Origin: Maricaulis sp.
Lineage (GTDB): Bacteria; Pseudomonadota; Alphaproteobacteria; Caulobacterales; Maricaulaceae
Length of the DNA: 38,553 nt
Assembly (NCBI GenBank): GCA_029251785.1
Contig: JAQXCQ010000027.1
Span: forward strand, 1-38,553
Reading direction: 5' to 3'
In this document: positions 1-38,553 of the stretch, one piece after another
Layout of the letters: the number at the start of each line of letters is the position of its first letter
How positions within the stretch are numbered: position 1 is the first letter of the stretch
The notes under the pieces: generated by a model
The model's database searches: none
Told to the model about the DNA's origin: nothing
Seen by the model: the letters and a program-made list of their open reading frames with translations, nothing else
Translations under genes and position numbers: made by a program

Positions 1-1
1 T

Positions 2-61
2 GAAACTTTCAAGGAAAATAGGACCATAGCCCTGGTCGAGTGGCGTCAGCTCGCCGCCTGA
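2..61 (+). pseudogene. IS6-type transposase, 3' end remnant (copy A)
   Basis: Reading from base 2 gives a 19-residue tail ending ALVEWRQLAA and a stop. The tail closely matches those of the two longer transposase relics in this window (ALTEWRQLAD ending at 3678, ALAEWQTLAA ending at 7600). That ending is typical of IS6-family DDE transposases. The rest of the gene lies outside the window or is lost, so it cannot be said whether the left neighbour is an intact element. Confidence 0.6.
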
Positions 62-169
62 ATTTGAAGACGAGCCCGACTTTCGAGCCCCGTTCGCTCT
101 GGCCTACCCACACCGCCACACATTTTCCCCAAATTCATCCTGGTTCGCGGGCGCCCCAAAGACCGCTGC

Positions 170-229
170 GAGGTCTTCAAAGAAAATAGTGCCCCAGCCC
201 TAGTGGACTAGGGCCAACTCCCCGCTTGA
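170..229 (+). pseudogene. IS6-type transposase, 3' end remnant (copy B, decayed)
   Basis: This stretch repeats the tail at 2-61, 168 bp further on, with an internal stop (EVFKENSAPALVD*GQLPA*). Similarity appears to continue past the stop, because bases 62-100 and 230-268 also resemble each other. It therefore looks like a degenerate direct duplication of an IS end. It has no coding capacity. Confidence 0.5.
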
Positions 230-295
230 ATTTGGCGAAAACCCGCGCTTTGGGGCTTCGCTTCAGTTAGCCGGAAAACATCGGCTCAAATTCAA

Positions 296-321
296 GGCCA
301 CGGACAATATGGTCCGCGGCC
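296..321 (-). terminator. Candidate terminator hairpin of the S9 peptidase gene
   Basis: A 10-bp stem (296-305 with 312-321) encloses a 6-base loop. The single non-Watson-Crick position becomes a G-U pair on the minus-strand transcript. It lies 25 bases downstream of the peptidase stop codon. It lacks a clean U-run, so it may be a weak terminator or a 3'-end stabiliser. Confidence 0.45.
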
Positions 322-345
322 TTCTATTGCTCATGCCGCGCGAGA

Positions 346-2799
346 CTATTCCGTTCCGGCTTCGGGGTCAGCCTCACCGTCTCCCATCGGGTTTTCGACC
401 GGCATGACCCAGCGGTTCAGCCAATCGATGCTTTCCGCCAGGACGTGGAGAATGCTCTCTCTTCCGCGATAGCCGTGGCTTTCATAGGGGAGCATGACCA
501 GACGGGCCGTGCCGGCATTTCCTTTGACAGCCGCGAACATGCGTTCGGACTGCATCGGATAGGTGCCGGAGTTATTGTCCATCTGGCCGTGAATCAGGAG
601 CATGGGCTCATCAATTTCATTGGCATGCATAAAGGGCGAGAGCTCGAAATAAGTTTCCGGCGCGGCCCAAAAAGTGCGACGCTCAGACTGGAAACCGAAC
701 GGTGTCAGGGTGCGATTATAGGCGCCCGATCGGGCGATTCCGGCGCGGAAGACATCCGACGCCGCCAACAAATGGGCGGTCATGAAGGCGCCATAGGAGT
801 GCCCGGCAATCGCCAGACGTTCGCCGTCGCCAAAACCCATCTCCACAGTTACATCACGCGCGGCTTCCGCCGACAGAACAAGCTGGTCGATGAAGGTGTC
901 ATTCACGGTCAACGGGTCATCGCCAACGATGGGCATGGTGGCATTTTCTAGCAGTGCATAGCCCTGCGTGACCAGAAAACGCGGGCTGGTTCCGCTGACG
1001 CGCGTGAACTCGTAGGGCGAGCCCGAAACCTGGCCGGCTGTCGAAGCGTCGTTGTATTCCAGCGGATACCCCCAGACGAGAACGGGTAGTGTGTCGCCCT
1101 CCTCATAATCTGCGGGCAGGTAGAGTGTTGCGGAGAGCGGCACGCCATCCTCGCGCTCATAGGTGATCAGTTGGCGACTGATTTCATTGAGTTGTGGGTG
1201 TGGGTTGGCGAATTGAGTGATCTGGGCGGTCTCCTCCCCGGCCCGGTGCCAGCGCACATTCGGCGGCGTGACCGGGTCTTCCCAGCGGGTCAGGAAGGAC
1301 CCGCCATCAGAGGATGTCAGACCGATGACTTCCTCGTAATTCTCGCCGCTATTGCGCCAGATCTCCGTGGTCTCGAAAGTTTCGAAACTCACCCGGTTGA
1401 GGAAGGGACGTTCACCGTCCGGCGTTGCACCATCACCGGCCATAAACAAATAGCCATCATGGACCCCAATAACGCTCTGACCGAGTTCGTTGCGAACGGT
1501 CAGGGCGCTACCCGGATTGGCATAACTGTCCTGGTAATTGCGCTCTTCGGCGAGGCGCGGCTCTACCGAAGGATCGGCAAAATCAACCAACCAGCGACGG
1601 ATGACTCGGGTATCTCGGTCATATTCCAGGGCAAAGCCAAATTGGCCTTCAGTGGTGAATTGCGTGCCGTAATAGCGGTCTTCTGTACGCAAGATTTCGA
1701 CAGGCTCGCCATCGAACGGGGCTGAAAGGGCCCAAGCGCTGTCGCGCTGATCGGTCTCGACCCGCGGATCGCCGCCGTCCAGCGCTTCTGCCCAGATGAT
1801 GCGAGCGGCGTGACTAGCCTGCCAATTGACGGATCGGCGACCTGTCACAACGCCGCCGATCGGCACATTGTCGGCCAGTGGCTGGCTGGCAATTGTCGCA
1901 ATCTCGTCGCCATTCAGATCAGTGACAAACATCCGATCCGGAAAGCTGTACCAGGGCACTTGGAAAGAGAAGGGCTGTTCCATTTCGCCAATCAGGATGT
2001 AATCCCCCCCCGGCGCAGGCTCGGCGGAATAATACAGGCCCGGCTCGCCGACCTCGCGTATGCGGGTGCGGCCAGAGGTGTTGACCAAGGCCAGTTGGGT
2101 CGAGGACAACCAGGCAAACAATGCGGCATCGTGCTCGTCGGCCAGCAAATCCTGATAGGTGCGGACCGGAGCCTCATAACCGCTGGCCTCCTGGGTCACT
2201 GGGCCCGACGGTACACGGGCGCGCTCCGGCATCGGGCCACGATCACCATCCACCAGGCTGACCAATAGGCGTTCGCCATCGGGCATCCACTCAATTGGAG
2301 AGAAGACGGCGTTGATACCGCTGTCGACAAGCTCGCGGGCCCGGGCGCGGTCAACATCCACAACCCACAGGCTGAGTTGGTCATCGCGGGTCATCACGAA
2401 GGCGATTTGCGATCCGTCCGGCGACCAGCTGGTATAGGAAATGCCCGCATCAGCAGGCAATCGAACCTCACGCTCCTCGCCACTTTCCAGGTCCACTACC
2501 GACAGACCCACGACCGAGCGCGGTCCATGGCGGCCGTTCAACGTCGCGTCCAGACGCAGCCCCGCAAGACGCTCCATGGGCCGCGCCAGCTCGGCAACCG
2601 GTGGCAAGGCCTCGCGATGCATCAACAGAAGCGTGTCGCGGGACGGCGATAACGATGTCCAGGGCGAGGGCGCGGCATCGACAATATCGATAATCTCCTG
2701 CGGTGGCAGGCGATAGGCATCCTGGGCTGCGACCGGCGCCACCAACAGGCCCGACGCTGTCATCAGCCCAAACCCGCATTTCATCATCGATTTCAACAT
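346..2799 (-). CDS. Secreted S9 family peptidase (prolyl oligopeptidase / glutamyl endopeptidase-like)
   Basis: An 817-residue serine peptidase. The N-terminus has a signal peptide (MLKSMMKCGF..., hydrophobic core, cleavage after VAAQ), so it acts in the periplasm or outside the cell. Residues ~40-560 would form the beta-propeller and ~570-800 the alpha/beta-hydrolase domain. The likely catalytic triad is Ser668 in GHSYGA, Asp741 in GQMDNNSG and His775 in ESHGYR. The block around SGAYNRTLTPFGFQ resembles the glutamyl-endopeptidase-like branch of S9 (chloroplast CGEP relatives); that subfamily call is inference. The start at 2799 is chosen because AAGGAG lies 6 bases upstream and it begins the signal peptide; the frame stays open to 2979 but that extension is basic and unlike a signal sequence. 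It stands alone, flanked by IS6-type relics. Confidence 0.88.
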   Translation of the reverse strand: MLKSMMKCGFGLMTASGLLVAPVAAQDAYRLPPQEIIDIVDAAPSPWTSLSPSRDTLLLMHREALPPVAELARPMERLAGLRLDATLNGRHGPRSVVGLSVVDLESGEEREVRLPADAGISYTSWSPDGSQIAFVMTRDDQLSLWVVDVDRARARELVDSGINAVFSPIEWMPDGERLLVSLVDGDRGPMPERARVPSGPVTQEASGYEAPVRTYQDLLADEHDAALFAWLSSTQLALVNTSGRTRIREVGEPGLYYSAEPAPGGDYILIGEMEQPFSFQVPWYSFPDRMFVTDLNGDEIATIASQPLADNVPIGGVVTGRRSVNWQASHAARIIWAEALDGGDPRVETDQRDSAWALSAPFDGEPVEILRTEDRYYGTQFTTEGQFGFALEYDRDTRVIRRWLVDFADPSVEPRLAEERNYQDSYANPGSALTVRNELGQSVIGVHDGYLFMAGDGATPDGERPFLNRVSFETFETTEIWRNSGENYEEVIGLTSSDGGSFLTRWEDPVTPPNVRWHRAGEETAQITQFANPHPQLNEISRQLITYEREDGVPLSATLYLPADYEEGDTLPVLVWGYPLEYNDASTAGQVSGSPYEFTRVSGTSPRFLVTQGYALLENATMPIVGDDPLTVNDTFIDQLVLSAEAARDVTVEMGFGDGERLAIAGHSYGAFMTAHLLAASDVFRAGIARSGAYNRTLTPFGFQSERRTFWAAPETYFELSPFMHANEIDEPMLLIHGQMDNNSGTYPMQSERMFAAVKGNAGTARLVMLPYESHGYRGRESILHVLAESIDWLNRWVMPVENPMGDGEADPEAGTE

Positions 2800-3062
2800 G
2801 CCGTACTCCTTGGGAAACAAATTTCCGTGGATGATAGGGAGCTCAGCCAGCACTTTGTCTAAAATTTTTGTAATGTGACTGTGCATCTCGCGTCGATGCC
2901 GTTTGAGACGAATGCGCCTCGGCCTGCCCACACCGCCACTCAAACCCGTCCCATTTTCCTGTTCGCCAAGCCACGCCACATAGCGCTGTGTTTCCAGGCG
3001 TTAGTGGTTTGGGATGCGCGTAGCGACGGTGGGGGCACCGGAAAATCAGCACATTTGGGCGA
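2800..3062. other. Intergenic region upstream of the S9 peptidase
   Basis: No convincing gene is seen. The ribosome-binding site and presumably the promoter of the minus-strand peptidase lie at the left end. Bases ~2915-2955 resemble ~101-130 (both carry CCCACACCGCCAC followed by a CATTTTCC-like run), which may be IS-flank debris. The transposase relic starts at about 3063. Confidence 0.4.
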
Positions 3063-3678
3063 GTGTCCTAGTGCGGTGTATCTTTCCGCTTTCATAGTGA
3101 AATGCCGAGGACCTGTTTCTTGATCGCGCAGTCTACATCACCGATGAAACGGTGCGTTTCTGGTGGAATCGGTTCGGCCCGATGTTCGCGGCGCAGATCC
3201 GCAAGAGGCGCGTGCGGAACCATAATTACTCAAACTGAGCGTGGCATCTCGACAAGGTCTTCGTCAGAATCAACGGTGAGCTCCGCTATCTCTGGCGTGC
3301 CGTTAATCACGAGGGCGAGGTGCTCGAGGGCCATGCCACCAGATGCCGGGATCGTAAGGCGTCGTGACCGACCGACTGCGGTCCTATCGGGTGGCGATGC
3401 ACGTGGTCGGCAATGCCGGCCGACATAAGACCGGCCGCTGGCTCAACCATCGGGCCGAAAACTCGCACCTGCCGTTCCGGCGAAAGGTGCACGCGATGGG
3501 CAAATTTCGTAGTTTCGAAACGCTCCAGAAATTCGTCTCAACCCACTCATCGGCCCAGTCATCGGCCCAGTCATCGGCCCACAATCAAGCCAGCCAAGAG
3601 CGTCAACTAAACCGCCGCGAGATAATCAAGAAGAACCGGTGCGCCGCTTTGACCGAATGGCGTCAGCTGGCGGACTGA
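3063..3678 (+). pseudogene. IS6-type DDE transposase, decayed
   Basis: A transposase can be followed through the three frames despite several stops. Readable blocks are FPLS**NAEDL, then ETVRFWWNRFGPMF, a stop near 3238, AWHLDKVFVRINGE (first catalytic Asp), another stop near 3361, MTDRLRSYRVAM (second Asp) and GRWLNHRAENSHL (catalytic Glu), ending ALTEWRQLAD. About 15-20 codons between the first and second Asp blocks appear deleted. The last 104 codons (3364-3678) remain open but cannot make a working enzyme. The order of the DDE blocks and the HETVRFWWNRFG-like sequence point to IS6 (IS26/IS240-like). A 12-bp triplication sits near the 3' end. Confidence 0.8.
3547..3581 (+). repeat. Three tandem copies of a 12-bp unit in the transposase relic
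   Basis: TCATCGGCCCAG occurs twice in full and a third time minus its last base. In the transposase frame it encodes Ser-Ser-Ala-Gln repeated. The related relic ending at 7600 has only one equivalent unit (QSSTYNQ), so this is a local slippage expansion in a dead gene. Confidence 0.75.
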
Positions 3679-3997
3679 GTGAAGGATTACCATCGATTTG
3701 AGAGACCTGTTCGCTTTTGTCCGACACCCCACAAAGGCGCTTACGGGAAACACATCAGACGCTGAAACACGTCGCTTGCATCATCAAAGGCAGGCTGCAT
3801 AATCAAACTCACAACGAACCAGCGCCTCCAAAGACTCATTCGCTCACATGTCCCATTTTGTCTTACGACGGACACCGGGCGGAGACGTCGGCGATTATTG
3901 CCAAGCACGCTGTTCGCAAGGGCACAGTGGGTAATCGGATGCGGCTGACGAGGGCTCATATGACAGACAAGATAACCTTACTCGTTGGAGAGCCCTC
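3679..3997. other. Intergenic region upstream of the DUF2256 gene
   Basis: It holds the left inverted-repeat copy (3756-3876) and, after it, about 120 bp unique to this side. The frame open through 3717-4001 has no family resemblance and crosses the repeat, so I do not call it a gene. The promoter of the photolyase-like operon should lie here. Confidence 0.5.
3756..3876 (+). repeat. Left copy of the ~122-bp inverted repeat upstream of the photolyase operons
   Basis: This 121-bp stretch matches the reverse complement of 7099-7221 at roughly four in five bases (aligned by eye, two one-base gaps). A 26-bp core (3781-3806 against 7170-7195) is identical. Both copies read in the same direction relative to the operon they precede. 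This copy ends 121 bp before the DUF2256 start codon. It could be a shared promoter/operator or an old mobile-element end; see the findings. Confidence 0.85.
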
Positions 3998-4135
3998 ATG
4001 AAGATGAGACGTAAAGCAGACTTGCCTAGCAAGACCTGTATGACCTGCGGCCGTCCATTCGTGTGGCGCAAGAAATGGGCGAAGGTTTGGGACGAGGTTA
4101 GATATTGCTCAGAACGATGCCGGCGGGCATCATGA
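3998..4135 (+). CDS. DUF2256 family small zinc-ribbon protein
   Basis: A 45-residue basic protein. It starts MKMRRKADLP and has cysteines at 14 and 17 (CMTC) and at 37 and 41 (YCSERC), with FVWRKKWAKVW between them. The spacing suggests a small zinc ribbon. The pattern matches DUF2256, a family often found beside photolyase/cryptochrome genes; its function is unknown. GGAG lies 7 bases before the ATG. The stop overlaps the start of the next gene in ATGA (4132-4135), so the two are almost certainly translationally coupled. A role in DNA contact or in maturing the photolyase partner is only a guess. Confidence 0.85.
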   Translation: MKMRRKADLPSKTCMTCGRPFVWRKKWAKVWDEVRYCSERCRRAS

Positions 4136-5337
4136 ATACACAAGATATGTTTCCAGGATTTGAGCCGCAGCCTGAAGTCGTCGCGTTCACGCCGACACGA
4201 CAGGCGGGCTTGGCGCGGCTGGAGAAATTTGTGTCGCGGGCGGGGCGGCATTACGCCCGTCGACGCAACTATGATTTAGGTTCTATGCAGCGCGGCAATG
4301 TTTCGGCGCTGTCGCCTTGGATACGCCATCGACTGATTACTGAGCAAGAAGTGCTAAACTCCACATGTTCGCATCATTCGATGTTAGCGGCCGAGAAGTT
4401 CGTCCAAGAGGTGTTTTGGCGAACCTATTTCAAGGGCTGGCTGGAACAACACCCCAGCGTATGGGTCGCGTATCAGGACGGGCTAGCGCGCGCGTTGGAT
4501 GCGGACGCGCGATCATCTGATTACCAAGACGCGATGGCCGGTCGTACTGGGATCGCGTGTTTTGATCATTGGGTTCAGGAATTGGTGCAATCCGGGTATC
4601 TGCATAATCATGTGCGGATGTGGTTCGCCTCCATTTGGATTTTCACGCTGCGTTTGCCCTGGCAGTTGGGTGCCGATTTTTTCTTGCGCCATTTAATTGA
4701 CGGGGATCCGGCGTCCAACACGCTTAGCTGGCGTTGGGTCGGCGGGTTGCACACAAAGGGTAAAACTTATTTGGCCCGCCCGGACAATATCGCGAAATAT
4801 ACTGATGGGCGGTTCCACCCCGTGGGGCAGCTTGCGACAGTGGCAGAGCCATTGATGGAGCAGGTTGCGCATCCTCTCGTTCAACTACCTGCGACAGACC
4901 CAACTCCCAAGGAGGAGTGTCTGCTGTTCATTACAGAAGAGGATTGCCAGGTCGAGACGCTACTACCGCATACCCCTATGGCTCGTTTGGGTCTGCTGGC
5001 AAAGCAATCCTTGGGTGTCAGTGCGATTGCGCAGAATTTTTCTAAAAGTGCGGTTGAGGCAACTAGTGGGACGTTGATCGACGTTACCACCCCGTGGCGC
5101 GATCAGATTATCGAAGCCGCTATGGCTGCCGGAACGAACACGGTGGTGACGGGATATGCGCCGGTGGGTCCTGTCGCCGATCAACTGGCGGCGCTGAATT
5201 TGCCCGAGGCCGGGATTACGCTGCACCATATCAGGCGTGATTACGACACGCTGGCTTGGCCTCATGCGACCAAGGGGTTCTTTGGACTCAAAAAGAAAAT
5301 CCCGCATATTCTGCGCGAGTTGGGTTTTGCGGTGTAG
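4132..5337 (+). CDS. Photolyase/cryptochrome-like FAD-binding protein with unusual domain order
   Basis: A 401-residue protein. Residues ~27-245 match the helical FAD-binding half of the photolyase/cryptochrome family: SALSPWIRHRLIT near 58-70, HNHVRMWFASIW at 159-170, and DGDPASNTLSWRWVGG at 190-205. There is no N-terminal alpha/beta antenna domain before it. Instead, residues ~262-395 form an alpha/beta-looking segment (CLLFITEEDC, NTVVTGYAPVGPVADQL, WPHATKGFFGLKKKIP) after the FAD domain. The start at 4132 is chosen for the ATGA overlap with the DUF2256 stop; an in-frame codon at 4105 lies inside that gene. It faces the PhrB/CryB-type gene tail to tail, with 6 bases between the stops. Light-dependent repair or blue-light sensing is likely, but the substrate cannot be told. 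Confidence 0.8.
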   Translation: MNTQDMFPGFEPQPEVVAFTPTRQAGLARLEKFVSRAGRHYARRRNYDLGSMQRGNVSALSPWIRHRLITEQEVLNSTCSHHSMLAAEKFVQEVFWRTYFKGWLEQHPSVWVAYQDGLARALDADARSSDYQDAMAGRTGIACFDHWVQELVQSGYLHNHVRMWFASIWIFTLRLPWQLGADFFLRHLIDGDPASNTLSWRWVGGLHTKGKTYLARPDNIAKYTDGRFHPVGQLATVAEPLMEQVAHPLVQLPATDPTPKEECLLFITEEDCQVETLLPHTPMARLGLLAKQSLGVSAIAQNFSKSAVEATSGTLIDVTTPWRDQIIEAAMAAGTNTVVTGYAPVGPVADQLAALNLPEAGITLHHIRRDYDTLAWPHATKGFFGLKKKIPHILRELGFAV

Positions 5338-5343
5338 GCAACG

Positions 5344-5559
5344 CTACTTGTAAGTTTCACGCCGATCCGAAAATTTTCGCACGCGTTCGCGCCATGTGCG
5401 GTAGCTGCCGATTTTTAGTTCCCGACGCATTAAAGATTGAACATCTTTTTCGCCAATCCCGTACTCAATGCGGATGCTGGCAAAGCTCACATGGTCGCTA
5501 AGTGCCATTTGAACAATGTCGCTTATCTGAGCCTCAGTGAAGGTCTTGGTTTTCTTCAT
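5344..5559 (-). CDS. TIGR03643 / DUF2805-like small protein
   Basis: A 71-residue basic protein beginning MKKTKTFTEAQISDIVQMAL, with a central IRIEYGIGEKDVQSLMRRELK and SYRTWRERV near the end. This matches the small TIGR03643 (DUF2805) family, usually encoded next to photolyases. The predicted fold is helical, possibly helix-turn-helix-like around residues 24-45. Its ATG overlaps the photolyase stop in ATGA (5556-5559), so it is the second gene of a two-gene minus-strand operon. Function unknown; a regulatory or accessory role with the photolyase is inference. Confidence 0.8.
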   Translation of the reverse strand: MKKTKTFTEAQISDIVQMALSDHVSFASIRIEYGIGEKDVQSLMRRELKIGSYRTWRERVRKFSDRRETYK

Positions 5560-7079
5560 TTTATGCCAATCTCCTTGAGAAAGCGCTGTGCGTCATTGGC
5601 AATGGCCTCACGCTTCTCATTGCTCATCCGAGCCAGGGTTTTATACATAAAGCCCATGCGAGGATTGCTATGCAACATTTCAGCGTTGCGATCGATAAAG
5701 TCCCAATAGAGATAGTTGAAAGGGCACGCCTTTGGGCCATTTTTGACGGACACTTTATAGCTGCAGCTGTCGCAATAATTCGACATTTTTTTGATATACG
5801 CGCCGCTGGCAGCATAAGGTTTCGAGGCTAAAACGCCGCCATCCGCGAACAGGACCATGCCGCTGACATTGGGCAATTCGACCCATTCGTACGCATCCGC
5901 ATAGACCAGCATGTACCATTCGTTCACTTCATCGGGGGCCAATCCCGCAATCAATGCAAAATTGCCAAGCACCATCAAGCGCTGGATATGATGGGCATAG
6001 GCGTTTTGTTTGGTCTCCAGCACACATTGGCGGACACAGTTCATTTGCGTCTCGCCGGTCCAAAAGAAGTCCGGCAAGGGCCGAGATGCGCCGAGTGCAT
6101 TCGTCGACTTATACTCGGGCATTTTCAGCCAGTAGATGCCACGGACAAATTCGCGCCAGCCCAGTATTTGCCGAATGAAGCCCTCAACCGCATTCAACGG
6201 GGCGAGGCCCGCATGATAAGCCGCCTCCGTTCGTGTGATGCATTCCAGAGGGGTGAGCAATCCACAGTTCAGGTAGAGCCCGATATGACTATGATACAGC
6301 CACGGCTCACCCTGAACCATCGCATCCTGGTAATCGCCAAATAGTGCGAGTCGCTCTGTCATGAATTGATCCAGCGCCTGTAACGCGCCTTCGCGGGTAA
6401 CGGCAAAATGGAATGGATCAAGATCCCCGAAATGATCCGGAAACTCGCGTGCCACCAAGTGCGTCACCTCGGTAACCACAGCATCCACCGGGGCTTTGTA
6501 CGTGTCAGGCACGTTCAGAGTTTTGGGTGGCGGCTTTCGGTTATCCGCATCGAAATTCCATTGCCCTCCAATGGGATCTGGCCCGTCCATCAACACGCGA
6601 TACTTGCGGCGCATCTCGCGATAGAAGAATTCCATGCGAAATTGCTTTCGGCCCTCGGCCCAGGCAGCAAATTCAGCGGGCGTTGATAAAAACCGATCGT
6701 CTTCTCGCAGATCAACGTCGACATTTAAAAGGCGGGCCCAGGTTTCGAACTCAGCCAGCAATCTAAATTCACCGGGCTTGGTCAGAACAATGTCAGAGAT
6801 GTCATGCTGCTGGATCTGCGCCGCAACCTCCCCCATCAGGGAGCCAGTGTTCTTCGGATCGTCGTAGGTGACATAGTGGACGCGCAAACCCTGATCGCGC
6901 AATGTCTTCGCAAAGTGCCGCATGGCGCTAAACACAAACACGATCTTCTTTTTGTGATGTTTAACGTAAGTCGCCTCTTGATTGACCTCGCACATCAAGA
7001 TGAGATCATCGTGGGTGGCGTCTGAAAGAGATGCGAGCGTTGTGCTGAGTTGATCGCCAAGAACGAGCCTGAGCTTCAT
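5556..7079 (-). CDS. phrB: Fe-S cluster photolyase of the PhrB/CryB type, probably (6-4) photolyase
   Basis: A 507-residue member of the FeS-BCP branch of photolyases. It opens with KLRLVLGDQLS, typical of this branch, carries an N-terminal alpha/beta domain (~1-130), and a helical FAD domain. Four cysteines fit a [4Fe-4S] site: Cys348, Cys436, Cys439 and Cys452, spaced as in Agrobacterium PhrB (350, 438, 441, 454 as I recall). NEWYMLVYADAYEWVELPNVSGM and YCDSC/ACPFNYLYW are strong family blocks. Known members repair (6-4) photoproducts with blue light; an alternative is a CryB-like sensor. The upstream region carries the right copy of the inverted repeat, ending 19 bases before the ATG. A weak TAAGG lies about a dozen bases upstream. 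Confidence 0.92.
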   Translation of the reverse strand: MKLRLVLGDQLSTTLASLSDATHDDLILMCEVNQEATYVKHHKKKIVFVFSAMRHFAKTLRDQGLRVHYVTYDDPKNTGSLMGEVAAQIQQHDISDIVLTKPGEFRLLAEFETWARLLNVDVDLREDDRFLSTPAEFAAWAEGRKQFRMEFFYREMRRKYRVLMDGPDPIGGQWNFDADNRKPPPKTLNVPDTYKAPVDAVVTEVTHLVAREFPDHFGDLDPFHFAVTREGALQALDQFMTERLALFGDYQDAMVQGEPWLYHSHIGLYLNCGLLTPLECITRTEAAYHAGLAPLNAVEGFIRQILGWREFVRGIYWLKMPEYKSTNALGASRPLPDFFWTGETQMNCVRQCVLETKQNAYAHHIQRLMVLGNFALIAGLAPDEVNEWYMLVYADAYEWVELPNVSGMVLFADGGVLASKPYAASGAYIKKMSNYCDSCSYKVSVKNGPKACPFNYLYWDFIDRNAEMLHSNPRMGFMYKTLARMSNEKREAIANDAQRFLKEIGIK

Positions 7080-7098
7080 GGCTTTTATCGCCTTACAA

Positions 7099-7221
7099 GG
7101 TTGTCCGCCGTCGGATAAAATAGAACATGTGAGCGTCTTAGTTATTGGAGGCTCTGGTTCGTTGAGGGGTTGATTATGCAGCCTGCCTTTGATGAAGCAA
7201 GCGGCGCGGTTTCATCGTCGG
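7099..7221 (-). repeat. Right copy of the ~122-bp inverted repeat, upstream of phrB
   Basis: The reverse complement of this 123-bp stretch matches 3756-3876 (about 80% by eye). The identical 26-bp core is at 7170-7195. It lies immediately upstream of the phrB start, so the promoter must be inside or very close to it. The IS6-type relic begins about 35 bp beyond its outer end. Confidence 0.85.
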
Positions 7222-7254
7222 CCGGGATGAACAACCCATTCTGATATTTCACGA

Positions 7255-7600
7255 TGTCACCTGAGATTATCCGCCTGACTGTGATGCTGTTTGTCCATTT
7301 CCCGTTTTCGCTGCGCAATATCGAGGACCTGCTCCACGAGCGCGGTATCGATATCGCGCACGAGACGGTGCGTTTTTTGGTGGAACCGGTTCGGGTCGAT
7401 GTTTGCGAGCACCTTGCAAGGACGACTGATTCAGGCGTGAAATCGGTGAGCTTCGTATTTTCCAGACCCTACAAAAGTTCGCTTCAGTCCAGTCATCCAC
7501 ATACAATCAATTCAACCACCAACGCCATTTAAGCCACCAAGAAATAGTCAAGAAAACCCGAGCCAAAGCTTTGGCCGAATGGCAAACGCTTGCCGCCTAA
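7255..7600 (+). pseudogene. IS6-type transposase, decayed and internally deleted
   Basis: The N-terminal part reads MSPEIIRLTVMLFVHFPFSL and continues to HETVRF. There a single extra T near 7378 shifts the frame (ETVRFL instead of ETVRFWWNRFGSMF). The DDE catalytic core is absent. The sequence resumes at FRTLQKFASVQSSTYNQFN and ends KALAEWQTLAA. Roughly 120 codons are missing compared with a full-length family member. It lies 22 bases from the end of the export operon. Confidence 0.8.
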
Positions 7601-7622
7601 TTCGGGCGACCACCGCCTACTA

Positions 7623-8849
7623 TCAGCGCGCGACCGAGTTTCTTGCCGTGACGGCCGTGTTGTCGGTGATGGCTGACGAGGGGAAGAGGACGACGCTGTC
7701 GCCCTCTTCCAACCCGCTCAGAATATGGGCCTGCAAGCCATTATTGCGATCGATTTCGACCCGGACAGAACGCGCGCGGCCATTGCGGACGGCATAAACG
7801 GACCAGTGCTCACCGACCCTGAACAAGGCGCTGGATGGCACGACGAGCGCGTCTTCCTGTTCCCAGATAATGATGCGCGTCACGACCCGATATCCGTGAC
7901 CCAGGCTGGCTGGGCGATCTGCCGGGTCGGCAAACCGGATCATGGTATTAACCCGCTGCTCCTCGACACCGAGCGCCGAGAACTTCGTGAATGCCCACGG
8001 ATCGACGCGATCCACGATGCCCTCAATATCGTAAGCCCCGCCCCAGTCAGCGATCAAAACCCGCTGACCCGGAGAAACTTGTACAGCGTCCGTGGAGAGC
8101 AATTCCACCACCACTTCGAGATCGCTTTCCACATTGCCTATTTCCAGTATGGGGGAACCCGCAGGCAAGGTAGTTTCGCTTTGTTGTATCAACCGCAAAA
8201 CCCGCCCGGATGCTGGAGCGCGGATCGGTATATCTTCCAGGATCTGGATTTCAGCACTCGGGCTGCCATCCATTCCACTCAGCATGCTTTGTGCATTTGC
8301 CAATTCAGCTTCGCGTACTGAAACCGCCGCATCCGCAGAATCAAGTGCCGCGCTGGCGGATCGGGACTGACGGACGAACCGATCCAGTGCCGCCTGACTG
8401 GAGATCCCATTGTCTCGGAGATAAATTTGCCGCTCCAGCTCAGAATCAGCCAATTCCTGATCTGCCACAGCGCGATTGCGTTCGGCCTGGGCGAGCCGAA
8501 GCGCCGCCTCGGACGCGCTGACATTGGTTCTCGCTTGCTCGCGTGTGCGGACGTCGAGCACAGCCGGATTGGACGGTGCCATGTAGGCGACAATATCTTC
8601 GCCGCGCTCGACAGGGTCGCCTGGCTCAACATCAACACGGCGCAAGCGACCGGCTACGGGCGTCGAAACGACATAGGCATCGTGCACGCGAGTGCGGCCG
8701 TCTTCGTTGACGGTATCCATCATTGGCTGTGTGACGACGATGCCGATATCGACCGGAACTGGTCGTGGCCAGAATGCGTAGGCCAGGGCAAGCACCAACA
8801 AGGTAGCCGCAAAAGCAACAAATACGGAGCGTGAATAGGTCTTGAACAT
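7623..8849 (-). CDS. HlyD/MacA-type periplasmic adaptor of an ABC exporter
   Basis: A 408-residue membrane-fusion protein. A single N-terminal membrane anchor lies at ~7-27. It is followed by a biotinyl-lipoyl-like half (VSTPVAGRLRRVDVEPGDPV, 61-80), an alpha-helical coiled coil (~100-187), the second lipoyl half (APASGRVLRLIQQ) and beta-barrel segments. It would bridge the inner-membrane permease to an outer-membrane channel, not encoded here. The start at 8849 (MFKTYSRS) is chosen because an AAGGGA lies upstream and it puts the anchor at the N-terminus; a 19-residue in-frame extension would overlap the permease gene. It is the last gene of a DevBCA/MacAB-like operon, 7 bases after the permease stop. 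Confidence 0.87.
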   Translation of the reverse strand: MFKTYSRSVFVAFAATLLVLALAYAFWPRPVPVDIGIVVTQPMMDTVNEDGRTRVHDAYVVSTPVAGRLRRVDVEPGDPVERGEDIVAYMAPSNPAVLDVRTREQARTNVSASEAALRLAQAERNRAVADQELADSELERQIYLRDNGISSQAALDRFVRQSRSASAALDSADAAVSVREAELANAQSMLSGMDGSPSAEIQILEDIPIRAPASGRVLRLIQQSETTLPAGSPILEIGNVESDLEVVVELLSTDAVQVSPGQRVLIADWGGAYDIEGIVDRVDPWAFTKFSALGVEEQRVNTMIRFADPADRPASLGHGYRVVTRIIIWEQEDALVVPSSALFRVGEHWSVYAVRNGRARSVRVEIDRNNGLQAHILSGLEEGDSVVLFPSSAITDNTAVTARNSVAR

Positions 8850-8856
8850 CTGCCCA

Positions 8857-11223
8857 TTATTCCCTTGATTTGAGCGCCGAGACCAAATCCGCTCGGTCGC
8901 TGTCACGTTTCACCATCCACCCGGAAAAAATCGCCGCCGCCAGGACCGCGAGTCCGGCCACGCCGAGGCTGCCGGGCGAGAATACGGCGGGTATTTGATA
9001 TAAATCGGTACTGAAACCCTCAGCAATCGCATAGCTGAGGCCATAGCCAAGCACGGCACCAATCGGTAGGGCGATCAGGATGATTATGCCCAATTCACCG
9101 AGCAGAACAAACGCCGCTTCGCCCTTGCTGAAGCCAATCACTCTGAGACTTGCCAGATCGTGCGCACTTTCGGCGTAGGCAATTCGCGCCGTATTATAGA
9201 CAATGCCAAAGGTAATCAGCGCCGCGATTGCCGCCATAACGAAACGCATCGCTCCGGCTCCCTGATCCATGATGACTTGAAAGGCTTCGCGCGCGTCCTG
9301 CTTGACGGATACTCCGGCGACAACAGGCATTGCGTCCAGCGCAGCGTAAATTTCATCGCGATAAGCCGGGTCTATCCTGAGATAAGCACCGGTCACCCGG
9401 TTTGTTTCTCCAAGCGCCTGGTTGAGCTCGGCCAATTCCATATAGGCCGGTGAGCCCAAAAGTGATTCCGCAATTCCGGTGACGACAAGATCGAGCTGAG
9501 GCCTGCGCCCCTGGCGCACATCAATCTGGAGAGTCTCGCCAATTTGAATGCTCAGTATGTCGGCGAGTGCTGGCGTCAAAATTATGCCCTCACCCCGCAG
9601 CGTCAATGTCTGGCCATTTGAATCCACGGCCCGAAATAGCCGCGCATCTGGCGGAACGCCGTAAATTCCGCCGCGATAGGTATGGTTTCCATTGCGCAGA
9701 AAGGCCGCCACGGTCCTGGAGGCTTCAACCTCGATCACGCCCTCCAGATTGGAGAGCGCGTGCAATGAGCGGTCCGACAAGGCGTCGATATAACTGACCG
9801 AAATATCACTGCGATCAATCACACTAAACGTCGTATCCACCGTCTCATCAAAACCGGCGAGTACAGACAGCATGCCTGCTGATAGTGCCATGCCAGCCGA
9901 GACACCGGCGATCGCCCCGATCGAGCGACCAGGGTGGCGAATAATTCGCCGTATCACCATGCGCGAAGGTTGATCCAAAATTTTGGTGATAAATGCGCTG
10001 ATCCGATTCATGCCGCGATAATCCGGCGGCGTTGGTGGCCGCATGGCGACGGCTGGCGTGAGGGAGAAAATTTGCCGCAATGCGAACAATCCACCAAAGG
10101 CGGCAGCCCCCACACTGGCTGACACCGCAATAAGGAAGGAGGCCGGATCAATCTCGAAAACGAGGAAGGGAAATTTGTAGTACTGGACATAGACGCCAAT
10201 CAATCCAGCTCCAGCGGCGAGGCCCAGAAGGCATCCCAGGAATGCGCCGCCGACAGCAATTGCCAGAATCAATTTGAAGTAATGGCCGGTCACCTCCGCA
10301 TTGGTGTATCCGAATGCCTTGATCAACCCGATTTGCTGGCGTTCGGCCTGCAGCAGTCGCGTAATTACGATGTTGAGCAGGAAAGCTGCAACGGCAAGAA
10401 ATATTGGGGGCACGCCGGCGCTCGAAGCCCGCAAACCGGAAATTTCCTCTGATATGAAGCGATCGGAAAACTGATCTTCCAGACCGTAAGCGCCGACCGC
10501 TCCATAATCATCCAGCAATCGATCAACGGCGTCCAATACCGCGGGCAAGTCGGATTCGTTTCCGATATCGAGCAAGGCTTCGTTGAAGGCGCCGTCCAGA
10601 TCATAGGCCGCCCCCATGGCGCTCCGACTCATCCAGATGACGCCAAAGCGGGAATCATCGGGAACCAGTTCGCCGGGCGCAGTTGTGTAGAGAAATTCAG
10701 GGGCCTGGGCGATGCCGACAATAACAAACGACCGCCGTGCCCCATGCATGGTCGCCGACAACCTATCGCCGGGCTCAAGCCCGTGAGCATTGGCAAAACT
10801 ATTCAGAAGGAGAATTTCATCGGTACGTCGGCGATCTATCCACCGACCAGCGGATAGATAAACAGCATTGAGTCGCGGTTCGCCAAAGTCCGGAAGCGAC
10901 ACGGCGCGCGCTTGAACCGGCAGTTCGCTGCCTGGCATCTCAATCAGGGCACCGCCGGCAATTCGCCCCTCAACCGCCGAGACGCCATTAATCGCCGCCA
11001 ATTGTGCCAGAACTCGATCCGGCGCACGAACAACCGGGGCAAATACGTCTGACATACGGTAGCGCTCATAATAGGCGCGCCGGGTTTCTTCTAGCGATTC
11101 CACCAGTCCAGACATCATCACCAGTAGCATCACGCCGACAGCGACAACCAGCCCAATGGCCAGACCCTGCGTGCGCATGCGCCAAAGGTCTCGCAGTAGT
11201 TTTCGATCCAGCGGACTCACCAC
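8857..11223 (-). CDS. FtsX-like ABC transporter permease (DevC/MacB-type)
   Basis: A 788-residue inner-membrane permease with a duplicated FtsX architecture. Membrane segments lie near 21-41, 272-292, 316-343, 362-383, 434-454, 660-680, 709-735 and 752-772. Two large periplasmic domains lie at ~42-270 and ~455-658. [17 protein letters not shown] and [15 protein letters not shown] are the two cytoplasmic coupling-helix motifs of FtsX permeases. The start codon is GTG, with GGAG 5 bases upstream; an adjacent GTG at 11220 would give a GTGA overlap with the ATPase stop and is equally possible. It couples to the ATPase upstream and the adaptor downstream. Substrate unknown; glycolipid, lipid or antibiotic export is typical of such sets. 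Confidence 0.9.
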
Positions 11224-11939
11224 TTGATCTCCGAGGGCTCAAGTTTTTCGCCATTTCGGATGACTTGGCGGATCGCTCCGTCGGAAAAATGAATGACCCG
11301 ATCTGCCATTTGAGCCGTTGAAGACGCGTGCGTAACGATGAGAACCGTCGCGCCCAATTTTTCATTCACGGTTTTGAGAGCTGTGAGCACCGTTCGCCCA
11401 GTTTCGGAATCGAGCGCACCGGTAGGTTCATCGCAGAAAAGTACCGTCGGGTTTTTCGCTATCGCGCGGGCAATCGCGACGCGTTGCTGTTCGCCTCCGG
11501 AGAGTTCTGATGGAAAGTGATTTGCCCGATTTGTCAGGCCAACCATCGCCAGCGCCTCGCCCGGCGTCATGGGATCATTTGCGACCTCGGTGACGAGCTC
11601 GACATTTTCCCGTGCCGTCAAGCTGGGCATTAAATTGTAGAACTGGAAAACGAACCCGACATGATCGCGCCGATAGCGCGTCAATTGCCGGTCACTCATC
11701 GACGTCAATTTCTGATCCTGAAACCAGGCATCGCCGTCGCTTGCCCGGTCCAGACCACCGATTATGTTCAACAGCGTGGATTTCCCGCTGCCTGATGGAC
11801 CGAGCAGGACGACAAATTCACCTTCCGGAATATCCAGATCAACACCGCGTAGGGCGTGAACCGCTGCGTCTCCGCTTCCATAGATCTTTGTTAATCCACG
11901 AGTTTTGAAAGCATTTTCAATCACAGGGCGCGTTTCCAT
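11217..11939 (-). CDS. ABC transporter ATP-binding protein (LolD/MacB/DevA-like)
   Basis: A 240-residue nucleotide-binding subunit with all key motifs: Walker A GPSGSGKS at 47-54, Q-loop Gln99, signature LSGGEQQR at 146-153, Walker B VLFCDEP at 166-172, and switch His204 in IVTHAS. It is the first gene of the minus-strand export operon and overlaps the permease start. I chose the ATG at 11939; an in-frame TTG two codons upstream is less likely. No clear Shine-Dalgarno precedes it, so the transcript may be leaderless or nearly so. It energises export of an unknown substrate by the FtsX-like permease. Confidence 0.92.
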
Positions 11940-12155
11940 GCACAATCAACTACAGGCGTGCGGCCGGGGCCGGCGGTTACTTTATGACATATAAAGCGGG
12001 ATTGCTCGCTGCTACATTGCATCGCGAGCGCCCTCACCTAAGGCCATACACTCACGATGCCGTAAATGATGCGGTTATCCGGCTCATCGGATCCCATTGC
12101 TCTGACAAGGAAAAGCTCTTAGAATTAGTCCTTTAGGACTGGAGATTGGACGCAG
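11940..12155. promoter_or_regulatory. Divergent intergenic region between the exporter and the nnrD operon
   Basis: These 216 bp must carry the promoters of both the minus-strand ABC operon and the plus-strand nnrD-like operon. A TATAAA-like box lies near 11990. A small perfect hairpin, AGTCC/GGACT (12127-12140), lies in the 5' leader of the plus-strand gene. No FNR-type or other operator that I recognise is present. Confidence 0.35.
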
Positions 12156-12911
12156 ATGCGCGAAAACGAACCCGCACTTTGGCGCTCCTCCTTGCCGCAG
12201 CCGCAAAGCGAAGATCACAAGTATTCACGTGGTGTGTCCCGGATTGTCGGGGCTCCGGAAATGACCGGAGCCACACGGCTGGCGGCGACGGCCTGTGCCC
12301 GAATTGGCTGCGGACTGGTTGTCGTTGGCTGTACGCCAGCCACCTATGATATCTACCGGACCACATTGCCGGCGCATATCGTTGTGAAACCGGACCCGGC
12401 CTGGCAGGACAGCAGGATCACCGCGACCCTGCAGGGACCAGGCGGCATGCCCGGCGCGCTGCTGGACGTCGACCATCCGCAAGTGCTGGATGCCGGTGCC
12501 CTCCATGCAAATTCAATGTCGCTCGGGTCTTGCACGGTCATTACCCCGCATGAGGGTGAGTTCGGCCGCTTGTTGCCGAATTTTCAGGGGGATCGCAATG
12601 TTCGGGTTCTGGCCGCAGCGCGTGAGATGGGATGTTTTGTGGTCCTTAAGGGACATGAAACGCTGATTGCAGCTCCCGACGGGCGCTGCGTGATAAATAC
12701 AAACGCTCCACCCACACTGGCCACGGCCGGTTCCGGCGATGTTCTGTCAGGCTTGATTGCAGGCTTGCTGGCGCAAGGGATGGAACCATTCGATGCAGCC
12801 TGTGCCGGGGTCTGGATCCATAGTGAAACGGCGCGGATGGCCGGAGCAGGTCTTGTGGCGAGCGATTTACCGGATCTCATTCCCGAAGTGTTGGGCGAAT
12901 TTTATTTGTAG
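12156..12911 (+). CDS. nnrD: ADP/ATP-dependent NAD(P)HX dehydratase-like protein (YjeF C-terminal domain)
   Basis: A 251-residue ribokinase-fold protein. HKYSRG at 21-26 is the usual N-terminal block. TPHEGEFGRL near 130 and ATAGSGDVLSGLIAGLLAQG at ~189-208 are the signature of NAD(P)HX dehydratases, with Asp195 as the likely catalytic residue. These enzymes restore hydrated, damaged NAD(P)H. The protein is short for the family, with a reduced segment around GPGGMPG (94-100), and it lacks the fused NnrE epimerase domain, so the epimerase must lie elsewhere if needed. GGAG lies 11 bases before the start. The gap to the next gene is 108 bases, so it may or may not be cotranscribed with the RNase/phosphorylase genes. 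Confidence 0.82.
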   Translation: MRENEPALWRSSLPQPQSEDHKYSRGVSRIVGAPEMTGATRLAATACARIGCGLVVVGCTPATYDIYRTTLPAHIVVKPDPAWQDSRITATLQGPGGMPGALLDVDHPQVLDAGALHANSMSLGSCTVITPHEGEFGRLLPNFQGDRNVRVLAAAREMGCFVVLKGHETLIAAPDGRCVINTNAPPTLATAGSGDVLSGLIAGLLAQGMEPFDAACAGVWIHSETARMAGAGLVASDLPDLIPEVLGEFYL

Positions 12912-13019
12912 GTGGAGTGCCGTCATCGGTCGTACCAAGACAGGCCCTATCGTGTGCAATAAAAGGATTTAGGTTAGGGTCTACCCAAAGGCATTCACGA
13001 TGCCTGAGCTGGAGAATGT

Positions 13020-14387
13020 ATGCAGACTAAACTAACCTTCCTCGGCGGTGCCGGAACGGTCACCGGTTCAAAATTCCTCATCAACGACGGTGACAAGCAA
13101 TGGCTGGTTGATTGCGGCCTGTTTCAAGGCCTGCGAAAACTGCGTCGGCGTAATTGGGAAACCTTTCCAATCGCGCCCGACACGATTGATGGCGTTTTCC
13201 TGACGCATGCCCATCTGGACCATTCCGGATATCTGCCTGTCTTGGTGCGGCGCGGGTTTAAGGGCCCAGTATATTGCACCGCCGCCACGCGCGATCTTTG
13301 CGGAATCCTTCTGTCAGACAGCGGATATCTTCAGGAGCGCGAGGCCGAACATGCCAACCGGCACGCCTATAGTCGTCATCACCCAGCCAAGCCTCTGTAC
13401 ACAAAAGAACACGCCGAGGCGGCGATGGACCTGTTTGAGCCCGTCCAGTTTGGCCGTTCGATCGATCTGACGCCTTCATCGCAGGTACAATTCGTTCCGG
13501 CAGGTCATATTCTCGGTGCTGGCATTATCCGGTTTTCCCTGAGCAACGGGCATAGCATCGTATTTTCCGGCGATCTTGGCCGCCCGGGAAGCTCTACCAT
13601 GCCGGACCCAACAATTATTCGGAAGGCAGACTATCTTGTCGTTGAATCGACGTATGGAAACCGGCAGCACGATCACACACCGGCGCTGGAGGCGCTTGCT
13701 TCTGCCATCAACCAGACGGTCGAGCGGGGCGGCACTTTGCTGATCCCGTCATTTGCCGTCGGACGTGCGCAATGGTTGCTGCACGCATTGTGGACTCTCA
13801 AGCGAGAGAACAAGATCGGTCATGTTCCGATCTTCCTCGACAGCCCGATGGCGATTAATGCGAGCGATATTTTTTGCGAACACTCTGGCGACCACCGCCT
13901 GACACCCGCCGAGTGTCGAGCGGCCTGCAGCGTCGCGACCTATGTCCGGGAGACTGAGGGCTCAAAAGAACTCGGCACGAATGCGATGCCTAAGATCATT
14001 ATATCGGCGAGTGGTATGGCGACCGGCGGCCGAATTCTCCATCATCTCAAACATTATCTTCCGGATGCGCGCAACACCGTGCTTTTTGCCGGGTTTCAGG
14101 CCGCTGGGACGCGTGGTGCGAAGCTGGTTGACGGTGCCAGGGTCGCACGCATTCACGGCAAGGATATCCCGGTAGAGGCGGAGGTCGACAAGCTCGATAT
14201 GCTCTCAGCACACGCTGATGCCGATGAAATCCTGGACTGGCTTTCACATTTCGAGCAGCCACCTCGAAAAACCTTCATCACGCACGGAGAGCCATCCGCC
14301 AGCCAGGCATTGCGCGAAAGAATTGAGTTAGAGCTGGGGTGGTCATGCCAAATACCCGAACTTGGGGAAATGGCGCAGCTGACATGA
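13020..14387 (+). CDS. Beta-CASP metallo-beta-lactamase-fold RNase (CPSF73/YSH1-like)
   Basis: A 455-residue protein. The MBL metal site is clear: HAHLDH at 63-68, His163 in PAGHILGAG and Asp185 in FSGDLGRP. A beta-CASP domain follows VESTYGNR (motif A region, RGGTLLIPSFAVGRAQ), and the C-terminal RMMBL part ends with SAHADADEI and TFITHGEPS. This is the arrangement of bacterial and archaeal homologues of CPSF-73, zinc-dependent endo/exoribonucleases. It is cytoplasmic with no signal peptide. GGAG lies 5 bases before the start. The stop overlaps the next start in ATGA. Its partnership with a nucleotide phosphorylase suggests RNA turnover feeding nucleotide salvage; that is inference. Confidence 0.88.
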   Translation: MQTKLTFLGGAGTVTGSKFLINDGDKQWLVDCGLFQGLRKLRRRNWETFPIAPDTIDGVFLTHAHLDHSGYLPVLVRRGFKGPVYCTAATRDLCGILLSDSGYLQEREAEHANRHAYSRHHPAKPLYTKEHAEAAMDLFEPVQFGRSIDLTPSSQVQFVPAGHILGAGIIRFSLSNGHSIVFSGDLGRPGSSTMPDPTIIRKADYLVVESTYGNRQHDHTPALEALASAINQTVERGGTLLIPSFAVGRAQWLLHALWTLKRENKIGHVPIFLDSPMAINASDIFCEHSGDHRLTPAECRAACSVATYVRETEGSKELGTNAMPKIIISASGMATGGRILHHLKHYLPDARNTVLFAGFQAAGTRGAKLVDGARVARIHGKDIPVEAEVDKLDMLSAHADADEILDWLSHFEQPPRKTFITHGEPSASQALRERIELELGWSCQIPELGEMAQLT

Positions 14388-15952
14388 CAAAGCCTCCCCG
14401 CAAACAGGCCTCTAGTTTGGGCACCGACTTGCAATTGGCCGCCAACGCGTTGCGGCTCAAACGCCTCGGAATCGATACGCACCAGGAAGCCGTCATCTAT
14501 ATGCGCGAAGATAGCCCAATCTGTCGTGCTGAAGGGTTTGCCGGTCAGACGCGGATCCGTGTCGAGAATGCAGCAGGAAAAGTCTTGGTTGCGACACTCA
14601 ATCTCGTCACGACTGAACTGCTCGCACGAGGCGAAGCCGGCTTGTCGGAAATGGCCTGGTCCAGCCTGGATGCCCGCGAAAATGATCTCATCCGGGTAAG
14701 TCATCCACGGCCGGTCGAGTCCCTGGGGCATCTGCGGTCAAAGATTTTTGGTGAGGGGCTTAATGAGCAGAACCTGACCGCTATCGTGACCGACATTCGA
14801 GCCGGCCGCTACTCCGACATAGAACTCTCGGCCTTCGTCACAGCCTGTACGGCTCACGCTTTGGACCTGGAAGAAACTGTTGCAATGACCAAGGCAATGG
14901 TCGCATCGGGAGAGAAACTCGATTGGGGGCATCGCCCAATTGTCGACAAGCACTGCGTCGGGGGGCTCCCGGGAAACCGGACCACTCCAATCGTGGTCGC
15001 AATCGCGACGGCGGCGGGCTTAACGATGCCCAAGACATCGTCACGCGCGATCACCTCACCCGCTGGCACGGCGGACGTCATGGAGACGCTCGCTCCCGTT
15101 GCGCTTGACCTCGCCACCATGCGGCGAGTGGTCAATGATGTCGGCGGATGTATTGCTTGGGGTGGTTCAGTCAATCTTAGTCCTGTGGACGATGTTTTGA
15201 TCCGGGTTGAGCGCGCGCTGAATATCGATGGCGATGGACAATTGGTGGCCTCCGTTCTGTCCAAAAAGGTCGCAGCGGGGTCGAGTCATCTGGTTTTGGA
15301 CATTCCCGTTGGCCCAACGGCGAAAGTCCGTGATGTTGCCCACGCGAAGAGACTTAGTCAGCGCCTGTCCTCGGTGTCTGCTGTTGTTGGCCTCAACGTC
15401 CGAATCCGACTGACCGACGGGCAACAGCCGGTTGGGCACGGGATCGGTCCGGCCCTTGAGGCTCGTGATATTCTTGCCGTGCTACAGCGCAAACCGTCGG
15501 CCCCATCCGACCTGGAGGAGCGTGCGCTTCAGCTCGCAGGTGATCTGCTCGAGCTATCGGGGACCGCGGCTGATGGCGCAGGAACTGTGATGGCCCGGGG
15601 CATTCTTGATGACGGACGCGCCTGGCAGTCCTTCGAGAGCATATGTGAGGCTCAAGGCGGCATGCGTGCGCCACCCGTGGCCGCTCAGCGCCACCCCGTC
15701 TTCGCCTCGCGAAACGGATTTCTCACAGGAATAGACAATCGCCGGCTCGCGAAAATCGCCAAACTTGCCGGCGCCCCGTTCGAACCGGCTGCCGGGCTCG
15801 ACCTTCATCTACGGATCGGTAGCCGTGTGAGCACAGAAGCGCCCCTGTTCACCCTGCACGCACAATCCATCGGTGAACGCGATTATGCGCTCGAATATCT
15901 TGAGACCCAGCCAAATATTTTCACCATTGAGGATGAAGCATGCCCCCGTTGA
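14384..15952 (+). CDS. AMP phosphorylase / putative thymidine phosphorylase family protein
   Basis: A 522-residue protein of the nucleoside-phosphorylase family II. It has an extra N-terminal domain (~1-100) as in archaeal AMP phosphorylase and the proteobacterial 'putative thymidine phosphorylase' group (TIGR02645-like). Signature blocks are DKHCVGGLPGNRTTP (188-202), the phosphate-binding region, and SSRAITSPAGTADVMETL (219-236). In archaea such enzymes split NMPs with phosphate into base and ribose-1,5-bisphosphate; in bacteria the substrate is less certain. The start at 14384 is chosen for the ATGA overlap with the RNase gene; an in-frame codon at 14339 would extend into it. The PRPP synthetase-like gene begins 13 bases before its stop. 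Confidence 0.88.
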   Translation: MTKPPRKQASSLGTDLQLAANALRLKRLGIDTHQEAVIYMREDSPICRAEGFAGQTRIRVENAAGKVLVATLNLVTTELLARGEAGLSEMAWSSLDARENDLIRVSHPRPVESLGHLRSKIFGEGLNEQNLTAIVTDIRAGRYSDIELSAFVTACTAHALDLEETVAMTKAMVASGEKLDWGHRPIVDKHCVGGLPGNRTTPIVVAIATAAGLTMPKTSSRAITSPAGTADVMETLAPVALDLATMRRVVNDVGGCIAWGGSVNLSPVDDVLIRVERALNIDGDGQLVASVLSKKVAAGSSHLVLDIPVGPTAKVRDVAHAKRLSQRLSSVSAVVGLNVRIRLTDGQQPVGHGIGPALEARDILAVLQRKPSAPSDLEERALQLAGDLLELSGTAADGAGTVMARGILDDGRAWQSFESICEAQGGMRAPPVAAQRHPVFASRNGFLTGIDNRRLAKIAKLAGAPFEPAAGLDLHLRIGSRVSTEAPLFTLHAQSIGERDYALEYLETQPNIFTIEDEACPR

Positions 15953-16836
15953 TAGTCGCCCTACCGGGATCCGAACAACTCGCTGACCAACTGGCCGAGC
16001 GGATGGAGGCCGATCGAGGGGGCGTTTTCGTGAAGTCATTTCCCGACGAGGAAAGTTATATTCGCCTCGAAAACGATGTGGCTGGTCGTGATGTTTTACT
16101 CGTCTGCACACTGGACCGACCTAATCGAAAAATTCTGCCCCTATGCTTCACAGCGGCGGCGGCCAAGGAGCTTGGCGGACGTTCGGTCGGCCTGGTGGCC
16201 CCCTATCTGGCCTATATGCGGCAGGATATTCGCTTCAAACCGGGCGAGGCTGTGTCATCCAGCAATTTTGCACGGATTATCGAGCCCTGGTTCGACAGGC
16301 TGGTGACCATCGACCCCCACTTGCACCGGAACGCAACCCTGTCGGCAGTTTATACGATCCCCAATACTGTTCTTCATGCGGCCGATTATCTGGCGGACTG
16401 GATCGCTACCAATATTCCAGATCCGATCCTGGTCGGACCGGATGAGGAAAGCCGTCAATGGGTCTCCGCCGTGGCACAAAGAGCCTCCGCTCCTTTCGTC
16501 GTACTGGAGAAGATCAGACGCGGTGATCGCGACGTTGAAGTTTCGGTCCCGGACGTCGAGCAATGGAAACATCGCACCCCCGTCCTCATCGACGACATTA
16601 TATCAACAGCCAGAACCATGATTGAAACAGTGGGGCATATTCGGCACGCAGGCCTGTCAGCGCCGGTTGCGATCGGCGTGCACGCGGTGTTCGCCGGAGA
16701 CGCCCATGACGCCCTCCAAAAATCTGGCTGTTCGCGCATCGTCACAACCAACACGATCTCACATCCCACAAACGCCATCGACATCACACCGCTTCTGGCG
16801 AAGGGTTTAGGATCACAACCCGCCTGCGAGCGATAA
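15940..16836 (+). CDS. Divergent ribose-phosphate pyrophosphokinase (PRPP synthetase) homologue
   Basis: A 298-residue protein of the Prs family with two Rossmann-like halves. FPDEESYIRL (34-43), YMRQDIRFKPGEAVS (92-106) and DPHLHR (125-130) match the ATP/ribose-5-phosphate sites. The PRPP loop reads DDIISTARTM (218-227), where housekeeping Prs has DDIISTGGT-like sequence; the lost glycine pair and the overall divergence suggest a specialised paralogue, not the main cellular Prs. It overlaps the phosphorylase gene by 13 bases, which makes coexpression near certain. Role, by context: interconversion of ribose phosphates released by the phosphorylase; the exact reaction is unknown. Confidence 0.85.
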   Translation: MPPLIVALPGSEQLADQLAERMEADRGGVFVKSFPDEESYIRLENDVAGRDVLLVCTLDRPNRKILPLCFTAAAAKELGGRSVGLVAPYLAYMRQDIRFKPGEAVSSSNFARIIEPWFDRLVTIDPHLHRNATLSAVYTIPNTVLHAADYLADWIATNIPDPILVGPDEESRQWVSAVAQRASAPFVVLEKIRRGDRDVEVSVPDVEQWKHRTPVLIDDIISTARTMIETVGHIRHAGLSAPVAIGVHAVFAGDAHDALQKSGCSRIVTTNTISHPTNAIDITPLLAKGLGSQPACER

Positions 16837-17141
16837 CAAAATCCGTGGCGATCTGACAATTCGACGTCGGGCCGCTACGTCAAATCGAGCCTGCTTGAAC
16901 GGAATCTCCCATTTTATGGTTTTATTGATGCGGGACTCGTTCGCGTTAATCTGAGAGCACCCCCTGCCGCAGGCCCGCTCGAATTCGTCGTCTCGAAACG
17001 GGGTTTCCTATTGTAGGTCAATGACATTGACTCGACACTCGAAAGTTATGATCGTTGGAAACCATGCCGGGCAGTGCGCGTGGGGAACCTGACGAATGAT
17101 CCTCGCCACCGACGACCTGCCGGAACTGGGGAACCGAAACC
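16837..17141. other. Intergenic region with an open-frame relic and a palindrome
   Basis: From 16837 the PRPP-synthetase frame stays open past its stop to a TAG at 17014-17016 (59 codons, including LLERNLPFYGFIDAG and GPLEFVVSKRGFLL). There is no start codon or ribosome-binding site. It may be the tail of a lost gene. Next to it, GTCAATGACATTGAC (17017-17031) is a perfect odd palindrome and could be an operator. CTGACGAATGATCCTCGCC at 17089-17107 recurs exactly at 17608-17626. The promoter of the following membrane-protein pair should lie here. Confidence 0.4.
17017..17031. promoter_or_regulatory. 15-bp perfect palindrome, possible operator
   Basis: GTCAATG-A-CATTGAC is a perfect inverted repeat 111 bp upstream of the membrane-protein start at 17142. 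The size suits a dimeric helix-turn-helix regulator. No further copy was noticed in the window, so its role is speculative. Confidence 0.3.
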
Positions 17142-17618
17142 ATGAGTGATTTTGAACTGGCCCTACTGTTTTCAGAGTTCCTGAATACAGCCAATTTTGT
17201 CTTCAGCAATTTTATGACGATGGTGTTCGCCATGCTGACCGCGAGTTATTTTCTCGCCCACCGCATGGGGCGCTGGGTCGCGGCACTGTTTCTCGGACTA
17301 TTCTCCATTGGGGCTCTGATGGCCGGGTCCGGCGTGCTGTTTGCGTTCACCGACTTCGCCAACCTCGGAGCGCATATTCACGCGCAAGCCGCGGCGACGC
17401 CCGGCGACCTCGCCTGGCTCGGCCCGGCTGGCCCCGGCGGTGAAAACATGGACCGCATGTCTACTTTTGTCGCTGTCATGATTGCCACGACCTATGTCGG
17501 CGCAATCGGATTTTTCTTTGTCGTCCGGCATAACCGCATTCATGCAAAGTCCGAGACCGACAAAAACCCGGCCGACGTCGCTGACGACGCTGACGGGGCT
17601 GACGGGGCTGACGAATGA
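17142..17618 (+). CDS. Small membrane protein of unknown function
   Basis: A 158-residue protein with three likely membrane helices (~15-36 FSNFMTMVFAMLTASYFLA, ~43-68 and ~107-126). The cytoplasmic tail ends in a charged Asp/Ala/Gly repeat (DVADDADGADGADE), encoded by a 9-bp unit GCTGACGGG repeated at the DNA level. I do not recognise the family. Its stop overlaps the next start in ATGA (17615-17618), so the two proteins are probably made together. GGGGAACCG lies just upstream of the ATG as a weak ribosome-binding site. Confidence 0.75.
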   Translation: MSDFELALLFSEFLNTANFVFSNFMTMVFAMLTASYFLAHRMGRWVAALFLGLFSIGALMAGSGVLFAFTDFANLGAHIHAQAAATPGDLAWLGPAGPGGENMDRMSTFVAVMIATTYVGAIGFFFVVRHNRIHAKSETDKNPADVADDADGADGADE

Positions 17619-18394
17619 TCCTCGCCCGTATCAGTCGGGCGATCCGCGAACAAAATTGGTTCGCTGTCGCCATCGAGTTATGCGTCGTGGCGGCCGGCGT
17701 GGTGATCGGATTTGGCGTGACCGGCTGGGCCGAACGGCAAGCCAACCAAACACGCGGCGACCTTTATCTTGAGCGTCTGGTGGCCGACATGGGAGAAAAC
17801 CGGCGACGTTTCACCGATGCCCGTGATTTTCGCATGCAGGTGCGCGAAAAGGGTGTGGAAGCCCTCACCTATGCCAATGGCTCGCGGCAGCCGAGCGAAC
17901 CCTGGCGCGTGGCTGTCGCCTATTTCAACGCCAGTCAGGCCGGTGGAGCCGAAGGTGTGGACGCAACTTATCGAGAAATGGTCGCCACCGGAGATTTGCG
18001 ACTATTGACCGATCTTAATTTGAGGGGCCGTCTTTCGGCCTATTACAGCAATTCCGGATTCGCTCGGATCACAGATGAATTGCCAGGTTATCGAGAGGAT
18101 GTCCGGGCGATTATCCCCCTCACGATACAGAGCTATATCTGGGAAAACTGCTATGAATCCGTCTCCGGCCGTATCCAGCGTCTGCGCGATTGCGACGCCC
18201 CCGCTATCGTGGAAGCTGAGCTTGCGTCTCTGGCGTTGAGATTGATACAGGACGAATCCCTGAACGGGCGCCTGCGCTATTGGGTGTCGACACAGTCTGC
18301 GGCCATCAGTATTCACGAACACCAGATTACCATGACCAACGACATGCTTGAACGATTGCAACAAGCGCGCGGGGCAAACGGAGGCGGTCAGTGA
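17615..18394 (+). CDS. Single-pass membrane protein of unknown function (DUF6090-like)
   Basis: A 259-residue protein with one N-terminal membrane helix (~17-38, FAVAIELCVVAAGVVIGFGV) followed by a mostly helical soluble domain. The opening, a short basic stretch, then a helix ending GFGVTGWAERQA, resembles the DUF6090-type group of bacterial membrane proteins; I hold that loosely. The soluble part would lie in the periplasm or cytoplasm depending on topology. It overlaps the upstream three-helix protein by 4 bases. It converges on the minus-strand gene ending at 18439 with a 44-base gap and no clear terminator. Confidence 0.72.
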   Translation: MILARISRAIREQNWFAVAIELCVVAAGVVIGFGVTGWAERQANQTRGDLYLERLVADMGENRRRFTDARDFRMQVREKGVEALTYANGSRQPSEPWRVAVAYFNASQAGGAEGVDATYREMVATGDLRLLTDLNLRGRLSAYYSNSGFARITDELPGYREDVRAIIPLTIQSYIWENCYESVSGRIQRLRDCDAPAIVEAELASLALRLIQDESLNGRLRYWVSTQSAAISIHEHQITMTNDMLERLQQARGANGGGQ

Positions 18395-18438
18395 GCTGCC
18401 TGCCTTCGCTATTTCGGGCCAGAGCTTCAAGATGAGTT

Positions 18439-19107
18439 TCAAGTCACGGGTCGTTTCTCAAACCGGATACGTATCGCATAATATAAGGTCCAAAGGACGA
18501 CTGCGATCACTGGTATCGACAAGACGAGCTCATGGCGCATAGCCTCCGGCAGAACGTGGTTGTTTCCGAAGAAAAAGATCCCCGTCGCGAGAAAGAATGC
18601 GAACCCCATGCGCCAAAGATAGCGGATGATCCGGTTTTTCGTTTGAGAAGACCAATTGAACGCAAACGCGGCATCCAGCAGCATCATTAGGAAGGTCAAT
18701 CCTGCCAAAATCAGAAATGCTTCAGCTGGTAAACCATTTAGGAGACCATCGGGCATTTTTGCGGCTTTGAGGCCGCCCCACACAGCCCCGCTGACAATTA
18801 CGCCGGAGAAAACAACGCCATATCGCGTCACAAATCGACCGAGACGCGTTTCAAGACGCACGGCGCTCCAAGCGGTGACAACGGCATGGAAGGCGATTGC
18901 CGCTAGAAAGATGGCGAACAGAATTCCACGCTCGAGACTGAGCCAAAGGCCGCTAAAGGTCAGCAATAACATGCTGCTCAAGAAGACAAGTCCGGCCTTG
19001 CGATGAAGCCAATGACCTTTTCGCGAGATCAGGGCTGAGAAACCGGCACCCATCGCGGTGCACCCAATCCAAAAATGAACGGTTCCGAGCAATGTCGACG
19101 CGATCAT
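18439..19107 (-). CDS. Multi-pass membrane protein (DUF2306-like), paralogue 2
   Basis: A 222-residue protein with about seven hydrophobic helices. LISRKGHWLHRKAGLVFLSSML near the N-terminus is the conserved loop of DUF2306-like proteins. It is clearly related to the gene just upstream: both have a G-A-L-x-x-RKGH-x-x-H pattern, and RIIRYLWRMGFAFFLATG here corresponds to RIARHLWRMCFGFFIAAG there. Its start overlaps the upstream stop in ATGA (19104-19107). Function unknown. The pair lies downstream of a membrane-anchored AraC-type regulator in the same orientation. Confidence 0.75.
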   Translation of the reverse strand: MIASTLLGTVHFWIGCTAMGAGFSALISRKGHWLHRKAGLVFLSSMLLLTFSGLWLSLERGILFAIFLAAIAFHAVVTAWSAVRLETRLGRFVTRYGVVFSGVIVSGAVWGGLKAAKMPDGLLNGLPAEAFLILAGLTFLMMLLDAAFAFNWSSQTKNRIIRYLWRMGFAFFLATGIFFFGNNHVLPEAMRHELVLSIPVIAVVLWTLYYAIRIRFEKRPVT

Positions 19108-19796
19108 GACGCAGCCGCTTCCGAAGGTGCAGGCTTACGCCTTAAGGTCCACACCAGCCAAAACAGCATCGACAAAAAGATCACGAGTTCTGGAAGCGAT
19201 AGAATGCCAGAATTTCGGATCATCTCCGGGAAAGCCGAGGCCCCTGGGCCCGTAAACGCGGAGCCCGCGGCTATGAAGAAACCAAAACACATCCGCCAAA
19301 GGTGACGGGCGATGCGATGCGGATTGCCTAACGGCTTTCTCCAAATCAAACTGACATCGCATGCAGCCGCCATGAAGGCCATTGCGGCAAGGAAGAAATA
19401 GTCGTCAGCCGGAAAACCAAATGCAATGCCGCCTGGCTGCGCCAAGGCGTGAGAACCGATGGCCACGAGGGCGATGACATTGAGGAAATTGGCACTATTT
19501 ATTGCCACGTGGACCCCGTTGCCGCGCGGGGCGCGTAGCGTGAGCAAGCTACTACCAATAAGCGTCACGCTTAGAATGCCCGCATGGAATGTGATATAAA
19601 ATTGATCCGCCTTGAACAGCCCGAGCCCCGCGCCGATGATGGAAGACAAAATCATCGAGACGGCAAAGACGCGGCCACTCCAAATATGCACGGAATGACC
19701 TTTTCGTGCAGCAAGCGCGGTCGCGCCCGCGAGCACGGCAATTGTGCCGGTTGCTATATGTAAAATCGTGAACAGGGTTTCAGCGGATAGCATCAT
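19104..19796 (-). CDS. Multi-pass membrane protein (DUF2306-like), paralogue 1
   Basis: A 230-residue membrane protein with about seven helices and the ALAARKGHSVHIWSGRVF block near residues 26-45. It is a tandem paralogue of the next gene (compare HLWRMCFGFFIAAGSAFTGPG with YLWRMGFAFFLATG). The family relation to DUF2306 is by motif impression only. It is separated from the AraC-type regulator by 118 bases containing two hairpins, so it may have its own promoter or depend on read-through. Confidence 0.75.
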   Translation of the reverse strand: MMLSAETLFTILHIATGTIAVLAGATALAARKGHSVHIWSGRVFAVSMILSSIIGAGLGLFKADQFYITFHAGILSVTLIGSSLLTLRAPRGNGVHVAINSANFLNVIALVAIGSHALAQPGGIAFGFPADDYFFLAAMAFMAAACDVSLIWRKPLGNPHRIARHLWRMCFGFFIAAGSAFTGPGASAFPEMIRNSGILSLPELVIFLSMLFWLVWTLRRKPAPSEAAAS

Positions 19797-19829
19797 TGAG
19801 CCTTCCCAAACGCACAGTTGGTTTCAATT

Positions 19830-19899
19830 CCGAAGCTTCTGAAGCCGCTTCGGATTGTGTTCCAACATGAATTGGCGAGCCTGTCGTCCGCGCCGGACG
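19830..19899 (-). terminator. Two hairpins between the AraC-type gene and the membrane pair
   Basis: One hairpin is CGTCCG/CGGACG with a 3-base loop (19885-19899), 15 bases beyond the regulator stop. The second is CCGAAGC/GCTTCGG with a 10-base loop (19830-19853). Neither is followed by a U-run on the minus strand. They may attenuate or process the transcript instead of ending it fully. Confidence 0.3.
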
Positions 19900-19914
19900 G
19901 CGTGGACATTTGAA

Positions 19915-21075
19915 CTACGCTTGGAGTTTGAGGCTCTTGCGAAATTGCGACGGGGTCATATCGAAATTGGCCTTGAACGCTTTGTAAAACGTGGTTCTGG
20001 AGTTGAACCCTACTTCGAGGGATATCTCCAAGACAGAAGCAGCGGAATTTGCCAACAGACTGCGCGCCTCCTTGACCCGCCATTTCGCAACGAAATCAAA
20101 AAAGGTGATTTCTAGATGCTCGTTCAGGGCCTGCGAAACTGAGTTCGGAGCGGCATGTATATGGTCGGAGAGTTTGCTGAGTGACAGGGTCGGGTCTCGG
20201 TACAGGCACTTCTCCGACATCGCAGTTGTAAGCTTTGAAGCGATCCGCTCCTTGTCCGATTGCGAGAGCGCGGACTTTAAGTATTTTTCACCGGGCTCAG
20301 AGGCCAGTGGCGGCACGGCGCTTTCACCGGACGGTTTCATTGCGGCGAGCTTTGGTTGCGGTGTATCGGCATTTGCGGAGAGCAATAATATAATTCCGGC
20401 TGTGGCGATGAGTATAACCTCGCCGGGGAAGATCATTTCAAGTCCGATATTATCGCTGATGAGAGCGGCCGCTACGATCGCCCAGAGCGCAAAAATGCCA
20501 AGCGCTAGGGCTTCGACCCATCGCAGCTCAAATTGCCGTGTGTTTGACAGATGGTTTTTAAGCGTCCGTCTGAACCGGCTCAGATCTCGAAGGATTCCAA
20601 ACATATAGAATGCCGATCCAAGGGCAGCGAGGAGCACCAGGCCAAAAGCCGCGATCGCAAGTAATGCGGGCAATGCCCCGCCCGGGAGGTCGCCTCGAAC
20701 AAGCATCTGATTTCGGGCCTCCGTCGGAAGCCACCAGAAACCCAACATCACCATCCCACCCAGGATCGGCAGACTGGCATGCTTTACGCCTAAGAAGGAC
20801 GCGCGATCAGCACGCATCCGTGTGCCGACATAATCATAAAGTGCGACCGGAACGAGGAGCAGCACCGGGAGCATCGCCGGCAAATAAAATGCATAAAGCG
20901 AAGGCGCCAATTCAAGCGCTAAGGGTAGTCCGCAAAGCATCGCCAGCAAGCTCAAAACGACACATAGCCTTAGGACGGATCGTATGAGATTTTTGCCACT
21001 TAACTGCGCGACTATGCCGTGCAAGACAAGGCCAATTGAGAATGCGGAGAGCGCCACCATACTCGCTGAAACCAT
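19915..21075 (-). CDS. AraC family regulator with N-terminal multi-pass membrane domain
   Basis: A 386-residue protein. The first ~240 residues hold about seven hydrophobic helices. The C-terminal ~100 residues are an AraC/XylS DNA-binding domain with two helix-turn-helix units: LSKLSDHIHAAPNSVSQAL and EISLEVGFNSRTTFYKAF, the latter the conserved family signature, ending TPSQFRKSL. This architecture fits a membrane-embedded one-component sensor-regulator. The two DUF2306-like membrane genes follow on the same strand and are natural targets; that is inference. ATG at 21075 with AGGCGAT just upstream. Confidence 0.86.
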   Translation of the reverse strand: MVSASMVALSAFSIGLVLHGIVAQLSGKNLIRSVLRLCVVLSLLAMLCGLPLALELAPSLYAFYLPAMLPVLLLVPVALYDYVGTRMRADRASFLGVKHASLPILGGMVMLGFWWLPTEARNQMLVRGDLPGGALPALLAIAAFGLVLLAALGSAFYMFGILRDLSRFRRTLKNHLSNTRQFELRWVEALALGIFALWAIVAAALISDNIGLEMIFPGEVILIATAGIILLLSANADTPQPKLAAMKPSGESAVPPLASEPGEKYLKSALSQSDKERIASKLTTAMSEKCLYRDPTLSLSKLSDHIHAAPNSVSQALNEHLEITFFDFVAKWRVKEARSLLANSAASVLEISLEVGFNSRTTFYKAFKANFDMTPSQFRKSLKLQA

Positions 21076-21516
21076 TTATCGCCTGCCCCTCGCGCTCGGG
21101 TCCTGTCAGATCAAACTTGCATGAATGACGAAACTCGGTTTCGTGGGGTTTTTCAAGAGGTCGTCGGGGACCATCCGCGTTTCGCTGGTGGCTTATGATC
21201 GTTTCTCGCTTTCGCGGCGAATCCTCGGGGAGTTGCCGCTCGAACGCGGCTACCGCACAGCCGCCATGACATACATCGGTTACCCCGGCTACCGAGAGAC
21301 CCCGAACTGGCTCAATAATCGGGCCTATCCAACAGCGGCCGACCAAGTGGCAGCAGCTTGCCACCTCGGGTTTGGCGGACCAATGTGTTCACAGACCCGC
21401 TAAAGCCGTTGCCTATTTTTTGAGAGCCTGCTTGAGGTCGCGACGAGGGATTTCTTTCCTGCGGTCGGGATTTGCGGTAGAATTGGGGAGAATGGGGCAA
21501 CACGGGAGTGGCCGAC
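21076..21516. other. Intergenic region with IS6-type debris
   Basis: The region between the AraC-type gene and the metalloprotease gene. It contains a degenerate transposase fragment at about 21248-21325. The rest shows no gene I can support. The metalloprotease ribosome-binding site GGGAG lies at 21504-21508, and its promoter should be in the last 150 bp. Confidence 0.5.
21248..21325 (+). pseudogene. IS6-type transposase fragment, strongly decayed
   Basis: The translation YRTAAMTYIGYPGYRETPNW then LNNRA lines up without gaps with the relic at ~3380-3450 (YRVAMHVVGNAGRHKTGRW then LNHRA). In full-length transposases this is the stretch between the second Asp and the catalytic Glu. About two thirds of the bases agree over 64 positions by eye. 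The Glu-containing ENSH block is lost. Confidence 0.55.
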
Positions 21517-22956
21517 ATGTTTATTCTTCGAAAGTTAGTATTCGCGGTGATTTTGTCGACCGTGCCGGGAATTGCCCTGGCTCAAACGCCTCCTTCCGTC
21601 ACAATTTTGCGCGTCGACGCGCAACAAACACCTGAGTTGCGTGATCAAGTTTCGGCCCTTGCAGCCAGGCGCGGTGTCGGCAGTGTTCGGGTCGCGGACG
21701 TTTCAGTCCAAGCGCTCCGGAATGCCGAAATTGGTCAGGTTTTGAATATCCAACTCGCTCCAAATCGCCAAGTATCAGCACAGGCCTTGTCTTTGGTGCC
21801 CGGGAGTGGCGAGCGGTCTATCTGGACGGGTGAAATTTCTGGCACAGATGAGTTTCCGCCAGGCTTGGCGACTCTTGTGCTGAATGGGGACAATGTCACT
21901 GGCTCGGTCCGGACACCAGACGGGCAGCTATATCGGCTCCGCCCACTGGGAAATGGGCAGACCGCCATTATTGAGATGGACTATGCCCGTATGCCTCAAG
22001 ACCATCCCCCGGAGATTAGCCCCGACCGTGATGATTCCGGTGGCAATGATACCGGAAATGGTGGCTTGCGGCCGCAAAGACTGGACTCTCCGCGGATCGA
22101 TCCCCAACGGTTACAACAACGCAGAGTGCCGCAAGGGACCAGAGCAATCGAAACGCCAACCCCTCAATTGCGAGCGCTGCCCGGGCGACGCATTGATCCC
22201 CAATTGCTGCAGAGGGTTGAACGGCCAGCCTTTACCCGGCTTGAGGCGCGCCATCAGGACTGGACCGACCTGATTTCGGTTTTAGTCATTCCCACAATCG
22301 ACGTTTTGGTTGCCTACACTGAAGACGCCGAACTCGTATCAGGGGATATTGAGGCACTCATCGACCTGGCCATTGCCGAAACAAATGCATCCTTCATGAA
22401 TTCCGGAGTATGGGCGCGTGTCCGTCTCGCAGGGACGATGCGAGTCAATTATAATGAGAGCGGCCGGAGCTACACGACAATACGCGACCATCTTGTCAGT
22501 CGAGGCGACGTTTATCTGAGTCGCGTCCATAGACGCAGAAATCGTACAAATGCTGATGTTGTGGCGCTGATCATCGATCAGGATGACTATTGCGGCAAGG
22601 CGGGTGGAATTGGCGTAGACGAAGAAGACGCTTTTACGGTCGTACATTGGGACTGCGCCACAGGATATTATAGTTTCGGCCATGAAATCGGCCACTTGCT
22701 CGGCGCTCGCCATGACATCGATACCGATGACACCGACACACCCTATGATTACGGGCACGGCTTTCGCTATCCGCGCAATTCGGGCGGTTGGCGCACTATA
22801 ATGGCGTATAATTGCGCCTCTGACCGCTGCAAACCGCGATTGCAATATTGGTCAAACCCCAATGTCGAATACAATAGGATCGACATGGGTAGCGCGGATG
22901 AAAACAATCGCCGCGTGTGGAATAACGAAGCGGAGCGCCTGGCCGATTTTCGATAA
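21517..22956 (+). CDS. Secreted zinc metalloprotease, reprolysin-like (M12B-type)
   Basis: A 479-residue exported protein with a signal peptide (MFILRKLVFAVILSTVPGIALA, cleavage before Gln). A ~150-residue beta-rich N-terminal part and an Arg/Pro/Gln-rich linker (~170-240) follow. The catalytic domain carries HEIGHLLGARHD (His389, Glu390, His393, His399, Asp400), matching the HExxHxxGxxHD zinc site of metzincins, and a Met-turn at IMAY (Met429). Several cysteines in the catalytic domain may form disulfides. ATG at 21517 is preferred because GGGAG lies 8 bases upstream; an in-frame GTG at 21508 would only add three residues. The linker may be a cleavable pro-region. Confidence 0.85.
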   Translation: MFILRKLVFAVILSTVPGIALAQTPPSVTILRVDAQQTPELRDQVSALAARRGVGSVRVADVSVQALRNAEIGQVLNIQLAPNRQVSAQALSLVPGSGERSIWTGEISGTDEFPPGLATLVLNGDNVTGSVRTPDGQLYRLRPLGNGQTAIIEMDYARMPQDHPPEISPDRDDSGGNDTGNGGLRPQRLDSPRIDPQRLQQRRVPQGTRAIETPTPQLRALPGRRIDPQLLQRVERPAFTRLEARHQDWTDLISVLVIPTIDVLVAYTEDAELVSGDIEALIDLAIAETNASFMNSGVWARVRLAGTMRVNYNESGRSYTTIRDHLVSRGDVYLSRVHRRRNRTNADVVALIIDQDDYCGKAGGIGVDEEDAFTVVHWDCATGYYSFGHEIGHLLGARHDIDTDDTDTPYDYGHGFRYPRNSGGWRTIMAYNCASDRCKPRLQYWSNPNVEYNRIDMGSADENNRRVWNNEAERLADFR

Positions 22957-23067
22957 TTGGGGCGTGTCGGATCGCAGCCGAATCCCACGATTTCTCCACG
23001 CGGCTTGACCTCTGACGTATGGCGAATGGGACTTGCCAGCGACGGGCAAATGCGGCTTCTGTGCTAA

Positions 23068-23085
23068 ATTGACAACGACGGACAG
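23068..23085 (+). promoter_or_regulatory. Operator-like site in front of the LacI-type gene
   Basis: ATTGACAACGACGGACAG differs at only four of 18 positions from the sequence duplicated in front of the TonB-dependent receptor (24158-24198). It lies 10 bases before the regulator ATG, where a bound repressor would block initiation. It fits autoregulation but is unproven. Confidence 0.4.
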
Positions 23086-23095
23086 GGCACAAACG

Positions 23096-24118
23096 ATGGC
23101 CAACATTTTCGACGTGGCAAAGAAGGCCGGCGTTTCGATAAAGACCGTGTCCCGTGTCCTCAACAACGCTCCCAATGTGCGACAGGCGACACAGGACAAG
23201 GTCAGAGCGTCGATGATGGCTCTGGACTACCAACCCAGCAATGCCGCTCGAGAATTACGGAGCGGTCGATCGAAATCCATTGGAATCTTGCTGGGCGATC
23301 CCAGTTCCGGCTTCCAGGCTCGTCTGCATCATGCGGCGCTACAAGCGTGCAGTGACGCCGGCTTTTTCCTGACAGTCGGCCTGTTTGATGAATCGGCCGA
23401 TGATTGGGCGGGGCAGCTGGATGATTTTTTATCTCGGTCGCGAGTTGAGAATATGATCTTGGTTCCGCCACTGTGTGACTCTGAAGTCCTGCATGCCCAT
23501 ATGCGTGACCGAGGCATTTCATTTGGACTAATCTCGCCCTCCCGCCCAGTGCCGGATGCTTATTCAATTGGCATGGACGAACAGCAGGCCGCCTTTGATA
23601 TCACGATGCACCTCATTCGGATGGGACATCGGCAAATTGGCCATATTACCGGCCCGACCGGACACGTTGCGACCGGCTTGCGCCTCGCTGGCTATCAAGC
23701 CGCTCTCGCTGAATCTGGCATTCAACCCAATCCTGATTGGGTTAGGCCTGGTAAGTTCCACTTCCGGGATGCACAAATTTGCGCCGAGCGTATGCTGGCT
23801 AACCGCGAGGAAAGACCGACCGCAATTTTTGCAGCCAATGACGAAATGGCGGCAGCTGTCTGCTTTACAGCCAATAGTCTGGGGCTCGATGTGCCGCGCG
23901 ATTTGTCGGTTGTTGGCTTCGATGATGTCGCCATTGCCACCACTATCTGGCCCCCTTTAACGACTGTCGCGCAGCCGTTTAATGCAATGGCTGATGCGGC
24001 AATACGCTTGCTTGTAAACCGTCCTTCCGAGACCAGGTCGCCTCCAGATTCCAGCATTCTACAGCTGGAGTATCAACTCAAAATTCGAAGTTCCGCAGCG
24101 CCACCGATCCATCAGTGA
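23096..24118 (+). CDS. LacI family transcriptional regulator of the glucan/Entner-Doudoroff locus
   Basis: A 341-residue protein starting MANIFDVAKKAGVSIKTVSR, the LacI helix-turn-helix (residues 3-24), with the hinge near 45-60 and a periplasmic-binding-like effector domain (SIGILLGDPSSGFQ, TAIFAANDEMAAAV, LSVVGFDDVAIATTIWPPLTTVAQP). ATG at 23096 is chosen because it starts the helix-turn-helix; the frame stays open 21 codons further upstream. It is transcribed towards the TonB-dependent receptor, 140 bases away. It probably represses the downstream locus until a sugar inducer binds. Which sugar (glucose, a glucan oligomer or a phosphorylated intermediate) cannot be told from sequence. Confidence 0.9.
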   Translation: MANIFDVAKKAGVSIKTVSRVLNNAPNVRQATQDKVRASMMALDYQPSNAARELRSGRSKSIGILLGDPSSGFQARLHHAALQACSDAGFFLTVGLFDESADDWAGQLDDFLSRSRVENMILVPPLCDSEVLHAHMRDRGISFGLISPSRPVPDAYSIGMDEQQAAFDITMHLIRMGHRQIGHITGPTGHVATGLRLAGYQAALAESGIQPNPDWVRPGKFHFRDAQICAERMLANREERPTAIFAANDEMAAAVCFTANSLGLDVPRDLSVVGFDDVAIATTIWPPLTTVAQPFNAMADAAIRLLVNRPSETRSPPDSSILQLEYQLKIRSSAAPPIHQ

Positions 24119-24157
24119 CCCTTTGCCTATAATGAAATCAAGAATTTGACACACAAA

Positions 24158-24198
24158 TGACAAGGTTGGACATTTTCAATTGACAAGGTTGGACATTT
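24158..24198 (+). promoter_or_regulatory. Duplicated 18-bp operator-like sequence before the receptor gene
   Basis: TGACAAGGTTGGACATTT occurs at 24158-24175 and identically at 24181-24198, a 23-bp period (about two helical turns). Each copy with its flank is an imperfect palindrome (AATG.CAA at one end, TTG..CATT at the other), as expected of LacI-family sites. A related site lies before the LacI-type gene. They end 61 bases before the receptor start. Confidence 0.6.
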
Positions 24199-24209
24199 GT
24201 TGCTCCATA
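24180..24209 (+). promoter_or_regulatory. Possible sigma-70-like promoter of the receptor operon
   Basis: TTGACA (24180-24185) is followed after 18 bases by CCATAA (24204-24209). The -35 overlaps the second operator-like repeat, so repressor binding would exclude RNA polymerase. The -10 match is weak. Confidence 0.3.
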
Positions 24210-24258
24210 AGCGGGAGGGGCGAAATATCGCCATACATGTAATTGGGGAGAATTTGCA

Positions 24259-27108
24259 ATGCGCCAGCTTAAGCTGAAAAATCGGGCTTTGAATTCAGCA
24301 TCGAAACTCGTCTGGGCTTCATTGCTCGCCATGCCACTCGCACTGGCACCAGCCACCCACGCGCAGGACACGCGCGACGAGGCGGATGCAGAAGCATCGC
24401 AACAATCCTCTACGTCTGTACCTGACGTGATCGTGGTGACTGTTGAGCGCCGTGAAACGTCACTCCAGGACCTGGCGGGCACAGCGACCGCTTTTAGTGG
24501 AGAGGATATGCGTATGCTGGGTCTGCAGAATTTCGCAGACCTCAACGGGCGCTATCCCGGCCTACAGGTTGGCAATAATCAGGGTAATATCGAAGTCTTT
24601 ATTCGCGGCGTCGGTTCCACCAACAATACAGAACTGGGTGAGCCGGCAGCAGCGACGCATATGGACGGGATCTATATTCCGCGCCCCAGCGGATTTGGTT
24701 CGGCCTTCTTTGATATCCAGCGCGTAGAAGTGAATGTCGGTCCGCAAGGCACGTTACGCGGTCGAAATGCTACCGCCGGTTCTGTGAATGTTATTCCATG
24801 GGGCCCGGGCTTGGGCATCTTTGATGCCTCTGCGGAAGTTGGTATCGGCAATTTTGGTGAATACTCCTTCGAGGGTGTCGTCAATGTCCCGGTCACGCAG
24901 AATTCAGCCTTCCGTCTCGCGGCTTACCGCATGGAACACGATTCCTATTACACCAATATGTCGCCCACGAGTGCCGAACTGGGCGTTAGCGTTCCAACCG
25001 CAGAATCCGAAGGCATTGGTGTTGCCGAAGCTGCGGAAAATTTTGGCATTCGCGGCAGCTATCTCATCGAACCAAATAGCCAGTGGCGCGTAACGCTAAC
25101 CGCGGATTGGCTGTCGGAAGGCGGTTCCGGTTATACGGGAACCAATTACGCCAATCCGTTGGGCAATGGTGTGACGCCCGATCAGATTTCCGACCCACGC
25201 CGCGTCATTGGTCGCGCGATGACGCCTGAGCTCGACACGGATCATTGGGGCTTGCGGGCGCATGTCGAATATGAGGGTGATTGGTTTAATTTTGAATACA
25301 TCGGTGGCTACCGTGATCTCGTCTATGACTACATGGCTGCCACACCGCTTTCGCCCTATTACCCAGGCGTTATCGACACACTTCGCAACCCGTCTAACGG
25401 AAACCTCGACGAAGCGTTCGACAATTTCTCCCTGTTCCAATCAGTCACAGATTCTGAAACGCAAGTTCACGAAATCCGTTTCTTCAACGAAACCGATGCG
25501 GGCCTGATCTGGAATGTCGGCGCGTTCCTGTTTGAGGAAGACCAGCGTACATTCCTGGGCGCGACAGGAGACCGGGGCTTATTCTTCTCGGGCCTTGAGT
25601 TTAACCAGCGAACCAATACCGAAGCGTGGGCGGCCTATGCGGACGCCACCTTCCCCGTCAACGATCGCTTCCGGGTTACCGGTGGCCTGCGCTATTCCAG
25701 CGAAGAAAAACGACGTCGTGGCGTGAATGCTCGCTATGGCTTCGCAATTGGCGGCTCGGGCTTCTCCTGCTGCGGCGGCGTTCGGGTGGGTACAGAAGGG
25801 TTCCAATTTAACGTATTTGACCGAACAATTTTCAATCCTGATACGGATGGCGATGGCCTGACCAGCGATCAGGAAGTGCTTGATTTCTACTTTGACGGCG
25901 TCGCCAATTTCGGTGCACGCGACAATGTTGACGACATCTTTGCCAACGGCATCATCCCCGGTGGTGCTGTTGCCGGCCCGCCTTGTGTAGACACCATCGC
26001 CGGTGACTTTTGGGCTTGCCCAAGCACAACGGACGGCATCCCTTGGGATGACTTCGTAGCGGGCCGCTACTCCTTTGCTGTCCCGTTCCAGGGACAAATT
26101 GCCCCTCAGAACGGCTTTGCCGAATTCAACTTTGTCGATTGGCGTTTACGGGCAGAATATGATCTCACCGAAGACAATCTGCTCTACGCCTCTGCCAGCA
26201 GTGGCCACAATGGCGGCGGATTCAACGACAACTTGCCATCGGTAACGGGCATCACGATCGATGTTGGCGGCGGCGGAAGCTCACCGTATGACACCTCGGA
26301 ACTTGCTCCGACATTCAATGAGGAAAGCGTCATTGTCTACGAAATCGGCTCGAAGAACGAATTCGAGACACAATACGGACGAGCGCATTTCAACGTTTCT
26401 GCTTTCTATTACGATTACAGCGACATCATCCAGAATGTCTTGCTTTCTGTTGGCCAAATCCTCGACGGTGAAGGCCTAGATACGACCGGCGCGCAGCCGA
26501 ATGAACTCGGCCTCGTGGTCAATTTCAATTTTAACGCATCGGATGCCGAAATCTTTGGTGCCCAATTCGAAGCCGGATTTGACCTGCCAGCCAATTTGCG
26601 CTGGGACGGCACGCTCCTGTGGATGCCGGAAGCCCGAATTCAGAACTCGGAATTGATCGCGGATTCTCGCTTCCAGGCCGATGTGGCACCCGCGCAAGCC
26701 ATTCCACAATCTATCGACGGTTTCCGACTGCGCCGAACGCCGGAAATTAGCATTCAAACATCGCTCAGCCAGCGCCTTAGCTTCGATCAGGGTGACGCGG
26801 ATTGGATCGTCTCTCTTGGTTATCGGACCGAACAACATCAGGATATTTTCAATGGTGTGATTTACCCGGAGTTTGACAACACAACCGACAACGCTCTGCG
26901 CCTGAATGATCTGGTCGAAGGATATATGACGGTGGATGCCGGCGCCGGATTCAACCCGGGTGGCAATGATAACTTGAGGTTTGAAGCCTATGTTCAGAAT
27001 CTGACGGATGAACAACGCGAGCAGGCGATCATCATCACTCAATTCGATAATACCCGGTTCTTCAGTCGCCCGCGCACCTATGGTGTTCGTTTCCGGTGGC
27101 GCCGCTAG
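24259..27108 (+). CDS. TonB-dependent receptor (probable beta-glucan oligosaccharide uptake)
   Basis: A 949-residue outer-membrane receptor with a signal peptide ending THAQ (~36). A TonB-box-like segment VIVVTVERRE lies near 56-65. The plug domain follows (~65-190, with VFIRGVGS and VEVNVGPQGTLRGRNATAGSVNV), then a 22-strand-type barrel ending YGVRFRWRR. An insertion near 525-540 reads NPDTDGDGLTSDQE, a calcium-binding loop as in thrombospondin type-3 repeats, probably in an extracellular loop. Neighbouring GH16 and GH3 genes point to beta-1,3-glucan fragments as the ligand; that is inference. It heads the long operon and is preceded by the duplicated operator-like sequence. The ribosome-binding site is GGGGAG. 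Confidence 0.93.
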   Translation: MRQLKLKNRALNSASKLVWASLLAMPLALAPATHAQDTRDEADAEASQQSSTSVPDVIVVTVERRETSLQDLAGTATAFSGEDMRMLGLQNFADLNGRYPGLQVGNNQGNIEVFIRGVGSTNNTELGEPAAATHMDGIYIPRPSGFGSAFFDIQRVEVNVGPQGTLRGRNATAGSVNVIPWGPGLGIFDASAEVGIGNFGEYSFEGVVNVPVTQNSAFRLAAYRMEHDSYYTNMSPTSAELGVSVPTAESEGIGVAEAAENFGIRGSYLIEPNSQWRVTLTADWLSEGGSGYTGTNYANPLGNGVTPDQISDPRRVIGRAMTPELDTDHWGLRAHVEYEGDWFNFEYIGGYRDLVYDYMAATPLSPYYPGVIDTLRNPSNGNLDEAFDNFSLFQSVTDSETQVHEIRFFNETDAGLIWNVGAFLFEEDQRTFLGATGDRGLFFSGLEFNQRTNTEAWAAYADATFPVNDRFRVTGGLRYSSEEKRRRGVNARYGFAIGGSGFSCCGGVRVGTEGFQFNVFDRTIFNPDTDGDGLTSDQEVLDFYFDGVANFGARDNVDDIFANGIIPGGAVAGPPCVDTIAGDFWACPSTTDGIPWDDFVAGRYSFAVPFQGQIAPQNGFAEFNFVDWRLRAEYDLTEDNLLYASASSGHNGGGFNDNLPSVTGITIDVGGGGSSPYDTSELAPTFNEESVIVYEIGSKNEFETQYGRAHFNVSAFYYDYSDIIQNVLLSVGQILDGEGLDTTGAQPNELGLVVNFNFNASDAEIFGAQFEAGFDLPANLRWDGTLLWMPEARIQNSELIADSRFQADVAPAQAIPQSIDGFRLRRTPEISIQTSLSQRLSFDQGDADWIVSLGYRTEQHQDIFNGVIYPEFDNTTDNALRLNDLVEGYMTVDAGAGFNPGGNDNLRFEAYVQNLTDEQREQAIIITQFDNTRFFSRPRTYGVRFRWRR

Positions 27109-27156
27109 GCTAGAGCCAGAGTCTGAGCCATTATCCGAGCCTGCGGGAGAGGATCT

Positions 27157-28131
27157 ATGAAGACCATCATTTCAATGGCACTCGGGATCGCCCTGGCGAT
27201 CCCGGCTCTTGCCTCATGCCAAGTCGAACCCGTCAGTGTCGATACAACAGATTGGCGACTTGTCTGGGCCGATGAATTTAATGAACCGACAATCGACCTA
27301 ACACGCTGGACCCACGAAATTGATTGTTGGGGCGGCGGCAATGAAGAGCGGCAATGCTATACTAACTTTGCGCAAAATTCGCGGATTGAAGACGGCCACC
27401 TGATCATTCAGGCTCATCTCGGTGAAGCACAAGGCCCCGCGCTTCCTGCCAGGATGCGGGCAAATGCATCCGAAGAAGATGCAGCGGCGACCACGACGCT
27501 ACCGTTCACTTCAGCGCGGCTGACATCCCGCGGTCAAGGTGACTGGCGCTATGGCCGGATTGAAGTTCGCGCCCGTTTGCCAGAGGGCCAGGGGACCTGG
27601 CCCGCGATCTGGATGTTGCCCACCGATGAAGTTTACGGCGGGTGGGCACTGTCTGGCGAGATCGATATTGTCGAGACGGTCAACCTGGGTGAACGGTGCC
27701 GAGAATGCCGGGGACGACGCGAAAATCGCATGTTCGGGACCCTGCATTTCGGGGATGCCTGGCCGCAAAACACCTATCAAAATCGCGAAACGACACTGCC
27801 CTTTGGCGAGGATGGCGAGCAAATCTTTCATGTTTTTGCCATTGAGTGGACCGAAGGAAAAATTGAATGGTTTTTGGACGGGGAGTCCTATGGCTCTCTC
27901 AACCAACGCAATTGGCGCACTGATTCCCCGCTCGCGGACGGTAATCCCAATGCCCCGTTTGATCAGCGATTTCATTTGATCCTCAACCTGGCCGTTGGCG
28001 GGCATCTGGCTGAGAGCCGGACCATGGGCGGCGTGCGCGTTGAGGCCTTTCCTCAATCGATGGAAGTCGACTGGGTGCGGGTTTATGAGTGCCCAGCTGA
28101 TCTGGACACAGCGCGCGCCTGCGCCGATTAA
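27157..28131 (+). CDS. GH16 family endo-beta-1,3-glucanase (laminarinase-like) lipoprotein
   Basis: A 324-residue hydrolase. The catalytic motif GEIDIVE gives Glu168 (nucleophile), Asp170 and Glu173 (acid/base), in the ExDxxE form of laminarinase-type GH16 enzymes. The surrounding WPAIWMLP and MEVDWVRVY blocks are also typical. The N-terminus has a lipobox LASC with Cys21, so it is probably a lipoprotein, likely on the outer membrane, where it would cut glucan into fragments for the receptor. It lies 48 bases after the receptor gene, with GAGAGGA before the ATG. Activity on beta-1,3/1,4-glucans rather than laminarin is possible. Confidence 0.92.
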   Translation: MKTIISMALGIALAIPALASCQVEPVSVDTTDWRLVWADEFNEPTIDLTRWTHEIDCWGGGNEERQCYTNFAQNSRIEDGHLIIQAHLGEAQGPALPARMRANASEEDAAATTTLPFTSARLTSRGQGDWRYGRIEVRARLPEGQGTWPAIWMLPTDEVYGGWALSGEIDIVETVNLGERCRECRGRRENRMFGTLHFGDAWPQNTYQNRETTLPFGEDGEQIFHVFAIEWTEGKIEWFLDGESYGSLNQRNWRTDSPLADGNPNAPFDQRFHLILNLAVGGHLAESRTMGGVRVEAFPQSMEVDWVRVYECPADLDTARACAD

Positions 28132-28158
28132 ACTCAACTTCTCAGGAAGGTAAGCGGT

Positions 28159-29619
28159 ATGACCGACACCACACGACCCGAAACGCCGCCAGAGGATCGC
28201 GTCTCCTTCCTGCATCGACTCGCCTATGGGTCGGGGGCATTTGCAAATAACCTTCTCGCCGGATCAATCGGCGCGATGATGGTGGTTTTAAATATCGGTC
28301 TGGGAATGGATCCGGTGCTGGTTGGGCTTCTCGGCGGGTTACCGCGCCTGTTTGACGCCGTCACAGATCCGATCATCGGCTATATTTCAGACAATTTTAG
28401 AAGTCGTTGGGGCCGCCGAAGACCGTTTATCTTCATTGGCGCAATTGCCGCGGCCATATCCTTCGGCATGCTGTGGCAACTCCCCGCTGGTCAGACTGAA
28501 ACCTTCTATTTCTGGTACTTCCTGATCGGTTCTTTCGTGTTCTTCCTGGCCTATACACTCTTCGCCACACCCTGGGTGGCTCTGGGCTATGAGCTCACGC
28601 CAGATTATGATGAACGCAACCGATTGATGGGCACCCAAAACTTTATCGCTCAACTCGCCTACTTCATTCCTCCGTGGTTGGTGCTTTTGGCGCAAAACGA
28701 CACCTTGTTTGACAATATGGTGGACGGCACGTCGGCGATCGCCTGGGTAATTGCCGGTCTTGTAGCGATCTTTGGTATGGTGCCGGCTATATTCCTGCGG
28801 GAGCGCATGAAGGATGTCGCGGCCAAGGAACAGGCCGACGCCCTTGGAGGGAAAAGCGGCCTCGGTGCGCGCGTCGTTGATTTCCTCAAGGGCTTCGGGG
28901 AAGCACTTTCCTTCCTCCCTTTCCTACGCCTTTGCGTCGCGACATTCCTGGTTTTCAACGGCTTCATCATGATCGCCGCCTTCCAGTTTTACGTGATCGT
29001 CTATTATATTTTTGCTGGTGATATTGAGGCCGGGGCCGGACTTGCCGGTGCGTTGGGGACCGTGGGCGTTCTGAGCACATTTGCCGTCGTTGCACTGGTG
29101 ACCTGGATGGCCACACGGTTTGGCAAGCGACGCACCTTTGCCATTGCGACCGGTATCGCGGCGCTGGGATATGCGCTGAAATGGTTTTGCTATAATCCCG
29201 ACATGCCGTGGCTGCTGTTTATTCCAACTCCGCTGATGGCGTTTGGTCTGGGTGGACTGTTCACGCTGATGCCGTCGATGATGGCCGATATTGTAGACAT
29301 GGATGAGGTCAAGACCCATCGCCGCCGTGAAGGAATGTTTGCATCGATCTATTGGTGGGTGGTCAAGCTTGGCCAGGGCGCCGCAACCGCGATGGGTGGA
29401 TTTCTTCTGGTGACCACCGGTTTTGATGTCGCGCTCGGCGGCGGGCAATCCGAAGATACGCTGTTCTGGTTGCGTGTCTTCGACGTCGTTATTCCTGTGA
29501 TCTTCTACTTGGGTGCGATCTGGCTCATCGCCACACTTGATGTCAGCCGCGAAAAAGCTGCAGCCGTTCGGGCACAATTGGAGGCGCGTCGTGGTTCGGC
29601 GGCTCCGGTGTCGGCATGA
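28159..29619 (+). CDS. GPH-type sugar:cation symporter (MFS)
   Basis: A 486-residue inner-membrane transporter with about twelve helices. LAYGSGAFANNLL, the loop FDAVTDPIIGYISDNFRSRWGRRRPFI and TPWVALGYELTPDYDERNRL are characteristic of the glycoside-pentoside-hexuronide:cation symporter family. It would move glucose or short gluco-oligosaccharides from periplasm to cytoplasm, using a proton or sodium gradient. Its place between GH16 and a GH3 enzyme without signal peptide suggests import of intact oligosaccharides. It lies 27 bases after GH16. AGGAAGG precedes the ATG. Confidence 0.9.
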   Translation: MTDTTRPETPPEDRVSFLHRLAYGSGAFANNLLAGSIGAMMVVLNIGLGMDPVLVGLLGGLPRLFDAVTDPIIGYISDNFRSRWGRRRPFIFIGAIAAAISFGMLWQLPAGQTETFYFWYFLIGSFVFFLAYTLFATPWVALGYELTPDYDERNRLMGTQNFIAQLAYFIPPWLVLLAQNDTLFDNMVDGTSAIAWVIAGLVAIFGMVPAIFLRERMKDVAAKEQADALGGKSGLGARVVDFLKGFGEALSFLPFLRLCVATFLVFNGFIMIAAFQFYVIVYYIFAGDIEAGAGLAGALGTVGVLSTFAVVALVTWMATRFGKRRTFAIATGIAALGYALKWFCYNPDMPWLLFIPTPLMAFGLGGLFTLMPSMMADIVDMDEVKTHRRREGMFASIYWWVVKLGQGAATAMGGFLLVTTGFDVALGGGQSEDTLFWLRVFDVVIPVIFYLGAIWLIATLDVSREKAAAVRAQLEARRGSAAPVSA

Positions 29620-29652
29620 TGCATCCAATCCTACACATGCGAGGCCCCTCAG

Positions 29653-31884
29653 ATGGCTGATGCTCTGGACCGTGATCATGAGGCGATGCCCGCCTCGACC
29701 CAGACGTTCATTGAAACGCTAATCTCACGCATGACGCTGCGCGAAAAGATTGGTCAACTCAACCAGATCAACGCGTCTGAGCCCGATGCAGCGACACTGT
29801 ATGCTGATGAAGTTCGATGCGGAGGCATAACGGCGATCATCAACCAGGTTGATCGCACGGTTATCGACGCGCTTCAGAAAGTTGCCGTGGAAGAAAGCCG
29901 TCTGGGTATTCCTCTTCTGGTGGGGCGAGACGTCATACACGGGTTTGAGACAATTGCCCCTCTGCCGATCGGCCAGGCGAGCAGCTGGAATCCCGACCTT
30001 GTCGAGGCCTGCGCTGAACGCGCGGCCCTGGATGCCGGCCGATCGGGGGTGAATTGGACATTCGCGCCGATGGTCGATATCTGCCGTGATCCTCGCTGGG
30101 GTCGAGTTGCAGAATGTCTCGGGGAAGATCCGTATCTTGCAGGACAGTTAGGCGCCGCCATGGTGCGAGGCTTCCAGGGACAGGATGTGTCAGATCCGGG
30201 TCGAATTGCGGCCTGCGCCAAGCATTTCGTTGGATATGGCGCCTCTGAAGGTGGCCGGGATTACAACACAACCAACATTCCTGAAAATGAATTGCGCAAT
30301 ATTTTTCTGCCCCCCTTCAAGGCCTGCCTTGATGCGGGTGTCGCCAGCATAATGACGTCATTTGGAGACTTTGACGGCGTCCCGGCGACTGGAAATGAAT
30401 ACCTTCTGGATCAAATTCTCCGCCAGGAATGGGGCTTTGACGGTGTGGTGGTGAGTGATTGGGACGCCATTCACCAATTGTGCGTCCATGGCATCACCGA
30501 AACGGACTGTGACGCCGCAGAGATGTCGGCGCGTGCCGGTGTCGATGTGGATATGGTCAGCCGTTCCTATTCAGACCATTTGGAGACATTGATTGAATCC
30601 GGGAAAGTCAGCCTCGAGCAAGTCGATGGTATGGTTGCTCGCATTCTCGGTTTGAAAGTTGCCCTGGGATTATTCAACGATCCGTATCGACGTGTTGGTG
30701 AAGAAACGACCTCATCTCGCAATCGCGGGCTCGACCTGGTCAAACAGGCCGCTATCGAGAGCGTGGTTCTCCTGAAAAATGATGAGCGCCAACTTCCGCT
30801 AACGACGTCTAAGCTCAACTCCCTGGCCGTCATCGGACCGATGGCCGATGCACCTATGGACCAGTTGGGCACATGGGTTTTTGACGCTGATGTCTCGCGT
30901 AGCATAACACCGCTGCGCGCCTTGCGGGACCGCGCGGGCGACAACGTCAAAATCCGACACGTCGAAGCGCTGGACACCACGCGAAGTCGCGATACCCGCG
31001 CGTTTGGCGATGCCGTTGCGGCGGCGGCTGCATCAGATGCAGTCCTGCTCTTTCTGGGTGAAGAGGCCATTTTATCCGGTGAAGCGCATTGCCGTGCCGA
31101 TATTAGTTTGCCCGGGGCCCAGGAAGACCTGGTCCGGGCGGTCCGGGCTGCGGGGAAGCCGCTAATCGGCATTATCATGGCTGGACGCCCTCTCACCCTT
31201 GAACCGGTGCTCGATGATCTCGACGCGGTACTCTACGCTTGGCATCCAGGCTCAATGGCAGGACCGGCCCTGGCGGATCTGATTTTTGGCGATGCGGTTC
31301 CATCGGCCAAACTACCTGTGACCTTTCCCAAAATGGTTGGCCAAATCCCGATCTATTATAACCAGAAGAATACCGGCCGCCCGGCGACTGATGAGAGCGT
31401 GTGCTTGATAGACGATATTGCTGTAGGCGCCGAACAAACCTCCTTTGGCATGACGGCATTTCATCTCGATGCCGGACACAAGCCACTCTTCCCATTCGGA
31501 TTCGGCCTTAGCTACACCAATTTCGAGTATTCAGACCTGAATCTGAGCCGCGATGTTATCGGACGCCAGGACTGCCTTGATATCTCCGTGAGCCTGACGA
31601 ATTCTGGCCAAGTGGACGCCACTGAGATTGTGCAGTTATATATACGGGACCGGGTCGGAAGCGTGACCCGACCTGTCCGTGAACTGAAAAAATTCACCCG
31701 AATCAAGATCGCGGCGGGCCAATCCCGCACCGTCAAGTTCCAGTTGACCGAAAACGATCTTGCATTCACGCGGCGAGATCGGAGTTTTGGAGCAGAACCG
31801 GGACGCTTTGATCTCTGGGTGGGTGGCGATTCTGCCTCCGGTTTAGAGGCCCAATTTGCACTGCGCGAGGATGTGACGACGTGA
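29653..31884 (+). CDS. GH3 family beta-glucosidase, cytoplasmic
   Basis: A 743-residue enzyme with the full GH3 layout: (beta/alpha)8 domain (~15-330), alpha/beta sandwich (~365-570) and C-terminal fibronectin-III-like domain (~640-735). The likely nucleophile is Asp269 in GVVVSDWD; Glu477 in LSGEAHCR is the probable acid/base. KHFVGYG and GRDYNTT are substrate-pocket blocks. There is no signal peptide, so it should act in the cytoplasm on imported oligosaccharides, releasing glucose for the Entner-Doudoroff genes that follow. GAGG lies 8 bases before the ATG. The stop overlaps the zwf GTG start (GTGA, 31881-31884). Confidence 0.93.
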   Translation: MADALDRDHEAMPASTQTFIETLISRMTLREKIGQLNQINASEPDAATLYADEVRCGGITAIINQVDRTVIDALQKVAVEESRLGIPLLVGRDVIHGFETIAPLPIGQASSWNPDLVEACAERAALDAGRSGVNWTFAPMVDICRDPRWGRVAECLGEDPYLAGQLGAAMVRGFQGQDVSDPGRIAACAKHFVGYGASEGGRDYNTTNIPENELRNIFLPPFKACLDAGVASIMTSFGDFDGVPATGNEYLLDQILRQEWGFDGVVVSDWDAIHQLCVHGITETDCDAAEMSARAGVDVDMVSRSYSDHLETLIESGKVSLEQVDGMVARILGLKVALGLFNDPYRRVGEETTSSRNRGLDLVKQAAIESVVLLKNDERQLPLTTSKLNSLAVIGPMADAPMDQLGTWVFDADVSRSITPLRALRDRAGDNVKIRHVEALDTTRSRDTRAFGDAVAAAAASDAVLLFLGEEAILSGEAHCRADISLPGAQEDLVRAVRAAGKPLIGIIMAGRPLTLEPVLDDLDAVLYAWHPGSMAGPALADLIFGDAVPSAKLPVTFPKMVGQIPIYYNQKNTGRPATDESVCLIDDIAVGAEQTSFGMTAFHLDAGHKPLFPFGFGLSYTNFEYSDLNLSRDVIGRQDCLDISVSLTNSGQVDATEIVQLYIRDRVGSVTRPVRELKKFTRIKIAAGQSRTVKFQLTENDLAFTRRDRSFGAEPGRFDLWVGGDSASGLEAQFALREDVTT

Positions 31885-33359
31885 GTCAGAAATTACTGCC
31901 GGTTGAGCCCTTCGACCTTTCAATCTTTGGAGCCACCGGCGATCTCGCATTGGGAAAATTACTGCCATCTTTGTTTCATCGATGGTGCGATCAACAAATT
32001 CCCGAATCTTCTAAGATTATTGCTGTTGCCCTCGATAACATCGACACACCCGCATTCCGCGAACTAGTCCGTCAGCGTTATGCCGACAATCATGAGGGGC
32101 ACCTCGAAGAAGATGCGACATGGCACGCCTTTGCGGAGCGGCTGACATATGTCCGGCTCGACGCGGTCGACCCCAGCGCTGATTGGGAGGCGTTTGCCGC
32201 GGCGTTTGGAGAAAGTGAGCGCCTGCGCCTCTTCTATCTCGCCCTCCCCCCCAGCCTGTACGCGCCCGTGTCAGAAAACCTCGCAAGGCACGGCATGAAT
32301 GTGCCGGGCTCACGGATTGTGCTTGAGAAACCGATCGGATCGAATTTCCATGCTGCGCGTGAGATCAATCAGCGGGTCGGAAAAGTTTTCGGCGAGGATT
32401 CTATTTTCCGAATTGACCACTATCTTGGAAAAGAATCTGTCCAAAATCTATTGATCCTACGATTTGGCAACTGGCTCTTCGAACCGATTTGGAATGCGAC
32501 AGGCATTGATCATGTACAAATTACGGTTGCCGAGTCGGTCGGGGCCGGAGCGCGCGCCGCGTATTACGACAGAGCCGGCGCACTGCGGGATATGGTCCAA
32601 AACCACTTGCTGCAACTGATGTGCCTCGTCGCCATGGAGCCTCCGTCAGACCTGGAAGCTGACACCGTTCGCACAGAAAAACTCAAAGTTCTCAAAGCTC
32701 TTCGACCGATTCGATCTGAGGACATGTCCGAAAAGGTTGTTCGCGCCCGATATTCGCCCGGCGCGATTAAGGGACAGGCCGTGCCCGGTTATGAAAACGA
32801 ATTGGGCCATTCAAGCCAAACGGAGACGTTTGTCGCGATCAAGGCTGAAATCGATAATTGGCGCTGGGCGGGCGTGCCCTTTTATCTGCGCACCGGGAAG
32901 CGCATGTCGCGACGCTATTCGGAAATCGTGATCCAGTTCAAACCTGTCCCACATGATGTGGTGCAGGCGGATAGCGGCGAAATACACCCCAACCGGCTGG
33001 TCATCCGGCTTCAGCCTGATGAGGGCGTTCGGTTGATGTTGATGACCAAGGATCCCGGCCCGGGCGGCGTCCGCCTCCGCTATGTTCCGCTGAACCTAAG
33101 CTATGCAGACACTTTCGAGAAGAATTATCCGGACGCCTATGAGCGTCTTTTGATGGCGGTTATTCGCGGAAACCTGGGCCTATTTATGCGACGCGACGAA
33201 GTTGAGTCCGCCTGGCGCTGGACAGACCGCATCCTGCAATCCTGGACTGACATGCCGAATTCGCTCTTCAACTATCCGGCTGGCACCGATGGCCCAGCCG
33301 AATCCGCTTTGCTGCTCGCAAAAGATAACCGGGAGTGGTTTGATGAGAACCGTACTTAA
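31881..33359 (+). CDS. zwf: Glucose-6-phosphate 1-dehydrogenase
   Basis: A 492-residue enzyme that oxidises glucose-6-phosphate to 6-phosphogluconolactone. FGATGDLALGKL (16-27) binds NAD(P)+, EKPIG follows near 149-153, and RIDHYLGKE (177-185) is the family active-site signature. The start is GTG, overlapping the GH3 stop, with GAGGA 11 bases upstream. The overlap ties the central pathway directly to glucan degradation. The next gene starts within its 3' end (33343). Confidence 0.96.
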   Translation: MSQKLLPVEPFDLSIFGATGDLALGKLLPSLFHRWCDQQIPESSKIIAVALDNIDTPAFRELVRQRYADNHEGHLEEDATWHAFAERLTYVRLDAVDPSADWEAFAAAFGESERLRLFYLALPPSLYAPVSENLARHGMNVPGSRIVLEKPIGSNFHAAREINQRVGKVFGEDSIFRIDHYLGKESVQNLLILRFGNWLFEPIWNATGIDHVQITVAESVGAGARAAYYDRAGALRDMVQNHLLQLMCLVAMEPPSDLEADTVRTEKLKVLKALRPIRSEDMSEKVVRARYSPGAIKGQAVPGYENELGHSSQTETFVAIKAEIDNWRWAGVPFYLRTGKRMSRRYSEIVIQFKPVPHDVVQADSGEIHPNRLVIRLQPDEGVRLMLMTKDPGPGGVRLRYVPLNLSYADTFEKNYPDAYERLLMAVIRGNLGLFMRRDEVESAWRWTDRILQSWTDMPNSLFNYPAGTDGPAESALLLAKDNREWFDENRT

Positions 33360-34095
33360 CCTGATGACCGATTTTCATGATCATTCCAGATTCGACGCCT
33401 TGGTTGAGACAGTCGTGGCCGATATTGGTGAAGCCCTATCGGCTGCCATAGCGGCGCGTGGCCAGGCCGTTCTCGCGGTTTCTGGCGGGACAACGCCGCT
33501 GGCCGTGTACCGGCAATTGTCCTGTTACCCGCTTGACTGGGGCCTCGTGACGATTGTTCTGGTTGATGAACGCTGGGTTGAGCCAGGGCTCAAAGGGTCC
33601 AATGAAAGCGTGGTTCGTTCAGCCATGTTGAAGAATGCGGCTTCACTGGCTCGGTTCATCGGCCTCAAGACTCCGCATGGTCATCCCAAAGCGGCCGAGG
33701 ATGCTGTGAACGAACGTCTTCAAATTCTGTCGCGACCGCTCGATGTCGTCGTTTTGGGAATGGGTAGTGATGGCCATACGGCCAGCTGGTTTCCTCATGC
33801 GGACGGGCTTGACTTCGCGCTCAATGAGAACGCTCCGATGGCCGTTGCGATCACCGCTGAACGCAGTCAGATTACCGGCCCGTTTACCGAGCGCATGACC
33901 TTAAGCCGCGCAGCCCTGAAGGGGGCCCGGCTGACTGTTATGTTGCTGAAGGGCCAGGACAAACGCGAAACCTGGGTGCGGGCTGTCAATCCCGGACCAG
34001 TGGAGGAGATGCCGGTGCGCGCGCTCCTCAATGATCCGGCGATCGACGTGATCGTTCATTGGGCACCCGATGACGAAACAGGCGCCCCAACATGA
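33343..34095 (+). CDS. pgl: 6-phosphogluconolactonase
   Basis: A 250-residue enzyme hydrolysing 6-phosphogluconolactone to 6-phosphogluconate. [21 protein letters not shown] and [13 protein letters not shown] are the family motifs. The start at 33343 is chosen because GGAG lies 7 bases upstream; it overlaps zwf by 17 bases. The next in-frame ATG, 33364, has a poorer ribosome-binding site. The frame opens earlier inside zwf, but that part has no resemblance to the family. The stop overlaps the edd start in ATGA. Confidence 0.94.
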
Positions 34096-35939
34096 CATTG
34101 AATGCGGTCCTTCGCGACGTTACCGACCGGATCATCACCCGAAGCCGGCGTGGCCGGAAATCGTATCTGGACCTGATGCGATCCCTGCAAAGCGATGCCC
34201 CTCGCCGGCAATCATTGTCGTGCGGAAACCTGGCGCATGGCTTCGCCGCCTGCTCGCCTGCCGACAAAGATTCCATTCGTGGCGGCCAGATTCCCAATAT
34301 CGGTATCGTCACTGCCTATAACGATATGTTGTCGGCCCATCAGCCGTTTCAAACCTACCCGGATCAGATCAAGGTCGCACTTCGGGATGTCCGGGCCACC
34401 GGGCAGGTGGCCGGCGGCGTTCCCGCCATGTGTGATGGAGTTACCCAGGGCCAGGCCGGTATGGAATTGTCGCTGTTCAGTCGCGACATCATTGCCATGT
34501 CAACGGCGATTTCGCTCTCGCACGACATGTTTGATGGCGTTCTTTGCCTCGGTGTTTGTGACAAGATCGTCCCGGGCCTTTTGATGGGCGCTTTGCGGTT
34601 TGGTCATTTGCCAACTGTGTTTGTTCCGGCAGGCCCGATGCGCTCCGGTTTACCCAATCCGGAAAAGGCCCGGATCCGTCAACTCTATGCGGAGGGCAAG
34701 GCAAGTCGCGACGAGTTGCTCACGGCCGAGGCGGCGAGCTATCATTCGCCCGGCACCTGCACATTCTATGGCACTGCGAATTCAAACCAGATGCTGATGG
34801 AGATTATGGGGCTCCATTTGCCCGGCGCGGCGTTCATTAATCCAGATGATCCGCTTCGTCCCCGCCTCACCGCCGAAGCGGCCCGACGCGTTGTTTCCCT
34901 GTCAGCACAAGGCACTTCGCCGACACCGCTCTACGAAATCGTGGATGAGCGCGCGATCGTCAATGCTATCGTTGGCCTTCATGCGACCGGCGGCTCAACC
35001 AATCATACCCTTCATCTGGTCGCGATCGCGCGGGCTGCAGGCATTGATATCAATTGGGATGATTTCGACGATCTGGCAGCGGTGACGCCGTTATTGTGCC
35101 GAATTTACCCGAATGGACCGGCGGATGTTAATCATTTCCATGCTGCGGGAGGGCTCGCCTTCGTCATCCGGGAATTGCTGGGTGCCGGCTTACTGCATGA
35201 CGATGTCATGACGGTCGTTGGAAAGGGACTGTCCGCCTATACACAAGAACCAGTTGAAGATGGTGATCATGTCCGCTGGCACACCGGAGCCCGTGTCAGT
35301 GCCGATACGGACATTGTTAGACCCGCAGCCGAACCGTTCTCCGCCGATGGTGGATTGCGCGTTCTAAATGGCGACTTGGGACGGGCAGTTATCAAGATTT
35401 CGGCCGTCAAACCGGAACACTCCTGCATCACTGCGCCTGCTCTTGTTTTTGATGATCAACAGAGTTTTCTGGATCGCTTTGAGGCCGGTCAACTGGATCG
35501 GGACTTTATCGCCATTATCCGGTTTCAGGGACCCCGGGCCAATGGCATGCCGGAATTGCATAAATTGTCACCGGCTCTCGGCGTACTACAGGATCGTGGC
35601 TTCAGCGTAGCGCTGGTAACAGATGGTCGTATGTCGGGTGCATCGGGGAAGGTGCCTGCGGCCATACATGTCTGCCCGGAAGCAGCGAGCGGCGGTCCAC
35701 TTTCGCGCGTTTGTGATGGCGACATCATCACAGTCGATGCTCAAAATGGCCGCCTCGACATCGCTGCCGACCTTTCAACCCGCGACGCGACAACAGCGCC
35801 CATAGATACCGGAGCCGGACTGGGTCGCGAATTATTTTCCGGCCTCCGTGCAATTTCCTCTACAGCGGAAACCGGCGCGATTTCCATGCCCGGACTCGAT
35901 TTTTGCACCGAGAATAGTGTGCCGGAGCCGTCGCAATGA
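34092..35939 (+). CDS. edd: Phosphogluconate dehydratase
   Basis: A 615-residue enzyme of the IlvD/Edd family that turns 6-phosphogluconate into 2-keto-3-deoxy-6-phosphogluconate. The likely Fe-S ligands are Cys in [11 protein letters not shown] (~114), in GVCDKIVPG (~156) and in the [11 protein letters not shown] block. [15 protein letters not shown] is another signature. The length is normal. It starts at an ATGA overlap with pgl and ends at an ATGA overlap with glk, in the usual alphaproteobacterial zwf-pgl-edd-glk order. Confidence 0.96.
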
Positions 35940-36913
35940 CACCCACTTATCTCGTTGCAGATATTGGCGGCACCAATGCGCGTTTTGCGATCGCCAGCGG
36001 CACGCGCGATGTGGGATTTTCGCTCGAGAATGTCCGCAAGCTCAAAACCGCGGATTTCGAAAGCTTGCGCGACGCGTCCCATGCCTATCTGGAAAGCTGC
36101 GCTCCGATGAAAATCGATGGCGGTTGCTTCGCGGTAGCCGGGCCGATCGGTGACGGTGAAACCCGCCTTACTAATGCCCATTGGTCGCTTGAACCTGATG
36201 TCCTAGCAGAGGAACAGGGGTTGGAATTTTTACTCGCAGTCAATGATTTCGCCGCACAGGCGCGCGGCGCGTTGTTGGCCCAGGCGAGCGAAATTCGTGT
36301 CTTGTCTGCTGGCGTGCCGGACACCGAGGCACCCTGTATTGTCGCTGGTCCCGGGACCGGATTAGGATTAGGAATCGTGTCGTACCGTGCGGGTGAATTT
36401 GCGGTGACACCGGCCGAAGGCGGACATGCGGGCTTTGCCCCGCGCGATGTTATCGAACAGGAGATCGCGCGCTTCCTGGAAGCAGAACTTGGCTTCGTCT
36501 CCTGGGAGCGCATTTTATCGGGTCGCGGCATCGTCAATCTTCACCGCGCAATGTGTGCTATCGAAGGGATAAAATGGCCGGGGCAAAGCCCGCAAGATGT
36601 CACGGCGGAAGCTTTGTCCCAACCGACGAGCCTGGCCCGAAGGGTGATTGACAGGTTTTGGTTGATCCTGGCCAGTTTTACCGGCGATGCCGCCTTGATG
36701 GCCGGCGCTCGGGGAGGCGTCTATCTTTCGGGCGGTATCCCTCCAATCTTGGAGCCCATCTTGAACCGGGACGCCTTCGTGGATCGGTTTGCGGCGCACC
36801 CGCCGCTGTCCGAGTATGTTTCAGCCATTCCTGTGCACTTGGTCCTTTCGGGCCGACCAGCACTACTTGGAGCCGCGGCCCTGGCCGACGTCAGACGGGA
36901 TGAAATACGATGA
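35936..36913 (+). CDS. glk: Glucokinase (ROK-independent Glk family)
   Basis: A 325-residue kinase that phosphorylates glucose at O6, supplying zwf. [10 protein letters not shown] near residues 8-17 is the ATP-phosphate loop of the Glk family; [10 protein letters not shown] and [11 protein letters not shown] (glucose-binding region) follow. It lacks the CxCGxxGC zinc motif of ROK kinases. It overlaps edd and eda by 4 bases each. Its presence beside a beta-glucosidase indicates free intracellular glucose as the product of glucan breakdown. Confidence 0.94.
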
Positions 36914-37563
36914 CGATTGACGAGCTGTTTTCTGCCGCGAGTATTATTCCTGTACTGACGGTCAATAACCGCACGGATGCCGCACCGCTCGCCGACGCGC
37001 TCGCCTCAGGAGGCTTGCGCGTCATCGAGATGACCCTTCGCTCCTCAGATGCCCTATCAATCCTGGCAGACATGAAGGCCGCGCGCCCAGATTTGATCAT
37101 CGGGATGGGTACCGTGCGAACACCCGGAGACGTCGAGGGCGCGATTGATGCCGGAGCAGACTTCCTGGTTTCCCCCGGATTAACCCCGGCGCTCATACCG
37201 GCTCTGACGACGGCATGGCAAAGTGCAGGGATACCGTCCCTGCCTGGCATTGCCACGGTCAGTGAGGCCATGTCAGCCTGCGAACTCGGATTCACCGGGC
37301 TTAAATTCTTTCCGGCTGAACCAGCGGGCGGGCTCAGTTATCTCAAAGCGCTTTACGGCCCTTTGCCAGATCTCCGATTCTGCCCCACGGGCGGCATTTC
37401 CGCCGAGCGAGCGCCTGATTATCTGTCCCTTCCCAATGTGAGCTGCGTCGGCGGCTCTTGGATCGCCCCCACCGGCCTCATTGAGACGGCCGATTGGCAA
37501 GCCATATCCGTCAATGCTCAAACCGCTTCCGCACTTGGCTCTTCTCAGACGAAAACTGTTTGA
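36910..37563 (+). CDS. eda: KDPG aldolase (2-dehydro-3-deoxy-phosphogluconate aldolase)
   Basis: A 217-residue class I aldolase splitting KDPG into pyruvate and glyceraldehyde-3-phosphate. Lys132 in LKFFPAEPAG is the Schiff-base lysine; Glu40 in VIEMTLRS is the general base. GMGTVRTP and FCPTGGIS match the phosphate-binding blocks. It is the last gene of the operon, with an ATGA overlap with glk, and is followed 81 bases later by a strong terminator. Confidence 0.96.
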   Translation: MTIDELFSAASIIPVLTVNNRTDAAPLADALASGGLRVIEMTLRSSDALSILADMKAARPDLIIGMGTVRTPGDVEGAIDAGADFLVSPGLTPALIPALTTAWQSAGIPSLPGIATVSEAMSACELGFTGLKFFPAEPAGGLSYLKALYGPLPDLRFCPTGGISAERAPDYLSLPNVSCVGGSWIAPTGLIETADWQAISVNAQTASALGSSQTKTV

Positions 37564-37644
37564 TGTGATGTCAGCCTAAACTGCCACACCACTGATTACC
37601 GGCGGGTTTGTCTGGCTCTTGTCGATCAATGTCTGGGCGCATAA

Positions 37645-37675
37645 AAAAGCCGCCCGGATTGACCGGACGGCTTTT
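37645..37675. terminator. Strong bidirectional rho-independent terminator
   Basis: A stem of 13 positions with one mismatch (37645-37657 with 37663-37675) and a 5-base loop. AAAA at one base and TTTT at the other make it work on both strands. It sits between eda and the converging autotransporter-type gene, ending both units. Confidence 0.9.
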
Positions 37676-37698
37676 GTGTTTGGACAAGATTGTCCTGT

Positions 37699-38553
37699 CT
37701 AGAAGCGCAGTCTCAGATCAAAGCCGGCGCGGTGATGTTCGGTGTCTTCGCCGAACTCTCCGTCATAGCTGAAATGCAGACCCAGATTATCGTCGCCGCT
37801 AATCTGGATGTCAGCACCAAGCTGGTAGACAACTTGGTCCAGCACTGTGCCGATTTCAGCGGCCTGCGCATCCGGGTTGGCACCGATGAAGCGGATGGGC
37901 AGCTCCAGACGATCCTGCGATGAGATCCGCATACCCATTGTGATCGAGCTGATTAATGAAGACGTTTGCGTCTCATTGAACACATAGCCCATCGTCACCT
38001 CAGGATTGATCGCTGCGATGAACTGATCGTGCTCCAGCACTTCCACACCGATGCCCTCGAGCCCTTCTTCGACCAGACCCGCATGATGCAGATTAGTCAG
38101 ATCCAGGCTGAAACTCGGGCTGGCAAACGCCTGCCCATGACGCCACATATTGCCCACATGCACGCTGGCCCGAAGATAGCCCGTTTCCGGTGCCGATACG
38201 CCGACACCGCGCTCAAAGATTGTCACAGCACGCTCTGTATCGAGCCACGACCAGCCACCGGAAATGGATGCACCGTAGAAGTGATTATTGGCGTTATTTT
38301 TCTCGACACCAACACCGGCCGAGAATCCTTGGCCTGTTGTATGGGAACGCTGATCATCGACATCGGTCTGATCAACATGCTCATAATTGATCGCTCCAAC
38401 CACAGACCAGTCATTGCCGATATTCTGTTCGAAACCACCGCTAAAGCGTGTCGTCGCAGCTTCAACCCGGAAATTCTCAAAGCTGGATGTACGGTCACGC
38501 GTCGTCATCTCAAGCCGTGACCACACACATTGCTCATCGAGCGAATCGATGGC
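37699..38553 (-). CDS. Autotransporter-type beta-barrel protein, C-terminal part (gene continues beyond the window)
   Basis: 284 codons are visible, open to the right edge. The sequence shows alternating polar/aromatic strands (NHFYGASISGGWSWL, GYLRASVHVGNMW, DNLGLHFSYDGEFGED) and ends RAGFDLRLRF, with a terminal Phe, as in outer-membrane autotransporter barrels. The visible part fits the ~280-residue translocator domain, so a passenger domain would lie beyond 38553. Nothing can be said about the passenger. The GTG inside the frame at 38526 is not a real start. Confidence 0.75.
   Translation of the reverse strand, partial: AIDSLDEQCVWSRLEMTTRDRTSSFENFRVEAATTRFSGGFEQNIGNDWSVVGAINYEHVDQTDVDDQRSHTTGQGFSAGVGVEKNNANNHFYGASISGGWSWLDTERAVTIFERGVGVSAPETGYLRASVHVGNMWRHGQAFASPSFSLDLTNLHHAGLVEEGLEGIGVEVLEHDQFIAAINPEVTMGYVFNETQTSSLISSITMGMRISSQDRLELPIRFIGANPDAQAAEIGTVLDQVVYQLGADIQISGDDNLGLHFSYDGEFGEDTEHHRAGFDLRLRF

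Follow-up and report, generated by a model that had tools for sequence, protein, structure and literature searches.

The stretch of DNA analysed here, the window, comprises 38,553 nucleotides of a Maricaulis sp. contig. It carries four photolyase-associated genes, two copies (A and B) of one short repeat and remnants of further mobile elements, in the following order:

3083 to 3732, plus strand: decayed IS6-family (DDE_Tnp_IS240) transposase remnant (PF13610 on 3364-3678, E 1.8e-11; DNA matches within the own genome and alignment)
3733 to 3874, plus strand: copy A, IS3-family right end (BLAST match from 3752; local alignment to the copy designated C176 from 3733)
3998 to 4135, plus strand: DUF2256 protein, 45 aa (PF10013, E 4.5e-23; no NCBIfam match)
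4132 to 5337, plus strand: photolyase/cryptochrome-like FAD-binding protein (PF03441 FAD_binding_7, E 1.4e-22)
5344 to 5559, minus strand: DUF2805/TIGR03643-like small protein (PF10985, 56.5 bits, cut-off 22.5)
5556 to 7079, minus strand: phrB, DPRP family (PF04244 DPRP, E 2.7e-83)
7102 to 7221, minus strand: copy B, IS3-family right end (BLAST match 7102-7219)
7225 to 7606, plus strand: decayed IS6-family remnant (DNA matches within the own genome and alignment)

The DPRP family of PhrB is the prokaryotic 6-4 photolyase type. NCBIfam photolyase models score the FAD-binding protein far under their cut-offs, and the small protein reaches 58.1 bits with TIGR03643, under the cut-off of 66.55. PhrB is 76% identical to a protein of a Sulfitobacter MAG; among the 28 relatives with a match, 26 proteins lie at 52-57% identity and two at 37-38%. 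In a tree of 105 rows besides that of the window, from which these last two were excluded and at least one locus was lost at the filter step (internal stop or insufficient length), the window protein falls into a six-row Roseobacter set with support 95, and a fork with support 100 separates it from 15 same-genus copies. Because PhrB groups with Roseobacter proteins and not with those of the host genus, the block between copies A and B looks foreign and of Roseobacter type. On the left, DNA similarity at the peptidase gene in 11 relatives' loci ends at or before 2884.

The same four genes are present in the Sulfitobacter MAG (CAJJCJ010000002.1, locus L036; Roseobacter cluster), where all share one direction and follow the order phrB, DUF2256, FAD-binding protein, TIGR03643; in the window, unlike there, DUF2256-FAD and phrB-TIGR03643 form two convergent pairs. 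This convergent layout was seen at none of the loci with at least two of the four genes among the best 80 of 585 relatives and seven FAD-protein loci, a survey in which many loci were truncated at the ends of contigs and FAD matches of fewer than 300 query residues were dropped. Identity of the FAD-binding protein falls together with that of PhrB (0.62 at 0.75; 0.54-0.55 at 0.66-0.67) in loci L039, L041 and L107, the comparison having lost the Sulfitobacter MAG's FAD row to the filter (internal stop or short); a shared origin of the two halves is thus not contradicted. No close plasmid-borne donor was seen in the plasmid collection, all of whose matches to PhrB (n=87) and to the FAD-binding protein (n=149) are below 60%.

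A repeat search of the window (minimum 25, seed 12) listed a single inverted pair, 3765-3874 and 7102-7211, of 110 nt and 83% identity. An alignment of 3752-3874 to 7102-7221 in reverse complement has 99 identities in 119 aligned positions, in agreement with the sequence-only reading, which had noted the inverted recurrence ahead of both operons at about 80% by eye. Its other descriptive points also stand: both copies have the same direction relative to transcription, the 26-bp core (3781-3806 and 7170-7195) is identical with a mismatch at either edge, and the spacings of 121 and 19 to the start codons are as claimed, DUF2256 starting, as we read its ORF, at 3998 and phrB at 7079 on the minus strand. 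Chance likeness of the copies can be dismissed, as their local score of 134 compares with a maximum of 23 among 976 random window segments. The repeat unit stops sharply at tips 3874 (copy A) and 7102 (copy B), directed at the DUF2256 operon and at phrB, respectively; the non-IS leader from tip to start codon measures 123 bp for DUF2256 and 22 bp for phrB. These tips, and the IS6-family remnants on both outer sides, had been overlooked in the sequence-only reading.

What recurs here is an IS3-family element's right terminal repeat, preceded by the 3' end of its transposase gene. It had been held that no ordinary gene explains it; a transposase gene does. In two further copies of the same genome, C152 and C176, an IS3 transposase frame runs into the repeat, with 77% identity to a Hoeflea transposase across the last 69 and 111 residues, and on the plasmid of Hoeflea sp. 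IMCC20628 (NZ_CP011481.1) an annotated IS3 family transposase overlaps the repeat with its 3' end. Another alphaproteobacterial genome, G193, contains a related element twice, as identical 1,510-bp copies with different flanks, starting with TGTCTGACGTCAG and ending with GACGGACA; they have the TG...CA termini with inverted repeats characteristic of the IS3 family, and their right tip corresponds to window position 3874. The class-wide DNA search, in which at most two candidates were scored in most genomes listed, gave at least 3 of 385. In the relative L009, overlapping orfA (2683-3057, HTH_Tnp_1) and orfB (3054-4031, rve) show the two-ORF organization, and orfB has the IS3-type DDE domain (rve, E 1.1e-24) and scores 176.9 bits with NCBIfam transpos_IS3, over the cut-off of 160; transpos_IS481 gives 190.6 bits, below its cut-off of 224. 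IS3 elements usually generate a short target-site duplication of 3-4 bp. Neither of the two identical G193 copies has a flanking direct repeat. Target duplication is a single trait, erasable by later rearrangement.

Copy A is composed of C-terminal transposase codons, stop codon, trailer and right terminal repeat; 3752-3874 is firm and 3733-3751 a weaker, gapped extension. Like the Hoeflea and G193 elements, the window copies have the right end, the transposase C-terminus and the TG...CA tip, but they lack the transposase body and left end, so that only the last 120-142 bp of an IS3-family element is kept. A scan with a hand-written right-end terminal pattern returned just two right tips, with no mismatch at copy B (7102-7120) and two at copy A tip 3874, and no left terminal repeat near either copy.

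Altogether, the repeat occurs at seven places in its own genome, five of them outside the photolyase locus, and in none of 40 other relatives' genomes, though 28 of the 40 have a phrB match. A and B agree with the C152 copy at 107/123 and 107/120 positions, and their mutual identity does not exceed that of either to C152 or C176. Each being nearer to C152 than to the other, a recent duplication of one from the other is unsupported. About 105 bp are common to all copies. C73, C36 and C39 are without this transposase frame directly upstream, as would be expected of a free-standing MITE or regulatory cassette merely sharing its end with IS3. We nevertheless consider such a cassette hardly credible, for A and B continue past the common part into sequence of C152 and C176, no left terminal repeat accompanies them, and a further upstream stretch common to C73 and C39 (103/134 aligned) suggests another related IS. 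The sequence-only reading had named occurrence at unrelated loci as a MITE as evidence against its proposal; unrelated loci are indeed occupied, by an IS end and not a MITE. Its second proposal, that an old mobile cassette had left its terminal repeat, came close; the correction is that A and B are both right ends of elements of one IS3-family kind.

Its first proposal, a duplicated light- or stress-responsive control region, finds no positive support. A promoter element would be expected before photolyase-type genes and not generally; five of seven copies lie elsewhere, and the 40 relatives' genomes lack the repeat. Differences from C152, itself a copy and not the ancestor, number 16/123 in A, 13/120 in B, 12/105 in C73, 20/96 in C39 and 6/123 in C176, with gaps uncounted and C36 left out; in these counts there is no sign that A and B drifted more slowly than copies elsewhere. 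With promoter scans at chance level as well, a duplicated regulatory region under selection was rejected.

It has to be asked separately whether the IS ends were retained because outward promoters in them co-express both photolyase operons. The short distance between IS tip and phrB start codon would suit such exaptation, and the core contains a CATAAT hexamer with a weak -35 located 16-17 bp upstream. Reporter tests in Paracoccus revealed outward promoters within the terminal regions of alphaproteobacterial IS3 (IS407-group) elements (PMC3281130), and IS911 has an outward -35 in its right end (PMC9330008). Against this, 169-262 of 500 shuffles match the CATAAT/-35 pair for A and B, and the transposase stop codon lies within CATAAT, a simpler reason for its conservation. 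Neither copy has an outward site in a stricter scan; the one site there that touches copy B (7092-7121, plus strand) faces away from phrB, and with two sites in total the scan stays under the shuffle mean of 3.1. The lack of slower drift at the photolyase locus speaks in the same direction, and we regard retention by exaptation as unlikely. A fuller version, in which the two inward right ends were exapted as matched outward promoters re-coupling the two convergent operons into which an acquired cluster had been split, appears quite unlikely. For phrB alone, the remark that a promoter would have to sit inside the element is reasonable: with so little non-IS leader, its transcription may start within IS sequence or read through it.

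IS6-family remnants lie on the outer side of both copies. The left one abuts copy A: DNA matches to IS6 copies elsewhere in this genome extend to 3728, IS3 homology is present from 3733 at the latest, and the junction lies within 3729-3733. The right remnant adjoins copy B, with its left tip missing and its interior deleted. Most own-genome matches to it have their start at 7225-7245, and further pieces extend to 7606, in a search that gave 24 places including the query itself, split pieces of one copy and two IS3-end matches; ORF 7254-7532 within it has no Pfam match. An IS6 terminal repeat as origin of the 122 bp was discarded, as IS6 ends of the same genome differ and their homology stops at 3728.

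We hold it very probable that A and B are right ends of two copies of one IS3-family kind, inverted and with tips inward, around a foreign-looking Roseobacter-type photolyase cluster. As in relics of composite transposons, inverted IS ends bracket an apparently horizontally acquired block, here as truncated right ends only, the outer parts being lost. Another account is a plausible contender, if short of probable: each operon independently received an IS3 insertion upstream, the two leaders being hit separately, and the block, never transposed jointly, came in some other way, for instance together with the neighbouring transporter genes. It disputes only the composite-transposon half of our explanation. 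It agrees with A and B being no nearer each other than either is to C152 or C176, and with three other copies also lying just before a mechanically called ORF that points away from the tip, beginning about 10 nt (C176), 58 nt (C73) and 1-2 nt (C39) beyond it. This upstream position is not universal, since at C152 an ORF enters the IS end and the longest ORF near the C36 copy runs toward the tip; two inward right ends around a four-gene block also form the layout of composite arms, which is not decisive.

We infer that the locus is best read as what remains after a Roseobacter-type photolyase cluster was acquired or rearranged in association with IS3. IS3 copies would have helped to import or rearrange the cluster, either as composite-transposon arms or through two separate insertions. 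Later, an IS6 element would have inserted into the transposase gene of copy A, and deletions would have removed the remainder of both IS3 copies. Because its own leader was cut to so short a piece, phrB might, more tentatively, be transcribed from or through the IS end; the DUF2256 operon may retain its own promoter in its longer leader.

The repeat thus looks like acquisition debris rather than a dedicated light-control switch. A false lead, that of a shared light-responsive control element, is removed. In its place stands a concrete history: a photolyase cluster of Roseobacter type has come to lie beside IS3 and IS6 remains in an alphaproteobacterium from a different group, probably the Caulobacterales in the GTDB sense. 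Should phrB now be driven by the IS end, the locus would be a further natural example of a repair gene whose expression an IS supplies.

The inverted repeat that precedes both photolyase operons is genuine: the copies agree at 99 of 119 aligned positions, the local alignment score is 134 against a maximum of 23 among 976 random window segments, and a repeat search (minimum length 25, seed 12) listed the two copies as the sole inverted pair in the 38.5-kb window. The 26-bp core and the start-codon distances agree with the sequence-only reading; the DUF2256 start at 3998 is an ORF reading backed by a PF10013 match. That reading held that no ordinary gene explains the repeat, and here it does not stand, as the cause is ordinary: two decayed right ends of IS3-family elements, lying beside decayed IS6 elements. 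The features are as follows.

3083-3728: IS6-family remnant left of copy A (DNA homology, DDE_Tnp_IS240 domain, IS6 right end)
3733-3874, plus strand: copy A, firm from 3752 to the tip at 3874, from 3733 only by gapped alignment (own-genome search and IS3 alignment)
7102 (tip) to about 7221, minus strand: copy B
from about 7225: second IS6 remnant, adjoining copy B, left tip and much of the interior lost

The stretch 3752-3874 occurs seven times in the same genome: both window copies, plus a single copy on each of the contigs C152, C176, C73, C36 and C39. Upstream of the repeat, C152 and C176 carry the 3' portion of an IS3-type transposase gene whose frame continues into the repeat. This frame is not found directly upstream of the repeat on C73, C36 and C39; C73 and C39 have another upstream stretch in common (103 of 134 aligned bases identical), which is unlike the C152/C176 type and may stem from another, related IS sharing that right end. 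Of 72,556 plasmid records six matched the repeat: in two, from Hoeflea, an annotated IS3 family transposase overlaps the match, and in the remaining four the match falls outside any annotated feature. One Hoeflea region codes for orfA with HTH_Tnp_1 and orfB with rve, transpos_IS3 exceeding its cut-off, and the left end of this element reads, by eye, TGTCTGACGTCAG. A class-wide DNA search found the repeat in at least 3 of 385 genomes, own genome counted. Another alphaproteobacterium, G193, carries two copies with 1,510 identical bases in common and differing flanks; they start with TGTCTGACGTCAG and end with GACGGACA, the right tip corresponding to window position 3874 in the alignment. Target duplication, an IS3 trait, was not seen around either G193 copy. 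The C152/C176 frames, the Hoeflea orfA/orfB pair and the 1,510-bp G193 copies show the repeat to be the right-hand end of an IS3-family insertion sequence, made up of transposase C-terminal codons, a stop codon that falls in the 26-bp core, a trailer and the right inverted repeat. Elsewhere in the genome, C16:3949-4926 holds an open IS3 transposase frame, 69% identical to the Hoeflea transposase along its full 326 residues; the same contig also has several matches to IS6-family sequence.

Both IS3 ends face inward, copy A toward the DUF2256 operon and copy B toward phrB. At copy A the IS6/IS3 junction is placed at 3729-3733, and IS6 looks to have inserted into the transposase gene of the IS3 element, about 140 bp from that element's tip.

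A co-ordinated, light-responsive pair of operons controlled through the repeat is unlikely, since copies A and B are conserved no better than those elsewhere (differences from C152, gaps uncounted and C36 left out: 16/123 for A, 13/120 for B, 12/105 for C73, 20/96 for C39, 6/123 for C176), a strict sigma-70-like scan gave no outward-pointing site in either, and relaxed criteria yielded at best a pair (CTTGCA or TTGCTT with CATAAT) that scores no better than shuffled sequence. For phrB, transcription driven by the IS or reading through it is plausible, because the phrB start codon lies only 22 bp from the IS tip and, in Alphaproteobacteria, IS3 elements of the IS407 group can harbour outward-directed promoters near their ends (PMC3281130; review PMC9330008); the window element is assigned at the level of the IS3 family.

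Family searches identify the block genes as DUF2256, a FAD_binding_7 protein, a DUF2805/TIGR03643-like protein and DPRP-type phrB. Among the 40 further genomes in the relatives set, 28 have a match to PhrB (26 at 52-57% identity, two at 37-38%); a Sulfitobacter MAG has one at 76%. In a PhrB tree (106 proteins, quick method, midpoint root) the window protein is placed in a set of six rows alongside Sulfitobacter, Loktanella, Pelagimonas, Shimia and Ascidiaceihabitans; this set has support 95 and is separated by a fork with support 100 from the 15 same-genus copies. In that tree one same-family genome is kin to Glycocaulis (Maricaulaceae), and a same-order genome is related to Parvularcula, which suggests that the host probably belongs to Caulobacterales as GTDB defines the order. 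The FAD protein has near full-length matches (49-51%) in 7 of 40 relatives, one of 18 within the genus; weaker, partial matches are commoner and, by length, mostly other photolyase-type proteins. Gene order differs: the Sulfitobacter MAG has phrB, DUF2256, FAD and TIGR03643 all in one direction and two further loci (L039, L041) phrB, DUF2256, FAD; in the window the four genes form two convergent pairs.

The peptidase gene left of the block looks native, with near full-length matches (74-91%) in 14 of 18 same-genus genomes. Across 11 relatives' loci DNA similarity to the window breaks off by position 2884 and is not regained farther into the window, though these loci extend upstream of the peptidase gene. 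Given this break beside a native-looking gene and the PhrB/FAD kinship, the photolyase block most likely sits in foreign DNA. By eye, more decayed pieces resembling an IS6-family transposase C-terminus lie at 1-260, on the far side of the peptidase gene, which therefore seems bracketed by IS6 debris (1-260; from 3083).

Next to copy B, 7623-11945 encodes an HlyD-type protein, a large protein (8857-11223, by position a putative permease) and an ABC ATPase. The large protein shares 62% identity with its counterparts in two genomes from a different family of the order, and no more than 46% with those in the same genus; the operon, too, may therefore have been acquired. Farther right, 23033-36913 holds a LacI regulator, TonB receptor, GH16, MFS and GH3, then G6PD, a phosphogluconolactonase-type protein, an Edd/IlvD-type dehydratase and glucokinase, and resembles a locus for beta-glucan (laminarin-type) use that would supply the Entner-Doudoroff path.

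As the outer ends are lost at copies A and B, the bracketing IS3 ends may be either the relic of a composite transposon or two separate insertions. The photolyase cluster that they bracket looks horizontally acquired.
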